A model generated the notes under the pieces. The model saw only the letters and a program-made list of their open reading frames with translations. It was not told the origin of the DNA and did not search any database. From Stella humosa (GTDB lineage Bacteria; Pseudomonadota; Alphaproteobacteria; ATCC43930; Allostellaceae): a DNA stretch of 64,000 nt. Shown one piece after another: positions 1 through 64,000 of the stretch (positions within the stretch are counted from its first letter, which is position 1; every line of letters starts with the position of its first letter). Location: the NCBI RefSeq assembly GCF_006738645.1, contig NZ_AP019700.1, forward strand, positions 446,001 through 510,000, read 5' to 3'. A program made the translations under genes and the position numbers.

Positions 1-1641
1 GATGACGGTCGTGACGCCCGAGCCGAAGCCGACATAGTAGCCGTCGTCCCCGTTGCCGCCCCGTAGCGTGGTGAAACCCTCCCCGGCGTAGAGGTCGTCA
101 TTGCCCTCGTCGCCGGACAGCATGTCGTTGCCGGCGATGGCATAGATCGTATCGTCGCTCGCCCCGCCATAGGCGAGGTCATCGCCCGCCCCGGTGACGA
201 TGCTGTCGTTGCCCTTGTCGCCCAGCAGCGAGTCCCGGCCGTCGGTGGCGGTGATGGTATCGGCACCCGCTCCGCCGAAGACGAGGTTGTCGGCACCGCC
301 GGCCGCGATCACGTCGTTGCCCTGGCCGCCATACAGCGTGTCGTTGCCGTCGCCCAGCGTCGACTGGTCCTGTTCGAAGGGCGGCTTGTCGCCCCACAGG
401 GAATCGGCACCTTCGCCGCCGATCAGCAGGTCGCCGGACGAGCCGCCCGACAGGAAGTCCGCATCCGCATTGCCGTCGAGGCTGTCCGAGCCGCCATTGC
501 CGAGGATGACGTCGAAGCCGAGGCCGCCCTGCACCAGGTCGATGCCGGTGCCGCCGGTGAAGTTGTCCTCGCCCTGGCCGAGCCAGGCGATGGCGGTGCC
601 GTAGTCGCCGACGATGTTGATCGTATCGTCGCCCGCACTGCCGAACACGGCATTGAAGATCGGTTCGGAGCCCGGGAAGTCGTCATTGTCCCAGTCGGCT
701 GCGAACTGGATCGTGATGCTGTCGTTGCCGGCCCCGCCATCGACCAGGCCGGCGCCATCGCCGTCGACGATCACGTCGTCGCCGGCCCCGCCGGCAAGCG
801 TGTCGAGGAAGCCCGCCCCGCCGTCGATGCGGTCGTCGTCGGCCTGGCCCAGCAGGAAGTCGTCGCCGACGCCGCCCTCTATGGTGTCGCGGCCGGTGCC
901 GCCGAACACCAGGTCCTCGTCGACGCCGCCCGACAGCCGGTCGTCGCCCTCGCCACCCGCCAGCGTGTCGCGGCCGGTCTCGCCATCGAGCGTGTCGTTG
1001 CCGCCGGCACCCTCGAGCCAGTCGTTGCCGCTGCCGCCGACGACGGAATCGTCGTCGCCGCCGCCATCCAGGTAGTCGTCGCCGGCGCCGCCGCTGACCC
1101 GGTCCATGCCGCCATTGGCATAGACGCGGTCGCTTCCGTCGCCGCCCTGGACCTGGTCGAGGAAATCGCCGCCCAGATAGAGGTTGTCGCCGCCGCCCAG
1201 CAGCGCGATCACCCGGGCATACTGGCCGCCGACCGAGATCTGGTCGTTGCCGTCGGAATCCTCCGGCTGGGCCCCGTCGCCGCGGATGACGATGTCGGCC
1301 GCCGGGTTCAGCAGCACCACCGAGATGCTGTCGCTGCCGGCGCCGCCGACCACCTCGGGCGCCAGCGGGCGGCCCGATTCGTTCACCCAGTCGGGCGAGA
1401 AGGCGATGTCGATGGTATCGTCGCCGCCCCCGCCGTCGATGCCGCCGACGCCGTCCGGATCCGTCAGCAGGTCGTTCTGCTCGCCGCCCAGCAGGCGGTC
1501 GTAGAAGCCGGGGCCGCCTTCGAGCGTGTCGTTGCCGTCGCCGCCGGCCAGGGTATCCTGGCCGCCCTCGCCCAGGATCAGGTCGTTGCCGGCGGTGCCG
1601 GTCAGGCTTTCGCTGGAGGCCGATCCCGTGAGGGTGACCAT
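1..1641 (-). CDS. RTX (hemolysin-type calcium-binding repeat) protein, C-terminus beyond the window
   Basis: The minus-strand frame stays open from an ATG at 1641 to the window edge, giving 547 codons without a stop. The protein begins MVTLTGSASSESLTGTAGND and then consists almost entirely of glycine/aspartate nonapeptides of the GGxGxDxUx type (GGNGDD, GGAGDD, GGDGND); I count more than thirty. Such repeats bind calcium and fold as a parallel beta-roll, usually in proteins exported by type I secretion through an uncleaved C-terminal signal, which here would lie off the window. There is no N-terminal signal peptide, which fits type I export. A GAGGAG ribosome site sits 7 nt before the ATG and there is no other in-frame start before an upstream stop. 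No catalytic domain is visible in the part seen, so function beyond a secreted or surface repeat protein is unknown. Confidence 0.85.
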   Translation of the reverse strand, partial: MVTLTGSASSESLTGTAGNDLILGEGGQDTLAGGDGNDTLEGGPGFYDRLLGGEQNDLLTDPDGVGGIDGGGGDDTIDIAFSPDWVNESGRPLAPEVVGGAGSDSISVVLLNPAADIVIRGDGAQPEDSDGNDQISVGGQYARVIALLGGGDNLYLGGDFLDQVQGGDGSDRVYANGGMDRVSGGAGDDYLDGGGDDDSVVGGSGNDWLEGAGGNDTLDGETGRDTLAGGEGDDRLSGGVDEDLVFGGTGRDTIEGGVGDDFLLGQADDDRIDGGAGFLDTLAGGAGDDVIVDGDGAGLVDGGAGNDSITIQFAADWDNDDFPGSEPIFNAVFGSAGDDTINIVGDYGTAIAWLGQGEDNFTGGTGIDLVQGGLGFDVILGNGGSDSLDGNADADFLSGGSSGDLLIGGEGADSLWGDKPPFEQDQSTLGDGNDTLYGGQGNDVIAAGGADNLVFGGAGADTITATDGRDSLLGDKGNDSIVTGAGDDLAYGGASDDTIYAIAGNDMLSGDEGNDDLYAGEGFTTLRGGNGDDGYYVGFGSGVTTVI

Positions 1642-1768
1642 GCCGCTCTCCTCGCCATCGGCGCCGCTGCCGTCAGCGGTCGCTGCGATCGATCTCGTAC
1701 AGCGTCTTCATTACCTGTTGCGAGGCCGCGTCGTCGAGCGAGTAATAGGATTGGCTCTGCGGCCCGGG

Positions 1769-2875
1769 TCAGGCGCCGAAGAGGCGTCCCGGCGCCAGTT
1801 CCGCCGCCGCCAGGCCCATCGCCGCCAGATCCTCGGGCAGGTCGCCGCTGGTGACGATGGCCGCCACGGCGCGGCCCATGGCGGGCGATGTCATGATGCC
1901 GTAGCCGCCCTGGCCCGCGCACCAGAAGAAGCCGGGCGCCTCCGGCGCCTCGCCCACCACCGGCGTCTTGTCGGCGACGAAGCTGCGCAGGCCGGCCCAT
2001 TTGTGGGTGATGCGCCGGACCTTGAGGGTCGTCGCCTGCTCGATGCGGTCGACGCAGACGGCGATGTCATACTCGTCCGGCTGGGCGTCGCACGGCTCGG
2101 ACGGGGTCTCGTCGGCGGGCGAGGCCAGGACGCGCCCGGCCTCGGGCTTGAAGTAGAAGGTCTCGTCGATGTCCAGGCCCATCGGCCAGCCATGCACCGG
2201 CGTCTCGGCCGGGGCGTCGAAGGTGATGGCGGTGCGCCGCTTGGGCACCAGCCCGATCGGCCGAACGCCGGCCGCCCGGGCGACGACGTCGGCCCAGGCG
2301 CCGGCGGCATTGACCACGACCGGCGCGCGGAAGGTGCCTTGGCGCGTCTCCACCTCCCAGCCGCTGCCGACCGGCCGGGCTATGGCGTCGCCGGTCGCCG
2401 TCACGAGCTGGCCGCCGCGATCGCGCAGGCCCTTCAGGAAGGCCTGGTGGATGCCGTGGACATCCATGTCGGTGGCGTCGGGCTCATGGATCGCGCGGGT
2501 GAAATAGTCGGGCTGAAGGATCGGCAGCAGGCGCAGCGCGTCGGCCTTGGAGATTTCCTCGAAGGTCTGGGGAAAGGCCTTGCCGTCGGCCAGCGCCCGG
2601 TCGATCGACGCACCCTGCGCGGCGTTGCCCACGAACAGCACGCCGCGCGGGCTGAGGAAGCCCTGCCGGTCGAAGAAGGGCTTGCTGGCGATCGTCAGGA
2701 TGCGGATGACGCGGTTGCCGTAGTTCTCGGTATAGAGCGCTGCCGACCGGCCGGTCGTGTGATAGCCGGGGGCGTCCTCGCGCTCCAGCACGACGACGCG
2801 GCCGTGGGCCGCCAGTTCGCAACCGGCCGAGGCACCGGCGACGCCGCCGCCGATGACGATGAAATCAGTTTCCAT
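1769..2875 (-). CDS. FAD-dependent oxidoreductase, DAO superfamily (D-arginine dehydrogenase-like)
   Basis: A 368-aa protein with an N-terminal dinucleotide-binding motif (IGGGVAGASAG, about residues 8-18) followed by the VVVLERE strand end that binds the FAD ribose. The following GYHTTGRSAALYTENYG segment resembles bacterial D-arginine and D-amino-acid dehydrogenases of the DAO fold. Members oxidise amino-group substrates to imino acids, reducing FAD. A C-terminal GQGGYGIMTSPAMG stretch is the usual second FAD contact. There is no signal peptide, so it is cytoplasmic or peripherally membrane-bound. It lies 127 nt upstream of the RTX gene on the same strand and may be transcribed with it. Substrate specificity is inferred only from motif resemblance; glycine oxidase or another D-amino-acid dehydrogenase is possible. 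Confidence 0.85.
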   Translation of the reverse strand: METDFIVIGGGVAGASAGCELAAHGRVVVLEREDAPGYHTTGRSAALYTENYGNRVIRILTIASKPFFDRQGFLSPRGVLFVGNAAQGASIDRALADGKAFPQTFEEISKADALRLLPILQPDYFTRAIHEPDATDMDVHGIHQAFLKGLRDRGGQLVTATGDAIARPVGSGWEVETRQGTFRAPVVVNAAGAWADVVARAAGVRPIGLVPKRRTAITFDAPAETPVHGWPMGLDIDETFYFKPEAGRVLASPADETPSEPCDAQPDEYDIAVCVDRIEQATTLKVRRITHKWAGLRSFVADKTPVVGEAPEAPGFFWCAGQGGYGIMTSPAMGRAVAAIVTSGDLPEDLAAMGLAAAELAPGRLFGA

Positions 2876-2923
2876 GGGCGCGGAAACTAGCCGGTTCGCC
2901 GCCTGTCGCCTAGGGGCGGCAGC

Positions 2924-4126
2924 CTATGCCGAAGCGCCGCCCGCCAGGATCTTGCACGCCTCCACGATCTGCGGCATGGCCGGCTGGGCATCGCGGCTGG
3001 CGATCATGGCGGCCGCCCGCTGGGCGCGGCCGACCAGGTCCTGGTCGCCGAAGGCCGAGCGCAGTGCCGTCGCCACGCCATCGGCGGAGATGCCCTGGCG
3101 CAGCCGGCCGCCGACACGGAAGCGGAACAGCACGTCGGACGTCAGTTGCTGCTCGAAGCTGGTGGGGGCCAGGATCTGCGGCCGGCCCAGCGCCAGCATG
3201 TCCTGGCTGGTGCCGACGCCGCCATGGTGGATGACGCAGCGCGCCCGGCCGACCGCCTCGCGGAAGGCGGCCGACGGCAGCACCTCCGACAGCACCTCGA
3301 TGCCGACGGACTGGAACGCCTCGATCGTCCGGCGCGAGGCGTTGCGGATATAGGCCTGGCCCGTGGCGCCGGCCTGGGCCAGGCCCTGGCCGATGTCGTT
3401 CAGCTTCTCGAACGAGCCGCTCAGATAGCAGAAGACGTGCTTGGCGTCGGGCGGCGGCGGCAGCATCGCCGGCAGGGCCCGCAGCGGCCCGACCGTGCGC
3501 GCGGGCACCGCCCGGACATAGGGGTCGAACTCCGGCAGGATGCAGACGAACTCCCGGTCGCCGGCAACGATGGAGGGCAGGTGCTCGGGCTCGGGCCGTC
3601 CGCGCGCCTTCTGCACCTGGCGCACCACGTCCAGGATCGCCTGCTGGCTGGTCTGCGACTGGGCGTCCTCGCGGAGCGTCGGGAACTCGGCCGGGGCGCT
3701 GGGCGGCTGCGAGAAGCCGTCCCCGATCGCCACGATGGGGATGCTGCCGCGGGCCGCCAGCGTGACGGTGGGCGAGAAGTCGCAGACGATCAGGTCCGGC
3801 TTCACCGCCAGGAACACCTGGTCCCAGGCGCGCACCAGCGGCGTCAGCAGGTCCGGGTTGCCGTAGCCGACGAAGTAGAGGATGTCCGAGAACCGCCCGA
3901 CCTTGAAGCGCGCGTCGTTCAGGGCGAGGTGCGGCAGGGCGCGGCTGACCGGCGCCTGCATCACCGGCCAGGGGCGATGGCCCAGGATCGGAAAGGTCTC
4001 GCAGACATCGCCCACAGCGAATACCGGCCGGTAGCCATGGGGCTCCAGCGCGTCGGCGACGGCGATCAGGCGGCTCACATGACCGAAGCCATAGCCGAGT
4101 TCGGCGGTGAAGAGGACGGTGCGCAT
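2924..4126 (-). CDS. Glycosyltransferase, GT1/MGT-like (nucleotide-sugar dependent)
   Basis: A 400-aa protein with the two-Rossmann-domain (GT-B) layout. The N-terminus has a glycine-rich loop (ELGYGFGHVSRL, about residues 9-20) typical of GT1 and MurG-like enzymes. The C-terminal half has the donor-binding signature IHHGGVGTSQDMLALGRP (from about residue 299) followed by PTSFEQQLTSD. These enzymes move a sugar from a UDP- or TDP-sugar to a lipid, small molecule or glycan. No membrane segment is present. The gene stands alone between the FAD enzyme and the CDF transporter on the same strand, so context does not reveal the acceptor. Confidence 0.8.
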   Translation of the reverse strand: MRTVLFTAELGYGFGHVSRLIAVADALEPHGYRPVFAVGDVCETFPILGHRPWPVMQAPVSRALPHLALNDARFKVGRFSDILYFVGYGNPDLLTPLVRAWDQVFLAVKPDLIVCDFSPTVTLAARGSIPIVAIGDGFSQPPSAPAEFPTLREDAQSQTSQQAILDVVRQVQKARGRPEPEHLPSIVAGDREFVCILPEFDPYVRAVPARTVGPLRALPAMLPPPPDAKHVFCYLSGSFEKLNDIGQGLAQAGATGQAYIRNASRRTIEAFQSVGIEVLSEVLPSAAFREAVGRARCVIHHGGVGTSQDMLALGRPQILAPTSFEQQLTSDVLFRFRVGGRLRQGISADGVATALRSAFGDQDLVGRAQRAAAMIASRDAQPAMPQIVEACKILAGGASA

Positions 4127-4213
4127 GGCTTCCGGTCGTGATGGGTTGGCACTGGGGCGGATCGGCGGCGGACCTTAGCGCAGATTGCGCCGGCGTGCCG
4201 GGCCGGGGTGATG

Positions 4214-5125
4214 CTAGCCCAGGCCGTGCCGCTCCAGCCCGGCCGGGTCCTGGTGGATGATCACCTCGGCATGGGGGAACTCGTGCCGGATCGCCGCCTC
4301 GACGGCATCGGCAATGGCGTGCGCGCGGCGCAGCGTCATGTCGCCGTCCAGCTCGATATGGATCTGCACGAAGGCCTGGGGACCGGCCGCCCGCGTCTTC
4401 AGGTCGTGGACATCGCGCACGTCCGGGTGGGCCAGCGCGATCGCGCGGATCTGCTCGCGCTCCGCGTCGGGCAGCTCGCGGTCCATGAGCTGGGTGGTCG
4501 ACAGGCGCACGATCTGCAGCGCGCTCCACAGGATGAAGGCGCCGATGGCGATGCCGAACAGCGGGTCGAGCCAGGGCAATGTCAGCCAGCGGCTGGCCAG
4601 CAACGACACGATGACCGCGCCGTTCAGCAGCAGGTCGCTCTGGTAGTGCAGGGAATCCGCGCCGATCGCGACCGAGCCGGTGCGCCGGACCACATGGCGC
4701 TGGTAGGTGACGAGCGCCAGCGAGGCCAGGATGCTGAAGACCATCACGGCGACGCCGACGCCGGTATTGGTAACGGGCTCGGGGGCCGCCAGCCGGCGCG
4801 CGGCCTCCACGAACAGCAGCACGGCCGAGCCGGCGATGAAGCCCGCCTGCGCCAGGCCGGCCAGCGGCTCGGCCTTGCCATGGCCGAACCGGTGCTCGTC
4901 GTCGGCCGGCGTAAGGGCATGGCGTACGGCCAGCATGTTGACCAGCGAGGCCGCCAGGTCGAGCAGCGAATCGATCAGGCTCGACAGCAGGCTGACCGAG
5001 TCGGTGGCGATGTAGGCCACCGTCTTGACCAGGATCAGCGATGCCGCGACCGCGGTGGAGGCGATCACGGCCCGCCGCAGCAGGCGGGCCGTGATGGCCG
5101 GATCGCGGACCGCGGCAGCGGTCAT
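4214..5125 (-). CDS. Cation diffusion facilitator family efflux transporter (FieF-like)
   Basis: A 303-aa membrane protein with the CDF layout: six predicted transmembrane helices and a cytoplasmic C-terminal domain of about 85 residues. Metal-site residues fit the FieF/YiiP type: paired aspartates in helix 2 (IDSLLD, about 51-56) and an HxxxD motif in helix 5 (HYQSD, about 159-163). The helix 2-3 loop has the [13 protein letters not shown] signature. It should export a divalent metal (zinc, iron, manganese or similar) by proton antiport across the inner membrane. Its ATG overlaps the pdxH stop by 4 nt (ATGA), so the two are translationally coupled. Metal preference cannot be read from the sequence. 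Confidence 0.9.
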
Positions 5126-5712
5126 GGAAACAGGCGCTCGGTCTTCCAGCTACTGCCGTCGCGGACGTAGATCAGGCGGTCATGCAGGCGGAAGGCCTTG
5201 TCCTGCCAGAACTCCATGCGCTGCGGCGCGACTCGGAAGCCCGACCAGTGCGGCGGCCGCGGCACGGTGCCGATGGCATAGCGCGCGGTATAGGCCGCGA
5301 CCTGCTTTTCCAGGTGGAAGCGGCTTTCCAGCGGGCGCGACTGGGCCGAAGCCCAGGCGCCGATCTGGCTGGCCCGCGCGCGGGACTGGAAATAGGCGTC
5401 GGCCTCGGCCGCCGATACCGGCGTGACCGGCCCCTCGACCCGCACTTGGCGGCGCAGCGATTTCCAGTGGAACAGCAGGGCCGCCCGCGGATTGGCCGCC
5501 AGTTCGCCGCCCTTGCGGCTCTCGAGGTTGGTGTAGAAGACGAAACCGGCCTCGTCGGCATGCTTCAGCAGCACCATGCGCACCGACGGAAAGCCGTCGG
5601 GCGTGGTCGTGGCCAGGGCCATGCCATTGGGGTCGTTGGGTTCGCTCTTCTCGGCTTCGGCCAGCCACTCGGCGAAGAGGCGGGTGGGCTCGGCGGCGCT
5701 GATCTCGTCCAT
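5122..5712 (-). CDS. pdxH: Pyridoxamine 5'-phosphate oxidase
   Basis: A 196-aa FMN enzyme that oxidises pyridoxine or pyridoxamine 5'-phosphate to pyridoxal 5'-phosphate, the last step of vitamin B6 synthesis and salvage. Family features are present: SVRMVLLKH and [17 protein letters not shown] for FMN binding, the [12 protein letters not shown] strand, and a [11 protein letters not shown]...MEFWQ C-terminal substrate region ending in ERLFP. The frame remains open far upstream, but only the ATG at 5712 gives a family-sized protein and is followed directly by the conserved region, so that start was chosen. It is the first gene of a two-gene unit with the CDF transporter. Confidence 0.93.
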
Positions 5713-5841
5713 GATGCTCCCGGGGCAGAACCTGTGCGAGGATATGGTGTTCCTGCATTTTTTCCATCCCGGCGATCCTGGATGGGACAAGGTGCCGTAC
5801 CCATCTGAAATGGCGAAGGATTCCTGTTGGACCGACAAGGC

Positions 5842-6312
5842 ATGAGGCGGCTGGGTGGCGGCGCACGGCATCGTGGGCGGATGACGCTCGTCCTGCTGTT
5901 GGCGCTGGGCGCCTGCGACGGCGGCGAGAAGCCGGGGGCGGCCCCCACCGCGCGGACGGCGGTTTCGGGGGCGGCTGCCCCCGGCACGGCCCCGCTGCTG
6001 GCGATCTTCGGTGCGGCGCCTGCCGCGCCGGCGCTGGGCGAGGGCGACCGGCAGCAGGTGCAGGCGGCCGAGCGCCGGGCCTTTGCCGTCGCAGCCGGCC
6101 AGCCGGTGCATTGGCAGAACCCGCGCACGGGGGCCTTCGGCGAGATCGTGGCGCTGGGCCCGGCGGAACGCCGGCAGGGCCAGCTATGCCGATCCTTCCG
6201 GCACAAGGTGCTGGTCGCCGGCCGCAGCCAGGAAGCGACGGGCACGGCCTGCGCCCGGGCCGAGCGGGCGGGTGGGGAATCTTCCGGAGCGAATGCCGGG
6301 CAGCAGGGCTAG
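5842..6312 (+). CDS. Small outer-membrane-type lipoprotein, RT0821/Lpp0805 surface-antigen-like
   Basis: About 156 aa. An arginine-rich N-terminus is followed by a short hydrophobic stretch ending in a lipobox (LALGAC), so it should be lipidated and anchored in the envelope. The body contains [14 protein letters not shown] and a later [10 protein letters not shown]...ATGTAC segment, a pattern typical of the RT0821/Lpp0805 family of rickettsial-type surface antigens (W-N-x-x-TG then CR-F and G-T-AC). Its role is unknown. An alternative TTG start at 5827 has a better ribosome site (GAAGGA) and would add five residues; an ATG at 5881 would leave only the hydrophobic segment. The gene is divergent from pdxH and 9 nt upstream of the J-protein gene, so the two are probably co-transcribed. 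Confidence 0.7.
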
Positions 6313-6321
6313 AGGACCGAC

Positions 6322-7248
6322 ATGAACGACCCCTATCAGCTTCTGGGCGTGCCGCGGACGGCCAGCGCGGCAGAGGTCAAGCAGGCCTATCGCAAGCTGG
6401 CCAAGAAGCTGCATCCTGACATGCAGCAGGGCAAGACCGGCAACGAGCAGCGCTTCAAGGACGTGACGGCGGCCTACGACCTGCTGTCCGACCCGGACAA
6501 GCGTGCCCGCTTCGACCGCGGCGAGATCGACGCCTCGGGGGCCGAGCGTGCACCGGCCGGGTTCCGCTGGAGCCAGGAGGCGCAGCGCGGCCGCGGCCCG
6601 GCAAGCGGTCCCGGCGGCGCCAGCACCGGCGGCTCGCGCTTCAATTTCGAGTTCGCGGACGACATCTTCTCCGACCTGTTCGGCCGCGGCCGGCGCACGG
6701 CCGCGCCGCCGCCCGATGCCGACGGCCAGGATATCCGGCTCGGCCTGCGGGTCCCGTTCCTGGAGGCGGTGAAGGGTGGCAAGCGCCCGTTGCAGCTACC
6801 AGACGGGCGGGTCGTCAACGTCACCATCCCGGCCGGGACCGAGGACGGGCAGCAGCTTCGCCTGCGCGGCCAGGCGCCCCAGGGTATGGGCGGCGGCGAC
6901 GTCTATGTGACGATCGAGGTGGAGCCGCACCCGGACTTCACCCGGCAGGGCGCCGACATCCTGTCGACCGTGCCGGTGACCCTGGCAGAAGCGGTGCTGG
7001 GGGCGACCATCCGCGTCGACACGGTGGACGGCCAGGTCGGGCTGAAGGTGCCGCCCGGCGCCAATCACGGCCGCCGCATGCGCCTGCGCGGCAAGGGCCT
7101 GCAGGTGGCGGGCGCGGGCCGCGGCGACCACTATGTGACGCTGGCCGTCACCCTGCCCGAGGCGATGGACGACGAGCTGCGGCAGTTCGTCGAGGGCTGG
7201 TCCGACCGCCACCCCTATCGCGTGCGGCCCGAGGGCGGCGCGGAGTAG
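6322..7248 (+). CDS. J-domain co-chaperone with DnaJ C-terminal domains (CbpA-like)
   Basis: A 308-aa protein with an N-terminal J-domain (residues 3-70) carrying the HPD tripeptide at 31-33 that stimulates the ATPase of DnaK. A Gly/Arg-rich linker with an FADDIFSDLFGRG motif (about 110-125) follows, then the two beta-sandwich substrate-binding domains (RLGLRVPFLEAVKGG, IPAGTEDGQQLRLRGQ, VKVPPGANHGRRMRLRGKG). The cysteine-rich zinc domain of true DnaJ is absent, so it is a type II or CbpA-like J-protein. The 3' end overlaps the convergent yihY-type gene by 34 nt. Confidence 0.9.
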   Translation: MNDPYQLLGVPRTASAAEVKQAYRKLAKKLHPDMQQGKTGNEQRFKDVTAAYDLLSDPDKRARFDRGEIDASGAERAPAGFRWSQEAQRGRGPASGPGGASTGGSRFNFEFADDIFSDLFGRGRRTAAPPPDADGQDIRLGLRVPFLEAVKGGKRPLQLPDGRVVNVTIPAGTEDGQQLRLRGQAPQGMGGGDVYVTIEVEPHPDFTRQGADILSTVPVTLAEAVLGATIRVDTVDGQVGLKVPPGANHGRRMRLRGKGLQVAGAGRGDHYVTLAVTLPEAMDDELRQFVEGWSDRHPYRVRPEGGAE

Positions 7249-8537
7249 GGTGCCGCTGCCGCCGGCTGCGGCGGCAGGGCCTCGTCCAGCACGCGGCCGA
7301 TCGGCACGTCGAGCGCGTTCTGCTCGGCCAGCGACAGGCCGCGCATCATGGCGTTGAAGCGCGGCGTCCAGGCCGCGGTCGGGAATTCGGGACCCAGTTC
7401 GCCCGCCCGGTGCATGCCGAGCGCGTGGGCCAGCGTATCGACGGTGTCGGTCTGCAGGTCGCGGGCCAGCAGCCAGCGCCCGCCGCCGGTCGGCGCCACG
7501 TAGCCCGCCTCGTAGAGCGCGTGCAGCCGGTCGTCGACCATGGTGGTGGCAAGGCCCAGGCGCCGCGCCAGTTCCCGCACCCGGCGCCCGCCCGGCGTGC
7601 GCAGCCCGTCGAGGATGGCCAGGCTGAGGGCCAGCGTCAGCGTGTGGGTGCCAGACGTGCGACCGCCGAACCGTTCGGCCCGCCATTCCGGCAGCCCGGC
7701 GGTGACGACGGCGCCGAACATCACGACCGCCCACATCAGGTACATCCACAGCAGGAAGATCGGCAGGGCGGCGATCGCGCCATAGACCGCCTGGTAGCTG
7801 ACGAAGCGGGTGACGTAGTAGCCGAAGCTCATCTGGATGAGCTGGAACAGCAGGGCCGCCACCAGCCCGCCCACGAACCCGTCCGACCAGCGCACGGTGC
7901 GGTTGGGGATGATGAGGTAGAGCGAGGAGAAGGCGGCCACGCTGAGGAGGAACGGAAAGACCCAGGCGATGCGCGAGAGCAGGAACCCCAGCCCGGCATC
8001 CTCGGCCAGGGCCAGCGCCCGGCTGGAGAGCGACAGGCTGGCGCCCAGCAGCAGCGGCCCCAGGCTGAGGATCGCCCAGTAGGCCAGGATGCGGCCGAGC
8101 CAGGGCCGCTCGGTCGGCACCCGCCAGATGAAATTGAAGCGCCATTCGATGGTGGCCAGCAGCAGCACCGCCGTCACCGCCAGGCCCACCACGCCGACCG
8201 CCGTCAACTGCACGGCGGCACCCGCGAACTGCGAGACATAGGTATCGACGACCTCGCCCACCTCCGGCACCAGGTTGCGCAGGATGAGCGCAGAGATCGC
8301 CTGGCGGGCGTCGGAATACATGGGAAAGGCCGTCAGCGCCGACAGGCCCACGGCAAAGGCCGGCACGATCGCCAGCAGCGAGGTGTAGCTGAGCGAGCCC
8401 GCCGCCTCCAGGCACTGGTCGCGGTAGAAGCGGCGCATGGCATAGAGGGCGAAGCCGCCGGCCAGCCGCAACCGGTCCATTCCCGCCCGCAACCCGCGGC
8501 GGGTGGCGGCCTCCCAATCGAATCGTGCGCCGATCAT
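7215..8537 (-). CDS. YihY/virulence factor BrkB family inner-membrane protein
   Basis: A 440-aa protein with about six transmembrane helices in residues 30-290 and a soluble C-terminal tail of about 150 residues. Family marks include the early FYRDQCLEAAGSLSYTSLLAIVPAFAVGLSAL region, EWRFNFIWRV, and a late YGAIAALPIFLLWMYLMW helix. Members were once annotated as ribonuclease BN, but the family is now treated as membrane proteins of uncertain function. The tail contains a winged-helix-like stretch (ARRLGLATTMVDDRLHALYEAGYV), as in longer members. A run of prolines and alanines ends the protein, and its last codons overlap the J-protein gene. Confidence 0.85.
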   Translation of the reverse strand: MIGARFDWEAATRRGLRAGMDRLRLAGGFALYAMRRFYRDQCLEAAGSLSYTSLLAIVPAFAVGLSALTAFPMYSDARQAISALILRNLVPEVGEVVDTYVSQFAGAAVQLTAVGVVGLAVTAVLLLATIEWRFNFIWRVPTERPWLGRILAYWAILSLGPLLLGASLSLSSRALALAEDAGLGFLLSRIAWVFPFLLSVAAFSSLYLIIPNRTVRWSDGFVGGLVAALLFQLIQMSFGYYVTRFVSYQAVYGAIAALPIFLLWMYLMWAVVMFGAVVTAGLPEWRAERFGGRTSGTHTLTLALSLAILDGLRTPGGRRVRELARRLGLATTMVDDRLHALYEAGYVAPTGGGRWLLARDLQTDTVDTLAHALGMHRAGELGPEFPTAAWTPRFNAMMRGLSLAEQNALDVPIGRVLDEALPPQPAAAAPYSAPPSGRTR

Positions 8538-8574
8538 GGAGGATATATAGCGTGCCCTGCGATCGGCCGGTGCG

Positions 8575-8602
8575 TTGCCGCAACGATTCTATGGTGTAGG
8601 AT
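8575..8602 (+). promoter_or_regulatory. Candidate sigma-70-type promoter for fabI
   Basis: TTGCCG and TAGGAT are separated by 16 nt in the short divergent region between the yihY-type gene and fabI, placing the -10 box 40 nt before the fabI ATG. This is found by eye against the general housekeeping consensus only. Confidence 0.35.
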
Positions 8603-8642
8603 GCCGGCCGATTGCCGGAATTGGGTCGCGAGCGAGGCAAGC

Positions 8643-9455
8643 ATGCAGGAAGCACGGCCGTTGATGGCCGGCAAACGGGGTTTGATCATGGGGGTGGCCA
8701 ACGACCGCTCGATCGCCTGGGGCGTTGCCCAGGCCGTCGCAGGGGCCGGGGCGCAACTCGCCTTCACCTATCAGGGCGAAGCATTGGAGAAGCGGGTGCG
8801 TCCGCTGGCCGAATCGGTCGGCTCGGACATCCTGCTGCCGTGCGACGTTCTCGACGGGGCCAGCCTCGATGCCGTATTCGCCACCTTGCAGGAACGTTGG
8901 GGCGGGCTGGACTTCCTGGTCCACGCCATCGCCTATTCCGACAAGGACGAACTGAAGGGGCGCTACGTCGATACCAGCCGGGAGAACTTCGTCCAGTCGA
9001 TGCTGGTCTCCTGCTACTCCTTCACCGAGGTCTCGCGCCGCGCGTCGGCGATGATGGGTCCGGGCGGCAGCTTGCTGACCATGACCTATTACGGGGCCGA
9101 GAAGGTGATGCCCCACTACAACGTCATGGGCGTGGCCAAGGCCGCGCTGGAGGCCAGCGTGCGCTACATCGCGGCCGACCTGGGCGGCGACGGGGTGCGG
9201 GTGAACGCCATCTCGGCCGGGCCGATCAAGACGCTGGCGGCATCGGGGATCGGCGACTTCCGCTACATCCTGAAGTGGAACCAGTACAACGCGCCGCTGA
9301 AGCGCAACGTCACCATCGAGGATGTCGGCGGCTCGGGCCTCTACCTGCTGAGCGACCTCTCGTCGGGGGTCACGGGCGAGGTGCATCACGTCGACTGCGG
9401 CTACCATGTCGTCGGCATGAAGAACGCATCGGCACCCGACATCGCCACCGTCTGA
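8643..9455 (+). CDS. fabI: Enoyl-[acyl-carrier-protein] reductase (NADH), FabI type
   Basis: A 270-aa short-chain dehydrogenase relative that reduces the trans-2 double bond of enoyl-ACP in the last step of each fatty-acid elongation cycle. The nucleotide-binding loop has the FabI form [11 protein letters not shown] (17-27), and the catalytic pair is in YNVMGVAK (Tyr159, Lys166), the Y-x6-K spacing of FabI rather than the shorter SDR spacing. Other marks are [32 protein letters not shown] and [12 protein letters not shown]. The frame is open upstream for another 1.2 kb as an artefact of GC content; the ATG at 8643 immediately precedes the conserved start and was chosen. aroC follows after 20 nt. 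Confidence 0.95.
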
Positions 9456-9475
9456 CGGGGGCCACGCGCGGATCC

Positions 9476-10576
9476 ATGTCGTTCAACACCTTCGGCCAGC
9501 TCTTCCGTTTCACCACCTGGGGGGAAAGCCACGGCCCGGCGCTGGGCGTCGTCGTCGACGGCGTGCCGCCGCTGATCCCCCTCTCCGAGGAGGAGATCCA
9601 GGTCTGGCTCGACCGCCGCAAGCCGGGGCAGTCGCGCTTCACCACCCAGCGGCGCGAGCCCGACCGGGTGGAGATCCTGTCCGGCGTGTTCGAGGGCCTG
9701 ACCACGGGCACGCCGATCAGCCTGATGATCCGCAACGAGGACCAGCGGTCCAAGGACTATGCGGAGATCAAGGACAAGTTCCGGCCGGGCCATGCCGACT
9801 TCACCTACTGGACCAAGTACGGCATCCGCGACTATCGGGGCGGCGGCCGGTCGTCCGCGCGCGAGACGGCGGCCCGGGTGGCCGCCGGCGCGGTTGCCCG
9901 CAAGGTGCTGGGGGCTGGCGTCACCGTGCGCGGCGCGCTGGTGCAGATCGGCCCGCACGCCATCGACCGTGGCCGCTGGGACTGGGACGCGGTCGAGGAC
10001 AACCCGTTCTGGTGCCCGGACCGGGTGACCGCCCAGAGCTGGGAAGGCTATCTCGACGGCGTCCGCAAGTCCGGCTCGTCGGCGGGGGCGGTGATCGAGA
10101 TCGTGGCCGACGGCGTGCCGGCCGGCCTGGGCGCGCCCATCTACGGCAAGCTCGATTCCGACATCGCGTCGGCCTTCATGAGCATCAATGCGGTGAAGGG
10201 GGTCGAGATCGGCGCCGGTTTCGCGGCGGCCGCCCTGTCGGGCGAGGAGAATGCCGACGAGATGCGGATGGAGGGCGGCCAGCCGCACTTCACCTCCAAC
10301 CAGGCGGGCGGCATCCTGGGCGGCATCGCCACCGGCCAGCCGGTGGTGGCGCGCTTCGCCGTGAAGCCGACGAGTTCGATCCTTGCCCCCCGCCGCACCG
10401 TCACCACGGGCGGTGAGGAGGCCGAGATCGTCACCAAGGGCCGCCACGACCCCTGCGTCGGCATCCGTGCCGTGCCGGTGGGCGAGGCGATGATGGCCTG
10501 CGTACTGGCCGACCATCTGCTGCGCCATCGCGCCCAGGTGGGCTTTCAGAATCCGGGAGTTCGCCAAGATGGATGA
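9476..10576 (+). CDS. aroC: Chorismate synthase
   Basis: A 366-aa enzyme converting 5-enolpyruvylshikimate 3-phosphate to chorismate with reduced FMN, the last common step of aromatic amino-acid synthesis. The family signatures are complete: [17 protein letters not shown] near the start, [15 protein letters not shown] and [20 protein letters not shown] in the middle, and [13 protein letters not shown] and [17 protein letters not shown] near the end. The ATG at 9476 begins the typical [20 protein letters not shown]. The final codons overlap the start of the molybdoenzyme gene by 8 nt. Confidence 0.96.
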
Positions 10577-12875
10577 CGGCGCGATCCGCGTTTCGCACAG
10601 CTCGCACTGGGGCGCCTTCACGGCCTGGAAGTCCGGCGACGGCATCGCGGTCGCCCCCCACCCGGCCGACCCGGACCCCTCGCCCTTGCTGGCCAACGTC
10701 CCGCAGGCGGCCCGACATGCCGCTCGCATCGCCCAGCCGATGGTCCGCCGCGGCTGGCTGGAGCGCGGTCCCGGGCCGGACCCGATGCGCGGTCGCGACG
10801 AATTCGTGCCGATGGCCTGGGACGACGTGCTCGACCGGCTCGCGGCCGAACTGACGCGCGTCTATGACGGACCGGGCGCGGAGGCCGTCTATGGCGGCTC
10901 CTATGGCTGGTCGAGCGCCGGGCGCTTCCACCATGCCCAGAGCCAGGTCCACCGCTTCCTCAATCTGATGGGCGGCTACATCCGCTCGGTCAACAGCTAC
11001 AGCGCGGGTGCCGCCTCGGTCATCCTGCCGCGCGTGCTGGGCAATTTCGTCGACTATGCCCGCCGCAACGTGCCGTGGACCCACCTGGAGAAGTACACCG
11101 ACCTCGTCGTCAGCTTCGGCGGCATGGCGATCAAGAACGCCACCGTCGGCAGCGGCGGCACCAGCAAGCACCTGGCGCGCGGCCACATGGCGGCCGCCCG
11201 CCAGCGTGGCGCGGAATTCGTCGTCATCGGCCCGCTGCGCGACGACCTGCCGGAAGAGGCAGGGGCGGAATGGCTGCCGATCGCGCCCGGCACCGACACC
11301 GCGCTGATGCTGGGCATCGCCCACACGCTGGTGGCCGACGGCCTGCACGACCGCGCCTTCCTCGACCGCTTCTGCGAGGGCTACCCGGTATTCGAGGACT
11401 ACCTGACCGGCCGGTCGGACGGGGTGGCCAAGGATGCCGCCTGGGCCGCACCCATCTGCGGCATGCCGGCCGACGACATCGCGGCACTCGCCCGGCGCAT
11501 GGCCGGCCGGCGCACGCTGGTGGTGGTCAGCCAGTCGCTCCAGCGCGCCGAGCATGGCGAGCAGCCGATCTGGATGGCGCTCGTGCTGGCCTCCATGCTG
11601 GGCCAGGTCGGGCTCGAGGGCGGCGGCTTCTCCTACGGGCTGGGTTCGATCGCCAATATCGGCAAGGCCGCGCTGGACGTGCCGACGCCCACCCTGTCGC
11701 AGGGGCAGAACCCGATCCGCCCCTTCATTCCGGTCGCCCGCATCTCCGACATGCTGCTGCAGCCGGGCGTGGAGTTCGACTATGACGGCCGGCGGATGAC
11801 CTATCCGGCCATCAAGCTGGTCTACTGGGCGGGCGGCAACCCGTTCCATCACCACCAGGACCTGGCCCGCCTGCGCCGGGCGTTCGCCGCCGTCGATACC
11901 CTCGTGGTGCAGGATTCGGTGTGGACGGCGACTGCGCGGCACGCCGACATCGTGCTGCCGGCGACCGTGACGCTGGAGCGCGACGATATCGGCGCTGCCG
12001 CCTTCGATCCCACCATGGTGGCGATGAAGCAGGTGCTGGAGCCGTTCGGCCAGGCGCGCGACGACTACACGATCTTCGCCGAACTGTCCCGCCGCCTGGG
12101 GATCGAGCAGGAGTTCACCGAGGGCCGCACGGCCGGGGAGTGGCTGCGCCATCTCTACGAGCCGACGCGCAAGGCGATCGCCGCCCGGGAAGGCTCCGCG
12201 CCCGACTTCGACCAGTTCTGGGCCGCCGGCGAGATGACGCTGCCGACCGCGCCCGAGGATGGCGGCCCGACCCGGGCCTTCCGCCTCGATCCCGAGGGGG
12301 CGCCCCTGCCGACGCCGAGCGGCCGGGTCGAGATCTATTCGTCGACCATTGCCGGCTTCGGCTATGCCGACTGCCCCGGCCACCCGACCTGGATGGCGCC
12401 GACCGATGGCGTCGGCTCGGCCGCTATCGGCAAGTGGCCGTTGCAACTGGTGGCCAACCAGCCGGCGACCCGGCTGCACAGCCAGCTCGATTTCGGCGGT
12501 TACAGCCAGGATTCCAAGGTGCGCGGGCGCGAGCCCATCCGCATCCATCCCGACGACGCGGCCGCGCGCGGCATCGCCGAGGGCGACGTGGTGCGGCTCT
12601 TCAACGATCGCGGCGCCTGCCTGGCCGGCGCCCAGTTGAGCCGCGACGTGCGCCCGGGCGTGGTCCAGCTCGCGACCGGCGCCTGGTACGACCCGGTCGA
12701 TGCGGCCGAGGACAACCCGCTCTGCGTCCATGGCAACCCGAACGTGCTGACGCGCGATGTCGGTACGTCCAGCCTGGCCCAGGGCTGCACCGGCCAGTTG
12801 ACCTGCGTGCAGGTGGAGCGGTTCGCCGGCAACCTGCCGCCGATCCGCGCCTTCGACCCGCCGGCCGCGGACTAG
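10569..12875 (+). CDS. Molybdopterin-dependent oxidoreductase, DMSO reductase family (BisC-like)
   Basis: A 768-aa enzyme of the bis-molybdopterin guanine dinucleotide family. It lacks an N-terminal Fe-S cysteine cluster and any Tat signal, as in cytoplasmic biotin sulfoxide reductase BisC. The segment [20 protein letters not shown] (about 112-131) matches the TorA/BisC region that carries the serine ligand to molybdenum. Later marks are [27 protein letters not shown] and the C-terminal molydopterin-binding domain ([16 protein letters not shown]). It probably reduces S- or N-oxides such as biotin or methionine sulfoxide; the exact substrate is not determined. Its ATG overlaps the aroC end by 8 nt. 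The TAG stop is completed by the first base of the neighbouring insertion sequence. Confidence 0.88.
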
Positions 12876-12882
12876 AGCATGA
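12875..12882. repeat. IS630 left terminal inverted repeat
   Basis: GAGCATGA directly follows the left TA target dinucleotide and is the exact inverse of the right end at 13914-13921. Similarity beyond these eight bases is weak. Confidence 0.75.
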
Positions 12883-12887
12883 TCCAT

Positions 12888-13427
12888 TCAGGTAGCGGCA
12901 TATCCGGCATTTCGTAGATATCGGCTGCATTCGTCTGGGGGGAAGAGGTCGAGGAGCTTGCCGATCCGCTGCCAAGTGGAGGTGGGCGAGCGCTCCTCTG
13001 CCTTCCGCAGGAGGGTCTTGAGCTTGGCGAAGACCTGTTCGATCGGGTTGAGATCGGGGCTGTAGGGCGGCAGGAAGAAGAGCTTCGCGCCGGCGCGCCG
13101 AAGCGCGCGCCGAACGCCCTGCCCTTTGTGACTGCCGAGATTGTCCATCACGACCACGTCGCCCGGTCGCAGCGTCGGGACGAGCGCCTGCTCCACATAG
13201 GCTAGGAAGCGTTCGCCGTTGATCGGTCCGTCGAAGACGCACGGCGCGTCGATCCGGTCGGCACGCAGGGCTGCCAGGAAGGTCATGGTCTTCCAGTGCC
13301 CATGCGGCACCCGGCCGATCAGACGCTGGCCGACCGGCGCATAACCATGGGTACGCGTCATGTTGGTCTTCGCCCAGGTCTCGTCGATGAACACCAGGCG
13401 AGACGGGTCTATCCGCTTCTGGTGCAA
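12888..13427 (-). CDS. IS630 transposase, C-terminal DDE catalytic part (orfB)
   Basis: 179 aa from its first ATG, carrying the catalytic residues of the IS630 DDE domain: [15 protein letters not shown] (first Asp), [12 protein letters not shown] (second Asp) and [16 protein letters not shown] (Glu). The frame stays open upstream of the ATG through [18 protein letters not shown] to the A8 run at 13487-13494, where it lies -1 relative to orfA. The functional product is therefore probably a fusion made by -1 frameshifting, spanning 12888-13830. The sequence ends AGYAAT 13 nt inside the left end of the element. Confidence 0.85.
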
Positions 13428-13455
13428 TCGCCAGCGCCGCCGACGGTAGGCAACG

Positions 13456-13830
13456 TCAGGCCGTTCCTGCTCGCTTGCATGCAGGCTTTTTTTTGAAGCG
13501 CAGCCCCTCGGAGCGCACGAAGCGCTGCACCGCTCCGTAGCTCGCCGCCACCCCGCGCTCGCGGAGCTCGGACACCAGTCCGCGCACCGTCAGGTCCGAC
13601 TTCTCATCGATCCGACCCAGTATCCAGGCGCGATGCGGCGACAGTGACAGCGCCCGGCGCCCGCCTGTCGCCTTCGGCGCAACGCCCCCCGTATCCCGCT
13701 TGCGTTGCGCCCAACGGATCGCCGTCGCCACGCTTACCGCGAAATGCGCCGCCGCCTTATGCCGGCTCACGCCGGACTCAATCAGAGCTACCACGCGAGA
13801 CCGCAAGTCCAATGAGTAGGCCCGACCCAT
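13456..13830 (-). CDS. IS630 transposase, N-terminal helix-turn-helix part (orfA)
   Basis: 124 aa starting [20 protein letters not shown], the usual start of IS630 transposases. A homeodomain-like helix-turn-helix ([19 protein letters not shown], about 20-38) should bind the element ends, followed by a second helical region ([20 protein letters not shown]). In the zero frame it ends shortly after the slippery FKKK codons. A -1 slip there joins it to the catalytic half. Confidence 0.85.
13486..13494 (-). promoter_or_regulatory. Slippery A8G run, probable -1 frameshift site of the IS630 transposase
   Basis: On the coding strand, eight adenines followed by G lie where the orfA frame ([14 protein letters not shown], stop) can slip by -1 into [16 protein letters not shown], which continues into orfB. 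Frameshifting on such runs is established for several IS630 members. Here it is inferred from frame geometry. Confidence 0.7.
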
Positions 13831-13913
13831 CGATGCTGGCCTCCTAACCAGCCAGCATCTTGAATCAGAAACCTACCGCCCAGGGAATCCCCATCCGATT
13901 CAGGCCCCCAGAT

Positions 13914-13921
13914 TCATGCTC
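13914..13921. repeat. IS630 right terminal inverted repeat
   Basis: TCATGCTC, the inverse of the left end, is followed by the right TA target copy at 13922-13923. Confidence 0.75.
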
Positions 13922-13925
13922 TAGA

Positions 13926-14981
13926 TCAGCAACCGAAGCGGCTGGCGATGTTCGCCAGCCGTGCCTGCCACAGCGGATTGTCCAGCACCGACCGGTCGAC
14001 GAGGCCGGTGGGTGCCTGGCCGCGCTTGACGGCCAGGGTCGCGCGCACGTCGGCAGCACCGATGCCGGCGAAACATTCGTCGGTCCAGCACAGCGAGTGC
14101 GGGGTGAAGAGCACGTTGTCGAGCCGCAGCAGCGGGTCGTCGGCGGGGCAGGGCTCGACCTCGAACACGTCGATGCCGGCCCCGGCGATCCAGCCCTCGG
14201 TCAGGGCCTGGGCCAGCGCCTTCTGGTCGACCACGGGGCCGCGGGCGGTGTTGATCAGGAAGGCGGTGGGCTTCATCGTCCGCAGCCGATCGGCGTTGAC
14301 GATGGCGCGCGTCTCCGGGTTCAGGGGCACCGACACCGACAGGAAGTCCGCCTCGGCGAACAGGCGTTCCAGGCCGACCAGCTCCACCCCCAGGCCGGCG
14401 ACGGCGGCGGGGTCGATGTAGGGATCGTGCGCGATCAGCCGCATGCCGAAGGGTTGCAGCAGCTTCAGCGTCTCGAGCCCGATATTGCCGACGCCGAGCT
14501 GGGCGAAGGTACGGGTGGTCAGGCCCAGGCCCATATGGTCGTTGCGCTGCGGCCAGGCGGCGGGGCCGCCGCGAACGATGCGGTCCTTGGCCACCAGCCG
14601 GCCGGCCAGCGCCAGCATGTAGGTGATGATGGCGACCGCGACCGGCCGGCGCACCCCGTCCGGCGTGATGGCGACGGCGATGCCGGCGGCCGTGCAGGCG
14701 GCCACGTCGACGCTGTCGTAGCCGACGCCGAAGCGGGCGACCAGCGCCAGCCGCCCGTCCGCGGGAATGCTCGCGGCATCGAAGCGCGGCACCAGGACGA
14801 TGACCGCGTCGAAGCCTGCCAGCCGGTCGGCCGGCAGGTGGCCGTCGACCGGGTCGACATAGGCGACCTCGATGTCGGGGTCGTCCAGCAGCGGTCCCAG
14901 GTCGAACATGGGATAGGCCGGGCTGCCGTCGGCGCGACGGAAATCGCCGCTGAGGGCGACACGGAAGCGGTCGTCGGGCAT
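13926..14981 (-). CDS. D-2-hydroxyacid dehydrogenase (NAD-binding, phosphoglycerate dehydrogenase-like)
   Basis: A 351-aa enzyme of the D-isomer-specific 2-hydroxyacid dehydrogenase family, interconverting a 2-hydroxy acid and a 2-keto acid with NAD(P). The Rossmann loop GVGNIGLETLKLL is followed by an acidic residue at the strand end (AHDP), suggesting NAD preference. The catalytic trio is visible as the Arg in NTARGPVVD, the Glu in DVFEVEPC and the His in FTPHSLCWT. The natural substrate is unknown; the family includes phosphoglycerate, glycerate, lactate and formate dehydrogenases. Its TGA lies 5 nt from the right end of the IS630 element, and before the insertion it would have nearly touched the convergent molybdoenzyme stop. 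Confidence 0.87.
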   Translation of the reverse strand: MPDDRFRVALSGDFRRADGSPAYPMFDLGPLLDDPDIEVAYVDPVDGHLPADRLAGFDAVIVLVPRFDAASIPADGRLALVARFGVGYDSVDVAACTAAGIAVAITPDGVRRPVAVAIITYMLALAGRLVAKDRIVRGGPAAWPQRNDHMGLGLTTRTFAQLGVGNIGLETLKLLQPFGMRLIAHDPYIDPAAVAGLGVELVGLERLFAEADFLSVSVPLNPETRAIVNADRLRTMKPTAFLINTARGPVVDQKALAQALTEGWIAGAGIDVFEVEPCPADDPLLRLDNVLFTPHSLCWTDECFAGIGAADVRATLAVKRGQAPTGLVDRSVLDNPLWQARLANIASRFGC

Positions 14982-15016
14982 CGGTTCCTCCCCCCGGGGA
15001 ATGGTCGCCCGCGGGT

Positions 15017-16684
15017 TCAGCCCGCGATGCGGATGGCGTCGAACTTCAGCAGGTGGCCCAGCCAGCGATAGACGGCGGCCCGGCGCACGTCGGCCACGAC
15101 CGCCACCAGGGCCGAGATCGGCTGCGGCCCACCGGCCAGCAGACCCAGCACCGCCTCCTGCTCGTCCTGGCGCAGGAAGTGGCGGTCGGCCAGGTTGTTC
15201 AGTGCGGATTTGCGGATCGCCTGGACGGGGACGCCCGTCCCGGCCGGCGGCAGGGCCAGCACCAGGTCTGCCGAAAGCTGGCGGCTGGCGAAATGGCCGT
15301 AGAGGCGGAACGGATCCTCGACCCGCGGCTCATGCGAATGGCCATCGCGGCGGGCGCCGCTCTCGCCGTCGCGGATGCGGCGGGCGGCCAGTTCGCTCCA
15401 CAGCGCCCGGTACTGTTCCATCACCACCGGCCAGTCGAACACCTCGCGGCCGCGCCGGGCGGCGGTGGCGGCCATGCGCGCGCGGAGCTGCGGGTCGAGC
15501 GCCAGGGAGGCGAAGGCGGCAGCCGCCCGCGGGATGTCGACCGCCGTCATCAGCGCGGTCGAGCCGACATAGCGCTGGAAGCTCTCGTTGAGGGCGGCAT
15601 TGCCGAGCGGCAGCAAGGCGCCCGCCCCACCCGGCGGGGCGTAGGTCGGGATGCGGAACCCGTCCTCGCCGTCGCGCACCGTGTCGCGATAGCCGTCCCA
15701 GTCGGAGACGACGACCGGCAGGCCCGCCGCCATCGCTTCGACCGGCGCCAGGCCGAACGTCTCCTGGATGTTGTCGACGAGCGACGCGAAGACATCGGCC
15801 GCGTGCCAGATCTCGGTCTTGGCCGGCTCGACACGGGCATCGACGATGCTGAGGCCGATCGAGGGGGCATAAAGGCGGGCCGCCTCGCGGAACGCTTCCT
15901 CATGCTCTGGCATGGGGAACCAGCCGGCCATGATCGCGTGCATCTTGCGCCCGCTCGCCTTGGCCGCCTGCTCCAGGGCGATGAACATCGGCGTCGGATG
16001 GGCCTTCTCGACATAGGAGAGGCGGCCCAGATAGAGCACGGCCAGCGCGTCGTCGGCGATGCCCAGGCGCTGGCGCCACGCCCGGCCGGCGGCGATGCGC
16101 GCGTCGGTCTTGCGGAACTTGGCCACGTCGACGCCGAGCGGCAGGATCGGCAGCTGCGGCGTCGGCAGGCGGGTCGCGCCATAGCGGTCGGCCATGTAGG
16201 CGTGCCAGCGCTCGAACAGCATCTCCATGGTCTTCTTGACCGCGCGCGAGGTGCAGACGAGCGCGTCCCAGCTCTGCACCGGGCCGATCACCGTCTCCAT
16301 GTGCGCGTCGAGATTGAACGGCCCGGCCATGGTGTGGATCAGGCCGGCGATGCTGTAGCTGCGCTGGCCGATCCGCCGCCGGTCCCAGGCGTCGCGCGCC
16401 AGGTGGGGGTCGAGATGCATGATGCAGCCGGGCTCGCCCAGGCGCGCCAGCTCGTTGTGGGACAGGAAGTGGGTCTTGAACTTGCGCGTGGTCAGCGTGC
16501 CCAGGATCTCCTTGTACTTCTCGGCCGTGCCGGCCGTCGAAGCATAGAGATAGAGGTCCTCGTGGGGCGTGGTCGCCAGGAAGGCGCTGATGAAGGCGTT
16601 GTTCGCCATGTCCTTCCCGAACGGTCGGTCGGTCGGGATCTTGCCGGCGGCGCGGGCGACGGAGATTGCGGCGTTCGTCGTCAT
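15017..16684 (-). CDS. Glycosyltransferase family 4 protein with a C-terminal extension
   Basis: 555 aa. The GT-B core runs to about residue 415, with GRLSYVEKAHPTPMFIALE and the GT4 donor-site motif ETFGLAPVEAMAAGLPVVV. It should transfer a sugar from a nucleotide sugar during glycan or polysaccharide building. About 140 further residues are unusual for GT4. They include a final segment (DEQEAVLGLLAGGPQPISAL...RRAAVYRWLGHLLKFDAI) that looks like a winged-helix fold. The ATG at 16684 was used; a start at the internal methionine of KDMANNAF would also be reasonable. The gene follows the RNA methyltransferase gene on the same strand and ends 35 nt before the dehydrogenase start. Confidence 0.83.
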   Translation of the reverse strand: MTTNAAISVARAAGKIPTDRPFGKDMANNAFISAFLATTPHEDLYLYASTAGTAEKYKEILGTLTTRKFKTHFLSHNELARLGEPGCIMHLDPHLARDAWDRRRIGQRSYSIAGLIHTMAGPFNLDAHMETVIGPVQSWDALVCTSRAVKKTMEMLFERWHAYMADRYGATRLPTPQLPILPLGVDVAKFRKTDARIAAGRAWRQRLGIADDALAVLYLGRLSYVEKAHPTPMFIALEQAAKASGRKMHAIMAGWFPMPEHEEAFREAARLYAPSIGLSIVDARVEPAKTEIWHAADVFASLVDNIQETFGLAPVEAMAAGLPVVVSDWDGYRDTVRDGEDGFRIPTYAPPGGAGALLPLGNAALNESFQRYVGSTALMTAVDIPRAAAAFASLALDPQLRARMAATAARRGREVFDWPVVMEQYRALWSELAARRIRDGESGARRDGHSHEPRVEDPFRLYGHFASRQLSADLVLALPPAGTGVPVQAIRKSALNNLADRHFLRQDEQEAVLGLLAGGPQPISALVAVVADVRRAAVYRWLGHLLKFDAIRIAG

Positions 16685-16730
16685 GTACGGCTCGGCCCAT
16701 CTATCGGGGGTGGCGGTCGGGTTGGAGACC

Positions 16731-18002
16731 TTATGCGGGCCGGCGGAAAACCGCTACCAGCTCGACATGCGGCGACCACAGAAACTGATCGACCGGCGTG
16801 GCCTGCTCCAGCCGCAACCCGCCCGCGACCAGGCGGGCGGCATCGCGCGCGAAGGTGACCGGGTTGCAGGAGACATAGACGACGCGCGGCACGGCCGACC
16901 GGGCCAGGGCATCCGCCAAGGCAGCCGCACCCGCCCGCGGCGGATCCAGGATGGCCGCGGTCCAGGTGCGCATCTCCGCCAGCGTAGGCGGTCGGCGGTC
17001 GAGGTCGCGCCGTTCGACGGTCACCCGGTTGCCGACCCCGCCGGCGCGGGCGCCGGCCAGCAGGGCCTCCAGGGCGGGGGCGTCGCGATCGAAGGCCAGG
17101 ACCCGGCGCGCCTTGCCGGCCACGGCCAGCGCGAAGGTGCCGCAGCCGGCATGGAGGTCGGCCACGGTCGCCCCGGCCGGCACGGCCTCGGCCACCAGCG
17201 CAGACAGGACGGCCTCGGACCGCATGCCGGCCTGCAGGAACCCGCCGGGCGGTGGCGTCACCGCGATGCCGCCGAAACGCACCCGCGGCGCCCGGCGGAT
17301 CGCCACCGGCTCGGGTGCCGTGCGGTCGTCGGGCGCCACCGACAGGCGGGCGAGGTCGAGGTCCTCGGCCAGGCGGGCCAGGGCCGTGCGTGCGGGCGCC
17401 CCGAAGGTGCCGGGCACGACCAGCAGCAGGTCGATCCCGCCCTCGGTCAGGGTCAGGGCGACGTCGCCCGCATGCCGCCTGGGCCAGATAGCGGCCAGGC
17501 CGCGGGCCAGCGCCGGCAGGATCGCCACCAGTTCGGGTGCGGCGACCGGACATTCGCTGATCGGGACGATGCGGTCGCTGCCGGCGGCGTTGAAGCCCAC
17601 CAGCAGGCGGCCGCCGGCCGGCTGCACCGCCAGCCGCAAGCGGCGGCGGTCGCCGGGCTCGGCCGGGACCAGGGGCGCGATCACGCCGGGATCAAGGCCC
17701 TCGCGCGCGAAGGCCTCGACGACCCGCGCGCGCTTCCAGGCCTGGTAGGCGGGGGCAGCGATATGCTGGACGACGCAGCCGCCGCATTCGCCGAAATGGC
17801 GGCAGGCCGGGGCCGTCCGGTCGGGGCCGTCCGCCAGCCGTTCGACGATGCGGGCGCGCCAGCCGTCGCCCGCCTTGCGCTCGCGCGCGACCAGCAGCCG
17901 GTCGCCAGGGGCGGCGAACGGGATGTAGAGCCGGTCGGCGCCGGCCTCGGCCAGCCCGTCGCCGCCGCTGCCCAGTGCCGTCACGGTCATGGTTTCGTTC
18001 AT
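16731..18002 (-). CDS. 23S rRNA (uracil-5-)-methyltransferase-like protein (RlmD/RumA type)
   Basis: A 423-aa SAM-dependent RNA m5U methyltransferase. After a TRAM-like N-terminus there is an iron-sulfur cluster motif (CRHFGECGGC), a SAM-binding segment (DLHAGCGTFALAVAG), the DPPRAG motif, and the nucleophile motif VSCNPVTFARD, whose cysteine attacks C6 of uracil. The C-terminal DQFLWSPHVELVAVF is also typical. The chosen ATG (18002) overlaps the tlyA stop as ATGA; a longer in-frame reading exists but runs through tlyA. This pairing with tlyA, dxs, ispA and xseB is common in alphaproteobacteria. The exact target base in rRNA or tRNA is not determined. Confidence 0.88.
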   Translation of the reverse strand: MNETMTVTALGSGGDGLAEAGADRLYIPFAAPGDRLLVARERKAGDGWRARIVERLADGPDRTAPACRHFGECGGCVVQHIAAPAYQAWKRARVVEAFAREGLDPGVIAPLVPAEPGDRRRLRLAVQPAGGRLLVGFNAAGSDRIVPISECPVAAPELVAILPALARGLAAIWPRRHAGDVALTLTEGGIDLLLVVPGTFGAPARTALARLAEDLDLARLSVAPDDRTAPEPVAIRRAPRVRFGGIAVTPPPGGFLQAGMRSEAVLSALVAEAVPAGATVADLHAGCGTFALAVAGKARRVLAFDRDAPALEALLAGARAGGVGNRVTVERRDLDRRPPTLAEMRTWTAAILDPPRAGAAALADALARSAVPRVVYVSCNPVTFARDAARLVAGGLRLEQATPVDQFLWSPHVELVAVFRRPA

Positions 18003-18757
18003 GCCGGCTCGGCCTTGGCGCCCGCGATCAGGAATTCGACGTTGCCGTCGGCGCCGTGGATCGGGCTCTGGGTTACGCCCAGAACGGTCCAGCCGGGCAG
18101 GGATTCGAGCCACGCCCGGATGCGCAGGCACACTTCCTCGTGCAGGGCCGGGTCACGCACGATGCCGCCCTTGCCGACGCGGCCGCGGCCCACCTCGAAC
18201 TGCGGCTTGATGAGCGCGACCAGCCGGGCACCCGGGCCGGTCAGGGACAGGGGCGTCGGCAGGACCGTCTCCAGCCCGATGAAGCTGGCGTCGCAGACGA
18301 CGAGGTCGATCGGCTCGGGGATGGTCTCCGTCGTCAGGTGGCGGGCGTTGACGCGCTCCAGCACCACCACCCGCGGGTCGCCGCGCAGCTTCCAGGCAAG
18401 CTGGCCGTGGCCGACGTCGACGGCGTAGACGCGGGCCGCCCCGCGGGCCAGCAGCACATCGGTGAAGCCGCCGGTCGAGGCGCCCACGTCGAGCGCCACC
18501 AGGCCGGCCGGGTCGATGGCGAAATGGTCGAGCGCGCCCACCAGCTTCAGGCCGCCGCGCGACACCCAGGGCATCTCACCGCCGCGCACCTCCAGCGCCA
18601 GGTCGCCCGCGACCTTCACGCCCGGCTTGTCCAGCCGGCGCTCGCCGGTGAAGACGCGGCCGGCCAGGATCAGCGCCTGCGCCCGCTCGCGGCTTTCGGC
18701 CAGCCCGCGTGCCACCAGCATCTGGTCGAGCCGTTCGCTGCCGGCCCGCGCCGCCAC
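17999..18757 (-). CDS. tlyA: TlyA family rRNA 2'-O-methyltransferase
   Basis: 252 aa from a GTG start. An S4 RNA-binding domain (ERLDQMLVARGLAESRERAQ) is followed by an FtsJ/RrmJ-like SAM methyltransferase domain with VSRGGLKLVGAL, LDVGASTGGFTDVLL and YAVDVGHGQLAWKL. TlyA enzymes 2'-O-methylate cytidines in rRNA and were first named hemolysin A. The GTG at 18757 has a GAGG ribosome site 10 nt upstream, starts just before the S4 domain and does not overlap dxs; longer readings from ATG run into dxs. The stop overlaps the next methyltransferase start. Confidence 0.9.
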   Translation of the reverse strand: MAARAGSERLDQMLVARGLAESRERAQALILAGRVFTGERRLDKPGVKVAGDLALEVRGGEMPWVSRGGLKLVGALDHFAIDPAGLVALDVGASTGGFTDVLLARGAARVYAVDVGHGQLAWKLRGDPRVVVLERVNARHLTTETIPEPIDLVVCDASFIGLETVLPTPLSLTGPGARLVALIKPQFEVGRGRVGKGGIVRDPALHEEVCLRIRAWLESLPGWTVLGVTQSPIHGADGNVEFLIAGAKAEPA

Positions 18758-18773
18758 TGGAGCTACCTCGGCC

Positions 18774-20696
18774 TCAGGCGGTGGCCGGCATGGCGATGTC
18801 GTTGCGGCCCAGCGCCGCCAGCGCGGTCGCCACGACATGGCGGGCATTCAGCCCGGCCTCGTCATACTGCTTGGCCGGTGCGTCATGGTCGATGAAGCGG
18901 TCGGGCAGGGTCATCGGCCGCACCTTCAGCCCCTGGTCGAGCAGGCCCTCGCGCGCCAGGAAATGCAGGACGTGGGTGCTGAAGCCGCCGATCGCGCCTT
19001 CCTCGATGGTGATCAGCACCTCGTGCTCGGCCGCCAGCCGGCGCACCAGCCGGGTGTCGAGCGGCTTGGCGAAGCGGGCGTCGGCCACGGTGGCCGACAC
19101 GCCGAAGGTGGCCAGATCCTGTGCCGCCTTCAGGCATTCCTGGAGCCGGCCGCCGAAGCTGAGGATGGCGACCGTCGTGCCCTCGCGCAGCACGCGGCCC
19201 TGGCCGATCTCCAGCGGCGTGCCGCGGGCCGGCAGTTCCAGCCCGATGCCCTCGCCGCGCGGGTAGCGCACGGCCGACGGGCGATCGTCGATGGCGGCAC
19301 AGGTCGCCACCATGTGCATCAGCTCCAGCTCGTCGGCCGCCGCCATGACGACGAAGTCGGGCAGGTTCGCCAGGTAGGTGACATCGAAGGCGCCGGCATG
19401 GGTGGCGCCGTCGGCGCCCACCAGCCCCGCCCGGTCGATGGCGAAGCGCACCGGCAGGCGCTGCAGGGCGACGTCGTGCACCACCTGGTCGTAGGCGCGC
19501 TGGAGGAAGGTCGAATAGATCGCCGCGAACGGCTTCATGCCCTCGCTCGCCATGCCGGCGGCAAAGGTGACGGCATGCTGCTCGGCGATGCCGACATCGA
19601 AGGTGCGGGTGGGGAAGCGCTCGCCGAAGCGGTCTAGCCCGGTGCCGGACGGCATGGCGGCGGTGACGGCGACGACGCGGTCGTCCGCCTCGGCCTCGGC
19701 CACCAGCGCGTCGGCGAAGACGCGGGTATAGGCGGGCGTCGTCGATTTCGGCTTGGCCTGGGCGCCGGTCACCACGTCGAAGCGGACGACGCCATGATAC
19801 TTGTCGGGCGCCCGCTCGGCCGGCGGATAGCCGTGGCCCTTCTCGGTCACGACATGCACCAGCACCGGGCCGGATTCGGCGGCGTCGCGCACGTTGCGCA
19901 GCACCGGTACCAGATGGTCCAGGTTATGCCCGTCGATCGGGCCGACGTAATAGAAGCCCAGCTCCTCGAACAGCGTGCCGCCGCCGACCAGCCCGCGGGC
20001 ATAGCCCTCGGCGCGGCGCGCGGCTTCTTCCAGCGGGCGCGGCAGGTGGCGGACCATGTCCTTGGCGAGATCCCGCAGCGAGCGGTAGGGCTTGGACGAG
20101 ATCAGCCGCGACAGGTAGGCGCTCATGGCGCCGGCGGGCGGGGCGATCGACATGTCGTTGTCGTTGAGGATGACGACCAGGCGCGACTTGGACGAGCCGG
20201 CATTGTTCATGGCCTCGTAGGCCATCCCCGCGCTCATCGCGCCGTCGCCGATGACGGCCACCACGCGGCGTTCCTCGCCCTTCAGGTCGCGGGCGACCGC
20301 CATGCCGAGCCCGGCCGAGATCGAGGTGGAGCTGTGGGCCGCGCCGAACGGGTCGTACGGGCTCTCGCTGCGCCGGGTGAAACCGGACAGGCCGCCCGCC
20401 TGGCGCAGCGAGCGGATGCGCTCGCGCCGGCCGGTCAGGATCTTGTGCGGATAGGCCTGGTGGCCGACGTCCCAGATCAGCCGGTCGTGCGGCGTGTCAA
20501 ACAGATAGTGGATCGCCACCGTCAGTTCGACGACGCCCAGGCCGGCGCCCAGATGGCCGCCGGTGATCGACACGGCGTCGACGGTTTCCCGGCGCAACTC
20601 GTCGGCAAGCTGGCGCAGCGCCGATTCGGGCAGCCGGCGCAGGTCGGACGGGACATGGACGCTGTCCAGGAGCGGGGTCTTGCTGCTCGTATTCAA
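18774..20696 (-). CDS. dxs: 1-deoxy-D-xylulose-5-phosphate synthase
   Basis: A 640-aa thiamine-diphosphate enzyme that condenses pyruvate and glyceraldehyde 3-phosphate, the first step of the MEP isoprenoid pathway. Marks include the TPP motif [15 protein letters not shown]...LNDNDMS, the transketolase-like [15 protein letters not shown] and the [18 protein letters not shown] pyrimidine-domain loop. The TTG at 20696 (giving [22 protein letters not shown]) was chosen because it matches the family start and lies downstream of a GGAGGTG ribosome site; a GTG five codons upstream is possible. It lies directly before tlyA and 193 nt after ispA; that gap shows no gene. Confidence 0.94.
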
Positions 20697-20889
20697 GATG
20701 CCGTTTCCCACCTCCAGAATGGCATTGCGCCCGCCGGCCCGTGATATCGGCCATGATACCGTACGGGCTGCGGTCGGGTCGGCCCCCTGGTCGCATTCGG
20801 GCTGGCGACCGTCCGGGGCATCATCTTGCGCGCGCACCATGCGCCCTAGGGCCCCGCCGGGGCAACCCCGGCCGGCCGGGGCGGCCCGT

Positions 20890-21798
20890 TCAGGACCGCC
20901 GCGTCAGTACGAAACGCGCGACGTCGCGCAGCAGATCCGCCTTGTCGTCGAAGGCGTCGAGGTGGCGAACGGCCTGGTCGGACAGCATGGCCGCCTGGGC
21001 GCGGGCGCGCTCGATGCCCAGGATCGACACGAAGGTGGCCTTGCCGCGCTGGGCGTCCTGGCCGACCGACTTGCCCGTCTCGGCCTCGCTGCCCTCGGCA
21101 TCCAGCAGGTCGTCGACGATCTGGAAAGCCAGGCCAAGGTCGTGGGCATAGGCCTTCAGCGCGTGCCGCGGCTCGGCCGCCGCCTTGCCCTGGATGGCGC
21201 CCGCCTCGCAGGAGAAGGCGATCATGTCGCCGGTCTTCATCCGCTGCAGGCGGGTGATGGCGCCGATGTCGAGCGTCTGCTTCTCGGCGATCAGGTCGAT
21301 CATCTGGCCGCCGACCATGCCCTGGCTGCCGGCAGCCTCGGCGGCGGCCTGCACCAGTTCGCAGCGCACGGCCGGGTCGGAATGGGTCTCAGGCCCGGCC
21401 AGCACGCCGAAGGCGCGCGTCAGCAGTCCGTCGCCGGCCAGGATCGCGGTTGCCTCGTCGAAGGCGCGGTGGACGGTGGGGCGGCCGCGCCGGAGTTCGG
21501 AATCGTCCATCGCCGGCAGGTCGTCATGGACCAGGGAATAGGCGTGGATCATCTCGATGGCGGCTGCCACCCGCAAGGCCGGGATGCGGCCGACGCCGAA
21601 CAGGCTGGCCGACGTCACCGCCAGGAACGGCCGCAGCCGCTTGCCGCTGCCAAGGGCCGCATAGCGCATGGCATCGACCACCGGCGCCTCCAGCCCCGGG
21701 GCTGGAGGCAGCAGGCGGTCGAGCGTGGCGTCGACGGCGGCCCCTACCGCCTGGAGCGCCTGCTCGAGGTCGCGGCCCTGCAACAGTTCGTCAAGCAA
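20890..21798 (-). CDS. ispA: Short-chain polyprenyl diphosphate synthase (farnesyl diphosphate synthase)
   Basis: 302 aa. It condenses isopentenyl diphosphate with allylic diphosphates to make geranyl and farnesyl diphosphate, downstream of Dxs in isoprenoid synthesis. Both aspartate-rich motifs are present: [19 protein letters not shown] (FARM) and FQIVDDLLD (SARM). The [10 protein letters not shown] segment is the IPP site. The start is a TTG that overlaps the xseB end by 8 nt; an in-frame stop just upstream leaves no other option. Translation is thus coupled to xseB. Confidence 0.92.
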
Positions 21799-22066
21799 GT
21801 TTCATCGGCTCCGCGGTGACGGCCCCGTCCGGGCCGATGGCGATCTGCTCGATCTTGGCCTGGGCTTCCGACAGCTTGCGCTCGCAATGGCGCTTCAGCA
21901 GCACGCCGCGCTGGTAGGCGTCGATCGCCAGTTCCAGCCCGCCCTGGCCGCCCTCGAGCTGGCGGACGATCTTGTCGAGTTCGGCCAGCGCCTCCTCGAA
22001 GCTGAGGCGGGCGATATCCGCGTCGGGCGCGGCGGCGGGGTCTTTGACGCTCGGTTCCTTGGCCAT
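21791..22066 (-). CDS. xseB: Exodeoxyribonuclease VII small subunit
   Basis: A 91-aa helical protein with the XseB signature SFEEALAELDKIVRQLEGGQGGLELAIDAYQRGVLLKRHCERKL. It pairs with XseA to form the single-strand-specific exonuclease VII; xseA is not in the window. It is the first gene of the xseB-ispA-dxs-tlyA block seen across alphaproteobacteria. Confidence 0.94.
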   Translation of the reverse strand: MAKEPSVKDPAAAPDADIARLSFEEALAELDKIVRQLEGGQGGLELAIDAYQRGVLLKRHCERKLSEAQAKIEQIAIGPDGAVTAEPMKLA

Positions 22067-22115
22067 CGCGGCCTTTCTATATCTCTTGGCGACGCCGCCG
22101 CAAGGCAGCGGGCCT

Positions 22116-22492
22116 TCAGGCGAGATGGCGGACGGCCAGCATGCCGAGGAACAACCCGCCGATCGCCAGCACCGCCGAGGCGGCGACGTAGAGCGCGGCG
22201 GTCCCCACCTGGCCGCGCTCGTAGAGCAGGACGGCGTCGAGCGAGAAGGTCGAGAAGGTGGTGAAGCCGCCGAGCACGCCGGTCGTCAGGAAGAGCCGCC
22301 AGGCCTGGCCCGGATCGGCCTTGTGGGCGAACCAGCCGACCAGCAGCCCCATGGTGAGCGAGCCCACGACGTTGACGACCAGCGTGCCGCAGGGAAAGCC
22401 GCCGCCGAACAGCCGCAGGCTGGCGAGGTTCACCCGTGGCGGGCGGCCCCGCCCAGCCCCGCCCCCAGGAATACCGCCAGCCAGGGCTGCAT
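22116..22492 (-). pseudogene. crcB: Fluoride channel CrcB/FluC with an apparent 1-nt frameshift
   Basis: The family layout is complete only across two frames. The first 20 codons from the ATG at 22492 (MQPWLAVFLGAGLGGAARHG, the start of helix 1 with its conserved Gly and Arg) end at a TGA at 22430-22432. The remaining 105 codons (VNLASLRLFGGG, CGTLVVNVVGSLTMG, GVLGGFTTFSTFSLD) continue one base out of phase. Together they make 125 residues, the usual CrcB size. One missing G in the GGG of CACGGGTGA explains the break. The distal part could still start at GTG 22433, but it would lack half of helix 1 and probably not form a channel. A sequencing error cannot be excluded. Confidence 0.75.
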
Positions 22493-22506
22493 GGGTCGCC
22501 CGCCCG

Positions 22507-23442
22507 TCAGGCGCCGGCGCGCATCAGGGCGGCGACGTGGGCCGCCGACGAGCCGGCCAGCGCCTCCAGGTCGTAGCCGCCCTCCAGCACCGACACGACG
22601 CGGCCCCGGCAGTGGCGGGCGGCCAGGCTCGTCAGCTTGTCGGTGACCCAGGCGAAGTCTTCCTCGAAGAGGTTGAGGCCGGCCAGCGGATCGCGGCTGT
22701 GGGCGTCGAACCCGGCCGAGATGAAGAGGAAATCGGGGCGGAAATCCTCCAGCGCCGGCAGCACGAACTCCGCCACCGCGAAGCGGAAGTCGGCCGACCC
22801 GGCATTGGTGCCGAGCGGGGCATTGACGATGTTGCCGGCGACGCCGCGCTCGTCGCGGGCACCGGTGCCGGGATAGAGCGGCCATTGATGGGTGGAGGCG
22901 TAGAAGAGCCGCGGGTCGGCCGCGAACATCGCCTGCGTGCCGTTGCCGTGATGGACGTCGAAGTCGATCACGGCGACGCGGTCGCAGCCATGCGCCTGGT
23001 GGGCGCGCAGCGCACCGACCGCGACGTTGTTGAAGAGGCAGAATCCCATGGCGCGGTCGGGCTCGGCATGGTGGCCGGGCGGGCGGACGGCGCAGAAGGC
23101 GTTCGCCGCCTCGCCGGCCATGACCGCGTCGACTGCCGCCGTCACGGCACCCGCCGCCCGCCAGGCCGCCTCACGCGAGCCGGGCGAGACGACGGTGTCG
23201 GGGTCGAGGCCGCGCCGGCCGCTTTCGGGGATGCCGGCCAGCACGACGTCGATATGCGCCTGGGGGTGGACGCGCAGCAGGTCGGCATCGTCGACCAAGG
23301 GGGCTTCCCGCCGGTCCAGCGCGGCGAACTCCGGCGCGTCGAGTGCGGCCAGGACCGCGCGCAGCCGGTCGGCCCGCTCCGGGTGGTATTCGCCGGTGTC
23401 GTGGCCGAGGCAGGCGGGGTGGCTGTAGAGCAGGGTCGTCAT
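22507..23442 (-). CDS. Histone deacetylase / acetylpolyamine aminohydrolase family protein
   Basis: A 311-aa zinc hydrolase of the arginase-deacetylase superfamily. Seen features are VRPPGHHAEPDRAMGFCLFNN (active-site histidines), VIDFDVHHGNGTQ (zinc ligands Asp and His) and SAGFDAHSRDPLAG (second zinc Asp), with the final EGGYDLEAL. Bacterial members remove acyl groups from polyamines or from lysines in proteins. The ATG overlaps the agmatinase-family stop as ATGA, so the two enzymes are made together, which favours a polyamine substrate (an inference). The gene ends 14 nt before the crcB start. Confidence 0.88.
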   Translation of the reverse strand: MTTLLYSHPACLGHDTGEYHPERADRLRAVLAALDAPEFAALDRREAPLVDDADLLRVHPQAHIDVVLAGIPESGRRGLDPDTVVSPGSREAAWRAAGAVTAAVDAVMAGEAANAFCAVRPPGHHAEPDRAMGFCLFNNVAVGALRAHQAHGCDRVAVIDFDVHHGNGTQAMFAADPRLFYASTHQWPLYPGTGARDERGVAGNIVNAPLGTNAGSADFRFAVAEFVLPALEDFRPDFLFISAGFDAHSRDPLAGLNLFEEDFAWVTDKLTSLAARHCRGRVVSVLEGGYDLEALAGSSAAHVAALMRAGA

Positions 23443-24434
23443 GGGGCTTCCCCGGCGTCGCGGCGGCGGGCGACGGCGTCGGCCAGCACGCACAGGATCT
23501 CGAACATCATGGTGGCGCCGACCAGCGCCGTGTTGCCGCTCGGGTCGAAGGGCGGCGAGACCTCGACCACGTCGCCGCCGACCAGGTCCAGCCCCTGCAA
23601 CCCGCGCAGCATGCGCTGGGCCTCGTGGGTCGAGAAGCCGCCCACCTCGGGCGTGCCGGTGCCGGGCGCATAGACGGGGTCGAGCCCGTCGACGTCGAAG
23701 CTGACATAGGTCGGCCCGTCGCCGACGACCCGGCGTGCCTCCTCGATCACGCGGGCGACGCCCAGGTCGAAATACTCCTCGATGCCGATCACCCGGATGC
23801 CCTGCTCGTAGGCCCAGTCCATGTCGTCGGCATGGTAGAGCGAGCCGCGGATGCCGATCTGCACCGTGCGCTTGGGATCCAGCAGCCCTTCCTCGATGGC
23901 GCGGCGGAAGGGCGTACCGTGGGTGTACTTGAAGCCGCCGAAATAGCTGTCCCAGGTGTCCGAGTGGGCATCGAAATGCACCATGCCGACCGGCCGGTGC
24001 CGGGCGATGGCGCGCATGATCGGCAGGGTGACGAGATGGTCGCCGCCGGCCGACAGCGGCACCGCGCCCGCGGCATGGACGCGGGCGAAGAACCGCTCCA
24101 CCCGCTCCAGCGTGTCGGTCAGGTCGGCCGGGTTCACCGGCACGTCGCCATGGTCGCCGACGCGGGCCAGGCTGTAGGGCTGGATCGCGCTGACCGGGTG
24201 GATCTTGCGCATCATCGACGACATGTTGCGGATCTCGCGCGGGCCGTGGCGGGCGCCCGGGCGATTGGTGGTGCCGCCGTCCCACGGCACGCCGATCAGC
24301 GCAATGTCGAGCTGTGTTGCATCGCGCTGGACCGGCAGGCGCATGAAGGTCGGGATGTCCGCGAAGCGCGGCATGACCGTGCCCTCGACGGGTTGGGGAA
24401 ATGTCTCCGGCTGGGAAGCGCGCGGCTCGGCCAT
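23439..24434 (-). CDS. speB: Agmatinase family ureohydrolase
   Basis: 331 aa. The binuclear manganese site is complete: GGDHLVTLP (His), HFDAHSDTWD (Asp, His, Asp) and SFDVDGLDPVYAPGTGTPEVGG (two Asp). These enzymes release urea from agmatine (giving putrescine) or from related guanidino acids. N-terminal features IGVPWDGGTTNRPGARHGPREIR are typical. The ATG at 24434 (MAEPRASQ) was used; a later ATG at MPRFADIP is possible. It is the first gene of a coupled pair with the deacetylase-family enzyme. The gene symbol reflects the family; guanidinopropionase or guanidinobutyrase activity is possible. Confidence 0.82.
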   Translation of the reverse strand: MAEPRASQPETFPQPVEGTVMPRFADIPTFMRLPVQRDATQLDIALIGVPWDGGTTNRPGARHGPREIRNMSSMMRKIHPVSAIQPYSLARVGDHGDVPVNPADLTDTLERVERFFARVHAAGAVPLSAGGDHLVTLPIMRAIARHRPVGMVHFDAHSDTWDSYFGGFKYTHGTPFRRAIEEGLLDPKRTVQIGIRGSLYHADDMDWAYEQGIRVIGIEEYFDLGVARVIEEARRVVGDGPTYVSFDVDGLDPVYAPGTGTPEVGGFSTHEAQRMLRGLQGLDLVGGDVVEVSPPFDPSGNTALVGATMMFEILCVLADAVARRRDAGEAP

Positions 24435-24485
24435 GCGTCTGGGCTCGTGTAAGGTCAGGGGCGGCCACGAGCGTAAGGGGAGCCG

Positions 24486-26048
24486 ATGGCGGGCGCAAAC
24501 GCCGAAGAGGCGCAGGCGGAAATCGCGGCGATGCTGGAGGACCCCGCCACCCATGGCGGGCAGCCGGTGACCCGCATCGCCACCCATGGTGCCCTCGTCT
24601 TCCTGGCGGGCGATCGCGCCTGGAAGATGAAGCGGGCGGTGCGCTACCCCTATCTCGACTTCTCCACCCTCGAGAATCGGCGTCTCGCCTGCGCGGCCGA
24701 GATCGCGCTCAACCGGCGCACCGCGCCCGAGATCTACGAGGCGGTCGTGCCGGTCACCCGCGACGATGCCGGCCGTCCGCGGATCGGCGGGGAGGGGCCG
24801 GCGATCGAATGGCTGGTGGCCATGCGCCGCTTCGACGAGGGCCAGGTGCTGGACCGGCTGGCGGACGCCGGTCGCGTCGACCTCGCCATGGTGGAGGCGC
24901 TGGCCGACCATGTGGCGGCCTTCCACGCGGGCGCCGAGCGGCGGCCGGATGGCGGCGGCCAAGCCGCCATGGCCCGGGTGATCGACACCAACGACCGGGC
25001 GCTGGCCGACTGCGCCGCCGTTCTCGATCGCGGCGAGACGCGGGCGCTGGCGGCCGACAGCCATGCCCTGCTGGACGTCCTGGCGCCCTTCCTCGAGCGC
25101 CGGCGGCGCGAGGGCTTCGTGCGGCTGGGCCATGGCGACCTGCATCTGGGCAACATCTGCCTGATCGACGGCAAGCCGCGCCTCTTCGACGCGCTGGAGT
25201 TCGACCTGGCGCTGACGCGCCTGGACACGATCTACGATGTCGCCTTCCTGGTCATGGATCTGCTGGTGCGCGGCCTGCCGGCCCAGGCGAACCGCTTCCT
25301 GGAACGCTATGCCGAGCGCACGGGCGACCTGGCCGGCCTGGCGCTGCTGCCGCTCGGGCTTTCCATGCGGGCTGCCATCCGCGCCCATGTCGCGGTGGCG
25401 GCCGGCGGCAAGGACGGGCGGGCGACCGCCCGGCGCTATCTCGACCATTCCCGGGCCTTCCTGCTGCCGATGCCGCCGCGGCTGGTGGCGGTGGGCGGGC
25501 TCTCCGGCTCCGGCAAGTCGACGGTGGCGCGCGCCGTCGCCCCCTGGCTCGGGGCCGCGCCCGGGGCCCTGGTGCTGCGCAGCGACGTCACCCGCAAGCG
25601 GCTGGCCGGCATCGACCCGATGGAGCGGGCAGGGCCCGAGGCCTATGCCCCCGGCAGCGCAGAGCGCGTCTATGGCGCCCTGCGGGCCGATGCGGCGACA
25701 GCGCTGGCGGCCGGCCGCACGGTCATCGTCGATGCGGTGCATGCCCGGCCCGACGAGCGCGCGGCGGTGGAGGAAGTGGCCCGCCGCCTGGGCGTGCCCT
25801 TCGCCGGCATCTGGCTCGACGCGCCGGCCGAGACGCTGGTCGCCCGCGTCGCGGCGCGCGTGGGCGACGTGTCCGACGCGACGCCGGCGGTGGTGCGCCA
25901 CCAGCTTGGCTACGATCTGGGGCCGATGGCATGGCAACGGGTGCCGGCCGCGCCCACATGGCAGGCGGTGGCCGGCGCGGTTGCGACCGCACTCGGCATC
26001 GGCGGCATCCTTGACCTGGATCAAGGTGCGGGCCGCCAGCCGTCCTAA
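24486..26048 (+). CDS. Bifunctional aminoglycoside phosphotransferase-like / P-loop kinase-like protein
   Basis: A 520-aa two-part protein. The first ~340 residues are a kinase-like (APH fold) domain with THGALVFLAGDRAWKMKRAV at the start and the catalytic-loop motif LGHGDLHLGNICLIDGKP. The last ~180 residues are a P-loop domain with VGGLSGSGKSTVARAVAP (Walker A) and LRSDVTRKRLAG, resembling small-molecule kinases or gluconate kinase-type ATPases. The combination is a known but functionally uncharacterised bacterial architecture. It is divergent from the agmatinase gene with 51 nt between starts and is followed after 36 nt by a universal stress protein gene. Confidence 0.83.
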   Translation: MAGANAEEAQAEIAAMLEDPATHGGQPVTRIATHGALVFLAGDRAWKMKRAVRYPYLDFSTLENRRLACAAEIALNRRTAPEIYEAVVPVTRDDAGRPRIGGEGPAIEWLVAMRRFDEGQVLDRLADAGRVDLAMVEALADHVAAFHAGAERRPDGGGQAAMARVIDTNDRALADCAAVLDRGETRALAADSHALLDVLAPFLERRRREGFVRLGHGDLHLGNICLIDGKPRLFDALEFDLALTRLDTIYDVAFLVMDLLVRGLPAQANRFLERYAERTGDLAGLALLPLGLSMRAAIRAHVAVAAGGKDGRATARRYLDHSRAFLLPMPPRLVAVGGLSGSGKSTVARAVAPWLGAAPGALVLRSDVTRKRLAGIDPMERAGPEAYAPGSAERVYGALRADAATALAAGRTVIVDAVHARPDERAAVEEVARRLGVPFAGIWLDAPAETLVARVAARVGDVSDATPAVVRHQLGYDLGPMAWQRVPAAPTWQAVAGAVATALGIGGILDLDQGAGRQPS

Positions 26049-26084
26049 ATTCGGGGCAGAAGCCTTGCGGCGGAGGAAGCGAAC

Positions 26085-26966
26085 ATGGCGATCCGGACGA
26101 TCCTGGTCCCGGTGAGTGGCGGCGTCGGCGGCGATTCGGCGCTGGATGCGGCGTTGGCGATCGCCGGCCGCAGCAACGCCCATATCGAGGCGCTGCATGT
26201 CGTGCCCAGCCAGGGCGACATGGTGCCGATCCTGGGCGAGGGCGCCAGTGCCGCCCTGATCGAGGACTTGGTCACGGCGGCCCAGCGCGACGCCGCGCTG
26301 CGTACCCAGCGGGCCGAGGCCGCGTTCGCAGCCGCCCTGGCCGGCGGGATCGTCACCCGCATGGACGGGCCGCCCGCCTCGATCGAGGCCAGGCTGCGCC
26401 ACCCCACCATCAACTGGCGTCTAGTCGAGGGGCGGGAGGACGAGGTCGTCGCCCGCCGCGGCCGCCTGTTCGACCTGATCGTCGTGCCCCGCCCCGGCGG
26501 CGAGGGCGACGTGGCGCCGGAGACGACGCTGGAAGCGGCCCTGGTGGAGAGCGGCCGGCCCGTCCTGGTGTCGCCGCCCGTCCTGGGGCCGACGATGGCC
26601 ACGCGCGTCGCCATCGCCTGGAACGGCAGCACGGCTGCGGCGCGCGCCGTGGCCGCCGCCCGGCCGTTCCTCGCCAAGGCGCAGTCGGTCGTGATCCTGG
26701 AGGGGGACGGCGCGGCGGCCGACGGCGCCACGGCCGAGGACCTTGCCGCCATGCTCGCCTGGCGCGGCATCGCCGCCGGCATCCATCGCTTCCGCTCCGA
26801 CGGCGGCGGCATCGGCCTGTCGATCCTCGATGCCGCCAACCAGGCCGGCGCCGACCTGGTGGTCATGGGCGGCTACGGGCACAGCCGCCTGCGCGAGATG
26901 ATCTTCGGCGGCGCCACCATCGACGCCATGTTCGAATCGAACCTGCCGCTCCTGATGACGCATTGA
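26085..26966 (+). CDS. Universal stress protein family, tandem-domain
   Basis: 293 aa with two UspA-like halves. The N-terminal half begins IRTILVPVSGGVGGDSALDAAL. The C-terminal half has VAIAWNGSTAAARAV and ends with the strongly conserved ATP-type loop VVMGGYGHSRLREMIFGG, followed by the FESNLPLLMTH tail. The N-terminal half lacks that GxxG signature, so probably only the second half binds nucleotide. These proteins respond to stress in the cytoplasm; the specific role is unknown. The TGA lies 8 nt before the next gene. Confidence 0.88.
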   Translation: MAIRTILVPVSGGVGGDSALDAALAIAGRSNAHIEALHVVPSQGDMVPILGEGASAALIEDLVTAAQRDAALRTQRAEAAFAAALAGGIVTRMDGPPASIEARLRHPTINWRLVEGREDEVVARRGRLFDLIVVPRPGGEGDVAPETTLEAALVESGRPVLVSPPVLGPTMATRVAIAWNGSTAAARAVAAARPFLAKAQSVVILEGDGAAADGATAEDLAAMLAWRGIAAGIHRFRSDGGGIGLSILDAANQAGADLVVMGGYGHSRLREMIFGGATIDAMFESNLPLLMTH

Positions 26967-26974
26967 GGTCGATC

Positions 26975-27349
26975 ATGCTGCGACGCATCCGCCTGGAACT
27001 CGCCCGCACGCCGGAATTTCCCGAGGGCAGCCATGCCCATGGCTACGAACTGGTGGCACCGCTGACCGCGGACGGGCATCTCGACACCGAGGCCTGGCAG
27101 GCCAACCGCCAGATCGCGACCGTCCACCGCTTCTGGCGGGGGGAGGAGAACCAGACGGGCCAGCTCGTGCGCACCCGCGGCGGCCGCTGGGCCATCTCGT
27201 ACCTGCCCGGCCCCGACGATGACGAGCCGATCCACCGGCTGGAGGATCACCGCTTCGTCGAGGGCCAGTACGTCTCGATCCGCGAGGCGGACGGCACCGT
27301 GCGGCCCTTCGTGGTGGTGCATGTCAGGCCGGTACCCGGTCTTTCATAG
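26975..27349 (+). CDS. Conserved hypothetical protein, 124 aa
   Basis: I do not recognise a named domain. It is a soluble, charged protein starting MLRRIRLELARTPEFPEGS, with a repeated aromatic pattern (HRFWRGEENQTGQL, GRWAISYLPGPDDDEPIHRLEDHRF) and ending in a beta-strand run (PFVVVHVRPVPGLS). It looks like a small beta-rich fold. The ATG at 26975 has GAGG eight nucleotides upstream, overlapping the stop of the universal stress gene, so the two are probably one transcript. Confidence 0.7.
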   Translation: MLRRIRLELARTPEFPEGSHAHGYELVAPLTADGHLDTEAWQANRQIATVHRFWRGEENQTGQLVRTRGGRWAISYLPGPDDDEPIHRLEDHRFVEGQYVSIREADGTVRPFVVVHVRPVPGLS

Positions 27350-27381
27350 GGGAAGCCACTGGCATAGGGGACTCCACCGGG

Positions 27382-27762
27382 TCAGGGCTGCTCCATCAGC
27401 TCGACCCGGTTGCCGCCGGGGTCGCGCACGAACAGCCGCCGCTGGCCCGGCACCGGCCGCGCGTCCGGCAGGAACTCCGACCCAGCCGCGGCAAGCGCGC
27501 TTTCCAGCCGGTCGAGGTCGGCCACGGCGAACGCCACGTGGCGGCGGCTGGCGGCGGCATCGCCGGCTGCCGTCGTGTCGGGCCGCAGATGCAGCTCGGC
27601 CGCGCCCACCCGATACCAGGCGCCCGGTTCCGGCCGGTCGCGCGCCGGCTGGGGGATTTCGGCCAGGCCCAGCGTGTGGCCGTAGAAGTGCAGGGCTGCC
27701 GCCATGCGGTCGGCCGGCACGGTAACCTGGACATGGTGGATGGCGAGGATGCCGCCGGTCAC
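27382..27762 (-). CDS. VOC superfamily (glyoxalase/bleomycin resistance-like) protein
   Basis: 126 aa with the paired beta-alpha-beta-beta-beta units of the vicinal oxygen chelate fold: AIHHVQVTVPADRMAAALHFY at the start (metal His), RRHVAFAVADLDRLE in the middle (second His), and FVRDPGGNRVELMEQ at the end (metal Glu). It could be a metal-dependent lyase, dioxygenase or binding protein; no substrate can be named. The start is a GTG at 27762 overlapping the ankyrin gene stop (GTGA). Confidence 0.85.
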   Translation of the reverse strand: MTGGILAIHHVQVTVPADRMAAALHFYGHTLGLAEIPQPARDRPEPGAWYRVGAAELHLRPDTTAAGDAAASRRHVAFAVADLDRLESALAAAGSEFLPDARPVPGQRRLFVRDPGGNRVELMEQP

Positions 27763-28484
27763 CGGGCAGCCTCGGCGGCTTCCAGCAGGGGCACGACGGC
27801 CGTCTGGCCGCGCATGCGGGCGTGGGCGAGCGCGGTCACGCCGTCGCGGTCGGCGATGCGGACGGACGCCCCATGGGCCAGCAACAGGCGCACGATCTCC
27901 ACATGGCGAGGGCCGCCGTCGGCCAGGATCACCGCCTCCAGCAGGGCCGTCCAGCCCAGGTTGTTGACGTGGTCGACGTCGATCCGCGAGCGCTCCAGCA
28001 GCAGGCGCACGGTCTCCACATGGCCGCGCTCGCAGGCCGGGATCAGGGCGTTGCCGCCATAGCGGTTGCGCCGGGCATAGTCGACGCGGCCGGTCGCCAG
28101 CATCGCCTCCAGCATGGCGGTGCGCCCGCGGGCGCCGGCCAGCAGCCAAGGCGTGTCGTGGTTGGCGGCCGGCGCGTTGATGTCGGCGCCGGCGTCGATC
28201 AGCCGGCGGGCGACGGCATCATGGCCGCCGGCGACCGCCAGCAGCAGGGGCGTGCGGCCCTCCCCGTCGGCCCCGTCCAACGCCGCACCGGCCGTGATCG
28301 CCGCCTCCAGGTTCGCCAGGTCGCCCTGGCCGGCTGCCTCGCGCAGCCGTGCCTCCGCGGTCGCCGCCATGGTCGGCCGGCCCCCCATGCCCATCAGGAA
28401 AAAGGCCGCCGCGCCCAGCAGGCGACGGCGGCCATGGAAGCGGGAAGAGGCGCCCGCCAACCGGCGGCAGACGGGCGCCCGCAT
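27759..28484 (-). CDS. Exported ankyrin-repeat protein
   Basis: 241 aa. An arginine-rich N-terminus (FHGRRRLLGAAAFFLMGMG) looks like a Sec or Tat export signal. It is followed by about five 33-residue ankyrin repeats with recognisable helices (GRTPLLLAVAGGHDAVARRLIDAGA, GGNALIPACERGHVETVRLLL, GWTALLEAVILADGGPRHVEIVRLLLAHGA). Ankyrin repeats bind proteins; the partner is unknown. It begins 3 nt after the aminotransferase stop and overlaps the VOC gene start, forming a three-gene unit. Confidence 0.85.
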   Translation of the reverse strand: MRAPVCRRLAGASSRFHGRRRLLGAAAFFLMGMGGRPTMAATAEARLREAAGQGDLANLEAAITAGAALDGADGEGRTPLLLAVAGGHDAVARRLIDAGADINAPAANHDTPWLLAGARGRTAMLEAMLATGRVDYARRNRYGGNALIPACERGHVETVRLLLERSRIDVDHVNNLGWTALLEAVILADGGPRHVEIVRLLLAHGASVRIADRDGVTALAHARMRGQTAVVPLLEAAEAAR

Positions 28485-28487
28485 CGC

Positions 28488-29882
28488 TCAGGCGACCTTG
28501 GCCAGGCCCTGGCCGGCCAGCCACTTCTCGGTCTCGCCCAGCGCCTTGTCGAAGCGGCGGAACATCTCGTCCAGCTCGTCCCCGGTGATGATGAGCGGCG
28601 GGCAGAAGCCGATGGAATCGCCCATCGCGCGCAGGATCAGGCCGCCTTCCTGCGCCCGCTGGGCGAGGTAGGCGCCGACGCCCAGCTTGGCGTCGAACGG
28701 CGCGTGCGTGGCCTTGTCCGCCACCAGCTCGATCGCGCCGATCAGGCCGGTGCCGCGGCACTCGCCCACCAGCGGCCGGTCGGCGAAGCTGCGGATCCAC
28801 TTCTGCATCTTCGGTGCGATGGCCTGGACGTGGCCGACGATGTCGCGCTCCTCGTAGATCTTCAGCGTCTCCAGGGCGACCGCGCTCGAAACGGGGTGGC
28901 CGGAATAGGTGAAGCCGTGGGCGAAGACGCCGATCTTCTCGCTCTGGCGGACCATCGCCTGGTAGATCGGCTCGGAGATCATGACGGCCGAGATCGGCAG
29001 GTAGGCCGACGACAGCGCCTTGGCGCAGACCAGGATGTCCGGCTTGATGCCGAAGGTCTGGCAGCCCCACATGTTGCCGGTGCGCCCGAAGCCGCAGATC
29101 ACCTCGTCGGCGATCATCAGGATGTCGTACTTCTTCAGGATCGCCTGGACCTTCTCGAAGTAGCCGGCCGGCGGCAGGATGACGCCGCCCGCACCCATGA
29201 TCGGCTCGGCGATGAAGGCCGCCACCGTCTCCGGCCCCTCGGCCAGGATGCGCTTCTCCAGGTTGTCGGCGAGGCGCGTGGCGAATGCCTCCTCGCTCTC
29301 GCCCGGCTCGCCGAAGCGATAATGGTGCGGGCAGTCGACATGCATGATGTTGGCGATCGGCAGGTCGAAGTCGCGATGGTTGTTCGGCAGCCCGGTCAGG
29401 CTGGCCGAGGCGACGGTGACGCCGTGATAGCCCTTGGTGCGGGCCAGAATCTTCTTCTTGGCCGGCCGCTCCAGCGCGTTGTTGTAGTACCAGACGAGCT
29501 TCACGACCGAGTCATTGGCCTCGGAGCCGGAATTGGCGAAGAACACCTTCGACATCGGCACCGGCGCGGTCGACAGCAGCTTCTCGGCCAGGTCGACGCC
29601 GATCTCCGTCGTCTTGCCGCCGAACGTATGATAGTAGGGCAGGCGCCGCAGGGCCGCGATCGCGGCCTCTACCAGGCGCTCCTCGCTGAAGCCGAGGGAG
29701 GCGCACCACAGCCCGGCCATGCCCTCGATATACTCCTTGCCGGCCTCGTCCTGGATGTAGATGCCGCGGCCCCCGTTGACCACCAGCGGGCCATCGGTCT
29801 CGTGCTTCTTCAGGTTGGTGTAGGAGTGCAGGTAGGTCGCGATATCGCGGCTGGCGATCGAGTTGCCGGGCGGGCGCTGCAT
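28488..29882 (-). CDS. Class-III pyridoxal-phosphate aminotransferase (omega-transaminase type)
   Basis: 464 aa. It transfers amino groups from amines or omega-amino acids to a keto acid such as pyruvate. Typical marks are FFANSGSEANDSVVKLVWYY, RTKGYHGVTVASASLTG, IADEVICGFGRTG and the PLP-lysine region ILVCAKALSSAYLPISAV. The C-terminal ILRAMGDSIGFCPPLIIT binds the substrate carboxylate or phosphate. The ATG at 29882 has AAGGA seven bases upstream. The gene is divergent from the binding-protein array, which raises the possibility that it handles an imported amine; that link is inferred from position only. Confidence 0.9.
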   Translation of the reverse strand: MQRPPGNSIASRDIATYLHSYTNLKKHETDGPLVVNGGRGIYIQDEAGKEYIEGMAGLWCASLGFSEERLVEAAIAALRRLPYYHTFGGKTTEIGVDLAEKLLSTAPVPMSKVFFANSGSEANDSVVKLVWYYNNALERPAKKKILARTKGYHGVTVASASLTGLPNNHRDFDLPIANIMHVDCPHHYRFGEPGESEEAFATRLADNLEKRILAEGPETVAAFIAEPIMGAGGVILPPAGYFEKVQAILKKYDILMIADEVICGFGRTGNMWGCQTFGIKPDILVCAKALSSAYLPISAVMISEPIYQAMVRQSEKIGVFAHGFTYSGHPVSSAVALETLKIYEERDIVGHVQAIAPKMQKWIRSFADRPLVGECRGTGLIGAIELVADKATHAPFDAKLGVGAYLAQRAQEGGLILRAMGDSIGFCPPLIITGDELDEMFRRFDKALGETEKWLAGQGLAKVA

Positions 29883-29998
29883 GGATGATCCTTTCGGGGG
29901 GGAGCCGGGGCGGCGTGGCGCCAATATCCGTCCCGCCACCGGCCGAAGTCAAACGCAAGACCCCGTGGCGCGATCGCGGCGGGCGGAAATTCATCCAT

Positions 29999-30027
29999 TT
30001 GGAGCCGCCGCCGGATCGCGTTACTCT
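29999..30027 (+). promoter_or_regulatory. Candidate promoter for the first binding-protein gene
   Basis: TTGGAG and TACTCT lie 17 nt apart, 54 nt before the ATG at 30081, in the 198-nt region between the aminotransferase and the binding-protein array. This is a visual match to the housekeeping consensus. Confidence 0.4.
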
Positions 30028-30080
30028 AGTTTTGCTCCCCCTTGTCGGGGGGCACGGGATCACGGGACGGGAATTCTCCA

Positions 30081-31661
30081 ATGAAGATCAGGATCGCGCT
30101 CGCCGCCGCCTTGGCGCTGGCCGTGGCGGCGCCGCCGGTGGCGGCGAAGACGTTCAAGTATTCGACTACCGGCGATGTCATCGGCATGGACCCCCACATC
30201 AACAACGAGGGGCCGACCAATGCGATGAAGGACCATATCTACGAGGGGCTGGTCACCCGCCACTGGGACCTGGCGGTGCGGCCGGCGCTGGCGACCGAGT
30301 GGACCCAGGTCAACCCGACGACGACGCGCTTCAAGCTGCGCTCGGGCGTCACCTTCCATGACGGTTCGCCCTTCACGGCCGACGACGTCGTCTTCTCGTT
30401 CGACCGCATCCGCGGCGAACAGTCGGACATGAAGACCTACGTCACCGGCGTCAAGGAAGCGCGCAAGGTCGACGACCTGACGGTCGAACTGGTGACCGAG
30501 GCGCCGGACCCGGTGCTGATCCAGAACCTGACGCTCTTCCACATCATGTCGAAGAGCTGGGCGCAGAAGCACAACACGCTGCTGCCGCTGCGCGGCGCCA
30601 ATGCCGAGAGCTTCGCCAACCGCAACGCCAACGGCACCGGCCCCTTCAAGCTGGCCGAGCGCGTGCCGGACACCCGCACGGTGCTGGTGCCCAACGAGAA
30701 GTGGTGGGGCACGCCCGAGCATAACCTGACCCGCGTCGAGTTCCGCCCGATCGGCAACGCCGCCACCCGCGTGGCCGCCCTGCTGACCGGCGAGATCGAC
30801 ATGATGTTCCCGGTGCCGCTGCAGGACATCCCGCGGCTGGAGCGCACCGCCGGCGTGAAGGTCCTCCAGGGGCCGGAACTGCGCACGATCTTCCTCGGCT
30901 TTGACCAGTTCCGCGACGAGCTGCTGGACATGGCGGGCTCGGGCAAGAACCCGTTCAAGGACGTCCGCGTGCGTCGCGCCTTCTACCAGGCGATCGACAT
31001 CAACGCGATTCATCGCGTCGTCATGCGCGGCGCCTCGACGCCGACCGCGCTGATGATCGCGCCCGGCATCGCCGGCTTCTCCAAGGAGCTGAACGATCGC
31101 TATCCGTTCGATCCGGACGGGGCCAAGAAGCTGCTGGCGGACGCCGGCTATCCGTCGGGCTTCACCGTCACGCTCGATTGCCCGAACGACCGCTACGTCA
31201 ATGACGAGGCGATCTGCCAGGCCGTCGTGCCGATGCTGAGCCGCATCGGCGTGCAGGTGCGCCTGAACGCCCAGACCAAGGGGCTGCATTTCGACAAGAT
31301 CGGCCTGAAGGAAGGCCGCCGCACCAGCTTCTACATGCTCGGCTGGACCCCCGGGACGTACGACGCCCACAACATGCTCTACAACATCATCACGCTGAAT
31401 GCCGGCCCGGGCTCGGGTGCCAATAATAGCGGCCGCTACACCAATCCCAAGGTGGAGGAGCTGACCAAGGCGATCGGCCAGGAGCTCGACAAGGAAAAGC
31501 GGACGGCGATGATCGCCGAGGCGATGAAGATCCACAAGGAGGACTTCGGCCACATCCCGCTGCACCAGCAGGCCCTGGCGTGGGGCGTGCGCGAGACCGT
31601 CGCGGCCATCCCGCAGGCGGCCAATGACGCGGTTATGCTCAAGTACGTTCGCATGAAGTAA
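30081..31661 (+). CDS. ABC transporter substrate-binding protein, family 5 (array copy 1)
   Basis: 526 aa. A Sec signal peptide (MKIRIALAAALALAVAAPPVAA) precedes the mature start KTFKYSTTGDV; there is no lipobox, so it is a soluble periplasmic protein. The peptide/nickel-type (DppA/OppA) fold is shown by GMDPHINNEGPTNAMKDHIYEGL, GVTFHDGSPFTADDVVFSF and VRRAFYQAIDINAIHRVVM. Copy 1 differs most from the others in residues around 150-185 (LTLFHIMSKSWAQKHNTLL...NAESFANRNANG). The start at 30081 begins the signal; the frame is open 39 nt further upstream. It ends VRMK, like its paralogs. The ligand could be a peptide, opine or other small molecule. Confidence 0.92.
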   Translation: MKIRIALAAALALAVAAPPVAAKTFKYSTTGDVIGMDPHINNEGPTNAMKDHIYEGLVTRHWDLAVRPALATEWTQVNPTTTRFKLRSGVTFHDGSPFTADDVVFSFDRIRGEQSDMKTYVTGVKEARKVDDLTVELVTEAPDPVLIQNLTLFHIMSKSWAQKHNTLLPLRGANAESFANRNANGTGPFKLAERVPDTRTVLVPNEKWWGTPEHNLTRVEFRPIGNAATRVAALLTGEIDMMFPVPLQDIPRLERTAGVKVLQGPELRTIFLGFDQFRDELLDMAGSGKNPFKDVRVRRAFYQAIDINAIHRVVMRGASTPTALMIAPGIAGFSKELNDRYPFDPDGAKKLLADAGYPSGFTVTLDCPNDRYVNDEAICQAVVPMLSRIGVQVRLNAQTKGLHFDKIGLKEGRRTSFYMLGWTPGTYDAHNMLYNIITLNAGPGSGANNSGRYTNPKVEELTKAIGQELDKEKRTAMIAEAMKIHKEDFGHIPLHQQALAWGVRETVAAIPQAANDAVMLKYVRMK

Positions 31662-31726
31662 GCGCAGGACGCGAGAAACCCCTTCCCAAGCCACCGGCGC
31701 GTGGCAATGATCGGGGGATCGACCCG

Positions 31727-31756
31727 GACCGACGGTGCCGCAAGGCACCGCCGGTC
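31727..31756 (+). terminator. GCAA-tetraloop hairpin between array copies 1 and 2 (no U-tract)
   Basis: A 13-bp stem with one mismatch closes a GCAA tetraloop (GGTGCC GCAA GGCACC at its top). It is not followed by a T run, so it may be a transcript-stabilising or attenuating structure rather than a true terminator. Confidence 0.5.
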
Positions 31757-31785
31757 GGGGGCGTTCAACAGGGAAGGGGAAAATA

Positions 31786-33378
31786 ATGTCGATCAGACGA
31801 CTGCTCCTGACGACGACGGCGGCCCTCGTGCTGGCCGCGTCCGCCACCGCAGACGCCAAGGTCTTCCGCTACTCGACTTCTGGGGACATCAACGGCCTGG
31901 ACCCGCACCTCAACAACGAGGGTCCGACCAACGCGATGAAGAACAACCTCTACGAGGCCCTGATCTATCGCGACTATGAACTGAAACTGCAGCCGTCCCT
32001 GGCAACCGAATGGAGCCAGACCGGCCCGACCGTATGGCGCTTCAAGCTGCGCCAGGGCGTGAAGTTCCATGACGGTACGCCGTTCACGGCCGACGACGTC
32101 GTCTTTTCCGTCAAGCGCAACAACCACGAACAGTCGGGCATGCGCACCTACAGCGCATCCATCGTCGACGCCAAGAAGATCGACGACCATACGGTCGATC
32201 TGATCACCAAGGCGCCCGACCCGATCCTTGACCAGAACCTGCCGGCCGTCTTCATCATGTCGAAGGCCTGGGCCGAGAAGCACAACACGGCCACGCCGGT
32301 GCAGGGCATCGTCGGCAACGAAACCTTCGCCAACGTCAACGCCAACGGCACCGGGCCCTTCCGGATGCTGGACCGCGTGCCCGACACGCGCACCGTCATC
32401 GTCCCCAACCCGGACTGGTGGGGCAAGGTCGAGCACAACCTGACCCGCGTGGAGTTCCGGCCGATCACCAATGCGGCGACCCGCGTGGCAGCCCTGCTGT
32501 CGGGCGAGATCGACATGATGTTCCCCGTACCCCTTCAGGACGTGCCGCGCCTGAAGCGGTCGGCCGGGGTGAAGGTGCTGGAAGGGCCGGAACTCAGGAC
32601 CATCTTCCTCGGCTTCGACCAGTGGCGCGACGAGCTGAAGGACATGCCGGGGACGGGCAAGAACCCGTTCAAGGACGTCCGCGTGCGCCGTGCGTTCTAT
32701 CAGGCCATCGACATCCAGGCGATCCACCGCGTCGTCATGCGCGGCGCCTCGACGCCGACCGGGCTGATGATCGCGCCCGGCATCAACGGCTTCTCCAAGG
32801 AGTTGAACGACCGCTATCCGTTCGACCCCGATGGCGCCAAGAAGCTGCTGGCGGATGCCGGGTATCCCTCGGGCTTCCCCGTCACGCTCGACTGCCCGAA
32901 CGACCGCTACGTCAATGACGAGGCGATCTGCCAGGCCGTCGTGCCGATGCTGGCCCGTGTCGGCATCAACATCAAGTTGAACTCGCAGACCAAGTCGAAG
33001 CACTTCGACAAGATCGGCACCCGGTCGGGCAACGATACCAGCTTCTACATGCTGGGCTGGACCCCCGGGACGTACGACGCCCACAACATGCTCTACAACA
33101 TCCTGATGACCCGGAACCAGGCGACGGGGACGGGCTCCAACAACAGCGGCCGCTACTCCAACACGAAGCTCGACGAGCTGACCAACCAGATCGGCTCGGA
33201 GAGCGACCGCGAGAAGCGCAACCGCATGATCTACGAGGCCATGAAGATCCATAAGGAGGACTTCGGCCACATCCCGCTGCATCAGCAGGCGCTGGCCTGG
33301 GGCATCCGCGACAACGTCGCGTTCCTGCCGCAGCCGCCCAATGATTCGGTGGTGATCCGCGCCGTCCGGATGAAGTAG
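31786..33378 (+). CDS. ABC transporter substrate-binding protein, family 5 (array copy 2)
   Basis: 530 aa. The signal peptide MSIRRLLLTTTAALVLAASA is followed by mature KVFRYSTSGDINGLDPHLNN. It is closely related to copies 3 and 6 through the whole length, including SVKRNNHEQSGMRTYSASIVD, LPAVFIMSKAWAEKHNT and APGINGFSKELNDRYPFD. It keeps the cysteine pair around DCPNDRYVNDEAICQ. The ATG follows an AGGGGA ribosome site. A 48-nt stretch (33055-33102) is identical to copy 1, and a strong terminator follows the gene. Confidence 0.92.
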   Translation: MSIRRLLLTTTAALVLAASATADAKVFRYSTSGDINGLDPHLNNEGPTNAMKNNLYEALIYRDYELKLQPSLATEWSQTGPTVWRFKLRQGVKFHDGTPFTADDVVFSVKRNNHEQSGMRTYSASIVDAKKIDDHTVDLITKAPDPILDQNLPAVFIMSKAWAEKHNTATPVQGIVGNETFANVNANGTGPFRMLDRVPDTRTVIVPNPDWWGKVEHNLTRVEFRPITNAATRVAALLSGEIDMMFPVPLQDVPRLKRSAGVKVLEGPELRTIFLGFDQWRDELKDMPGTGKNPFKDVRVRRAFYQAIDIQAIHRVVMRGASTPTGLMIAPGINGFSKELNDRYPFDPDGAKKLLADAGYPSGFPVTLDCPNDRYVNDEAICQAVVPMLARVGINIKLNSQTKSKHFDKIGTRSGNDTSFYMLGWTPGTYDAHNMLYNILMTRNQATGTGSNNSGRYSNTKLDELTNQIGSESDREKRNRMIYEAMKIHKEDFGHIPLHQQALAWGIRDNVAFLPQPPNDSVVIRAVRMK

Positions 33379-33418
33379 GGCCGGGCCGCCCTCGCGGGCG
33401 GTGGCACGGGGGCGCGTC

Positions 33419-33460
33419 GGCGGCGGCGGATCGAGCGATCGATCCGTCGCTGCCTTTTTT
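33419..33460 (+). terminator. Intrinsic terminator after array copy 2
   Basis: A 16-bp stem (two G-U pairs) with a GCGA tetraloop at 33435-33438 is directly followed by six thymines (33455-33460). It is the longest terminator stem I see in the window. Confidence 0.88.
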
Positions 33461-33564
33461 ATGGGCTTTCGTCCTTTTGCGGTTCGGCATCAGGGCCGGA
33501 ATGGGCTAGGAATAGAAGGGTCCGAGGCGGCCCGCGTCCGAATGCCGGCCGCAATAAGGGAGAA

Positions 33565-35157
33565 ATGATGCGATCTCGATTGCTGATGGCGGCTGCCGCC
33601 ATCGCGCTGCTGATGGCTGCCCCAGCCGATGCCAAGACCTTCCGCTTCTCGTCGTCCGGTGACGTCAACGGGCTCGACCCGCACGTCAACAACGAGACGC
33701 CGACGAATGCGATGAAGAACAACCTCTACGAGGCCCTGATCTATCGCCTGCCGGACCTGAAGCTGGTCCCGTCGCTGGCGACCGAGTGGAAGCAGACCAG
33801 CCCCACGGTGTGGCGCTTCAAGCTGCGCCAGGGCGTGAAGTTCCATGACGGGTCGCCCTTCACGGCCGACGACGTTGCGTTTTCGATCAAGCGCAACAAC
33901 CACGAACAGTCGGGCATGGGCACCTACAGTGCCTCCGTGGTCGACGTGAAGAAGATCGACGACTTCACGGTCGAGCTGGTCACCAACGTGCCGGACCCGA
34001 TCCTCGACCAGAACCTGCCGGCCGTCTTCATCATGTCGAAGACCTGGGCCGAGAAGAACAACACCACGACCCCGGTACGCGGCATCGTCGGCAACGAGAG
34101 CTATGCCAACACCCATGCCAACGGCACCGGCCCGTTCAAGGTGCTGGAGCGCGTGCCCGATACCCGCACGGTGCTGGTCCCCAACAAGGAGTGGTGGGGC
34201 AAGGTCGAGCACAACCTTACCCGTGTCGAACTGCGGCCGATCGCCAATGCGGCCACCCGCGTGGCAGCGCTGCTGTCGGGCGAGATCGACATGATGTACC
34301 CCGTCCCGCTCCAGGACGTGCCGCGCCTGAAGCGCACGGCCGGCATCAAGGTGCTGGAAGGGCCGGAGCTGCGCACGATCTTCTTCGGCATGGACCAGTG
34401 GCGGCCGGAATCGCTCGACATGCCGGGTTCGGGCAAGAACCCGTTCAAGGACGTGCGGGTGCGCCGCGCCGTCTACCAGGCGATCGACATCAACGCCATC
34501 CAGCGGGTCGTCATGCGCGGCGCCTCGACGCCAACCGGCCTGATGATCGCGCCTGGCATCAACGGCTTCTCCAAGGAGCTGAACGAGCGCTATCCGCTCG
34601 ATCCGGAAGGCGCCAAGAAGCTGCTGGCCGAGGCCGGATATCCGGAAGGCTTCCCCGTCACGCTCGATTGCCCCAACGACCGCTACGTCAATGACGAGGC
34701 GATCTGCCAGGCCGTCGTGCCGATGCTGGCCCGCATCGGCGTGCAGGTGAAGCTCAACTCGCAGACCAAGTCCAAGCACTTCGACAAGATCGGCCAGCGC
34801 TCGGGCAATGCCAGCAGCTTCTACATGCTGGGTTGGACGCCGGGCAGCTTCGATGCCCACAATATGCTGTTCAACATCCTGGTGACGATGAACAGCGGCC
34901 TGCCGGGTGCCGGCGCCAACAACAGCGGCCGCTATTCCAACGCGCGGATCGACGAGCTGACCAAGCTGATCGGCGGCGAGACCGACCAGGAAAAGCGCAA
35001 CCAGATGATCTACGAGGCGATGAAGATCCATAAGGAGGAGTTCGGCCACATCCCGCTGCACCAGCAGGCACTGGCCTGGGGCCTGCGGGATTCGGTGGTG
35101 TCGATGCCCCAGTCGCCCAGCGATTCCGCCCAGGTGCGCTTCGTGAAGATGAAGTGA
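33565..35157 (+). CDS. ABC transporter substrate-binding protein, family 5 (array copy 3)
   Basis: 530 aa. A Sec signal (MRSRLLMAAAAIALLMAAPADA) precedes KTFRFSSSGDVNGLDPHVNN. It is full length with all family blocks, and close to copy 2 in the N-terminal half (SIKRNNHEQSGMGTYSASVVD) and to copy 6 in the centre (NKEWWGKVEHNLTRVELRPIANAA). The pocket-side segment reads GWTPGSFDAHNMLFNILVTMNSGLPGAGANNSGRYSN. Tandem ATG codons start the gene after GGGAGAA. Strong terminators both before and after suggest its own transcript. Confidence 0.92.
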   Translation: MMRSRLLMAAAAIALLMAAPADAKTFRFSSSGDVNGLDPHVNNETPTNAMKNNLYEALIYRLPDLKLVPSLATEWKQTSPTVWRFKLRQGVKFHDGSPFTADDVAFSIKRNNHEQSGMGTYSASVVDVKKIDDFTVELVTNVPDPILDQNLPAVFIMSKTWAEKNNTTTPVRGIVGNESYANTHANGTGPFKVLERVPDTRTVLVPNKEWWGKVEHNLTRVELRPIANAATRVAALLSGEIDMMYPVPLQDVPRLKRTAGIKVLEGPELRTIFFGMDQWRPESLDMPGSGKNPFKDVRVRRAVYQAIDINAIQRVVMRGASTPTGLMIAPGINGFSKELNERYPLDPEGAKKLLAEAGYPEGFPVTLDCPNDRYVNDEAICQAVVPMLARIGVQVKLNSQTKSKHFDKIGQRSGNASSFYMLGWTPGSFDAHNMLFNILVTMNSGLPGAGANNSGRYSNARIDELTKLIGGETDQEKRNQMIYEAMKIHKEEFGHIPLHQQALAWGLRDSVVSMPQSPSDSAQVRFVKMK

Positions 35158-35158
35158 G

Positions 35159-35176
35159 CGATCACTGATGTGATCG
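35159..35176 (+). repeat. Small palindrome after array copy 3
   Basis: CGATCAC TGAT GTGATCG forms a 7-bp stem with a 4-nt loop directly after the stop codon, 24 nt before the terminator. It may be an operator or an RNA end structure; nothing decides between these. Confidence 0.4.
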
Positions 35177-35200
35177 TCCCCTCCCCGGGGGATGGCAACG

Positions 35201-35230
35201 AGGCGGGCCCGAGCGATCGGCCCGCCTTTT
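35201..35230 (+). terminator. Intrinsic terminator after array copy 3
   Basis: A perfect 9-bp stem AGGCGGGCC / GGCCCGCCT with a 9-nt loop, followed by a short T run. Confidence 0.8.
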
Positions 35231-35260
35231 GCTTGAACGGCCGTTGAATCGATTCCCGTC

Positions 35261-35288
35261 TTGGGGATGTCGGCGCGACTGCTATGCT
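35261..35288 (+). promoter_or_regulatory. Candidate promoter for array copy 4
   Basis: TTGGGG and TATGCT are spaced by 16 nt, 60 nt before the ATG at 35349 and after the copy-3 terminator. This supports separate transcription; it was found by eye. Confidence 0.4.
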
Positions 35289-35348
35289 CGCTGCCGTCAG
35301 AGAGGGCCGGCGGGTTCCCTGTCGGCTGCAACCGGGGAGATACGACGG

Positions 35349-36935
35349 ATGCGACGACGATTTTTGCTGGCGGCGGCCGCCACGGCCCTGGTTCTGGCCG
35401 GTGCCGCCGACGCCAAGACCTTCCGCTTCTCGACATCGGGTGACGTGAACGGGCTCGATCCGCACCTGAACAACGAAACCCCGACCAACGCGATGAAGCA
35501 CAACCTCTATGAGGGGTTGGTCTATCGCAACCACAAGTTGGAGGTCGAGCCGGCGCTGGCGACGGAATGGAGCCAGACCGGCCCCACCACCTGGCGCTTC
35601 AAGCTGCGCCAGGGCGTCACCTTCCATGACGGCACGCCGTTCAAGGCCGACGACGTCATCTTCTCGATCGCGCGCGCCGGCGCCACCACCAGCGCCATGC
35701 GCATCTTCACCCAGACCATCAAGGAAGTGCGCAAGGTCGACGACCACACCATCGACATCGAGACCAAGGTTCCCGACCCGATCCTGCTGTCGAGCCTGGG
35801 CTACCTCTGGATCATGTCGAAGGACTGGTCCGAGAAGAACGGCACCGCCACCCCGGTCCAGGGGATCGTCGGCAACGAGAGTTACGCCAACGTCCACGCC
35901 AACGGCACCGGCCCCTTCAAGGTCATCGACCGGGTGCCGGACACGCGCACCGTCCTGGTGCCCTTCGACAAATGGTGGGGCAAGCCCGAGCATAACCTGA
36001 CCCGGGTCGAGTTCCGGCCGATCGCCAACGCCGCCACCCGGGTGGCCGCCCTGCTCTCGGGCGAGCTCGACATGATGTACCCGGTGCCGCTCCAGGACGT
36101 GCCGCGGCTGAAGCGCACCGGCGGCGTGAAGGTGCTCGAAGGGCCGGAACTGCGCACGATCTATATCGGCATGGACCAGTTCCGCGACGAGCTGCTGGAC
36201 ATGCCGGGCAGCGGCAAGAACCCATTCAAGGACCGCCGCGTTCGCCAGGCCTTCTACCAGGCGATCGACGTGCAGGCGATCCACAAGGTCGTCATGCGCG
36301 GCGCCTCGACGCCGACCGGCCTGCTGATCGCCCCCGGCATCAACGGCTTCTCCAAGGAGCTGAACGAGCGCTTCCCGTTCGATCCCGAGGGCGCCAAGAA
36401 GCTGCTGGCCGACGCTGGCTATCCCTCCGGCTTCACCGTCACGATGGACTGCTCGAACGACCGCTACGTCAACGACGAGCAGATCTGCCAGGCGATCGCC
36501 CCCATGCTGGCCCGCATCGGCGTGACGCTGAAGCTGAACATCCAGACCAAGTCGAAATACTTCGACAAGATCGGCGTGCGCGCCGGCTTCAACACCAGCT
36601 TCTTCCTGCATGGCTGGACGCCCGGCACCTATGACGCCCACAACGGGCTGATGGCGCTGGTCCACACCCGCGACCAGGCGGCCGGCACCGGCACCACCAA
36701 CAACGGCCGCTACTCGAACGCCGCGGTCGACGCGCTGATCGCCCAGATCGGCATCGAGACGGACAAGGAGAAGCGCACCCGGCTCATCTACGACGCGATG
36801 AAGCTGGCCAAGGACGACTACAGCCACATCCCGGTCCACCAGCAGGCGCTGGCCTGGGCGGTGCGCGACAGCGTCGCCTTCATCCCGCAGCCGCCGGACG
36901 ACAGCCCGATGCCGCGCTACATCCGCATGAAGTAG
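35349..36935 (+). CDS. ABC transporter substrate-binding protein, family 5 (array copy 4, divergent)
   Basis: 528 aa. The signal MRRRFLLAAAATALVLAGAADA precedes KTFRFSTSGDVNGLDPHLNN. It is the most divergent copy: SIARAGATTSAMRIFTQTIKE replaces the KRNNHEQ region, LLSSLGYLWIMSKDW replaces the LPAVFIMSK block, and the C-terminal lobe reads SFFLHGWTPGTYDAHNGLMAL instead of SFYMLGW...NMLYNI. The cysteine pair is kept (DCSNDRYVNDEQICQ). These changes fall in segments expected to line the ligand cleft, so a different ligand is plausible. The ATG at 35349 starts the signal; the frame is open 120 nt upstream. Confidence 0.92.
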   Translation: MRRRFLLAAAATALVLAGAADAKTFRFSTSGDVNGLDPHLNNETPTNAMKHNLYEGLVYRNHKLEVEPALATEWSQTGPTTWRFKLRQGVTFHDGTPFKADDVIFSIARAGATTSAMRIFTQTIKEVRKVDDHTIDIETKVPDPILLSSLGYLWIMSKDWSEKNGTATPVQGIVGNESYANVHANGTGPFKVIDRVPDTRTVLVPFDKWWGKPEHNLTRVEFRPIANAATRVAALLSGELDMMYPVPLQDVPRLKRTGGVKVLEGPELRTIYIGMDQFRDELLDMPGSGKNPFKDRRVRQAFYQAIDVQAIHKVVMRGASTPTGLLIAPGINGFSKELNERFPFDPEGAKKLLADAGYPSGFTVTMDCSNDRYVNDEQICQAIAPMLARIGVTLKLNIQTKSKYFDKIGVRAGFNTSFFLHGWTPGTYDAHNGLMALVHTRDQAAGTGTTNNGRYSNAAVDALIAQIGIETDKEKRTRLIYDAMKLAKDDYSHIPVHQQALAWAVRDSVAFIPQPPDDSPMPRYIRMK

Positions 36936-36957
36936 CCGGCCCGGGATCCGAACGAGC

Positions 36958-36988
36958 GGGGCCGGGGCTCTTTCGACGCCCCGGCCCC
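36958..36988 (+). terminator. GC-rich hairpin after array copy 4
   Basis: A perfect 11-bp stem GGGGCCGGGGC / GCCCCGGCCCC with a 9-nt loop and no T run. It is either a weak terminator or a 3'-end stabilising structure. Confidence 0.5.
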
Positions 36989-37053
36989 TCATCGAGCCGC
37001 CCGAAGACCTGGTCCTAACCGGGCATGGGCATTCTCCAGCACAGGGGCATGGC

Positions 37054-38637
37054 ATGAGCAGACTTATGGCGGCGACGGCAGTCGCCCTCACCTTGGCGGC
37101 CTACGGCATGGCCGAGGCCAAAACCTTCCGCTTCTCCTCTTCCGGCGACATCAACGGGCTCGATCCGCACCTCAACAACGAGGCGCCGACGAACGCGATG
37201 AAGAACAACGTCTACGAGACGCTGATCTTTCGCGACTATGCCCTGAAGCTGCTGCCGGCGCTGGCGACCGAGTGGAAGCAGACGGACCCCACGACCTGGC
37301 GCTTCAAGCTGCGCCAGGGCGTGAAGTTCCACGACGGCACGCCCTTCACGGCCGACGACGTGATCTTCTCGGTCAAGCGCAACCAGCATGAGCAAGGGGC
37401 GATGCGCACCGCTTCCTTGACCATCAAGGAAGTGAAGAAGATCGACGAGACCACGATCGACATCCTGACCGAGGGACCGAACCCGATCCTCGACCAGGAC
37501 CTGACGTCGGTCTTCATCATGTCGAAGCCGTGGGCCGAGAAGAACAAGACGGTGACGCCGGTGCGCGGCATCGTCGGCAACGAAAGCTATGCCAACACCC
37601 ATACCAACGGCACCGGGCCGTTCAAGATCCTGGACCGGGTGCCCGACACCCGCACGGTCCTGGTGCCCAACCCGGACTGGTGGAACAAGAAGCCCGAGCA
37701 CAACCTGACCCGCGTCGAGTTCCGCCCGATCGCCAATGCGGCGACCCGCGTGGCCGCATTGCTGTCGGCCGAGATCGACATGATGTACCCGGTCCCGCTC
37801 CAGGACATTCCGCGGATCGAGCGTACGGCCGGCATCAAGGTGATGCAGGGGCCCGAACTGCGCGTCGTCTTCCTCGGCATGGACCAGTGGCGGCCCGAAC
37901 TGCTGGACATGCCGGGCTCGGGCAAGAACCCGTTCAAGGACAAGCGCGTCCGCCAGGCGATGTACCAGGCGATCGATGCCGACGCGATGAAGCGCGTCGT
38001 CATGCGCGGCGTCTCCATTCCGACCGGCCTGATGGTCGGGCAGGGCGCCACCGGCTATTCCAAGGAACTTGACACCCGCTATCCCTTCGATCCCGATGGC
38101 GCCAAGAAGCTGCTGGCGGACGCAGGCTATCCGTCGGGCTTCACGGTCACGCTGGATTGCCCGAACGACCGCTACGTCAATGACGAGGCGACCTGCCAGG
38201 CCGTCGTGCCGATGCTGAGCCGCATCGGCGTGACGGTGAAGCTGAACTCGCAGACCAAGTCGAAGCACTTCGACAAGATCGGCCAGCGCTCGGGCAACAA
38301 TACCAGCTTCTACATGCTGGGCTGGGGCACCTACGACGCCTATGACATGCTCTACAACATCGTCATGACGGTCGATGCCACGCCGGGTGCGGGCTCCAAC
38401 AACAGCGGCCGCTACTCCAACCCCAAGGTCGACGAACTGACCAAGCTGATCCGCGTCGAAGTCGACCAGGAGAAGCGCAACAAGATGATCTACGACGCCA
38501 TGAAGATTCATAAGGAGGACTTCGGCCACATCCCGTTGCACCAGCCGCCGCTTGCCTGGGCCGCCCGGGATTCGGTCGCGTCGCTGCCGCAGGCGCCGAA
38601 CGACTATGTCATGCTGCGCTACGTCAAGATGAAGTAA
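37054..38637 (+). CDS. ABC transporter substrate-binding protein, family 5 (array copy 5)
   Basis: 527 aa. A short signal (MSRLMAATAVALTLAAYGMAEA) precedes KTFRFSSSGDINGLDPHLNN. This copy departs from the others at three cleft-side places: VGQGATGYSKELDTRY replaces APGI(N/A/V)GFSKEL; GWGTYDAYDM lacks two residues of GWTPGTYDAHNM; and HQPPLAWAARD replaces HQQALAWG(I/L)RD. The rest, including DCPNDRYVNDEATCQ, matches the family. It is followed by a very clear terminator. The ATG at 37054 has a weak ribosome site (AGGGGC). Confidence 0.92.
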   Translation: MSRLMAATAVALTLAAYGMAEAKTFRFSSSGDINGLDPHLNNEAPTNAMKNNVYETLIFRDYALKLLPALATEWKQTDPTTWRFKLRQGVKFHDGTPFTADDVIFSVKRNQHEQGAMRTASLTIKEVKKIDETTIDILTEGPNPILDQDLTSVFIMSKPWAEKNKTVTPVRGIVGNESYANTHTNGTGPFKILDRVPDTRTVLVPNPDWWNKKPEHNLTRVEFRPIANAATRVAALLSAEIDMMYPVPLQDIPRIERTAGIKVMQGPELRVVFLGMDQWRPELLDMPGSGKNPFKDKRVRQAMYQAIDADAMKRVVMRGVSIPTGLMVGQGATGYSKELDTRYPFDPDGAKKLLADAGYPSGFTVTLDCPNDRYVNDEATCQAVVPMLSRIGVTVKLNSQTKSKHFDKIGQRSGNNTSFYMLGWGTYDAYDMLYNIVMTVDATPGAGSNNSGRYSNPKVDELTKLIRVEVDQEKRNKMIYDAMKIHKEDFGHIPLHQPPLAWAARDSVASLPQAPNDYVMLRYVKMK

Positions 38638-38657
38638 CGACGGCCGATCCACGTCGT

Positions 38658-38684
38658 GGCCCGGCCGAAAGGCCGGGCCTTTTT
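38658..38684 (+). terminator. Intrinsic terminator after array copy 5
   Basis: A perfect 9-bp stem GGCCCGGCC / GGCCGGGCC closes a GAAA tetraloop and is followed by five thymines, a textbook intrinsic terminator. Confidence 0.9.
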
Positions 38685-38788
38685 CGTGCTTCGATAGATT
38701 CCGCTTGTCGATGGCGGCCGGGCGGGCAGTATGGCCCCAAGCCCTCGCAGGGTAGACGGGGGTTCCCAACACCATCCAGGGGATTTCG

Positions 38789-40372
38789 ATGAAACGGTGG
38801 ATTCTATCCACGGCGGTCGTGCTGGCGCTCGCCGCCCATGGCGCGGCCGACGCCAAGACCTTCCGGTTCTCCATGCCGGGCGACATCAACGGGCTCGATC
38901 CGCATCTCAACAACGAGAGCCCGACCAATGCGATGAAGAACAACCTCTACGAGACGTTGATCTTCCGCGACTACGAGCTGAAGCTGCATCCGTCGCTGGC
39001 GACCGAATGGCAGCAGACGGCACCCACCGTGTGGCGCTTCAAGCTGCGCCCCGGGGTGAAGTTCCACGACGGCACGCCCTTCACCGCCGATGACGTCGTC
39101 TTCTCGGTCGCGCGCAACAACCATGCGCAGTCGGACCTGGCGACCTACAGCTCGACCATCGCCGAGGTGAAGAAGATCGACGACCTGACGGTCGACATCG
39201 TCACCAACGGTCCCGACCCGGTGCTGCTGCAGAACCTGCCGGCCGTCTTCATCATGTCGAAGACCTGGTCGGAGAAGAACAACACCGCCGCCCCCGTCCG
39301 CGGCATCGTCGGCAACGAGAGCTATGCCAACCGCCACGTCAACGGCACCGGCCCCTTCAAGCTGGCCGAGCGCGTGCCGGACACGCGCACCGTGCTGGAG
39401 CCGAACAAGGAGTGGTGGGGCAAGGTCGAGCACAACCTGACCCGCGTCGAGTTGCGACCGATCGCCAATGCGGCCACCCGGGTAGCCGCCCTGCTGTCGG
39501 GCGAGATCGACATGATGCACCCCGTGCCCTTGCAGGACGTGCCGCGCCTGAAGCGCACGGCCGGCGTGAAGGTGCTGGAAGGGCCCGAGCTGCGGACGAT
39601 CTTCTTCGGCATGGACCAGCATCGCGACGAGCTGATGGACATGCCGGGCACGGGCAAGAATCCGTTCAAGGACAAGCGCGTTCGGCAGGCCTTCTACCAG
39701 GCGATCGACATCAACGCGATCCAGCGGGTCGTCATGCGCGGCGCCTCGACGCCGACCGGCATCATGATCGCGCCGGGCATCGTCGGCTTCTCCAAGGAAA
39801 TGAACGAGCGCTATCCGTTCGATCCCGAGGGCGCCAAGAAGCTGCTGACCGAGGCGGGATATCCCAACGGCTTCCCCGTCACCCTCGACTGCCCGAACGA
39901 CCGCTACGTCAATGACGAGGCGATCTGCCAGGCCGTCGTGCCGATGCTGACCCGCATCGGCGTGCAGCTGAAGCTGAACTCGCAGACCAAGTCCAAGCAC
40001 TTCGACAAGATCGGCGAGCGGCAGAACTGGAACACCAGCTTCTATATGCTGGGCTGGACGCCGGGCAGCTACGACGCCCACAACATGCTCTACAACATCA
40101 TCTCGATGGGGGCGGGGCCGGGCTCGGGCTCGAACAACAGCGGGCGCTACAACAACCCGCGGGTGAACGACCTGACCGCCCGCATCGGCGTCGAGACCGA
40201 CCAGGAGAAGCGGTCGGCGATGATCCAGGAGGCCATGAAGATCCACAAGGAGGACTTCGGCCACATCCCGCTGCACCAGCAGGCCCTGGCATGGGCCATC
40301 CGCGACACCGTCGTGACCCTGCCGCAGGCGCCCAACGATGCGCTGATGGTACGATTCGTGAAGATGAAGTAG
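38789..40372 (+). CDS. ABC transporter substrate-binding protein, family 5 (array copy 6)
   Basis: 527 aa. The signal MKRWILSTAVVLALAAHGAADA precedes KTFRFSMPGDINGLDPHLNN. It is full length, with the general family blocks, APGIVGFSKEMNERYPFD and GWTPGSYDAHNMLYNIISMG. It shares a 60-nt identical run (39890-39949) with copies 1 and 2. It is the last binding protein before the permeases, 223 nt upstream of the first permease. The ATG follows a CAGGGGATTTCG ribosome site. Confidence 0.92.
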   Translation: MKRWILSTAVVLALAAHGAADAKTFRFSMPGDINGLDPHLNNESPTNAMKNNLYETLIFRDYELKLHPSLATEWQQTAPTVWRFKLRPGVKFHDGTPFTADDVVFSVARNNHAQSDLATYSSTIAEVKKIDDLTVDIVTNGPDPVLLQNLPAVFIMSKTWSEKNNTAAPVRGIVGNESYANRHVNGTGPFKLAERVPDTRTVLEPNKEWWGKVEHNLTRVELRPIANAATRVAALLSGEIDMMHPVPLQDVPRLKRTAGVKVLEGPELRTIFFGMDQHRDELMDMPGTGKNPFKDKRVRQAFYQAIDINAIQRVVMRGASTPTGIMIAPGIVGFSKEMNERYPFDPEGAKKLLTEAGYPNGFPVTLDCPNDRYVNDEAICQAVVPMLTRIGVQLKLNSQTKSKHFDKIGERQNWNTSFYMLGWTPGSYDAHNMLYNIISMGAGPGSGSNNSGRYNNPRVNDLTARIGVETDQEKRSAMIQEAMKIHKEDFGHIPLHQQALAWAIRDTVVTLPQAPNDALMVRFVKMK

Positions 40373-40385
40373 CGCCGCTTGGTCG

Positions 40386-40414
40386 CCCCGTCCTGGCTGG
40401 GGGCCGGGACGGGG
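40386..40414 (+). terminator. Hairpin after array copy 6
   Basis: An 8-bp stem CCCCGTCC / GGACGGGG with a 13-nt loop and no T run. It could lower but not stop read-through into the permease genes. Confidence 0.4.
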
Positions 40415-40444
40415 TGGTCCGGGAATTGCGGCACGGGAAAGGCG

Positions 40445-40474
40445 TTGACGGCGGTTTTGCGACCGGCCTAGTTA
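40445..40474 (+). promoter_or_regulatory. Candidate promoter for the permease-ATPase genes
   Basis: TTGACG, near the ideal -35 box, lies 18 nt before TAGTTA. This would give the four transporter core genes their own transcript, independent of copy 6. The -10 match is modest. Confidence 0.35.
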
Positions 40475-40536
40475 CAAGGCTTCCGGCATAGCCCGAAAAT
40501 TGGGCAGTCGGCAGGGTTTGGGGGAGAGTGAGGGGA

Positions 40537-40599
40537 ATGAGCCAGGAATCCGCTAGGCAGGACCTGCCTGCTGCCAGCGCGGGAGGGCGGAAACGATGA
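40537..40599 (+). CDS. Possible 20-aa leader ORF upstream of the first permease
   Basis: An ATG with a strong GAGGGGA ribosome site opens a 20-codon frame (MSQESARQDLPAASAGGRKR) whose TGA overlaps the permease ATG as ATGA. If translated, it would couple ribosomes into the permease. There is no known homologous leader, and it may be chance. Confidence 0.3.
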   Translation: MSQESARQDLPAASAGGRKR

Positions 40600-41582
40600 T
40601 CGCGTTCATCATCCGCCGGCTGCTGCAATCCGTGATCGTCATGCTGGTGGTGTCGTTCGTCTCCTTCAGCATGTTCAATTTCCTGGGCGACCCGATCAAC
40701 AACATGGTCGGCCAGGATGCGACGGAGGCAGAGCGCGAGAACCTTCGCCGCGTGCTGGGGCTCGACAAGCCCTTCTACCTGCAGTTCCTGGTCTATCTGG
40801 GCAACGCCATCCAGGGGAACTTCGGCACCTCCTACCGGCTCGGCATGCCGGTGGTGAACGCGCTGGCCGAGCGCCTCCCGGCGACGCTGGAGCTGGTGTT
40901 CTGCGCGGCGGGCCTGGCCCTCCTGGTGGGCGTGCCGCTCGGCGTCTATACGGGCCTGCACCGCGACCGCTGGCTCAGCAAGGTGTTCCTCACCCTGTCG
41001 CTGATCGGCATCTCGCTGCCGACCTTCCTCATCGGCATCCTGCTCATCCTGTTCTTCGCCGTGTATCTCGGCTGGCTGCCGTCCTTCGGGCGCGGCGACG
41101 TGGTCCAGCTCGGCTTCTGGTCGACCGGCTTCTTCACGCTCTCGGGCATCAAGGCGCTGGTCCTGCCGTCGATCACGCTGGCGCTGTTCCAGCTAACGCT
41201 CGTCATGCGCCTGGTGCGGGCCGAGATGCTGGAGGTGCTGCGCACCGACTACATCAAGTTCGCGCGCGCCCGCGGCCTGTCCAACCGGGCGGTGCATTTC
41301 GGCCATGCGCTGGCGAACACGATGGTGCCGGTCATCACCATCACCGGCCTCCAGATCGGCTCGCTGATCGCGTTCGCGATCGTGACCGAGACGGTGTTCC
41401 AGTGGCCGGGCATGGGCCTGCTCTTCCTGCAGGCGGTGCAGTTCGTCGACATCCCGGTGATGTCGTCCTACCTGGTGCTGATCGCCTTCTTCTTCGTCGC
41501 GATCAACCTGATCGTCGACCTGCTCTACTACTTCGTCGACCCGCGACTGCGCGCCGATCGCGCCGTCGCCGGCGGCCACTGA
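40596..41582 (+). CDS. ABC transporter permease, DppB/OppB type
   Basis: 328 aa with six predicted transmembrane helices; it starts MIAFIIRRLLQSVIVMLVVSFVSFSMFNFLGDP, the usual DppB N-terminus with the GDP loop. The cytoplasmic EAA-type coupling loop is FARARGLSNRAVHFGHALANTMVP. It forms half of the inner-membrane channel with the next gene. The six upstream binding proteins are its evident partners. The gene ends 17 nt before the second permease. Confidence 0.93.
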   Translation: MIAFIIRRLLQSVIVMLVVSFVSFSMFNFLGDPINNMVGQDATEAERENLRRVLGLDKPFYLQFLVYLGNAIQGNFGTSYRLGMPVVNALAERLPATLELVFCAAGLALLVGVPLGVYTGLHRDRWLSKVFLTLSLIGISLPTFLIGILLILFFAVYLGWLPSFGRGDVVQLGFWSTGFFTLSGIKALVLPSITLALFQLTLVMRLVRAEMLEVLRTDYIKFARARGLSNRAVHFGHALANTMVPVITITGLQIGSLIAFAIVTETVFQWPGMGLLFLQAVQFVDIPVMSSYLVLIAFFFVAINLIVDLLYYFVDPRLRADRAVAGGH

Positions 41583-41599
41583 CCGCGGGGGAGGCCGCC

Positions 41600-42532
41600 A
41601 TGACGGATGTGACTGCACCCCCCGGCGCGCTGCGACGGATCGTCGACAGCGACGTCTTCTACAGCTTCCGCCGCTCCAAGGTGACGGTGGTGGCCGCGAT
41701 CGTGACCGCGGTCATCGTCATCGGCTCGATGCTGGGCCCGTGGATCGCCCCGCACGATACCTACGACGTGCGCAGCCTGAACCTGCTCGACGCCTTCACC
41801 CCGCCGGTCTGGTCCGAGGGCGGCAACCCCAGCTACCTGCTGGGCACCGACGACCAGGGGCGCGACGTCTTCTCGACCATCCTGCTGGGCGCGCGCGTGT
41901 CGCTCCTGGTCGGCTTCTGCGCCACGCTCTTCGCCATGACGATGGGCGTCCTGCTGGGGCTGATCAGCGGCTATGTCGGCGGCACCACCGATGCGGTCAT
42001 CATGCGCATCGCCGACATCAAGCTGTCCTTCCCGGCCATCCTGATCGCGCTCCTGATCGACGGCGTGGCGCGCGGCATCATCCCGCGCGACATGCATGAC
42101 GACCTGGCGCTCTACGTCGTCATCTTCGCCATCGGCATCTCCAACTGGGTGGCCTATGCCCGCACCGTGCGCGGCTCGACCCTGGTGGAGAAGAACAAGG
42201 AGTACGTCCAGGCCGCCCGGATCATCGGCCTGCATCCCTTCACCATCATGATCCGCCATGTGCTGCCGAACGTGCTGGGGCCGGTGCTGGTCATCGGCAC
42301 GCTGGGCCTGGCGGGCGCGATCCTGGCGGAGGCGACGCTGAGCTTCCTCGGCGTCGGCGTGCCGCCCACGCGCCCCTCGCTCGGCACGCTGATCCGCGTC
42401 GGCAACAACTTCCTGTTTTCCGGCGAATGGTGGATGACGATTTTCCCCGGCGTCATGCTCGTGGTCCTGGTCCTGGCGGTGAACCTGCTGGGCGACTGGC
42501 TCCGCGACGCGCTCAACCCGAAGCTCCGCTGA
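41600..42532 (+). CDS. ABC transporter permease, DppC/OppC type
   Basis: 310 aa. A cytoplasmic N-terminus is followed by a first helix (VTVVAAIVTAVIVIGSMLGPWIAP), a periplasmic loop with LLGTDDQGRDVFSTILLGARVS (the DppC signature), and five more helices. The EAA loop is YVQAARIIGLHPFTIMIRHVLPN. The ATG at 41600 follows GGGGGAGG; an upstream open frame overlaps the first permease and was rejected. Its stop shares one base with the next start (TGATG). Confidence 0.93.
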   Translation: MTDVTAPPGALRRIVDSDVFYSFRRSKVTVVAAIVTAVIVIGSMLGPWIAPHDTYDVRSLNLLDAFTPPVWSEGGNPSYLLGTDDQGRDVFSTILLGARVSLLVGFCATLFAMTMGVLLGLISGYVGGTTDAVIMRIADIKLSFPAILIALLIDGVARGIIPRDMHDDLALYVVIFAIGISNWVAYARTVRGSTLVEKNKEYVQAARIIGLHPFTIMIRHVLPNVLGPVLVIGTLGLAGAILAEATLSFLGVGVPPTRPSLGTLIRVGNNFLFSGEWWMTIFPGVMLVVLVLAVNLLGDWLRDALNPKLR

Positions 42533-43518
42533 TGCAGAACGCTCCTCTTCTTCGGGTCGAGAACCTCAAGGTCGAGTTTCCCACCCGCCGCGGCCGCCTC
42601 GTGGCCGTCGACGACGTATCCTTCGACATCGCGCCCGGCGAGGTGCTGGGCGTGGTGGGTGAATCGGGTGCCGGCAAGTCGATGACCGGGTCTGCCATCA
42701 TCGGCCTGCTGGAGCCGCCCGGCCGCATCGCCGGCGGATCGATCTCGCTCGACGGGCGCCGGATCGACAATCTCCCCTACGAGGAGATGCGCAAGATTCG
42801 CGGCAAGCACATCGGCGCCATCTTCCAGGACCCGCTGACCAGCCTCAACCCGCTCTACTCGGTCGGCAAGCAACTGGTCGAGACGATCCTGACCCATTCC
42901 GACATGTCGCTGACGGCGGCGCGCGAGCGGGCGCTGGCCCTGCTGCGCGAGGTCGGCATTCCCGCTCCCGAGCGCCGGATCGAGCAGTATCCGCACCAGT
43001 TCTCGGGTGGCATGCGCCAGCGCGTCGTCATCGCGCTGGCACTTTGCGCCAATCCGCGACTGATCGTGGCCGACGAGCCGACGACGGCCCTCGACGTGTC
43101 GATCCAGGCGCAGATCATCGCGCTCCTGAAGCGGCTATGCCGCGAGCACGGCACGGCGGTGATGCTGGTCACCCACGACATGGGCGTGATCGCCGAGACG
43201 GCCGACCGGGTGGCGGTCATGTATGCCGGCCGCGTGGCCGAGATCGGCCCCGTGCGCGACGTCATCAAGAACCCCAAGCACCCCTACACGGTCGGCCTCA
43301 TGGGCTCGATCCCGCGCATGGGTCGCGACGAGGCGCGCCTGACCCAGATCGACGGGTCGATGCCGCGCCTGACCGAGATCCCGACCGGCTGCGCCTTCAA
43401 CCCGCGCTGCCCGCTGGTGTTCGACCGCTGCCGGCGGGAACGGCCCGACCTGATCGACGTCGGTCCGTTCCACCAGGTCTCCTGCTGGAAATATGCCGAG
43501 GGGGTGGGACATGCTTAA
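42532..43518 (+). CDS. ABC transporter ATPase, DppD/OppD type
   Basis: 328 aa. The nucleotide-binding domain is complete: Walker A GESGAGKSM, ABC signature FSGGMRQRV, Walker B LIVADEPTTALD and H-loop VTHDMG. The C-terminal oligopeptide-transporter domain has the cysteine motif GCAFNPRCPLVFDRC, which in relatives can hold an Fe-S cluster. It couples ATP hydrolysis to import with DppF. Coding overlaps both neighbours (1 nt and 8 nt). Confidence 0.94.
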   Translation: MQNAPLLRVENLKVEFPTRRGRLVAVDDVSFDIAPGEVLGVVGESGAGKSMTGSAIIGLLEPPGRIAGGSISLDGRRIDNLPYEEMRKIRGKHIGAIFQDPLTSLNPLYSVGKQLVETILTHSDMSLTAARERALALLREVGIPAPERRIEQYPHQFSGGMRQRVVIALALCANPRLIVADEPTTALDVSIQAQIIALLKRLCREHGTAVMLVTHDMGVIAETADRVAVMYAGRVAEIGPVRDVIKNPKHPYTVGLMGSIPRMGRDEARLTQIDGSMPRLTEIPTGCAFNPRCPLVFDRCRRERPDLIDVGPFHQVSCWKYAEGVGHA

Positions 43519-44587
43519 GGCCGCACCAGCCCGGGCGCAGTTCCAGGGCATCGACAAGGACGCCCCGCCCTTCGTTCGCGTCGAGGGGCTGAGCCGCTAT
43601 TTCGACGTGTCGCCGCCGCTGCTCAACCGCATGCTGGAGGGCAAGTCCCGCCAGATCCTGAAGGCGGTCGACGGCATCGACTTTGCCATCGGCAAGGGCG
43701 AGACCTTCTCGCTGGTCGGCGAGTCCGGCTGCGGCAAGTCGACCGTGGCCCGGCTCGTGGTCGGGCTCTATCGCGCCACCGACGGCACGATCGAGTTCGA
43801 TGGCCATGATTTCGGCCGCATGACGACGCGCGCTGCCATGGCGCCGATCCGCTCGCGCATCCAGATGATCTTCCAGGATCCCTATGCCAGCCTCAATCCG
43901 CGCTGGCGCGTCCGCGAGATCATCGCCGAGCCGATCCGCGCCTATCGCCTGCTGTCGGGCGACAAGGCGATCAATGCGCGGGTCGACGAGCTGCTGCGCC
44001 AGGTCCGCCTGACGCCGGCGGACGGCACCAAGTTCCCGCACGAATTCTCGGGCGGACAACGCCAGCGCATCTCGATCGCGCGTGCGCTCGCGAGCAATCC
44101 CGAGTTCCTCGTCTGCGACGAGCCCACCTCGGCGCTCGACGTGTCGGTGCAGGCCCAGATCCTCAACCTGATGAAGGATCTCCAGCGCGAGCTGGGGCTG
44201 ACCTATCTCTTCATTTCGCACAATCTGGCGGTCGTCTATCACATCTCGGACCGGGTCGGTGTGATGTACCTGGGCCGCCTGGCCGAGGTAGCACCGGTCA
44301 AGACCTTGTTCCGCCAGCCGCGCCACCCCTACACGCGTATGCTGCTGGACACGATCCCGGACATGGACATGACCGGGCGCCAGCGCCACCCCGTCGCGGG
44401 CGAGGTGCCGAGCCCGATCAATCCGCCGTCCGGCTGTTCGTTCCACCCGCGCTGCCCGTTCGCCAACGATCGGTGCAAGGCGGAGCGGCCGAATCCGATC
44501 CGGGTCGGCGATGCCTTCATCGCCTGCCACGGCGTGGAAGAGGGGCGGGTGCCCGACGGTCCGATCGGAACGGCACAGGCCGCATAG
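43511..44587 (+). CDS. ABC transporter ATPase, DppF/OppF type
   Basis: 358 aa, from the ATG overlapping the dppD-type stop by 8 nt. It has Walker A GESGCGKST, signature FSGGQRQRI, Walker B LVCDEPTSALD, an H-loop with FISHNL, and the C-terminal GCSFHPRCPFANDRC motif. It pairs with the preceding ATPase as the engine for the importer. It could also serve the ATPase-less importer at 50.9-54.5 kb, which is an inference. Confidence 0.94.
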   Translation: MLKAAPARAQFQGIDKDAPPFVRVEGLSRYFDVSPPLLNRMLEGKSRQILKAVDGIDFAIGKGETFSLVGESGCGKSTVARLVVGLYRATDGTIEFDGHDFGRMTTRAAMAPIRSRIQMIFQDPYASLNPRWRVREIIAEPIRAYRLLSGDKAINARVDELLRQVRLTPADGTKFPHEFSGGQRQRISIARALASNPEFLVCDEPTSALDVSVQAQILNLMKDLQRELGLTYLFISHNLAVVYHISDRVGVMYLGRLAEVAPVKTLFRQPRHPYTRMLLDTIPDMDMTGRQRHPVAGEVPSPINPPSGCSFHPRCPFANDRCKAERPNPIRVGDAFIACHGVEEGRVPDGPIGTAQAA

Positions 44588-44614
44588 GCCGGCGGTCAGG
44601 CTCGCCTGAACAAT

Positions 44615-44637
44615 CCCCGGGGTCGAGCGCCCCGGGG
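44615..44637 (+). terminator. Hairpin after the importer genes
   Basis: CCCCGGGG and CCCCGGGG form an 8-bp stem with a 7-nt loop, 28 nt after the dppF-type stop. It lacks a T run, so it is a possible weak terminator before the sensor kinase gene. Confidence 0.35.
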
Positions 44638-44688
44638 GGACCCGCCGCCTGGGTCGGGCGTGCAGCGAAACCGGTCGAGGGGGCAGCG

Positions 44689-47217
44689 ATGCGTTCGCAA
44701 CTGGCAGGCCTGGACGGGGCCATCGAAACCTCTGCCGACCGATCGATGACCAGCCGATTCATCCTGCTGTTCATGGTCGTGGCGATGGCCGCGACCGGGG
44801 TCGGCATCTTCGCCATCTTCCAGATCAAGCTGACGGCCGACCGACGCGAACAGGTGAACCACACCTACGCGGTGCGCTCCGCATTGCGCGAGCTGAACAT
44901 CGCGATGGTGGAGGCGGAGGCCGCGGCCCGCGCCGGTTCGGCATCCGGCCCGACCGCGAAGGACCGGATCACGCGCTCGACGGACCGCGCGCGCCGTGCG
45001 CTGGCCACCTTCACCGAGCTGACCCGCGACAACCCGGTGCAGCAGCGCGCCGCCGCCGACATGGCGCCGCGGCTCGACGACTACCTGCTGGACGTGTCGC
45101 TGGCCGCTGCCAGCATCATGCAGCAGGACGGCTTCGAGGAGGTGACCGAGGCCCAGGAAGGCTTGGCGGCCGCGATCGGCAGCGCGCTGGTCGAGGAAGA
45201 GCGCCTGCTGGCGCTGCGCCTGGATTCGACCGCCAGCAGCCTGGCCCAGAGCGAACGCCTGCTCGTCGGCGCCGTCGTGCTGGCCGTGCTGGCGATGGGG
45301 GCGGCCTTTGCCGTCGTTCTGCGCGAGCTGCGGCGGCGGCGGCGATCGGAAGCCGTGCTGCGCGACCAGTCGCAGATTCTGACCACCACCTTCGATGCGA
45401 TGGCCCAGGGGCTGGTGGTGGTCGACCTCGACTGCCGGGTCGCCGTCATCAACCGGGCCGCCTGCGCCCTGCTGCATGTTCCGCAAGATGTCGATTTCGT
45501 CGGCCGGCCGTTCCTGGACCTGCTGGCCATCCAGGTTGGCCTGGGCTTCTTCTCCGAGGAGGAGGCGCGGCAGCGGGTCGACCAGTTGGCCGCCGACATC
45601 GCCGCGCAGCGCTCCAGCCAGTCCGAGGTCACGCGCCGCGACGGGCGGATCATCGAGCTGCACCGGCGATCCTATCCGGGCGGCATGGTCACCACCTACT
45701 CGGATGTGACCGAGCGCCACCGCACCGAGCGGATGAAGAACGAGTTCATCTCGACCGTCAGCCACGAGCTGCGCACGCCCCTGACGTCAATCCGCGGTTC
45801 GCTCGGCCTGATCGTCGGCGGTGCTGTCGGCGAAGTCGCCCCCAAGGTGCGCGAGATGGTGTCGATCGCGCACGCCAACAGCGAGCGGCTGGTGCGGCTG
45901 ATCAACGACATCCTGGACATCGAGAAGATCGAATCCGGCCGCCTGCAGTTCGACATCCGGCCGCAGCCGGTGGGCGACCTCGTCACCCAGGCGCTGAAGG
46001 ACAATGCCGGCTATTTCCAGCAGTACGACGCCCGGCCGCGGCTGGCCGACGAAGCCCCGGGCGCGCTGATCCGGGTCGATGCCGACCGCTTCATGCAGGT
46101 CCTGAACAACCTGCTCTCCAATGCGGCCAAGCATACGCCGGCCGGCGGCGTCGTCCAGGTCCAGTTGGCGCGAGGGGCCGGCCGCGTCCGCCTGTCGGTC
46201 GGCGACGACGGGCCGGGCATCCCGGAAGAGTTCCGCAGCCGCATCTTCGGCAAGTTCGAGCAGGCGGACTCCTCGGATTCGCGGCGCAAGGGCGGCACCG
46301 GCCTCGGCCTCAGCATCACCAAGGCGATCGTCGAGCGCATGGACGGGCGCATCTGGTTCGACTCCACGGTCGGCGTCGGCACCGTGTTCCACGTCGAGAT
46401 TCCCGAGATGGTGGTAGCACCGATGCCGGCCTCGGCTGCCCCGCGGGGCGACGACGCCGACCCGCGGCCGGCCATCCTGGTGGTCGAGGACGACCAGGAC
46501 GTGGCCCGGCTGCTGACGCTGATGCTGGAGCAGAACGGCTGGCGGGTGACGGTGGCCCACTCGGCCGCCGACGCGACGGCGCGGCTGGCAGTCACGCGCT
46601 TTGCCGCGATGACGCTCGACATCATGCTGCCGGACGAGGACGGGCTGTCCTTCTTCCGCCGCCTGCGGCTGTCGCCGGCGACCCGCGACCTGCCGGTCGT
46701 GGTGGTCTCGGCCAAGGCCGGCAATGCGCGCAAGGAGCTGAACGGCGATGCCATCGGCATCGTCGACTGGCTGGAGAAGCCGATCGACCAGGCGCGCCTG
46801 GGCCGTGCCATTCGCCAGGCGATCGGCGCGGTCGAGGGCCCCATCACCATCCTGCATGTCGAGGACGACCCCGATATCGTGCGCATCGTCGGCGTGGTGA
46901 TGGGCGATGGCGTCAACGTCGTGGCGGCCAGCACGCTGGCGGCCGCCCGCGTGCGCCTGGCGACCCAGCACTTCTCGGTCGTCGTCGTCGATGTCGGGCT
47001 GCCGGACGGGTCGGGGCTGGACCTGCTGGGCGAGATCCGGCGGCTCGTGCCGCCGCCGCCCGTGGTGATCTTCTCGGCCAGCGATTTCGACCCGGCCTCG
47101 ACCACGCACGTCGCGGCCGCCCTGGTCAAGAGCCGCACCGACAACAGCACCTTGCACCAAACCATCAACGGCCTGATCCGCGACCTCGTCCCGGATGATG
47201 TCGATGGAGAGCGATGA
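44689..47217 (+). CDS. Hybrid sensor histidine kinase with two receiver domains
   Basis: 842 aa. Two membrane helices (about 23-46 and 190-211) flank a ~140-residue periplasmic helical sensor. They are followed by a PAS-like domain (TTTFDAMAQGLVVVDLDCRVAVIN), HisKA with HELRTPLTSIRGS (His359), HATPase_c (N-box NLLSNAAKH, GDDGPGIPEEFRSRIFGKFEQ, GGTGLGLSITKAI), and two receiver domains with phospho-acceptors Asp644 (TLDIMLPDEDG) and Asp768 (VVDVGLPDGSG). The ATG at 44689 has GAGGGGG upstream. It is the first gene of a three-gene phosphorelay; the stop is 3 nt before the next ATG. The signal sensed is unknown. Confidence 0.9.
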   Translation: MRSQLAGLDGAIETSADRSMTSRFILLFMVVAMAATGVGIFAIFQIKLTADRREQVNHTYAVRSALRELNIAMVEAEAAARAGSASGPTAKDRITRSTDRARRALATFTELTRDNPVQQRAAADMAPRLDDYLLDVSLAAASIMQQDGFEEVTEAQEGLAAAIGSALVEEERLLALRLDSTASSLAQSERLLVGAVVLAVLAMGAAFAVVLRELRRRRRSEAVLRDQSQILTTTFDAMAQGLVVVDLDCRVAVINRAACALLHVPQDVDFVGRPFLDLLAIQVGLGFFSEEEARQRVDQLAADIAAQRSSQSEVTRRDGRIIELHRRSYPGGMVTTYSDVTERHRTERMKNEFISTVSHELRTPLTSIRGSLGLIVGGAVGEVAPKVREMVSIAHANSERLVRLINDILDIEKIESGRLQFDIRPQPVGDLVTQALKDNAGYFQQYDARPRLADEAPGALIRVDADRFMQVLNNLLSNAAKHTPAGGVVQVQLARGAGRVRLSVGDDGPGIPEEFRSRIFGKFEQADSSDSRRKGGTGLGLSITKAIVERMDGRIWFDSTVGVGTVFHVEIPEMVVAPMPASAAPRGDDADPRPAILVVEDDQDVARLLTLMLEQNGWRVTVAHSAADATARLAVTRFAAMTLDIMLPDEDGLSFFRRLRLSPATRDLPVVVVSAKAGNARKELNGDAIGIVDWLEKPIDQARLGRAIRQAIGAVEGPITILHVEDDPDIVRIVGVVMGDGVNVVAASTLAAARVRLATQHFSVVVVDVGLPDGSGLDLLGEIRRLVPPPPVVIFSASDFDPASTTHVAAALVKSRTDNSTLHQTINGLIRDLVPDDVDGER

Positions 47218-47220
47218 CCG

Positions 47221-47613
47221 ATGGCGCCAGAACCCCTCGTCCGGATCCTCTATGTCGAGGACGACGCCGATATCCGCACGATCTGCAAGTTCGCGCTGGA
47301 GAATCTCGGCGGCTTCTCGGTGAACGACTGCGAATCCGGTGCCGATGCGCTGGCTGCGGCACCGGCCTTCGCCCCCCAGCTCCTGCTGCTCGACGTGATG
47401 ATGCCGGGGATGGACGGGCCGACGACGCTGGCCGGCCTGCGCGCCCTGCCCATCACGGCCGAGACGCCCGCGGTCTTCATGACGGCCAAGGTGCAGCCCC
47501 ACGAGGTCCAGCGCTACCGCGACCTGGGGGCGATCGACGTCATCTCCAAGCCGTTCGACCCGATGGTGCTGTCGGATACGATACGGGCGATATGGGATCG
47601 GCGCGATGGATGA
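47221..47613 (+). CDS. Single-domain response regulator
   Basis: 130 aa, a lone receiver domain with EDDADIRTICKF (acidic pocket), phospho-acceptor Asp58 in LLLLDVMMPGMDGP, and the Lys in VISKPFDP. It has no output domain, so it should relay phosphate or act by protein contact, here probably between the hybrid kinase and the Hpt-containing cyclase. The 3' end overlaps the cyclase start by 8 nt. Confidence 0.92.
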   Translation: MAPEPLVRILYVEDDADIRTICKFALENLGGFSVNDCESGADALAAAPAFAPQLLLLDVMMPGMDGPTTLAGLRALPITAETPAVFMTAKVQPHEVQRYRDLGAIDVISKPFDPMVLSDTIRAIWDRRDG

Positions 47614-49219
47614 GGATGCCCGCCGAGCGGCCATCCAGCGGCTGGCGGATGCCGGCGCTGCGGGGATTGGCGAGCGGGTGGCGGCGCTAGGCGCCGTCGC
47701 CACCACCCTGTCGCAGCGCACCGACTGGGGTCCAGGTGCCAGGGCAGATGCGGATTCTGCCGCAGCGCTGGCGCACAAGCTTGCTGGATCGGGTGGCACC
47801 TTTGGTTTCCCCCATGTGTCGCGCGTGGCGGCGTCGCTCGAAGCCGTCCTCTCCGGGCTGGCCCAGGCGGAAAGCCCGATCGGCGACGCATTGGCGCAGG
47901 TGGGGCGGCTGGCGGCGGCGTTGCAGTCGGCGCTGGCACGCGGGCCGTCGGGCAGCCGCTTCGCGCTTTCGGATAGCGAGGCGGCGCCGACACAGGGCCA
48001 TGGCGTCTGTGTCGTGGCACCATCCGATCGCCTCGACCCGCTGGCCGAACTCGTCGCCGGGCTGGGTTTTGCCGTCGTCCCGGTGGCGATGGAGCAGTCG
48101 GCGGTCCTGCCGGCGCAGGCCGCCGCGGTCGTCGTCGATGCGGCCAAGCGGGTCGACATGGTGCGTATCGACCCGCTGCTCGGACGCGGTCCCACCATCC
48201 TGATCGCCGACCGGGTCGATCTCGATGTCCGCCTGGCAGCCACGCGCAGCGGCATCGACGTCGTCATGCCGCGCCCCATCGACACGGCCGAGCTGGCCGA
48301 CTGGCTCAACAGCTTCGTCGGCAGCAGCAGCGAGGCACCCTATTCGGTGCTGATCGTCGACGACGACGAGCTGATGGCCAGGGCTTACGCAACCGCGCTG
48401 GAGCGCGCGGGCATGCTGGTGAGCGTCACCACGAACCCGGCCCTGGCACCCGGCATGATCGGCGCCCAGTTTCCCGACCTCGTCCTGATGGACGTGCAGA
48501 TGCCGGGCATCAGCGGCATCGAGCTGGCCCAGGTGATCCGCCAGAGCCGCCGCTACCTGTCGCTGCCGATCGTATTTCTGTCGGCTGAGCGCGATGCCGA
48601 CCGCCAGTTGCTGGCGCGCCGCTCGGGCGGCGACGACTTCATCACCAAGCCGGTCGATTTCGAGCGCCTGGTGCGGCTGGTGCGGCTGCGCGCCGAGCGC
48701 GCCCGGGCGCTGCGCTCGGCGATGGAGCATGACAGCCTGACCGGCCTGCTGAACCACGGCCGGTTCAAGGACAAGCTGCAGCTCGAGCTGGAGCGCTGCC
48801 GCCGCACCGGCAGCGAGATCAGCCTGGCGCTGATCGACCTGGATCTCTTCAAGGTGGTGAACGACACCTACGGCCACCTGGCCGGCGACCGGGTGATCCG
48901 TGGCCTGGCCCGCACCCTGCGCGGTCGCCTGCGCAAGATCGACCTGGTCGGCCGCTATGGCGGCGAGGAGTTCGGCGCGATCCTGCTCGATACCCAGCCA
49001 GCCGCAGCCTTCAGCGCCATCGACCAGGTCCGGCGCGCGTTCGGGCAGCAGCTCTTCGAGGACAACGGCCGGCCGTTCCGCGTCACCTTCAGCGCCGGCA
49101 TCGCCTCCAGCCGCCGGCATGGCGAGATCAACGAACTGATCGCCGCGGCCGACGCGATGCTGTACGAGGCCAAGCGCGCCGGCCGCGACGCCGTCTTCGT
49201 CGATGGCGGTCTCGCCTGA
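47606..49219 (+). CDS. Hpt-REC-GGDEF diguanylate cyclase
   Basis: 537 aa. An N-terminal Hpt domain has AAALAHKLAGSGGTFGF (His57). Residues ~130-240 look like a degenerate receiver that lacks the acceptor Asp. A full receiver follows (LIVDDDELMARAYATAL, Asp296 in LVLMDVQMPGISG, FITKPVDF). The GGDEF domain has DSLTGLLNHGRFKD, the active GGEEF motif (452-456), and an RKID inhibitory site five residues before it. It should make cyclic di-GMP under phosphorelay control and product inhibition. It overlaps the receiver gene by 8 nt. Confidence 0.91.
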   Translation: MDEDARRAAIQRLADAGAAGIGERVAALGAVATTLSQRTDWGPGARADADSAAALAHKLAGSGGTFGFPHVSRVAASLEAVLSGLAQAESPIGDALAQVGRLAAALQSALARGPSGSRFALSDSEAAPTQGHGVCVVAPSDRLDPLAELVAGLGFAVVPVAMEQSAVLPAQAAAVVVDAAKRVDMVRIDPLLGRGPTILIADRVDLDVRLAATRSGIDVVMPRPIDTAELADWLNSFVGSSSEAPYSVLIVDDDELMARAYATALERAGMLVSVTTNPALAPGMIGAQFPDLVLMDVQMPGISGIELAQVIRQSRRYLSLPIVFLSAERDADRQLLARRSGGDDFITKPVDFERLVRLVRLRAERARALRSAMEHDSLTGLLNHGRFKDKLQLELERCRRTGSEISLALIDLDLFKVVNDTYGHLAGDRVIRGLARTLRGRLRKIDLVGRYGGEEFGAILLDTQPAAAFSAIDQVRRAFGQQLFEDNGRPFRVTFSAGIASSRRHGEINELIAAADAMLYEAKRAGRDAVFVDGGLA

Positions 49220-49274
49220 CCCGTCTCGTCCGACCATTTGGCGCCAACGGCGCCACCATAATTCCGGACCTCGA

Positions 49275-50180
49275 ATGATCCTCGTTTTCGGCTCGCTCAA
49301 CGTCGACTTGTCGTTCGCCCTGCCCCATCTGCCGGCGGCCGGTGAGACGGTGCTGGCGCCGGGATATGTCCCCGGCCCCGGTGGCAAGGGCCTCAACCAG
49401 GCGGTCGCGGCCGCGCGCGCGGGTGCCGCCACGGCGATGCATGGCCGGTTGGGCGACGACAGCTTCGGGGCGATGCTGCGCCGGACCTTGGCCGAGGAGG
49501 GCATCGCTGCCGATGGCGTGCTGGCGGGCGACCTGCCGACCGGCTGTGCCGCCATTGCGGTGGCAGCAGACGGCGCGAACCTGATCCTGGTCGGCAGCGG
49601 CGCCAACCGCGAGGCGCGGGCCGACCAGGTGCCCGATGCGGCGCTGGGGCCCGGCACCACGGTGGTGCTGCAACTGGAGGTCCCGGTCGCCGAAACCCTG
49701 GCGCTGGCCGTTCGGGCGCGGGCCCGTGGCGCCCGCGTCATCCTCAACGCAGCACCCGCGGCCACCCTTCCAGCCAACGCGCTGGCGGCGGTCGACATCG
49801 TCATCGTCAACGAGATCGAGGCCGCCATGCTGACGGGCGAGGTCGACATGGCGCGCGCCGGCCGCCGCCTGTCGGCGGCCCCCGGCGCCACCGCGATCGT
49901 CACCCGTGGCGGCGAGGGGGCGCTGGCTTTCGTCGGCGGGCGGTGCTGGCAGGTGGGCGTGCTGCCCATCCGGCCGGTCGATACGGTGGGGGCGGGCGAT
50001 GCCTTCGTGGGCGTGCTGGCGGCCCGCCTCGATGCCGGCGACGACCTGCCGCGCGCGCTGCATGCGGCCAGCGTCGGCGGCGGCCTTGCCTGCATGGCGG
50101 CCGGTGCCGTCGCCGCGATGCCGACGGCCGCTGCCATCGCGGCCAACCTGGGCCGGCTGGCACCCCCGATAGAAGTCTAG
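49275..50180 (+). CDS. rbsK: Ribokinase family (PfkB) carbohydrate kinase
   Basis: 301 aa. PfkB marks are the N-terminal GSLNVDLSFALPHLPAAGET, GPGGKGLNQAVAAARAGA and the catalytic-base/anion-hole motif DTVGAGDAFVGVLAARL. It phosphorylates ribose or a similar sugar or nucleoside with ATP. No ribose transporter is adjacent, so the symbol rests on family resemblance. The ATG at 49275 is the first that fits the family; the open frame before it overlaps the cyclase end. Its stop overlaps the convergent cysteine-cluster gene stop (CTAG). Confidence 0.82.
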   Translation: MILVFGSLNVDLSFALPHLPAAGETVLAPGYVPGPGGKGLNQAVAAARAGAATAMHGRLGDDSFGAMLRRTLAEEGIAADGVLAGDLPTGCAAIAVAADGANLILVGSGANREARADQVPDAALGPGTTVVLQLEVPVAETLALAVRARARGARVILNAAPAATLPANALAAVDIVIVNEIEAAMLTGEVDMARAGRRLSAAPGATAIVTRGGEGALAFVGGRCWQVGVLPIRPVDTVGAGDAFVGVLAARLDAGDDLPRALHAASVGGGLACMAAGAVAAMPTAAAIAANLGRLAPPIEV

Positions 50181-50863
50181 GCCCGGCCGGGCACGAGCTT
50201 GCGGGCGGCGGCCGGGGCCAGCAGGTCGGCGCCGGCCAGCCATTCGGCCTCTGCGTCCGCCCGCGCCAGGACGATGGCCAGCGCGGCCACCAGTTCGTAC
50301 TGGTCGTCGGGCAGCCGGGCGGCGCGCGATGCCGCCTCGCCGGCGCGGGTGACGAGGGTGCGCACGGCCATGGCCGATCGCGGTACGGGGATGGGGATCG
50401 GCTCGTGCGCGAAGGCGCGGGCGCAGGCCTCGACATCGGTCGACGCGAAGGCGCGGCAGGCGAGTGGCCGGTCGGCATAGAGCCGGCAACGGCCATCCTC
50501 CAGGATCGGGCAGGCGAGGTTGCGGCGATGGCGCTCGGCCACGTCCATGCCGGCGGTGGCGGCGGCCATGTCGGCGATGCGGGCCGACAGCCGGTCGGCA
50601 TCGGCCGCCGGCAGGGCGCGGATCGCCCGCGCGAGCAGGAAGATCTCGGGCGCGCGCGCCGACACCACCTGGTGGCAGCAATAATTGCAGCCGGCGCGGC
50701 AGGCGACCGGCTCGCGCGGGGCCATCGCCTCGAACGCCCGGTGCAGGGCGCGGGCGGCATAGGGGGCGCGCGTATCGGTCCGGGCGGCGGTCAGGAACCC
50801 CGCCACCTGGCGCGCCAGGCGGATGCCCGCGGCATCATCGGCGGCGACGGCCGGCTTCTTCAT
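50177..50863 (-). CDS. YkgJ-type cysteine cluster protein
   Basis: 228 aa with the zinc/iron-chelating cluster pattern CRAGCNYCCHQVV and CPILEDGRCRLYADRPLACRAF. The rest is helical. Function is unknown for the family; a metal or Fe-S site is expected. The ATG overlaps the upstream permease stop as ATGA, so it is made with that importer, an unusual partner. Confidence 0.85.
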   Translation of the reverse strand: MKKPAVAADDAAGIRLARQVAGFLTAARTDTRAPYAARALHRAFEAMAPREPVACRAGCNYCCHQVVSARAPEIFLLARAIRALPAADADRLSARIADMAAATAGMDVAERHRRNLACPILEDGRCRLYADRPLACRAFASTDVEACARAFAHEPIPIPVPRSAMAVRTLVTRAGEAASRAARLPDDQYELVAALAIVLARADAEAEWLAGADLLAPAAARKLVPGRA

Positions 50864-51786
50864 CGCGCGCCACGCCGCTGCTGCGGGTCGATCGCCTCCT
50901 GCAAGGCATCGCCCAGCACATTGCAGGCGACGACGGTGGCGAAGATCAGCAGGCCCGGATAGATCGCCAGCAAGGGCGCGGTCGTCACCAGTTCCTGGGC
51001 GTTGGTCAGCATCGAGCCCCAGCTTGCCATCGGCGGCTGGATGCCGAGGCCCAGGAAGCTCAGCACGGATTCGACCAGGATCACGCTGCCGACCGACAGC
51101 GTGGTCGCCACCAGGATCGGCGACAGGGTGTTGGGCAGCAGGTGGCGCAGCATGATCCGCCAGGGGCCGCAGCCGATCGAGACCGCGGCGGTGACGAAGT
51201 CGCGCTCGCGCAGCGACAGCACGCTGGCCCGCACCAGGCGCGCGACGCCGGTCCAGCCGGCCAGTGCCACCAGGGCCACGATGCGGTAGACGCTGGCATC
51301 CTCGGCCGTCGCGACCGCGGTCGGAATGCCCAGCTTCTCCAGGTCGATGGCGGCCAGCACGATCAGCAGCGGCAGCATCGGCAGCGCGATCACCCCGTCG
51401 CAGATGCGCATGAGGATGGCGTCCACCCGGCCGCCGAGATAGCCCGCCAGCAGTCCGATGACGGTGCCGAGCGAGGCGGCGGCGACCGCCCCCACCAGCC
51501 CAACCAGCAGCGACACCCGGCCGCCATGCAGCAGGCGCACCAGCGTGTCCCGCCCCAGTTCGTCGGTGCCGAGCGGATGGGTCCATGATGGCCCTTCCAG
51601 CCGGGCCAGCAGGTCCACCATCTCGGGGTCCTGGCCCAGCAGGCGGCCGATCAGCGGCGCCAGCAGCGCGCCCGCCGCCAGCACGCCGAGGACGAGGATG
51701 CTGGCCATGGCGCCCGGCCGGCGCCACAGGCGGCGGGCGAAGCCCGGCTGGCGCAGCCGGGCGGCGATGATGGCGGCCGTGCTCAT
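50860..51786 (-). CDS. ABC transporter permease, DppC type (second importer)
   Basis: 308 aa with the first helix ASILVLGVLAAGALLAPLIG, the loop HPLGTDELGRDTLVRLLHGGRVSL, and an EAA loop with FVTAAVSIGCGPWRIMLRHLLPN. It overlaps both neighbours by 4 nt. It works with the next upstream permease and the binding protein at 52.8-54.5 kb. No ATPase gene is in this cluster. Confidence 0.9.
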   Translation of the reverse strand: MSTAAIIAARLRQPGFARRLWRRPGAMASILVLGVLAAGALLAPLIGRLLGQDPEMVDLLARLEGPSWTHPLGTDELGRDTLVRLLHGGRVSLLVGLVGAVAAASLGTVIGLLAGYLGGRVDAILMRICDGVIALPMLPLLIVLAAIDLEKLGIPTAVATAEDASVYRIVALVALAGWTGVARLVRASVLSLRERDFVTAAVSIGCGPWRIMLRHLLPNTLSPILVATTLSVGSVILVESVLSFLGLGIQPPMASWGSMLTNAQELVTTAPLLAIYPGLLIFATVVACNVLGDALQEAIDPQQRRGAR

Positions 51787-52736
51787 CCCTGGCGGATCCG
51801 CGGGTCGAGCGCCGCATAGGCGAGATCGGCCAGCAGGTTGCAGAAGACCGTGAGCGCGGTCACCAGCAGCAGGGCCAGCAGGGCCAAGTTGTAGTCGTTG
51901 CCCATCACGGCATCGAAGATCAGCTTGCCCATGCCGGGATAGCCGAACATCGTCTCGGTGATGAGCGCGCCCGAGACCAGGGCGCCGCAGTCCAGCGCGA
52001 GCACGGTGACGTAGGGCAGCAGCGCGTTGCGCAGTGCATGGCGCCACAGCACCCGGCGCGGGTGCAGGCCCTTGGCGTGGGCGGTGCGGATGTAGTCCTG
52101 TCCCAGGGCCTCGATCATGGCCGCGCGGACATAGCGGACATGACCGCCGATCGCGGCCAGGGTCAGTGTCGCCAGCGGCAGAATCAGGTGGCGCCCGCGC
52201 TCGACCAGGCTGGGGTCGCGCGCCATCGGCAGGCCGGCCGCCGGCAGCCAGCCGAGCTGCACGGCGAAGATCATGATGAGGACGAGCGCCAGCCAGAAGG
52301 TCGGCACCGAGATGCCGGCAAAGCACAGCGCGTTGACCGCGCGGTCGAAGCCACTGCCCGCCCGCGCGGCGGCCGCGACCGCGATCGGCAGCGCGATCAG
52401 GGCGGCCATCGTCAGGCTGACCCCCATCAGCAGGGCGGTGTTGGCCAGCCGGGGGCCCAGCACCGCCGAGGCGGGCTGGGCATAGAGGCGGGAATAGCCG
52501 AACTCGCCCGACAGCGCCTTGGCGAGCCAGGCCAGGTAGCGCTCGACGATCGGCCGGTCGAGGCCGTGGATCGCCTTCAGCCGGATCGCGTCCTCCGGCG
52601 TCAGGCGCGGGTCGGACGACAGCATCAGGTCGATGGGATCGCCCGGCATCAGGCCGATCAGCGCGTAGCAGACGAAGGACATCATGGCGACCAGCAGGGC
52701 CGCCTGCAGCAGGCGATGGACGAGGAAGCGGCTCAC
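51783..52736 (-). CDS. ABC transporter permease, DppB type (second importer)
   Basis: 317 aa from a GTG (VSRFLVHRLLQAALLVAMMSFVCYALIGLMPGDP). Six helices are predicted, and the EAA loop is YIRTAHAKGLHPRRVLWRHALRNALLP. The upstream open frame has no plausible start of its own; the GTG fits the family start and lies 61 nt after the binding-protein stop. Confidence 0.88.
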   Translation of the reverse strand: MSRFLVHRLLQAALLVAMMSFVCYALIGLMPGDPIDLMLSSDPRLTPEDAIRLKAIHGLDRPIVERYLAWLAKALSGEFGYSRLYAQPASAVLGPRLANTALLMGVSLTMAALIALPIAVAAAARAGSGFDRAVNALCFAGISVPTFWLALVLIMIFAVQLGWLPAAGLPMARDPSLVERGRHLILPLATLTLAAIGGHVRYVRAAMIEALGQDYIRTAHAKGLHPRRVLWRHALRNALLPYVTVLALDCGALVSGALITETMFGYPGMGKLIFDAVMGNDYNLALLALLLVTALTVFCNLLADLAYAALDPRIRQG

Positions 52737-52797
52737 GCCGGCCGGGTGCGGCGGATTTGGCGCAAATCCCGCGCGGCCCTTTTCGCGACGGCGCCGA

Positions 52798-54486
52798 TCA
52801 TGGCCCGGCGACGCGCCAGTTCTCGACCCACAGCGTGGTCGGATACTGGTGGCCGGTCGGCTCGATGCCCTGCAGCCATTTCGGCACCACGAACGGGTCG
52901 GCGCGGAAGAAGAGCGGCAGCACCGGCAGGTCGCGGGCATAGAGCTGCTGCTGCGCGTGCCACAGTTGGCGCCGCCGGTCGCGGTCCAGCTCGACCTCGA
53001 TCTGCTCGATCAGCCGGTCCATCTCGGGCACGGCATAGCCCGGATAGTTCTGGCCGGCGAAGTTGTTGGTGGGCCTGGGGATGCTGTCCGAATGCAGCGT
53101 CGTGCGCGGCACGCCCTCGGGCGAGGACAGCCAGGCGAACATGGCCAGGGCCGGGAACTTGCGCTTGGACACCGTCTCGCCGAAGAAGACGCGCGGCGGC
53201 TCGTTGCGCAGCTTCACCTCGACGCCGATCTGCCGCCACTGGCTCTGCAGCACCTGCTGCACCAGCTCGCGCGCGCGGTTGCCCGACGTCGTCATCAGCT
53301 CCAGCGCCAGCCGGTCGCCGGCCGCGTTCTGGCGGATGCCCGTGCCCTTGCGCGGCCAGCCGGCGTCGTCCAGCAGGGCGCCCGCCTGCTTGGGGTCGAA
53401 GGCGTAGGCCGGCAGGTCGTCGGCATGCACCCAGTCGAGCGGATGGATGGCGCCGCGCGCCACCGGCTGGCGCCCGCCGAACAGGGTCTGGGTCAGCTTC
53501 TCGCGGTCGATGCCCAGCAGCAGGGCCTGGCGCACCCGGCGGTCGGCCAGGATCGGGTTGTCGAGGTTGACGTCGATATGCTCGTACACCAGCCCCGGCT
53601 TGTACTGCACGGCATAGCGGTCGCGGTGGCGCTGCTCGAACGCCATGCCCTGGTCGAGCGACAGGCCGAGCTCGCCCGCGACATAGTCGACGGCACCCGA
53701 CAGCAGGTTGGCCTCCAGCGCGGCCGTGTTCTCGATCGCGCGCACGACGATCCGGCGGAAATGCGGCTTGGGGCCGTACCAGTGCGGGTTGCGCTCCAGC
53801 GCGATGTGCGAGCCGGTCGCCACCTCGACGATGCGATAGGGGCCGAAATGCAGGCCGGGATTGGTCGGGTCGGTGTCGAAGCGGGTGCGGAAGCGGTATT
53901 GCGCGGGGTCGGCGAAGGCCTCGCGCTCCAGGTGCGCCGGCAGCAGCTGGAAGCCGCCTATGGAGGCGAACTCGAACGACAGCTTGTCGACATGGAAGGT
54001 GAAGGTGCGCTCGTCCTTCACTTCGATGCGGGTGACGCGGCGATAGAACTCGGCCGAGGCGACGCCGCTCATCGGGTGGCGCCCGACCTCCCAGGTGAAG
54101 ACCACGTCGCGCGTCGTCACCGGCACCCCGTCGCCCCACTTGGCGCCGGGCTGGATGGTGTAGGTGACCTCGATCCCGCGCTTGCCTTGCGTCTTGCCTT
54201 CTTCGGGCGGCAGGTCGACCGGCTTGGCCAGCCCGTTCTCGATCGTCGGCAGCTCGGTGCAGAGCAGGCAGACGAGCTTCCAGTCCTTGTCGTAGACGGT
54301 GAAGGGCCGCCTGGTCATGCCCAGCACGTAGCTCTTGGCCAGCATGCTCTCGATGTTGGGATGCAGGGTCGAGGGGAACTGGGTGATGCCGATCACCAGT
54401 TCGTCCTTGGCCCCGGGGCCGGCCGCGGCGGGTCCGGCCACCATCGCCATTACCGACAGCGTGGCGGCCAGCAGCATCCGGAACAT
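52798..54486 (-). CDS. ABC transporter substrate-binding protein, family 5 (second importer)
   Basis: 562 aa. A Sec signal (MFRMLLAATLSVMAMVAGPAAA) has no lipobox. The mature protein is a peptide-type binding protein (TQFPSTLHPNIESMLAKSYV, GAKWGDGVPVTTRDVVFTWEVGRH, DNPILADRRVRQALLLGIDREKLTQTLFGG). It is only distantly related to the six-copy array. It lies 36 nt downstream of pyrE on the same strand and heads the second importer. Confidence 0.9.
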   Translation of the reverse strand: MFRMLLAATLSVMAMVAGPAAAGPGAKDELVIGITQFPSTLHPNIESMLAKSYVLGMTRRPFTVYDKDWKLVCLLCTELPTIENGLAKPVDLPPEEGKTQGKRGIEVTYTIQPGAKWGDGVPVTTRDVVFTWEVGRHPMSGVASAEFYRRVTRIEVKDERTFTFHVDKLSFEFASIGGFQLLPAHLEREAFADPAQYRFRTRFDTDPTNPGLHFGPYRIVEVATGSHIALERNPHWYGPKPHFRRIVVRAIENTAALEANLLSGAVDYVAGELGLSLDQGMAFEQRHRDRYAVQYKPGLVYEHIDVNLDNPILADRRVRQALLLGIDREKLTQTLFGGRQPVARGAIHPLDWVHADDLPAYAFDPKQAGALLDDAGWPRKGTGIRQNAAGDRLALELMTTSGNRARELVQQVLQSQWRQIGVEVKLRNEPPRVFFGETVSKRKFPALAMFAWLSSPEGVPRTTLHSDSIPRPTNNFAGQNYPGYAVPEMDRLIEQIEVELDRDRRRQLWHAQQQLYARDLPVLPLFFRADPFVVPKWLQGIEPTGHQYPTTLWVENWRVAGP

Positions 54487-54522
54487 GGCTTCGGCTCCTC
54501 CCCGGGTCCGCCGGCTGGACGG

Positions 54523-55209
54523 TTACAGCTTGCCGCCGTGGGCGAGCGACCACTCCACCGGCTTCTCCAGGAACGCCCGCACCGCGTGGGTGGTTTCGGG
54601 CGGGAAGTAGCCTTCGTCCTCGGCCGTCGCCAGCACGTCCCACCAGGTGCAGAGCCCGTGCAGGCCGACACCCTCGGCCTTCAGGTTGGCCACGCTCTCG
54701 GGGAAGATGCCGTAGTGGAAGACGACGAAGGTATGCGCGCATTCTGCGCCGGCCTTGCGCAGCGCCTCGACGAAGTGGAGCTTGCTGCCGCCATCGGTCG
54801 CCAGGTCCTCCACCAGCAGGACGCGCGCGCCCTCGGTCAGCGCGCCCTCGATCTGGGCGTCGCGGCCGAAGCCCTTGGGCTTCTTGCGGACATAGAGCAT
54901 CGGCAGCATCAATCGCTCGGCCAGCCAGGCGGCGAACGGGATGCCGGCGGTCTCGCCGCCGGCCACGGCGTCGATGTTCTCGAAGCCGATCTCGTTCTCG
55001 ATGGCGGTCGCGGCCAGGTCCATGATGCGGCGCCGCGCGCGCGGGAACGAGATGATCCGGCGGCAGTCGATATAGACCGGGCTGGCGCGGCCGGACGTGA
55101 AGATGAACGGCTGTTCCGGGCGGAACAGCACGGCCTTGATCTCGATCAGGATGCGCGCGACGGTGCGCGCGGCCTCGGTCGGGGGGGCGATATTGACGGA
55201 GTCGGGCAT
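54523..55209 (-). CDS. pyrE: Orotate phosphoribosyltransferase
   Basis: 228 aa. It joins orotate to PRPP in pyrimidine synthesis. The PRPP loop is [17 protein letters not shown], the alphaproteobacterial variant, with [15 protein letters not shown] for substrate and [20 protein letters not shown] for ribose phosphate. The full length is a little longer than the enterobacterial enzyme, as usual for this lineage. It sits upstream of the second importer, with no obvious functional link. Confidence 0.93.
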
Positions 55210-55295
55210 GGTGCCTGCATTGTCCGGGACCCCTTCTCTCTAGGGCAATATGCCCTGCGGGGGCAACGGCGGATGCCGCGGCGCGTCGGCCGATC

Positions 55296-56036
55296 CTAGC
55301 TGGCCCCCATCACCCGCATGTGGAAGTCGCGCTCGTCGGGCGGCAGCGCCAGCCACCATTGCCGCAACTCGCGCGGGTGCGGGATCTTCAGGTCGACGAT
55401 GTTCTCGGTCGGCATTGGCAGGGTCGAGGTGTCGTAGAAATACTTGTAGCGAACGCGATAGGCGACCGTGCCCATGCGCGAGGAGCCGAAGCGATGCTGG
55501 CGCCGCTTCAGCCAGATCGACACCCAGCGGTCGGCGATGTAGCGCACTCGCGGCGGCACCAGGGCGAAGACCGACAGCGCGCTGTAGGCGGGCGGGAAGA
55601 TCATCAGGCAGTTGGTGTCGAAGGTGTCGATGCCGTCGACGAGCTGGCAGCGATGCAGCAGGCGGCCGTCGACATGGTGCATGACCCGCAGCGACGAGGC
55701 GACCTCCAGGTCGTTCTTCTCCTGCACCGCCAGCAGGCTCGAGACATGGTCGGGATAGAGCCAGTTGTCGGCATCCAGGAAGCCGATCGCATCGAAGCCC
55801 TGGCCGGCGGCCGACAGGGCGCCGATCGCGCGCGGCGTATGGCCCCAGTCGCGGTGCCCGGCCGGCAGGACGATGTGCTGCGCGTCCCAGGCATCGATGG
55901 CGGCTTCCGGCTTGCCGTCGCCGACCAGGATGTGGGTCGCAGGGTGGGTCTGCATGCGCACGCTGGCATGGGCCTTGGCCAGCCAGGCCAGCGGCTCGCC
56001 GTGATAGGGGGTGACGATGGCGACGCGACGGGTCAT
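55296..56036 (-). CDS. Family-2-like glycosyltransferase (GT-A), copy with a DxD motif
   Basis: 246 aa, GT-A fold. It starts RRVAIVTPYHGEPLAWLAKAHASV; the nucleotide-sugar/metal motif is FLDADNWLYPDH (DAD), and HRFGSSRMGTVAYRVRYKYFY follows. It probably transfers a sugar to a surface glycan. It follows its paralog with a 4-nt ATGA overlap. Confidence 0.82.
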   Translation of the reverse strand: MTRRVAIVTPYHGEPLAWLAKAHASVRMQTHPATHILVGDGKPEAAIDAWDAQHIVLPAGHRDWGHTPRAIGALSAAGQGFDAIGFLDADNWLYPDHVSSLLAVQEKNDLEVASSLRVMHHVDGRLLHRCQLVDGIDTFDTNCLMIFPPAYSALSVFALVPPRVRYIADRWVSIWLKRRQHRFGSSRMGTVAYRVRYKYFYDTSTLPMPTENIVDLKIPHPRELRQWWLALPPDERDFHMRVMGAS

Positions 56037-56770
56037 TGCAGGCCCATTCGGCGGATCTCCCGGTCGCGGGCGGCGGGTTCCAGCGCGTTCCACCAGCGGC
56101 CGACCGCGGCGGCCGAGGGCGGCTGGGCGTCGGTCAGCCAGGCATCCCAGCGGGTGGGGCCGAACGGGGCGTTGAAGGCGCGCGCCCGGACCCGCTTGGC
56201 GATGCCGGCCGTCGGTCCGGGCGCGGCGATCGTGCGACCGCGCCCCTGCAGGAAGGCCAGGACCGCCTGGGCCGCGTTGCCGGCGACGGGTGCCGGCGCC
56301 AGGCTCCACATGGCGATCGCCGGAAAGGCAGGCGGCAGCAGCAGGATGCCGCTCGAATCGACCGCGCGGACCCCGTCCACCTCGCGGCACGGCGCGGCCG
56401 GCGTGCCGTCGATGCGATGCAGCAGTCGGCGCGCGGTCGCGGCCTCGGCGCGTCGGCCGGCGACCGCGGCTGCCAGGGCTGAGAGATGGCCGGGCAGGAA
56501 CCAGTCGGCCGGGTCGAGGAAGGTGACGGCGTCGAAGCGCTGGGACGCCGCCGACAGGCCGCCCGCCATGCGCCCGGCATTGCCGCCGTCGTCATGGCGG
56601 CGGTGCAGGACGATGTGCTGGTCGGCCAGTGCGGCCGCCTCGGGCGTCGGACGCCCGTCGGCCACCAGGATATGCGTCACCGCGTGGCCCTGTTCGCGCA
56701 GGCTGGCATGCCCGTGGGCCAGCCATTCCAGGGGTTCGTCCGCATAGGGGGTGACGACGGCGATGCGCAT
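56033..56770 (-). CDS. Family-2-like glycosyltransferase paralog, DxD lost
   Basis: 245 aa, clearly a duplicate of the preceding entry: IAVVTPYADEPLEWLAHGHASL, THILVADGRP, QHIVLHRRH and DRE at the C-terminus all line up. In place of FLDADNW it has FLDPADWFLPGH, so the Asp-x-Asp metal motif is broken. The centre and C-terminus are alanine-rich and degenerate. It may be inactive, regulatory, or use another geometry. It is translated first, coupled to the intact copy. Confidence 0.8.
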   Translation of the reverse strand: MRIAVVTPYADEPLEWLAHGHASLREQGHAVTHILVADGRPTPEAAALADQHIVLHRRHDDGGNAGRMAGGLSAASQRFDAVTFLDPADWFLPGHLSALAAAVAGRRAEAATARRLLHRIDGTPAAPCREVDGVRAVDSSGILLLPPAFPAIAMWSLAPAPVAGNAAQAVLAFLQGRGRTIAAPGPTAGIAKRVRARAFNAPFGPTRWDAWLTDAQPPSAAAVGRWWNALEPAARDREIRRMGLQ

Positions 56771-56867
56771 GGGTCGGGCCAGTATCTACGCCAAGCGTGC
56801 GATCTACGCCAAGCGCAGGATGCTTGCCAAGGCGAGGCCGGTGACAGAATCGGGCCTACGCGGCTAG
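56763..56867 (+). CDS. Possible 34-aa basic micro-ORF with an internal triplicated unit
   Basis: ATG to TAG encoding MRMGRASIYAKRAIYAKRR...; the core is three 18-nt units at 56784-56837 read in frame as IYAKRA, IYAKRR and MLAKAR. It partly overlaps the start of the divergent glycosyltransferase gene and lies just before thpR. The ribosome site is weak, so translation is uncertain. Confidence 0.25.
   Translation: MRMGRASIYAKRAIYAKRRMLAKARPVTESGLRG
56784..56837 (+). repeat. Triplicated 18-bp tandem repeat
   Basis: Three contiguous units start ATCTACGCCAAGCGTGCG, ATCTACGCCAAGCGCAGG and ATGCTTGCCAAGGCGAGG. The first two differ at three positions and the third is degenerate. Confidence 0.8.
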
Positions 56868-56895
56868 GTTCGCCCGCCTGCCGCCACGGTCCCCG

Positions 56896-57438
56896 ATGAT
56901 CCGCCTCTTCGTCGCCATCCCGCTTCCACCTGATCTCGCCCGGTCCCTGGCGGCACTCGGCGGCGGCATCCAGGGCGCCACCTGGGTCGAGGCCGGGAAC
57001 CTCCACCTGACGCTGCGGTTCATCGGCGAGGTGGACGAGGGCATGGCATGCGACATCGACGAGGCGCTGGCCGGGCTGCGGGCGCCGGCGGTGGCGATCC
57101 AGGTGGCGGGCATGGGACAGTTCGGCGAGGGCGACCGCGCGCGCCTGCTCTACGCCGCCGTCGAGCGGACGCCGGCGCTGGTCCATCTCCAGGAGCGGGT
57201 GGAGGCGGCCATCGTCCGCGCCGGTCAGCCGCATGAGAAACGCAAGTTCGCTCCCCACATCACCCTGGCGCGCCTCAAGCGGGCGGCGATGCCGCGGGTG
57301 CAGGCCTTCATCGCCGGCCATGCGCTGTTCCGGCCGCCGCCGTTCGTCGCCGACCGGGTGGTGCTCTATTCGAGCTGGCTCGGCGGCGCTGGCGCATCCT
57401 ACCAGGCCGAGGCCGAGTATCCGCTGGACGCCGGCTAG
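56896..57438 (+). CDS. thpR: RNA 2',3'-cyclic phosphodiesterase (LigT/ThpR)
   Basis: 180 aa of the 2H phosphoesterase superfamily. The two catalytic histidine motifs are HLTLRF (about 36) and HITLAR (about 119), with RLFVAIPLP at the start and the VLYSSWLGGAGASYQAEAEYPL end. It opens 2',3'-cyclic phosphates to 2'-phosphates on RNA and can ligate tRNA halves in vitro. The next gene follows after 9 nt. Confidence 0.92.
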   Translation: MIRLFVAIPLPPDLARSLAALGGGIQGATWVEAGNLHLTLRFIGEVDEGMACDIDEALAGLRAPAVAIQVAGMGQFGEGDRARLLYAAVERTPALVHLQERVEAAIVRAGQPHEKRKFAPHITLARLKRAAMPRVQAFIAGHALFRPPPFVADRVVLYSSWLGGAGASYQAEAEYPLDAG

Positions 57439-57447
57439 CCTCCGCCG

Positions 57448-58056
57448 ATGAGCGAGGACCTGGATCGCCTGCTGGCCGAGATCCGGGCCTGCCGCTTGTG
57501 CGCGGCCCACTTGCCGCTCGGCCCCCGGCCGGTCGTGCGCGGGCTGGCCAGCGCGCGCCTGATGATCGCCAGCCAGGCGCCCGGTACCAAGGTGCATGCG
57601 TCGGGCATCTCCTTCACCGATGCCAGCGGCGACCGCCTGCGCGCCTGGCTGGGCGTCGACCGGGCGACCTTCTACGACGAGCGACGGATCGCCATCGCGC
57701 CCATGGGCTTCTGCTATCCGGGCCGCCTGCCGCGCGGGGGCGATGCGCCGCCGCGGCCCGAATGCGCCCCGCTGTGGCAGCCACGGGTAGCGGCTGCGTT
57801 CTCGTCGGTGGAACTGGTGCTGCTGGTCGGCGGCTGGGCCCAGGGCTGGCACCTGGGCCGCCGCGCCAGGCCGACCCTGACGGAGACGGTGGCGGCGTGG
57901 CGGGAATACCTGCCGCGCTTCTTCCCGCTGCCGCACCCCAGTTGGCGCAACACCGGCTGGCTCAACCGGAACCCATGGTTCGCGGCCGAGGCCTTGCCGG
58001 AGCTGCGCCGCCGGGTGGCGCTGCTGATGGGCGACGGGTCAGTCGACCAGGGCTGA
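57448..58056 (+). CDS. Uracil-DNA glycosylase family protein
   Basis: 202 aa with the UDG-fold core IASQAPGTKVHASGISFTDASGDRL, MGFCYPGRLPRGGDAPP and the second motif LPHPSWRNTGW. This is the uncharacterised glycosylase-like branch, not classic Ung. Two early cysteines (CRLC) recall Fe-S UDGs, but the full four-cysteine set is not seen. Base-excision activity is possible but not shown. The 3' end overlaps the convergent hydrolase by 18 nt. Confidence 0.85.
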   Translation: MSEDLDRLLAEIRACRLCAAHLPLGPRPVVRGLASARLMIASQAPGTKVHASGISFTDASGDRLRAWLGVDRATFYDERRIAIAPMGFCYPGRLPRGGDAPPRPECAPLWQPRVAAAFSSVELVLLVGGWAQGWHLGRRARPTLTETVAAWREYLPRFFPLPHPSWRNTGWLNRNPWFAAEALPELRRRVALLMGDGSVDQG

Positions 58057-58638
58057 CAGGGGTGCCACCACCGCGAAGCGGTCGGCCAGCTCGGCCAGCG
58101 AGGCACGCTGGAGCTGCTGGGGGTCGAGGTCGGGGCCGCCGGTCGGATCGGGCAGGGCGCGGGTGGCGGTCGCATCGGCGATGACCGTGGTGCGGTAGCC
58201 GAGGTCGAGGGCCGCGCGGGCCGTCGAGCTGACGCACATGTGGGTCATGAAGCCGGCCACGACCAGCGAGGTCCGCCCCGTCGCCTTCAGCGCCGACTGC
58301 AGATCGGTGCCGGCGAAGGCATTGGGCAGGCCCTTGGTGATCACCGTCTCGCCCGGCTCGGGCCGCACTTGGTCGGCGATCTGGCCGCCCGGGCCGTCCG
58401 GGTCGAACAGGCCGCCGGCCTTGCCCAGATGGGCCACATGGATGATCGGGGCGCCGGCGGCGCGCGCCCGGCGCAGCAACTGCTGCATGGCCTCCAGCGC
58501 CGGGGCGGCCCCCGGCAGGGGCAGGCGGCCGTCGAGATATTCGCGCTGGGCATCGATGACGACGACGGCGGCGGTGGAAAGCGGGCCGGGCGTGGCGTCG
58601 GCCCCGGCCATCTGAAGCAGGGTGCGGGCGGCGGTCAT
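58039..58638 (-). CDS. Isochorismatase-family cysteine hydrolase
   Basis: 199 aa. The catalytic triad is visible: Asp in VVIDAQREY, Lys in VITKGLPNAF and Cys in GFMTHMCVSSTAR, with the cis-peptide GFMTH region. Family members hydrolyse C-N or vinyl-ether bonds (nicotinamidase, biuret or ureidoacrylate hydrolases, isochorismatase). Given the nearby allophanate locus, an amide substrate is attractive but unproven. It is divergent from a LysR gene that may regulate it. Confidence 0.87.
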   Translation of the reverse strand: MTAARTLLQMAGADATPGPLSTAAVVVIDAQREYLDGRLPLPGAAPALEAMQQLLRRARAAGAPIIHVAHLGKAGGLFDPDGPGGQIADQVRPEPGETVITKGLPNAFAGTDLQSALKATGRTSLVVAGFMTHMCVSSTARAALDLGYRTTVIADATATRALPDPTGGPDLDPQQLQRASLAELADRFAVVAPLSALVD

Positions 58639-58756
58639 CGTCTGTCGTTCCTCAGGGTGATTCGGCGAACGGCCAGCATAGGGCTGCATCGTCGCCGGAG
58701 AAGGGGCGACTTTCGCGCCGGCCCCTGCAAAAATGCCGGATGAAGACGGTATCGGC

Positions 58757-59593
58757 ATGATCGATTGGGACGGCTGGCGCGCGGTGCTGCTGCTGGCCCG
58801 CGCCGGCACGCTGGCCGGGGCGGCGACGCTGCTGGGGGTGGATGCCACCACGGCCGCCCGCCGGCTGCGCCGGCTGGAAGCCTCGCTGGCGCTCCGGCTG
58901 TTCGAGCGCCAGGGCGCGCGCCTGGTGCCGACCGCCGCCTGTCTCGACCTGTTGCCGCGCCTGGAGCAGGCCGAACGCGCGCTGGCCGCGGCGGAATCCG
59001 CGTTCGAGCAGGGCGGCGGCGGTCCCGTCCGGGTGCTGCGGGTGACGGCGGTGGCGTTCCTGGTCGACCACCTGCTGGCGCCGGCCCTGCCGCGGCTGCT
59101 GGCCGGGCGGCGGCTGCGCGTCGAACTGCTGGCCGACAACCGCAACCTCAGCATGGCCCGGCGCGAGGCCGACCTGGCCCTGCGGCTTGGCCGGCCCGAC
59201 GTGGTGCACGATGCCGTGCAACGGCTGGGCACGGTCACCTACGCGGTCTATGCCGGCCGGGGTCGCGATGCCGGCGGCCTGCCCTGGGCCGCCCTGTCGG
59301 ACGAGCAGGCCCATCTGCCGGAAAGCCGCTGGACGGCGCGGGCGGCCGGCGCTCAGGGCATCGAGCATCGTGCCAACCGCTTCGAGGCGCTTGCCCGCAT
59401 GGCCGAGGGCGGCCTGGTGCGCGTGCTGCTGCCGGACCTGCTGGCCCGGGCCTTTCCAGCCCTCGTTCGTGTCGGCGAACCGGTCGAGCTTGAGCGGGAG
59501 GCATGGCTGGTCGGTCATCCCGAGGATGCCGGCGCGCCGCATGTCCGCGCCGGCGTCGATTGGCTGGCGGGCCTGTTCCGGCCGGAATCCTAG
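58757..59593 (+). CDS. LysR family transcriptional regulator
   Basis: 278 aa. An N-terminal winged helix-turn-helix (WRAVLLLARAGTLAGAATLLGVDATTAARRLRRLE, about 5-40) is followed by a periplasmic-binding-like effector domain. The family norm is ~300 aa, so the effector domain is slightly short. The ATG at 58757 was chosen; one eight codons upstream is also possible. Divergence from the isochorismatase-like gene (118 nt between starts) is the usual LysR arrangement with its target. It overlaps the convergent amidase stop by 4 nt. Confidence 0.87.
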   Translation: MIDWDGWRAVLLLARAGTLAGAATLLGVDATTAARRLRRLEASLALRLFERQGARLVPTAACLDLLPRLEQAERALAAAESAFEQGGGGPVRVLRVTAVAFLVDHLLAPALPRLLAGRRLRVELLADNRNLSMARREADLALRLGRPDVVHDAVQRLGTVTYAVYAGRGRDAGGLPWAALSDEQAHLPESRWTARAAGAQGIEHRANRFEALARMAEGGLVRVLLPDLLARAFPALVRVGEPVELEREAWLVGHPEDAGAPHVRAGVDWLAGLFRPES

Positions 59594-61002
59594 CTCGCGG
59601 CGGCGCGCCAGCCGCTGGCGACGGGCGCGCCGGCGACGCCCATGCGCTCCAGGGTCGCGGCCACCCGCAGGATTGCCGCTTCCTGCCAAGGCCGGCCGAT
59701 GATCTGCACCCCGATCGGCAGGCCCGCCCGTACCACGGGGACGGCCACGACCGGCAGGCCGATGAACGAGATCGGCTGCGTCAGCACGCCCAGGTTGGCG
59801 CGCACCGGCACGACGGCGCCGGCCAGTTCCATCGTCTGCTGGTCGACGCCGGGCGCGGTGCAGGGGGTGGCGGCGGCGACCAGCACGTCGACCTTGCCCA
59901 TGGCATCGGCCACCTGCCGGCGGAAGACGCCGCGGAAGCGCTGGGCCGCGGTGACCCAGGCCGAGGGGATGAGGGCGCCCGCCGTCAGCCGGTCGCGTGT
60001 CTCGGGGTCGAAATCATCGGCCCGGCGGCGCAGCCGGTCGAGATGCAACGCCCCGCCCTCGGCCGCGGTGATGACATAGGCCGCCGCCCGCGCCCTGCCG
60101 GCTTCGGCCAGCGTTACCCGTCGCACGGCGCCCAGCGCGGTCGCGACGCGATCGACGGCATCCCGGGCTTCCGGCCCGGCGAAGGTCTCGAAATGCCCGT
60201 CCAGCACGCCGATGCGCAGGCCGTCGATGTCGCCCGACAGGGCAGCCGACGTTGGCTCGGCGGGGCGGCCGGCGCAGGACGGGTCGTCCGCGTCCGGCCC
60301 CTGCATCGCGTCATAGGCGGCCGCCAGATCGGCCACCGACCGGGCGAACGGCCCCAGATGATCGAAGGCGGCGACGAAGGGGAAGGACCCGCGCCGGGTG
60401 AGGCGACCGAAGGTCGGCTTCAGGCCGAAGATGCCGCACAGCGACGAGGGCACCCGGATCGACCCGTTGGTGTCGCTGCCAAGCGCCAGCGGCACAAGGC
60501 CCGCCGCGACCGCGCCGCCGCTGCCGCCGGACGATCCGCCGGTCATCCGCGCCGGGTCGTGCGGGTTGCGCGTCGGGCCGTAATGGGCATTGCGGCCGGT
60601 GAAGTCGTAGGCGTACTCGCCCATGCCGAGCGCGCCCACCAGCACCGCCCCGGCGGCTTCCAGGCGGGCGATCAGCGGCGAGTCTGCTGATGAGGGGGGC
60701 GAGTCCGCCTCGATCCGCGCGCCGGCCAGGGTCGCCAGGCCGGCGATGTCGAACAGGTTCTTGACCGCGAACGGGACCCCGGCGAGCGGACCCGGGTCGC
60801 GGCCCTCCGCGACCATCCGGTCGATCGTGGCGGCCCGCGCGCGGGCGCGCTCCGCGGTCACGGCGGTGAAGGCGTTGAGGATCGGCTGGGCCTCGGCGAT
60901 CCGGGCCAGGCTGGCATCGACGACCGACAGGGCGGTCGTGGCGCCCCTGCGCACCGCGGCGGCGGTCTCGGCGGCGCCGGCGGCGGCGGACGGATCGCTC
61001 AT
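59590..61002 (-). CDS. atzE: AtzE-like amidase (1-carboxybiuret hydrolase family)
   Basis: 470 aa, amidase-signature enzyme. The catalytic Lys is in PFAVKNLFDIAGL and the Ser-cisSer pair lies in GGSSGGSGGAVAAGLVPLALGSDTNGSIRVP. It is preceded with ATGA overlap by a 62-aa AtzG-like protein, the defining partner of AtzE in the cyanuric-acid pathway of Pseudomonas sp. ADP, where AtzE deaminates 1-carboxybiuret to allophanate-level products. The upstream allophanate hydrolase supports the same pathway. The true substrate here is inferred, since no cyanuric acid hydrolase (AtzD) is in the window; other amidases of the GatA type remain possible. Confidence 0.84.
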   Translation of the reverse strand: MSDPSAAAGAAETAAAVRRGATTALSVVDASLARIAEAQPILNAFTAVTAERARARAATIDRMVAEGRDPGPLAGVPFAVKNLFDIAGLATLAGARIEADSPPSSADSPLIARLEAAGAVLVGALGMGEYAYDFTGRNAHYGPTRNPHDPARMTGGSSGGSGGAVAAGLVPLALGSDTNGSIRVPSSLCGIFGLKPTFGRLTRRGSFPFVAAFDHLGPFARSVADLAAAYDAMQGPDADDPSCAGRPAEPTSAALSGDIDGLRIGVLDGHFETFAGPEARDAVDRVATALGAVRRVTLAEAGRARAAAYVITAAEGGALHLDRLRRRADDFDPETRDRLTAGALIPSAWVTAAQRFRGVFRRQVADAMGKVDVLVAAATPCTAPGVDQQTMELAGAVVPVRANLGVLTQPISFIGLPVVAVPVVRAGLPIGVQIIGRPWQEAAILRVAATLERMGVAGAPVASGWRAAAS

Positions 61003-61187
61003 GGCCGGAACACCGGCGCTGCCTCGTCGGCCTCGCCCAGCGGATGTTCGGCCACGACGCCGGCCAGGCGCCGGGCCAGGGCCAGATGCTCCAGCACGCC
61101 CTGCCAGCGTTCCGTCGGCACCGGCAGGTCGAGCAGGGCAGCCGCGGCGGCGGCATAGCCGCCCAGCATCTCGTCGTCGCGCGTCAT
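60999..61187 (-). CDS. atzG: AtzG-like small subunit (DUF4089)
   Basis: 62 aa, helical (MTRDDEMLGGYAAAAAALLDLPVP, WQGVLEHLALARRLAGVVAEHPLG, EADEAAPVF). Size, helical make-up and the ATGA overlap with the amidase match AtzG, a GatC-like partner that forms a heterotetramer with AtzE. It begins 9 nt after the allophanate hydrolase stop. Confidence 0.83.
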   Translation of the reverse strand: MTRDDEMLGGYAAAAAALLDLPVPTERWQGVLEHLALARRLAGVVAEHPLGEADEAAPVFRP

Positions 61188-61196
61188 CGTTCCTCC

Positions 61197-62930
61197 CTAC
61201 ACCGTCGGGCTCTGGGTTTTCGCGGCCGCCTGGCGCCAGGCGCGCCAGCCGCCGAACCGGCTGATGTCGGGGGCGCCCGCCTCGCCGCCGGCCGCGCAGA
61301 CGAAGCCGCGCACCTCGCTGCCGTCGTCGAGTGCCACCAGGCCCAGGGCCAGCGGCGCGCGCACCTCGGCCAGCAGGCCCGGCAGCGCCGGCTCCGGCAC
61401 CAGCCAGACCTCGCCCTCGATGGCGACGCCGTCGCGCTCGGTCAGGACCAGGCCCGGCCGTGGCATCGCGCCTTCCAGCAGGACCATGCGGTAGCGGCTG
61501 GCCGTGCGGATCGTGCGCACCGGCGCCGCGCCTAGCGCGATGAGCGCTGCGCTGCGTGGCTCGCCGGTCAGGTGGGCGCCGAACACGGCCACCTCGACGC
61601 CCGGGCCGGACGCGCGCGCCGGCCGCAGGGATGCCGGGTCCGCCGCCGCGCCGGTCGCCCCCAGGGGCAGGCCGGCCAGGGCGTGCACGACGCCACCGAT
61701 GGCGGCCAGCGCCAGGTCGCTGCCGGTCGGGCCGATCAGGGTGGCCCCGATCGGCAGGCCATTGCGATGGAACCCGGTCGGGACGGCGAGTGCGGCCAGG
61801 TCGAGCAGGTTCACGAAGTTGGTCCAGGTGCCGAGTGCCGAGTTGCGGGCGACCGGCTCGGCCGCAACCTCGGCCAGCGTCCAGTGACGAGGGGCGGTCG
61901 GCACCATCAGCGCGTCGTAGCGGTCCCAGGTGGGTGCGGTCTCGGCCGCGATGGCGGCCAGCCGATAGAGGCCGGCAAAGGTGTCGGTGGCGCTGCGCGC
62001 CCGGCCGCTGCGCACGATGGCGCGCACCACGGGGTCGCACGCGTCCCAGTGGGCGTCGATGAAGTCGCCGACCGCGGCCGTGCGCTCGGCCACCCAGGGG
62101 CCGTCATAGAGCAGGGCGGCCGCCGCCAGGAACGGGGCAGGGTCGATCTCCTCGACCGTGGCACCGGTCCGGCGCAGCAGGTCGAGCGCCGCCGCCCACC
62201 ATTCCGGGCCGAAGCCGTCGCCGAACCAGGGCAATGCCGCGGCATGGGGGACGGCGACGCGCCAGCCGCCCGGGCGCGGCAGGCGCTGGCGCAGCGCGCG
62301 GGAGAAGGGATCGACCGTGTCCGGGCCGCCCGCGATAGCCAGGGCCGCCAGCGCGTCCGGCACCGTCAGCGCGAAGATCGAGACGCAGTCCAGGCTGCGG
62401 CAGGCCGGCACCACGCCGGTCGCCGGGACAAGGCCGCGACTGGGCTTCAGGCCGACGATATTGTTCATCATCGCCGGCACCCGGCCCGACCCGGCGGTGT
62501 CGGTGCCGAGCGCCACCGGCACCAGCCCGCGGGCGACCGCGACGGCCGAGCCGGAGGACGAGCCGCCCGGGATGCAGGCGGGGTCGAACGGGTTGGCCGG
62601 CACGCCATAGGGGCTGCGCACGCCGACGAGACCGGTCGCGAACTGGTCGAGGTTGGTCTTGCCGGCGACCCGGAAACCCGCCGCCTCCAGCCGGGCGACG
62701 GCCGTGGCCGACGCCTCCGGTTTGTAGGCATAGGCGGGGCAGGCGGCCGTGGTGGCGAACCCGGCGGCGTCGATGTTGTCCTTGACCGCCAGCGGGATGC
62801 CGTCGCCGCCGGCCGGGCCGCGGGCGATGAAGATCGCCGGATCGGCGTCGTCCAGCCGGGCAGCATGGGCCGCGCGGTCGGCGGCCGTCGCCTGGCGCCA
62901 GTCGGAAATGGTCAGCGGTCGTTGGGTCAT
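61197..62930 (-). CDS. atzF: Allophanate hydrolase, AtzF-like
   Basis: 577 aa. The amidase-signature part has Lys in IPLAVKDNIDAAGFATTA and the Ser motif PGGSSSGSAVAVARGLVPVALGTDTAGSGRVPA. A C-terminal domain of ~125 residues (VEVAVFGAHLTGEPRSAALI, YRMVLLEGAMPRPGLVL, IEGEVWLVPEPALPGLL) is the allophanate-hydrolase C-terminal domain, which finishes the reaction to ammonia and CO2. It is the first gene of the atzF-atzG-atzE unit and lies downstream of a sigma-54-like promoter. Confidence 0.9.
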   Translation of the reverse strand: MTQRPLTISDWRQATAADRAAHAARLDDADPAIFIARGPAGGDGIPLAVKDNIDAAGFATTAACPAYAYKPEASATAVARLEAAGFRVAGKTNLDQFATGLVGVRSPYGVPANPFDPACIPGGSSSGSAVAVARGLVPVALGTDTAGSGRVPAMMNNIVGLKPSRGLVPATGVVPACRSLDCVSIFALTVPDALAALAIAGGPDTVDPFSRALRQRLPRPGGWRVAVPHAAALPWFGDGFGPEWWAAALDLLRRTGATVEEIDPAPFLAAAALLYDGPWVAERTAAVGDFIDAHWDACDPVVRAIVRSGRARSATDTFAGLYRLAAIAAETAPTWDRYDALMVPTAPRHWTLAEVAAEPVARNSALGTWTNFVNLLDLAALAVPTGFHRNGLPIGATLIGPTGSDLALAAIGGVVHALAGLPLGATGAAADPASLRPARASGPGVEVAVFGAHLTGEPRSAALIALGAAPVRTIRTASRYRMVLLEGAMPRPGLVLTERDGVAIEGEVWLVPEPALPGLLAEVRAPLALGLVALDDGSEVRGFVCAAGGEAGAPDISRFGGWRAWRQAAAKTQSPTV

Positions 62931-62960
62931 GCGGTCGGGTCCGTCATGTCGGGGGCTTCA

Positions 62961-62976
62961 GCACAGCCCGTGCCAA
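62961..62976 (-). promoter_or_regulatory. Sigma-54-like promoter for the atzF unit
   Basis: On the minus strand, TTGGCACGGGCTGTGC fits the -24/-12 consensus (TTGGCACG-N4-TTGC) except for one base in the -12 box (GTGC). The invariant GG and GC are at exact spacing, 31 nt before the atzF ATG. Found by eye. Confidence 0.55.
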
Positions 62977-63037
62977 GGGAGAGAGCGGGATGGCGAGCGG
63001 CCTTGCCGGGGCGACCCAGTTCGGCCAAAGAGGGGCG

Positions 63038-63736
63038 ATGGACGTGCAGAGCGCCAAGACGACCCTTCCCGGCCCGCCCAGGACGCGCGCCGACCGGCTG
63101 CGCGAGGACCTGGCCGAGGAGATCCTGTCGGGCCGGCTCGGCCCCGGCGTCCGGCTCGACGAGCAGGGGCTGGCCGACCGCTACGGCGTGTCGCGGACGC
63201 CCGTGCGCGAGGCGCTGCGGCAACTGGCGGCGACCGGCCTGGTCGAGGCCCGGCCGCACAAGGGCGTGGTGGTGACGACCCCCTCGCCCAAGGTCCTGGC
63301 CGAATCCTTCGAGGTGATGGCGGAACTGGAGGCGGCCTGCGCGGCCCTTGCGGCGCGCCGCATGCCGGCCGGTCTGCGGCGCAGTCTGGCCCGTGTCCAT
63401 GGCCGCCTGCGCCTGCTGGCCGATGCCGGCGATCCTGAGGACTATGCCGCCCTCAACCTGGAATTCCACGATCTCATCTGGCAGGGCTGCGGCAATGCCA
63501 CGCTGGCGGCGATGACGGCCGACGTGCGCCGCCGGGTGGGGCCGTTCCGGCGCCTGCAATTCCGCCTGGCGGGCCGGCTGCAACGATCGTGGGAAGAGCA
63601 TGACGCGGTGGTCCAGGCGATCCTGGCCGGCGATCCCGCGGCCGCCCGCGCGGCGATGCTGGGCCATGTCGGCCTGGTGGGCGATGCGTCGGCCGATCTG
63701 GTGCGGCCGGGGGCGCTTCTGGCCGCCATGGAGTGA
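63038..63736 (+). CDS. GntR family (FadR/FCD) transcriptional regulator
   Basis: 232 aa. A winged helix-turn-helix (LDEQGLADRYGVSRTPVREALRQLAATGLVEARPHKGVVV, about 35-75) is followed by an all-helical FCD ligand domain with metal-site residues in EFHDLIW and the EEHDAVVQAILAGD helix. The ATG at 63038 follows AGAGGGG; an earlier in-frame ATG at 62990 is less well placed. It is divergent from the atzF unit and probably controls it or the edge gene. Confidence 0.88.
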   Translation: MDVQSAKTTLPGPPRTRADRLREDLAEEILSGRLGPGVRLDEQGLADRYGVSRTPVREALRQLAATGLVEARPHKGVVVTTPSPKVLAESFEVMAELEAACAALAARRMPAGLRRSLARVHGRLRLLADAGDPEDYAALNLEFHDLIWQGCGNATLAAMTADVRRRVGPFRRLQFRLAGRLQRSWEEHDAVVQAILAGDPAAARAAMLGHVGLVGDASADLVRPGALLAAME

Positions 63737-63749
63737 TCGTGCATGCAAG

Positions 63750-63761
63750 ATTGCATACAAT
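63750..63761. promoter_or_regulatory. Candidate GntR/FCD operator
   Basis: ATTGCATACAAT is a near-perfect palindrome (ATTG..CAAT) of the kind bound by FCD regulators, 13 nt after the regulator stop and upstream of the edge gene. Confidence 0.4.
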
Positions 63762-63893
63762 ATAGCCAGAGCGAATTGATCTAGAATAGGGATTTAGCGT
63801 GCCGACGCCCGTGTTTCGGGCAGCGTTTGGATCGGCTGCGGGCAGAAGCCCGCGCGGAACGCGCAGAAGGGCGCGAATTCCCGGCATTTCCGG

Positions 63894-63909
63894 CTGGCAC
63901 GATGCTTGC
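63894..63909 (+). promoter_or_regulatory. Sigma-54-like promoter for the edge gene
   Basis: CTGGCACGATGCTTGC matches the -24/-12 consensus YTGGCACG-N4-TTGC at every defined position, 40 nt before the ATG at 63950. Confidence 0.65.
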
Positions 63910-63949
63910 GCTTCCTGGTGGCGAACGGGCTTTCGCCACGGGGGGTGCC

Positions 63950-64000
63950 ATGAAGCGTCGCGAGTTCCTGAAGTCCACGGCGGCGGTCGCGGCCGGTGCT
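63950..64000 (+). CDS. N-terminus of a Tat-exported protein (cut by the window end)
   Basis: Seventeen codons, MKRREFLKSTAAVAAGA, a twin-arginine export signal. The position in a nitrogen-scavenging locus behind a sigma-54-like promoter suggests a periplasmic binding protein of an ABC or TRAP importer, but nothing of the mature protein is visible. Confidence 0.6.
   Translation, partial: MKRREFLKSTAAVAAGA

Follow-up and report, generated by a model that had tools for sequence, protein, structure and literature searches.

A single Opp/Dpp-type ABC translocator of Stella (now Allostella) humosa ATCC 43930 is probably served by six duplicated substrate-binding proteins (SBPs) with differing or overlapping ligands, encoded in several transcription units. 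S. humosa is a star-shaped soil bacterium, and the locus lies in a 64,000-nucleotide stretch of its genome that was analysed as a whole (the window). The SBP genes S1–S6 occupy positions 30081–40372, all of them upstream of a permease pair and an ATPase pair at 40596–44587, with several paralogous SBPs adjoining one permease/ATPase set:

28488–29939, reverse strand: class III aminotransferase, divergent from S1 (above the cut-off of NCBIfam PRK06105)
30081–31661, forward strand: S1, family-5 SBP, 526 aa (PF00496 match, tree)
31786–33378, forward strand: S2, family-5 SBP, 530 aa (PF00496 match, tree)
33565–35157, forward strand: S3, family-5 SBP, 530 aa (PF00496 match, tree, AlphaFold2 model)
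35349–36935, forward strand: S4, family-5 SBP, 528 aa (PF00496 match, tree)
37054–38637, forward strand: S5, family-5 SBP, 527 aa (PF00496 match, tree)
38789–40372, forward strand: S6, family-5 SBP, 527 aa (PF00496 match, tree)
40596–41582, forward strand: T1, DppB/OppB-type permease
41600–42532, forward strand: T2, DppC/OppC-type permease
42532–43518, forward strand: A1, DppD/OppD-type ATPase
43511–44587, forward strand: A2, DppF/OppF-type ATPase

A first-pass annotation had described six full-length family-5 genes with exactly one pair of permeases and one pair of ATPases behind them, and this description holds, with all six reading frames open at 526–530 aa, T1 and T2 as the B and C permeases, and A1 and A2 as the D and F ATPases. 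The A1 and A2 translations contain what we take to be the ABC signature and Walker motifs. The adjoining aminotransferase is a neighbour in three Stella genomes, in Reyranella (L037) and in G011 (L062).

All six SBPs match PF00496 with scores of 283–298 bits against a cut-off of 32.4, and share 66.1–79.8% pairwise identity, with dN of 0.13–0.27 and dS of 0.42–0.55; dN/dS is 0.08–0.39 across 17 pairs, and the paralogs are under purifying selection. The PF00496 scores, paralog identities and dN/dS values rule out chance or decay, and with six intact frames the earlier impression that no copy is decayed is borne out. So are the common features noted at both ends of the proteins: the N-termini are signal-peptide-like by inspection (a hydrophobic stretch, then AxA-K, with A21, A23 and K24 invariant), and S1–S6 end in VRMK, VRMK, VKMK, IRMK, VKMK and VKMK, respectively. 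The AlphaFold2 model of S3, the one SBP of the six that was modelled, has a mean pLDDT of 91.9 and a predicted cluster C fold, with Foldseek matches to DppA (1dpp, TM 0.81) and the glutathione-binding GbpA (3m8u, TM 0.84; both query-normalised). Wide gene conversion was considered and rejected, since comparing the six genes in all 15 pairs yields a single high 50-codon window; this stretch of S3 and S6 (alignment columns 361–410, about 93–94% nucleotide identity) looks recently homogenised.

The relatives of the array reveal how the set arose. Copy number varies across the genus, with six SBPs in S. humosa, a different six in S. vacuolata, three in Stella sp. ATCC 35155 and at least five in a fragmented metagenome-assembled genome (MAG). 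The 19 array SBP rows from these four genomes form one clade (96/92); the next branches outside it are SJ314 and two Asaia-labelled rows, and in SJ314 and the Asaia MAG an SBP directly precedes an orthologous T1 (73% and 72%). Within the clade the S1 group branches first, and S1 and S2 are represented by orthologs in each of the four Stella genomes, while S5 has three orthologs; across the four genomes these S1, S2 and S5 orthologs are 83–94% identical, compared with 66–80% between the six paralogs. The S3 ortholog is found in S. vacuolata only, among the four genomes, S4 has two relatives in S. vacuolata and two contig-end fragments in the MAG, and S6 has a positional counterpart in the MAG only, which the tree places with the MAG's S2 (96/89). 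Among 18 named outgroup loci, a related permease adjoins the SBP in ten, seven of which have a single SBP, and in the other eight none was seen within the DNA stretch examined. Tandem duplication, as first proposed, is thus confirmed by tree and synteny, which also show that the SBP repertoire differs between species through gene gain and loss.

Use of one importer by all six proteins is favored by elimination. The best other match to T1 in the genome is 47% identical, so that no candidate above this level is left for copies with permeases of their own at other loci, and sharing is the best inference; the two nearest outgroup SBPs, each preceding an orthologous permease, point the same way. 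The best solved relative of T1 is DppB (E 5.2e-59), whose scoop residues E41/R42 align with Q/D in T1. The idea that the scoop loop of the permease had changed in step was dropped, as Asp is found there in three of four other aligned permeases of the genome.

The first-pass statement that a peptide-type importer normally has one binding protein does not apply to all known systems, and published five-SBP systems make the array less exceptional than it had seemed. SBP sets sharing an importer are already known in the available portions of the Pseudomonas and Borrelia literature. Pseudomonas aeruginosa DppA1–A5 are described there as paralogous SBPs of the same fold, most of them near one DppBCDF operon with a single predicted permease transcript, with partly divided specificity and different expression levels (PMC4206461, PMC12728205). 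In that account four of the five lie near the operon with other genes between and one lies elsewhere, whereas in Stella all six stand in one unbroken run upstream. Borrelia burgdorferi OppA1–A5, as far as the accessible text of PMC5736914 describes them, are likewise tandem duplicates in one clade, with individual promoters and differential expression reported for the tandem genes and divergence of ligand cavities proposed; in contrast to Stella, only three are in tandem (two are on plasmids), and there are two permease pairs and oligopeptide ligands. Literature searches on SBP sets and on Stella/Allostella, which covered little of the subscription literature, gave no title or abstract dealing with the array.

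According to the available part of PMC12136057, R383 of E. coli DppA binds the dipeptide carboxylate, and in our sequence alignment the corresponding R373 is kept in all 36 rows; DppA D436, which binds the ligand amino group, aligns with a glycine, G427, in S3. The Gly-Asp-Asn motif, reportedly common to E. coli DppA and the five DppA proteins of Pseudomonas (PMC12728205, available portion), is present in none of the aligned rows; in S3 the anchor loop reads GW(TP)GTYDAHN compared with GWTGDNGDPDN in DppA, and S5 and its three orthologs are missing two residues in this loop. By alignment, the paralog-fixed differences cluster at the loop that anchors the ligand amino end in E. coli DppA: 60 of the 507 mature columns carry group-fixed differences and ten of these are within residues 420–439, and clustering as dense as this arises in 17 of 5000 shuffles. 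Columns of this kind track the tree and are not independent of one another. The anchor-loop peak with an 11-column window is not significant (577 of 5000 shuffles), and residues 420–439 also vary more in general (15 of 20 columns versus 289 of 507).

Because the DppA aspartate is absent and the carboxylate-binding arginine is kept, amino-acid-like acids are the probable ligands, in preference to classical dipeptides, an assignment of class that rests on one aligned residue together with the neighboring genes of relatives. These neighbors include an FAD-dependent oxidoreductase and threonine/serine dehydratase-like, cyclodeaminase-like, M20-type dipeptidase-like and aminotransferase-like genes (20 proteins scanned, several with no match), and suggest amino-acid-derived ligands without settling one. 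The arginine common to all six would also fit largely overlapping ligands; the swappable set of specificity subunits proposed at first agrees with the changes at the anchor loop, although overlapping function or dosage may play a part.

The spacers between the SBP genes are 118–191 bp long and form strong hairpins, of which two were listed as terminator-like, and upstream features of its own precede the permease operon:

33419–33454, forward strand: terminator-like hairpin after S2, 16 pairs, then TTTTTT; 0 of 200 spacer shuffles reach the stem
35200–35228, forward strand: weaker terminator-like hairpin after S3, 10 pairs, loop of 9, four T in the 8-base tail; 26 of 200 shuffles
38658–38679, forward strand: terminator-like hairpin after S5, nine G-C pairs, then TTTTT; stem alone reached by 37 of 200 shuffles
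40445–40473, forward strand: promoter-like block TTGACG-N17-CTAGTT ahead of the permease operon, conserved across four Stella genomes
40537–40599, forward strand: upstream ORF of 20 codons, with its stop overlapping the T1 start

Folding z-scores of the six spacers in the window range from -2.1 to -4.7. Across the four genomes the stem is reached by three or fewer of 200 shuffles in 13 of 20 array spacers, and by 16 to 164 of 200 in the other seven, which include S1–S2, S3–S4 and S5–S6 of the window; the S5 hairpin can be aligned with the MAG. The length and position of the upstream ORF are kept in four genomes, its peptide is not conserved. A terminator-like scan found 19 sites versus 9.0 expected, most of them outside the spacers, and a consensus promoter scan performed no better than shuffles (three sites versus a mean of 1.8), with the block before T1 absent from its output. 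Rfam gave no known RNA element at E up to 0.1 in positions 28000–47500. Since hairpins separate the SBP genes and a conserved promoter-like block with an upstream ORF precedes the permease, several putative transcription units are suggested; the array is thus without interruption for its genes, as first noted, but not necessarily for its transcripts.

The six copies could be redundant, merely raising the amount of binding protein over the permease. Dosage would suit the shared arginine and extensive common sequence (in an alignment of 18 rows, 219 of 533 columns do not vary), the varying copy number between species and the homogenised-looking part of S3 and S6, but we regard it as unlikely, since 66–80% identity is distant for dosage copies and the fixed differences concentrate at the ligand-anchor loop, with the gap specific to the S5 clade. 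That the array is a classical dipeptide permease with duplicated DppA, as in P. aeruginosa, seems quite unlikely despite its similar gene content, the relationship of T1 to DppB and the DppA fold predicted for S3: the NCBIfam DppA equivalog NF043070 scores 133.9–145.6 bits against a cut-off of 1005 (S1, S3 and S4 scanned, three of the six), the Gly-Asp-Asn motif is missing from the loop, and the DppB scoop residues are replaced. Filing the array as a Dpp system was ruled out because the model score and the amino-anchor Asp both fail.

Some copies might instead dock with other permeases of the genome, or act as sensors with the hybrid histidine kinase encoded downstream of the T1–A2 operon. With 70 family-5 SBP matches in the genome and 36 T1 matches (E ≤ 1e-20), many SBPs probably have no permease of their own, and a 68% counterpart of the kinase is kept in Stella sp. 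ATCC 35155. However, this is very unlikely given that all six go back to a single SBP, the closest outgroup relatives of which precede an orthologous permease, that no other T1 match exceeds the identity given above, and that the S. vacuolata kinase match is 44%, over the available part only, as the DNA stretch examined ends inside the gene.

With six SBPs serving one translocator as the preferred reading, T1, T2, A1 and A2 would once have had a single cognate SBP, whose tandem duplication would have yielded the present family of periplasmic binding proteins. Each may capture its own share, distinct from or overlapping those of the others, of small carboxylates derived from amino acids (candidates are modified amino acids and opine- or peptide-like compounds) through the common arginine and the diverged anchor loop, and all six would deliver to the same permease. 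Because the SBP genes probably form hairpin-separated units and the permease operon would have its own promoter, the receptor blend could change without changing the pump.

A second SBP array, at 1318–1336 kb of the same genome, combines eight family-5 SBPs with one permease pair and an ATPase that is apparently fused, and the number of related matches varies across the genus. It is only 24–28% identical to the first where the two align, and HlyD and AcrB-type pump genes lie within it, whereas the first is contiguous. We tentatively raise the possibility, which we hold with less than even confidence, of a receptor-cassette strategy in which two independent Stella arrays (six and eight SBPs in S. 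humosa) evolve by birth-and-death, small separate SBP units feed a permease operon that is driven from its own promoter and has a coupled upstream ORF, and one remodelled anchor loop shifts specificity, the carboxylate arginine and putative docking faces staying constant.

Few systems are known in enough detail to show how several receptors divide ligands while using one pump. In the four related genomes this array has three, at least five or six members, with directly comparable orthologs, and the second array is an internal replicate; how importer receptors arise, are lost and specialise thereby becomes testable in free-living environmental bacteria.

The window spans positions 446001-510000 of one contig of 5,832,650 bases from Stella humosa, whose genus now carries the name Allostella (PMC12488387). 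The first-pass annotation described six full-length family-5 substrate-binding protein (SBP) genes followed by one permease pair and one ATPase pair, and this structural description is right. The features discussed here are as follows.

30081-40372, all + strand: S1-S6, six intact SBP genes, each an open reading frame (ORF) of 526-530 codons
40537-40599: upstream ORF of 20 codons whose stop overlaps the T1 start, found in four genomes
After the SBP run: permease genes T1 and T2 and ATPase genes A1 and A2, in which neighbouring genes overlap or nearly touch
1318439-1336522 of the genome, outside the window (L057, L058): second array of eight SBPs, with a single permease pair and what appears to be a fused ATPase

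All six SBPs strongly match PF00496, share 66-80% identity with each other, and have dN lower than dS. The locus is real, well preserved and evolving, and is probably a multi-SBP importer. It is already known in principle that several paralogous SBPs can serve a single importer and be regulated partly separately, and the contiguous six-member set exceeds the sizes in the published multi-SBP examples compared here.

SBP matches at E <= 1e-120 are present in 24 of 61 genomes (S. humosa and 60 relatives), and among the candidates scored, at most 24 per genome, the sole adjacent SBP pair outside Stella is in relative G006. At E <= 1e-140, 57 of 289 genomes of the class, a set that includes S. humosa and Stella sp. 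ATCC 35155, contain a match; among the candidates scored, at most five per genome, G271 alone outside Stella has a pair less than 2.5 kb apart, and a third copy lies 3.7 kb beyond it. G219 and G314 each have at least two copies spaced 3.3 kb, all per-genome copy counts in this comparison being lower bounds. T1-type permease genes adjoin the SBP at 10 of the 18 named non-Stella loci (L035-L052), with a single SBP of the array family at seven of these ten; at the other eight no T1-type permease lies beside the SBP within the fetched DNA, some of the contigs being very short.

Within Stella, the comparison of copy number suggested by the first-pass annotation reveals that SBP number varies. S. 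vacuolata ATCC 43931 has six SBPs at the same place, adjoining the same aminotransferase, and these correspond to S1, S2, S3, an extra S4-like copy, S4 and S5, with no S6. The Stella sp. ATCC 35155 array has S1, S2 and S5 only, and in a fragmented MAG, S1 and S2 share one contig with the beginning of an S4, and another contig carries the end of an S4, S5, one further SBP and then T1. In a 44-row tree the 19 array rows form a single clade (96/92), from which three other SBPs of Stella genomes, encoded elsewhere, are excluded. The S1, S4 and S5 groups are each supported at 100/100, S3 at 100/99, and S2 joined with the last-position SBP of the MAG at 91/79; S6 stands alone. The MAG falls outside the three isolates in the S5 (91/74) and S2 groups, and not in S1. 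Its last-position SBP pairs with its own S2 (96/89), but the preceding spacer is alignable with that preceding S6, so gene conversion may have altered what was once an S6, or the gene may be a copy in its own right. Most simply, the ancestral array would have had at least four or five SBPs, with ATCC 35155 losing some of them later and S. vacuolata losing S6 and acquiring a further S4 copy. Values of dN/dS are 0.08-0.39 over 17 pairs (mostly orthologs, three involving the extra S4 copy or the last SBP of the MAG), with the S4 group the fastest. Over alignment columns 361-410 the DNA identity of S3 with S6 is 94%, higher than the 88.7% of S3 with its S. vacuolata ortholog, which may mark a gene-conversion tract.

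The second array is interrupted by efflux genes of the HlyD and AcrB-type pump classes. Related matches number seven within a single 21-kb region in S. vacuolata, four within 11 kb in ATCC 35155, and five across two contigs of the MAG; ATCC 35155 has the smallest version of both arrays among the three complete Stella genomes.

All six SBPs probably use one importer. They descend from an SBP whose closest outgroup relatives are encoded immediately upstream of an orthologous permease, and none of the other 35 genomic matches of T1 (E <= 1e-20) is more than 47% identical to it. The whole genome contains 70 family-5 SBP matches and 36 T1-permease matches, and this ratio of about 2:1 suggests that sharing of permeases by SBPs is likely to be common in S. 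humosa. Another family-5 SBP match adjoins a T1-type permease match at 51786-54183 on the - strand of the window (genome 497786-500183). The permease and ATPase operon is followed by a hybrid histidine kinase gene (44680-47217), whose counterpart in ATCC 35155 is 68% identical; the S. vacuolata counterpart is 44% identical over the portion covered by the fetched sequence, which ends within the gene.

Hairpins followed by T-runs are located after S2 and after S5, and the six spacers of the window have folding z-scores of -2.1 to -4.7. Ignoring T-runs, the stem is matched by at most 3 of 200 shuffles in 13 of 20 array spacers from the four genomes, and by 16 to 164 of 200 in the remaining seven, which include S1-S2, S3-S4 and S5-S6 of the window. 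A hairpin within 31662-31785, shortly before S2, is possibly a 5' UTR element of that gene; S. vacuolata and ATCC 35155 have one in a similar place with a different sequence. Upstream of T1, a TTGACG-N17-CTAGT[TA] block is kept in all four genomes within otherwise variable DNA, and a conserved GGGGAATG downstream of it opens the 20-codon ORF, whose length, start context and T1 overlap are conserved in 4/4 genomes and whose peptide is not. This looks like a separate promoter with translational coupling of the permease operon. Counting against that reading, a consensus promoter scan performed no better than chance, and the TTGACG block was not among its sites. The proposed layout has a precedent in the tandem oppA genes of Borrelia, which are reported to have their own promoters and also to yield bi- and tricistronic transcripts (PMC5736914).

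Close solved structures in a Foldseek search with an AlphaFold2 model of S3 include a Bacillus family-5 SBP (5u4o), the glutathione-binding GbpA (3m8u), E. coli DppA in complex with Gly-Leu (1dpp), and opine-binding proteins. In E. coli DppA, the dipeptide carboxyl and amino groups are bound by R383 and D436, respectively (PMC12136057), and a Gly-Asp-Asn motif at the amino-anchor site is reported as common to 5/5 Pseudomonas DppA proteins (PMC12728205). The R383 equivalent in S3, R373, is invariant in 36/36 aligned rows, whereas the position of D436 is a glycine. Columns fixed within each paralog group and different between groups (18 rows, with S6 as a group of one) make up 60 of 507 mature columns, and their densest 20-column stretch, 420-439, is the anchor loop, with 10 of 20, a density that 17 of 5000 shuffles matched. 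Narrowing the window to 11 columns leaves the anchor-loop peak not significant (577/5000). Residues 421-440 are group-fixed in 9 of 15 variable columns, compared to 51 of 274 elsewhere, and all four members of the S5 group lack two anchor-loop residues. We conclude that the predicted ligands are carboxylates bound without the amino anchor of DppA, and that each copy probably accepts a somewhat different set of them. The class III aminotransferase next door and the neighbours of relatives suggest amino-acid-derived ligands. The interest of the locus lies in the genus-level series of arrays together with the altered anchor loop.
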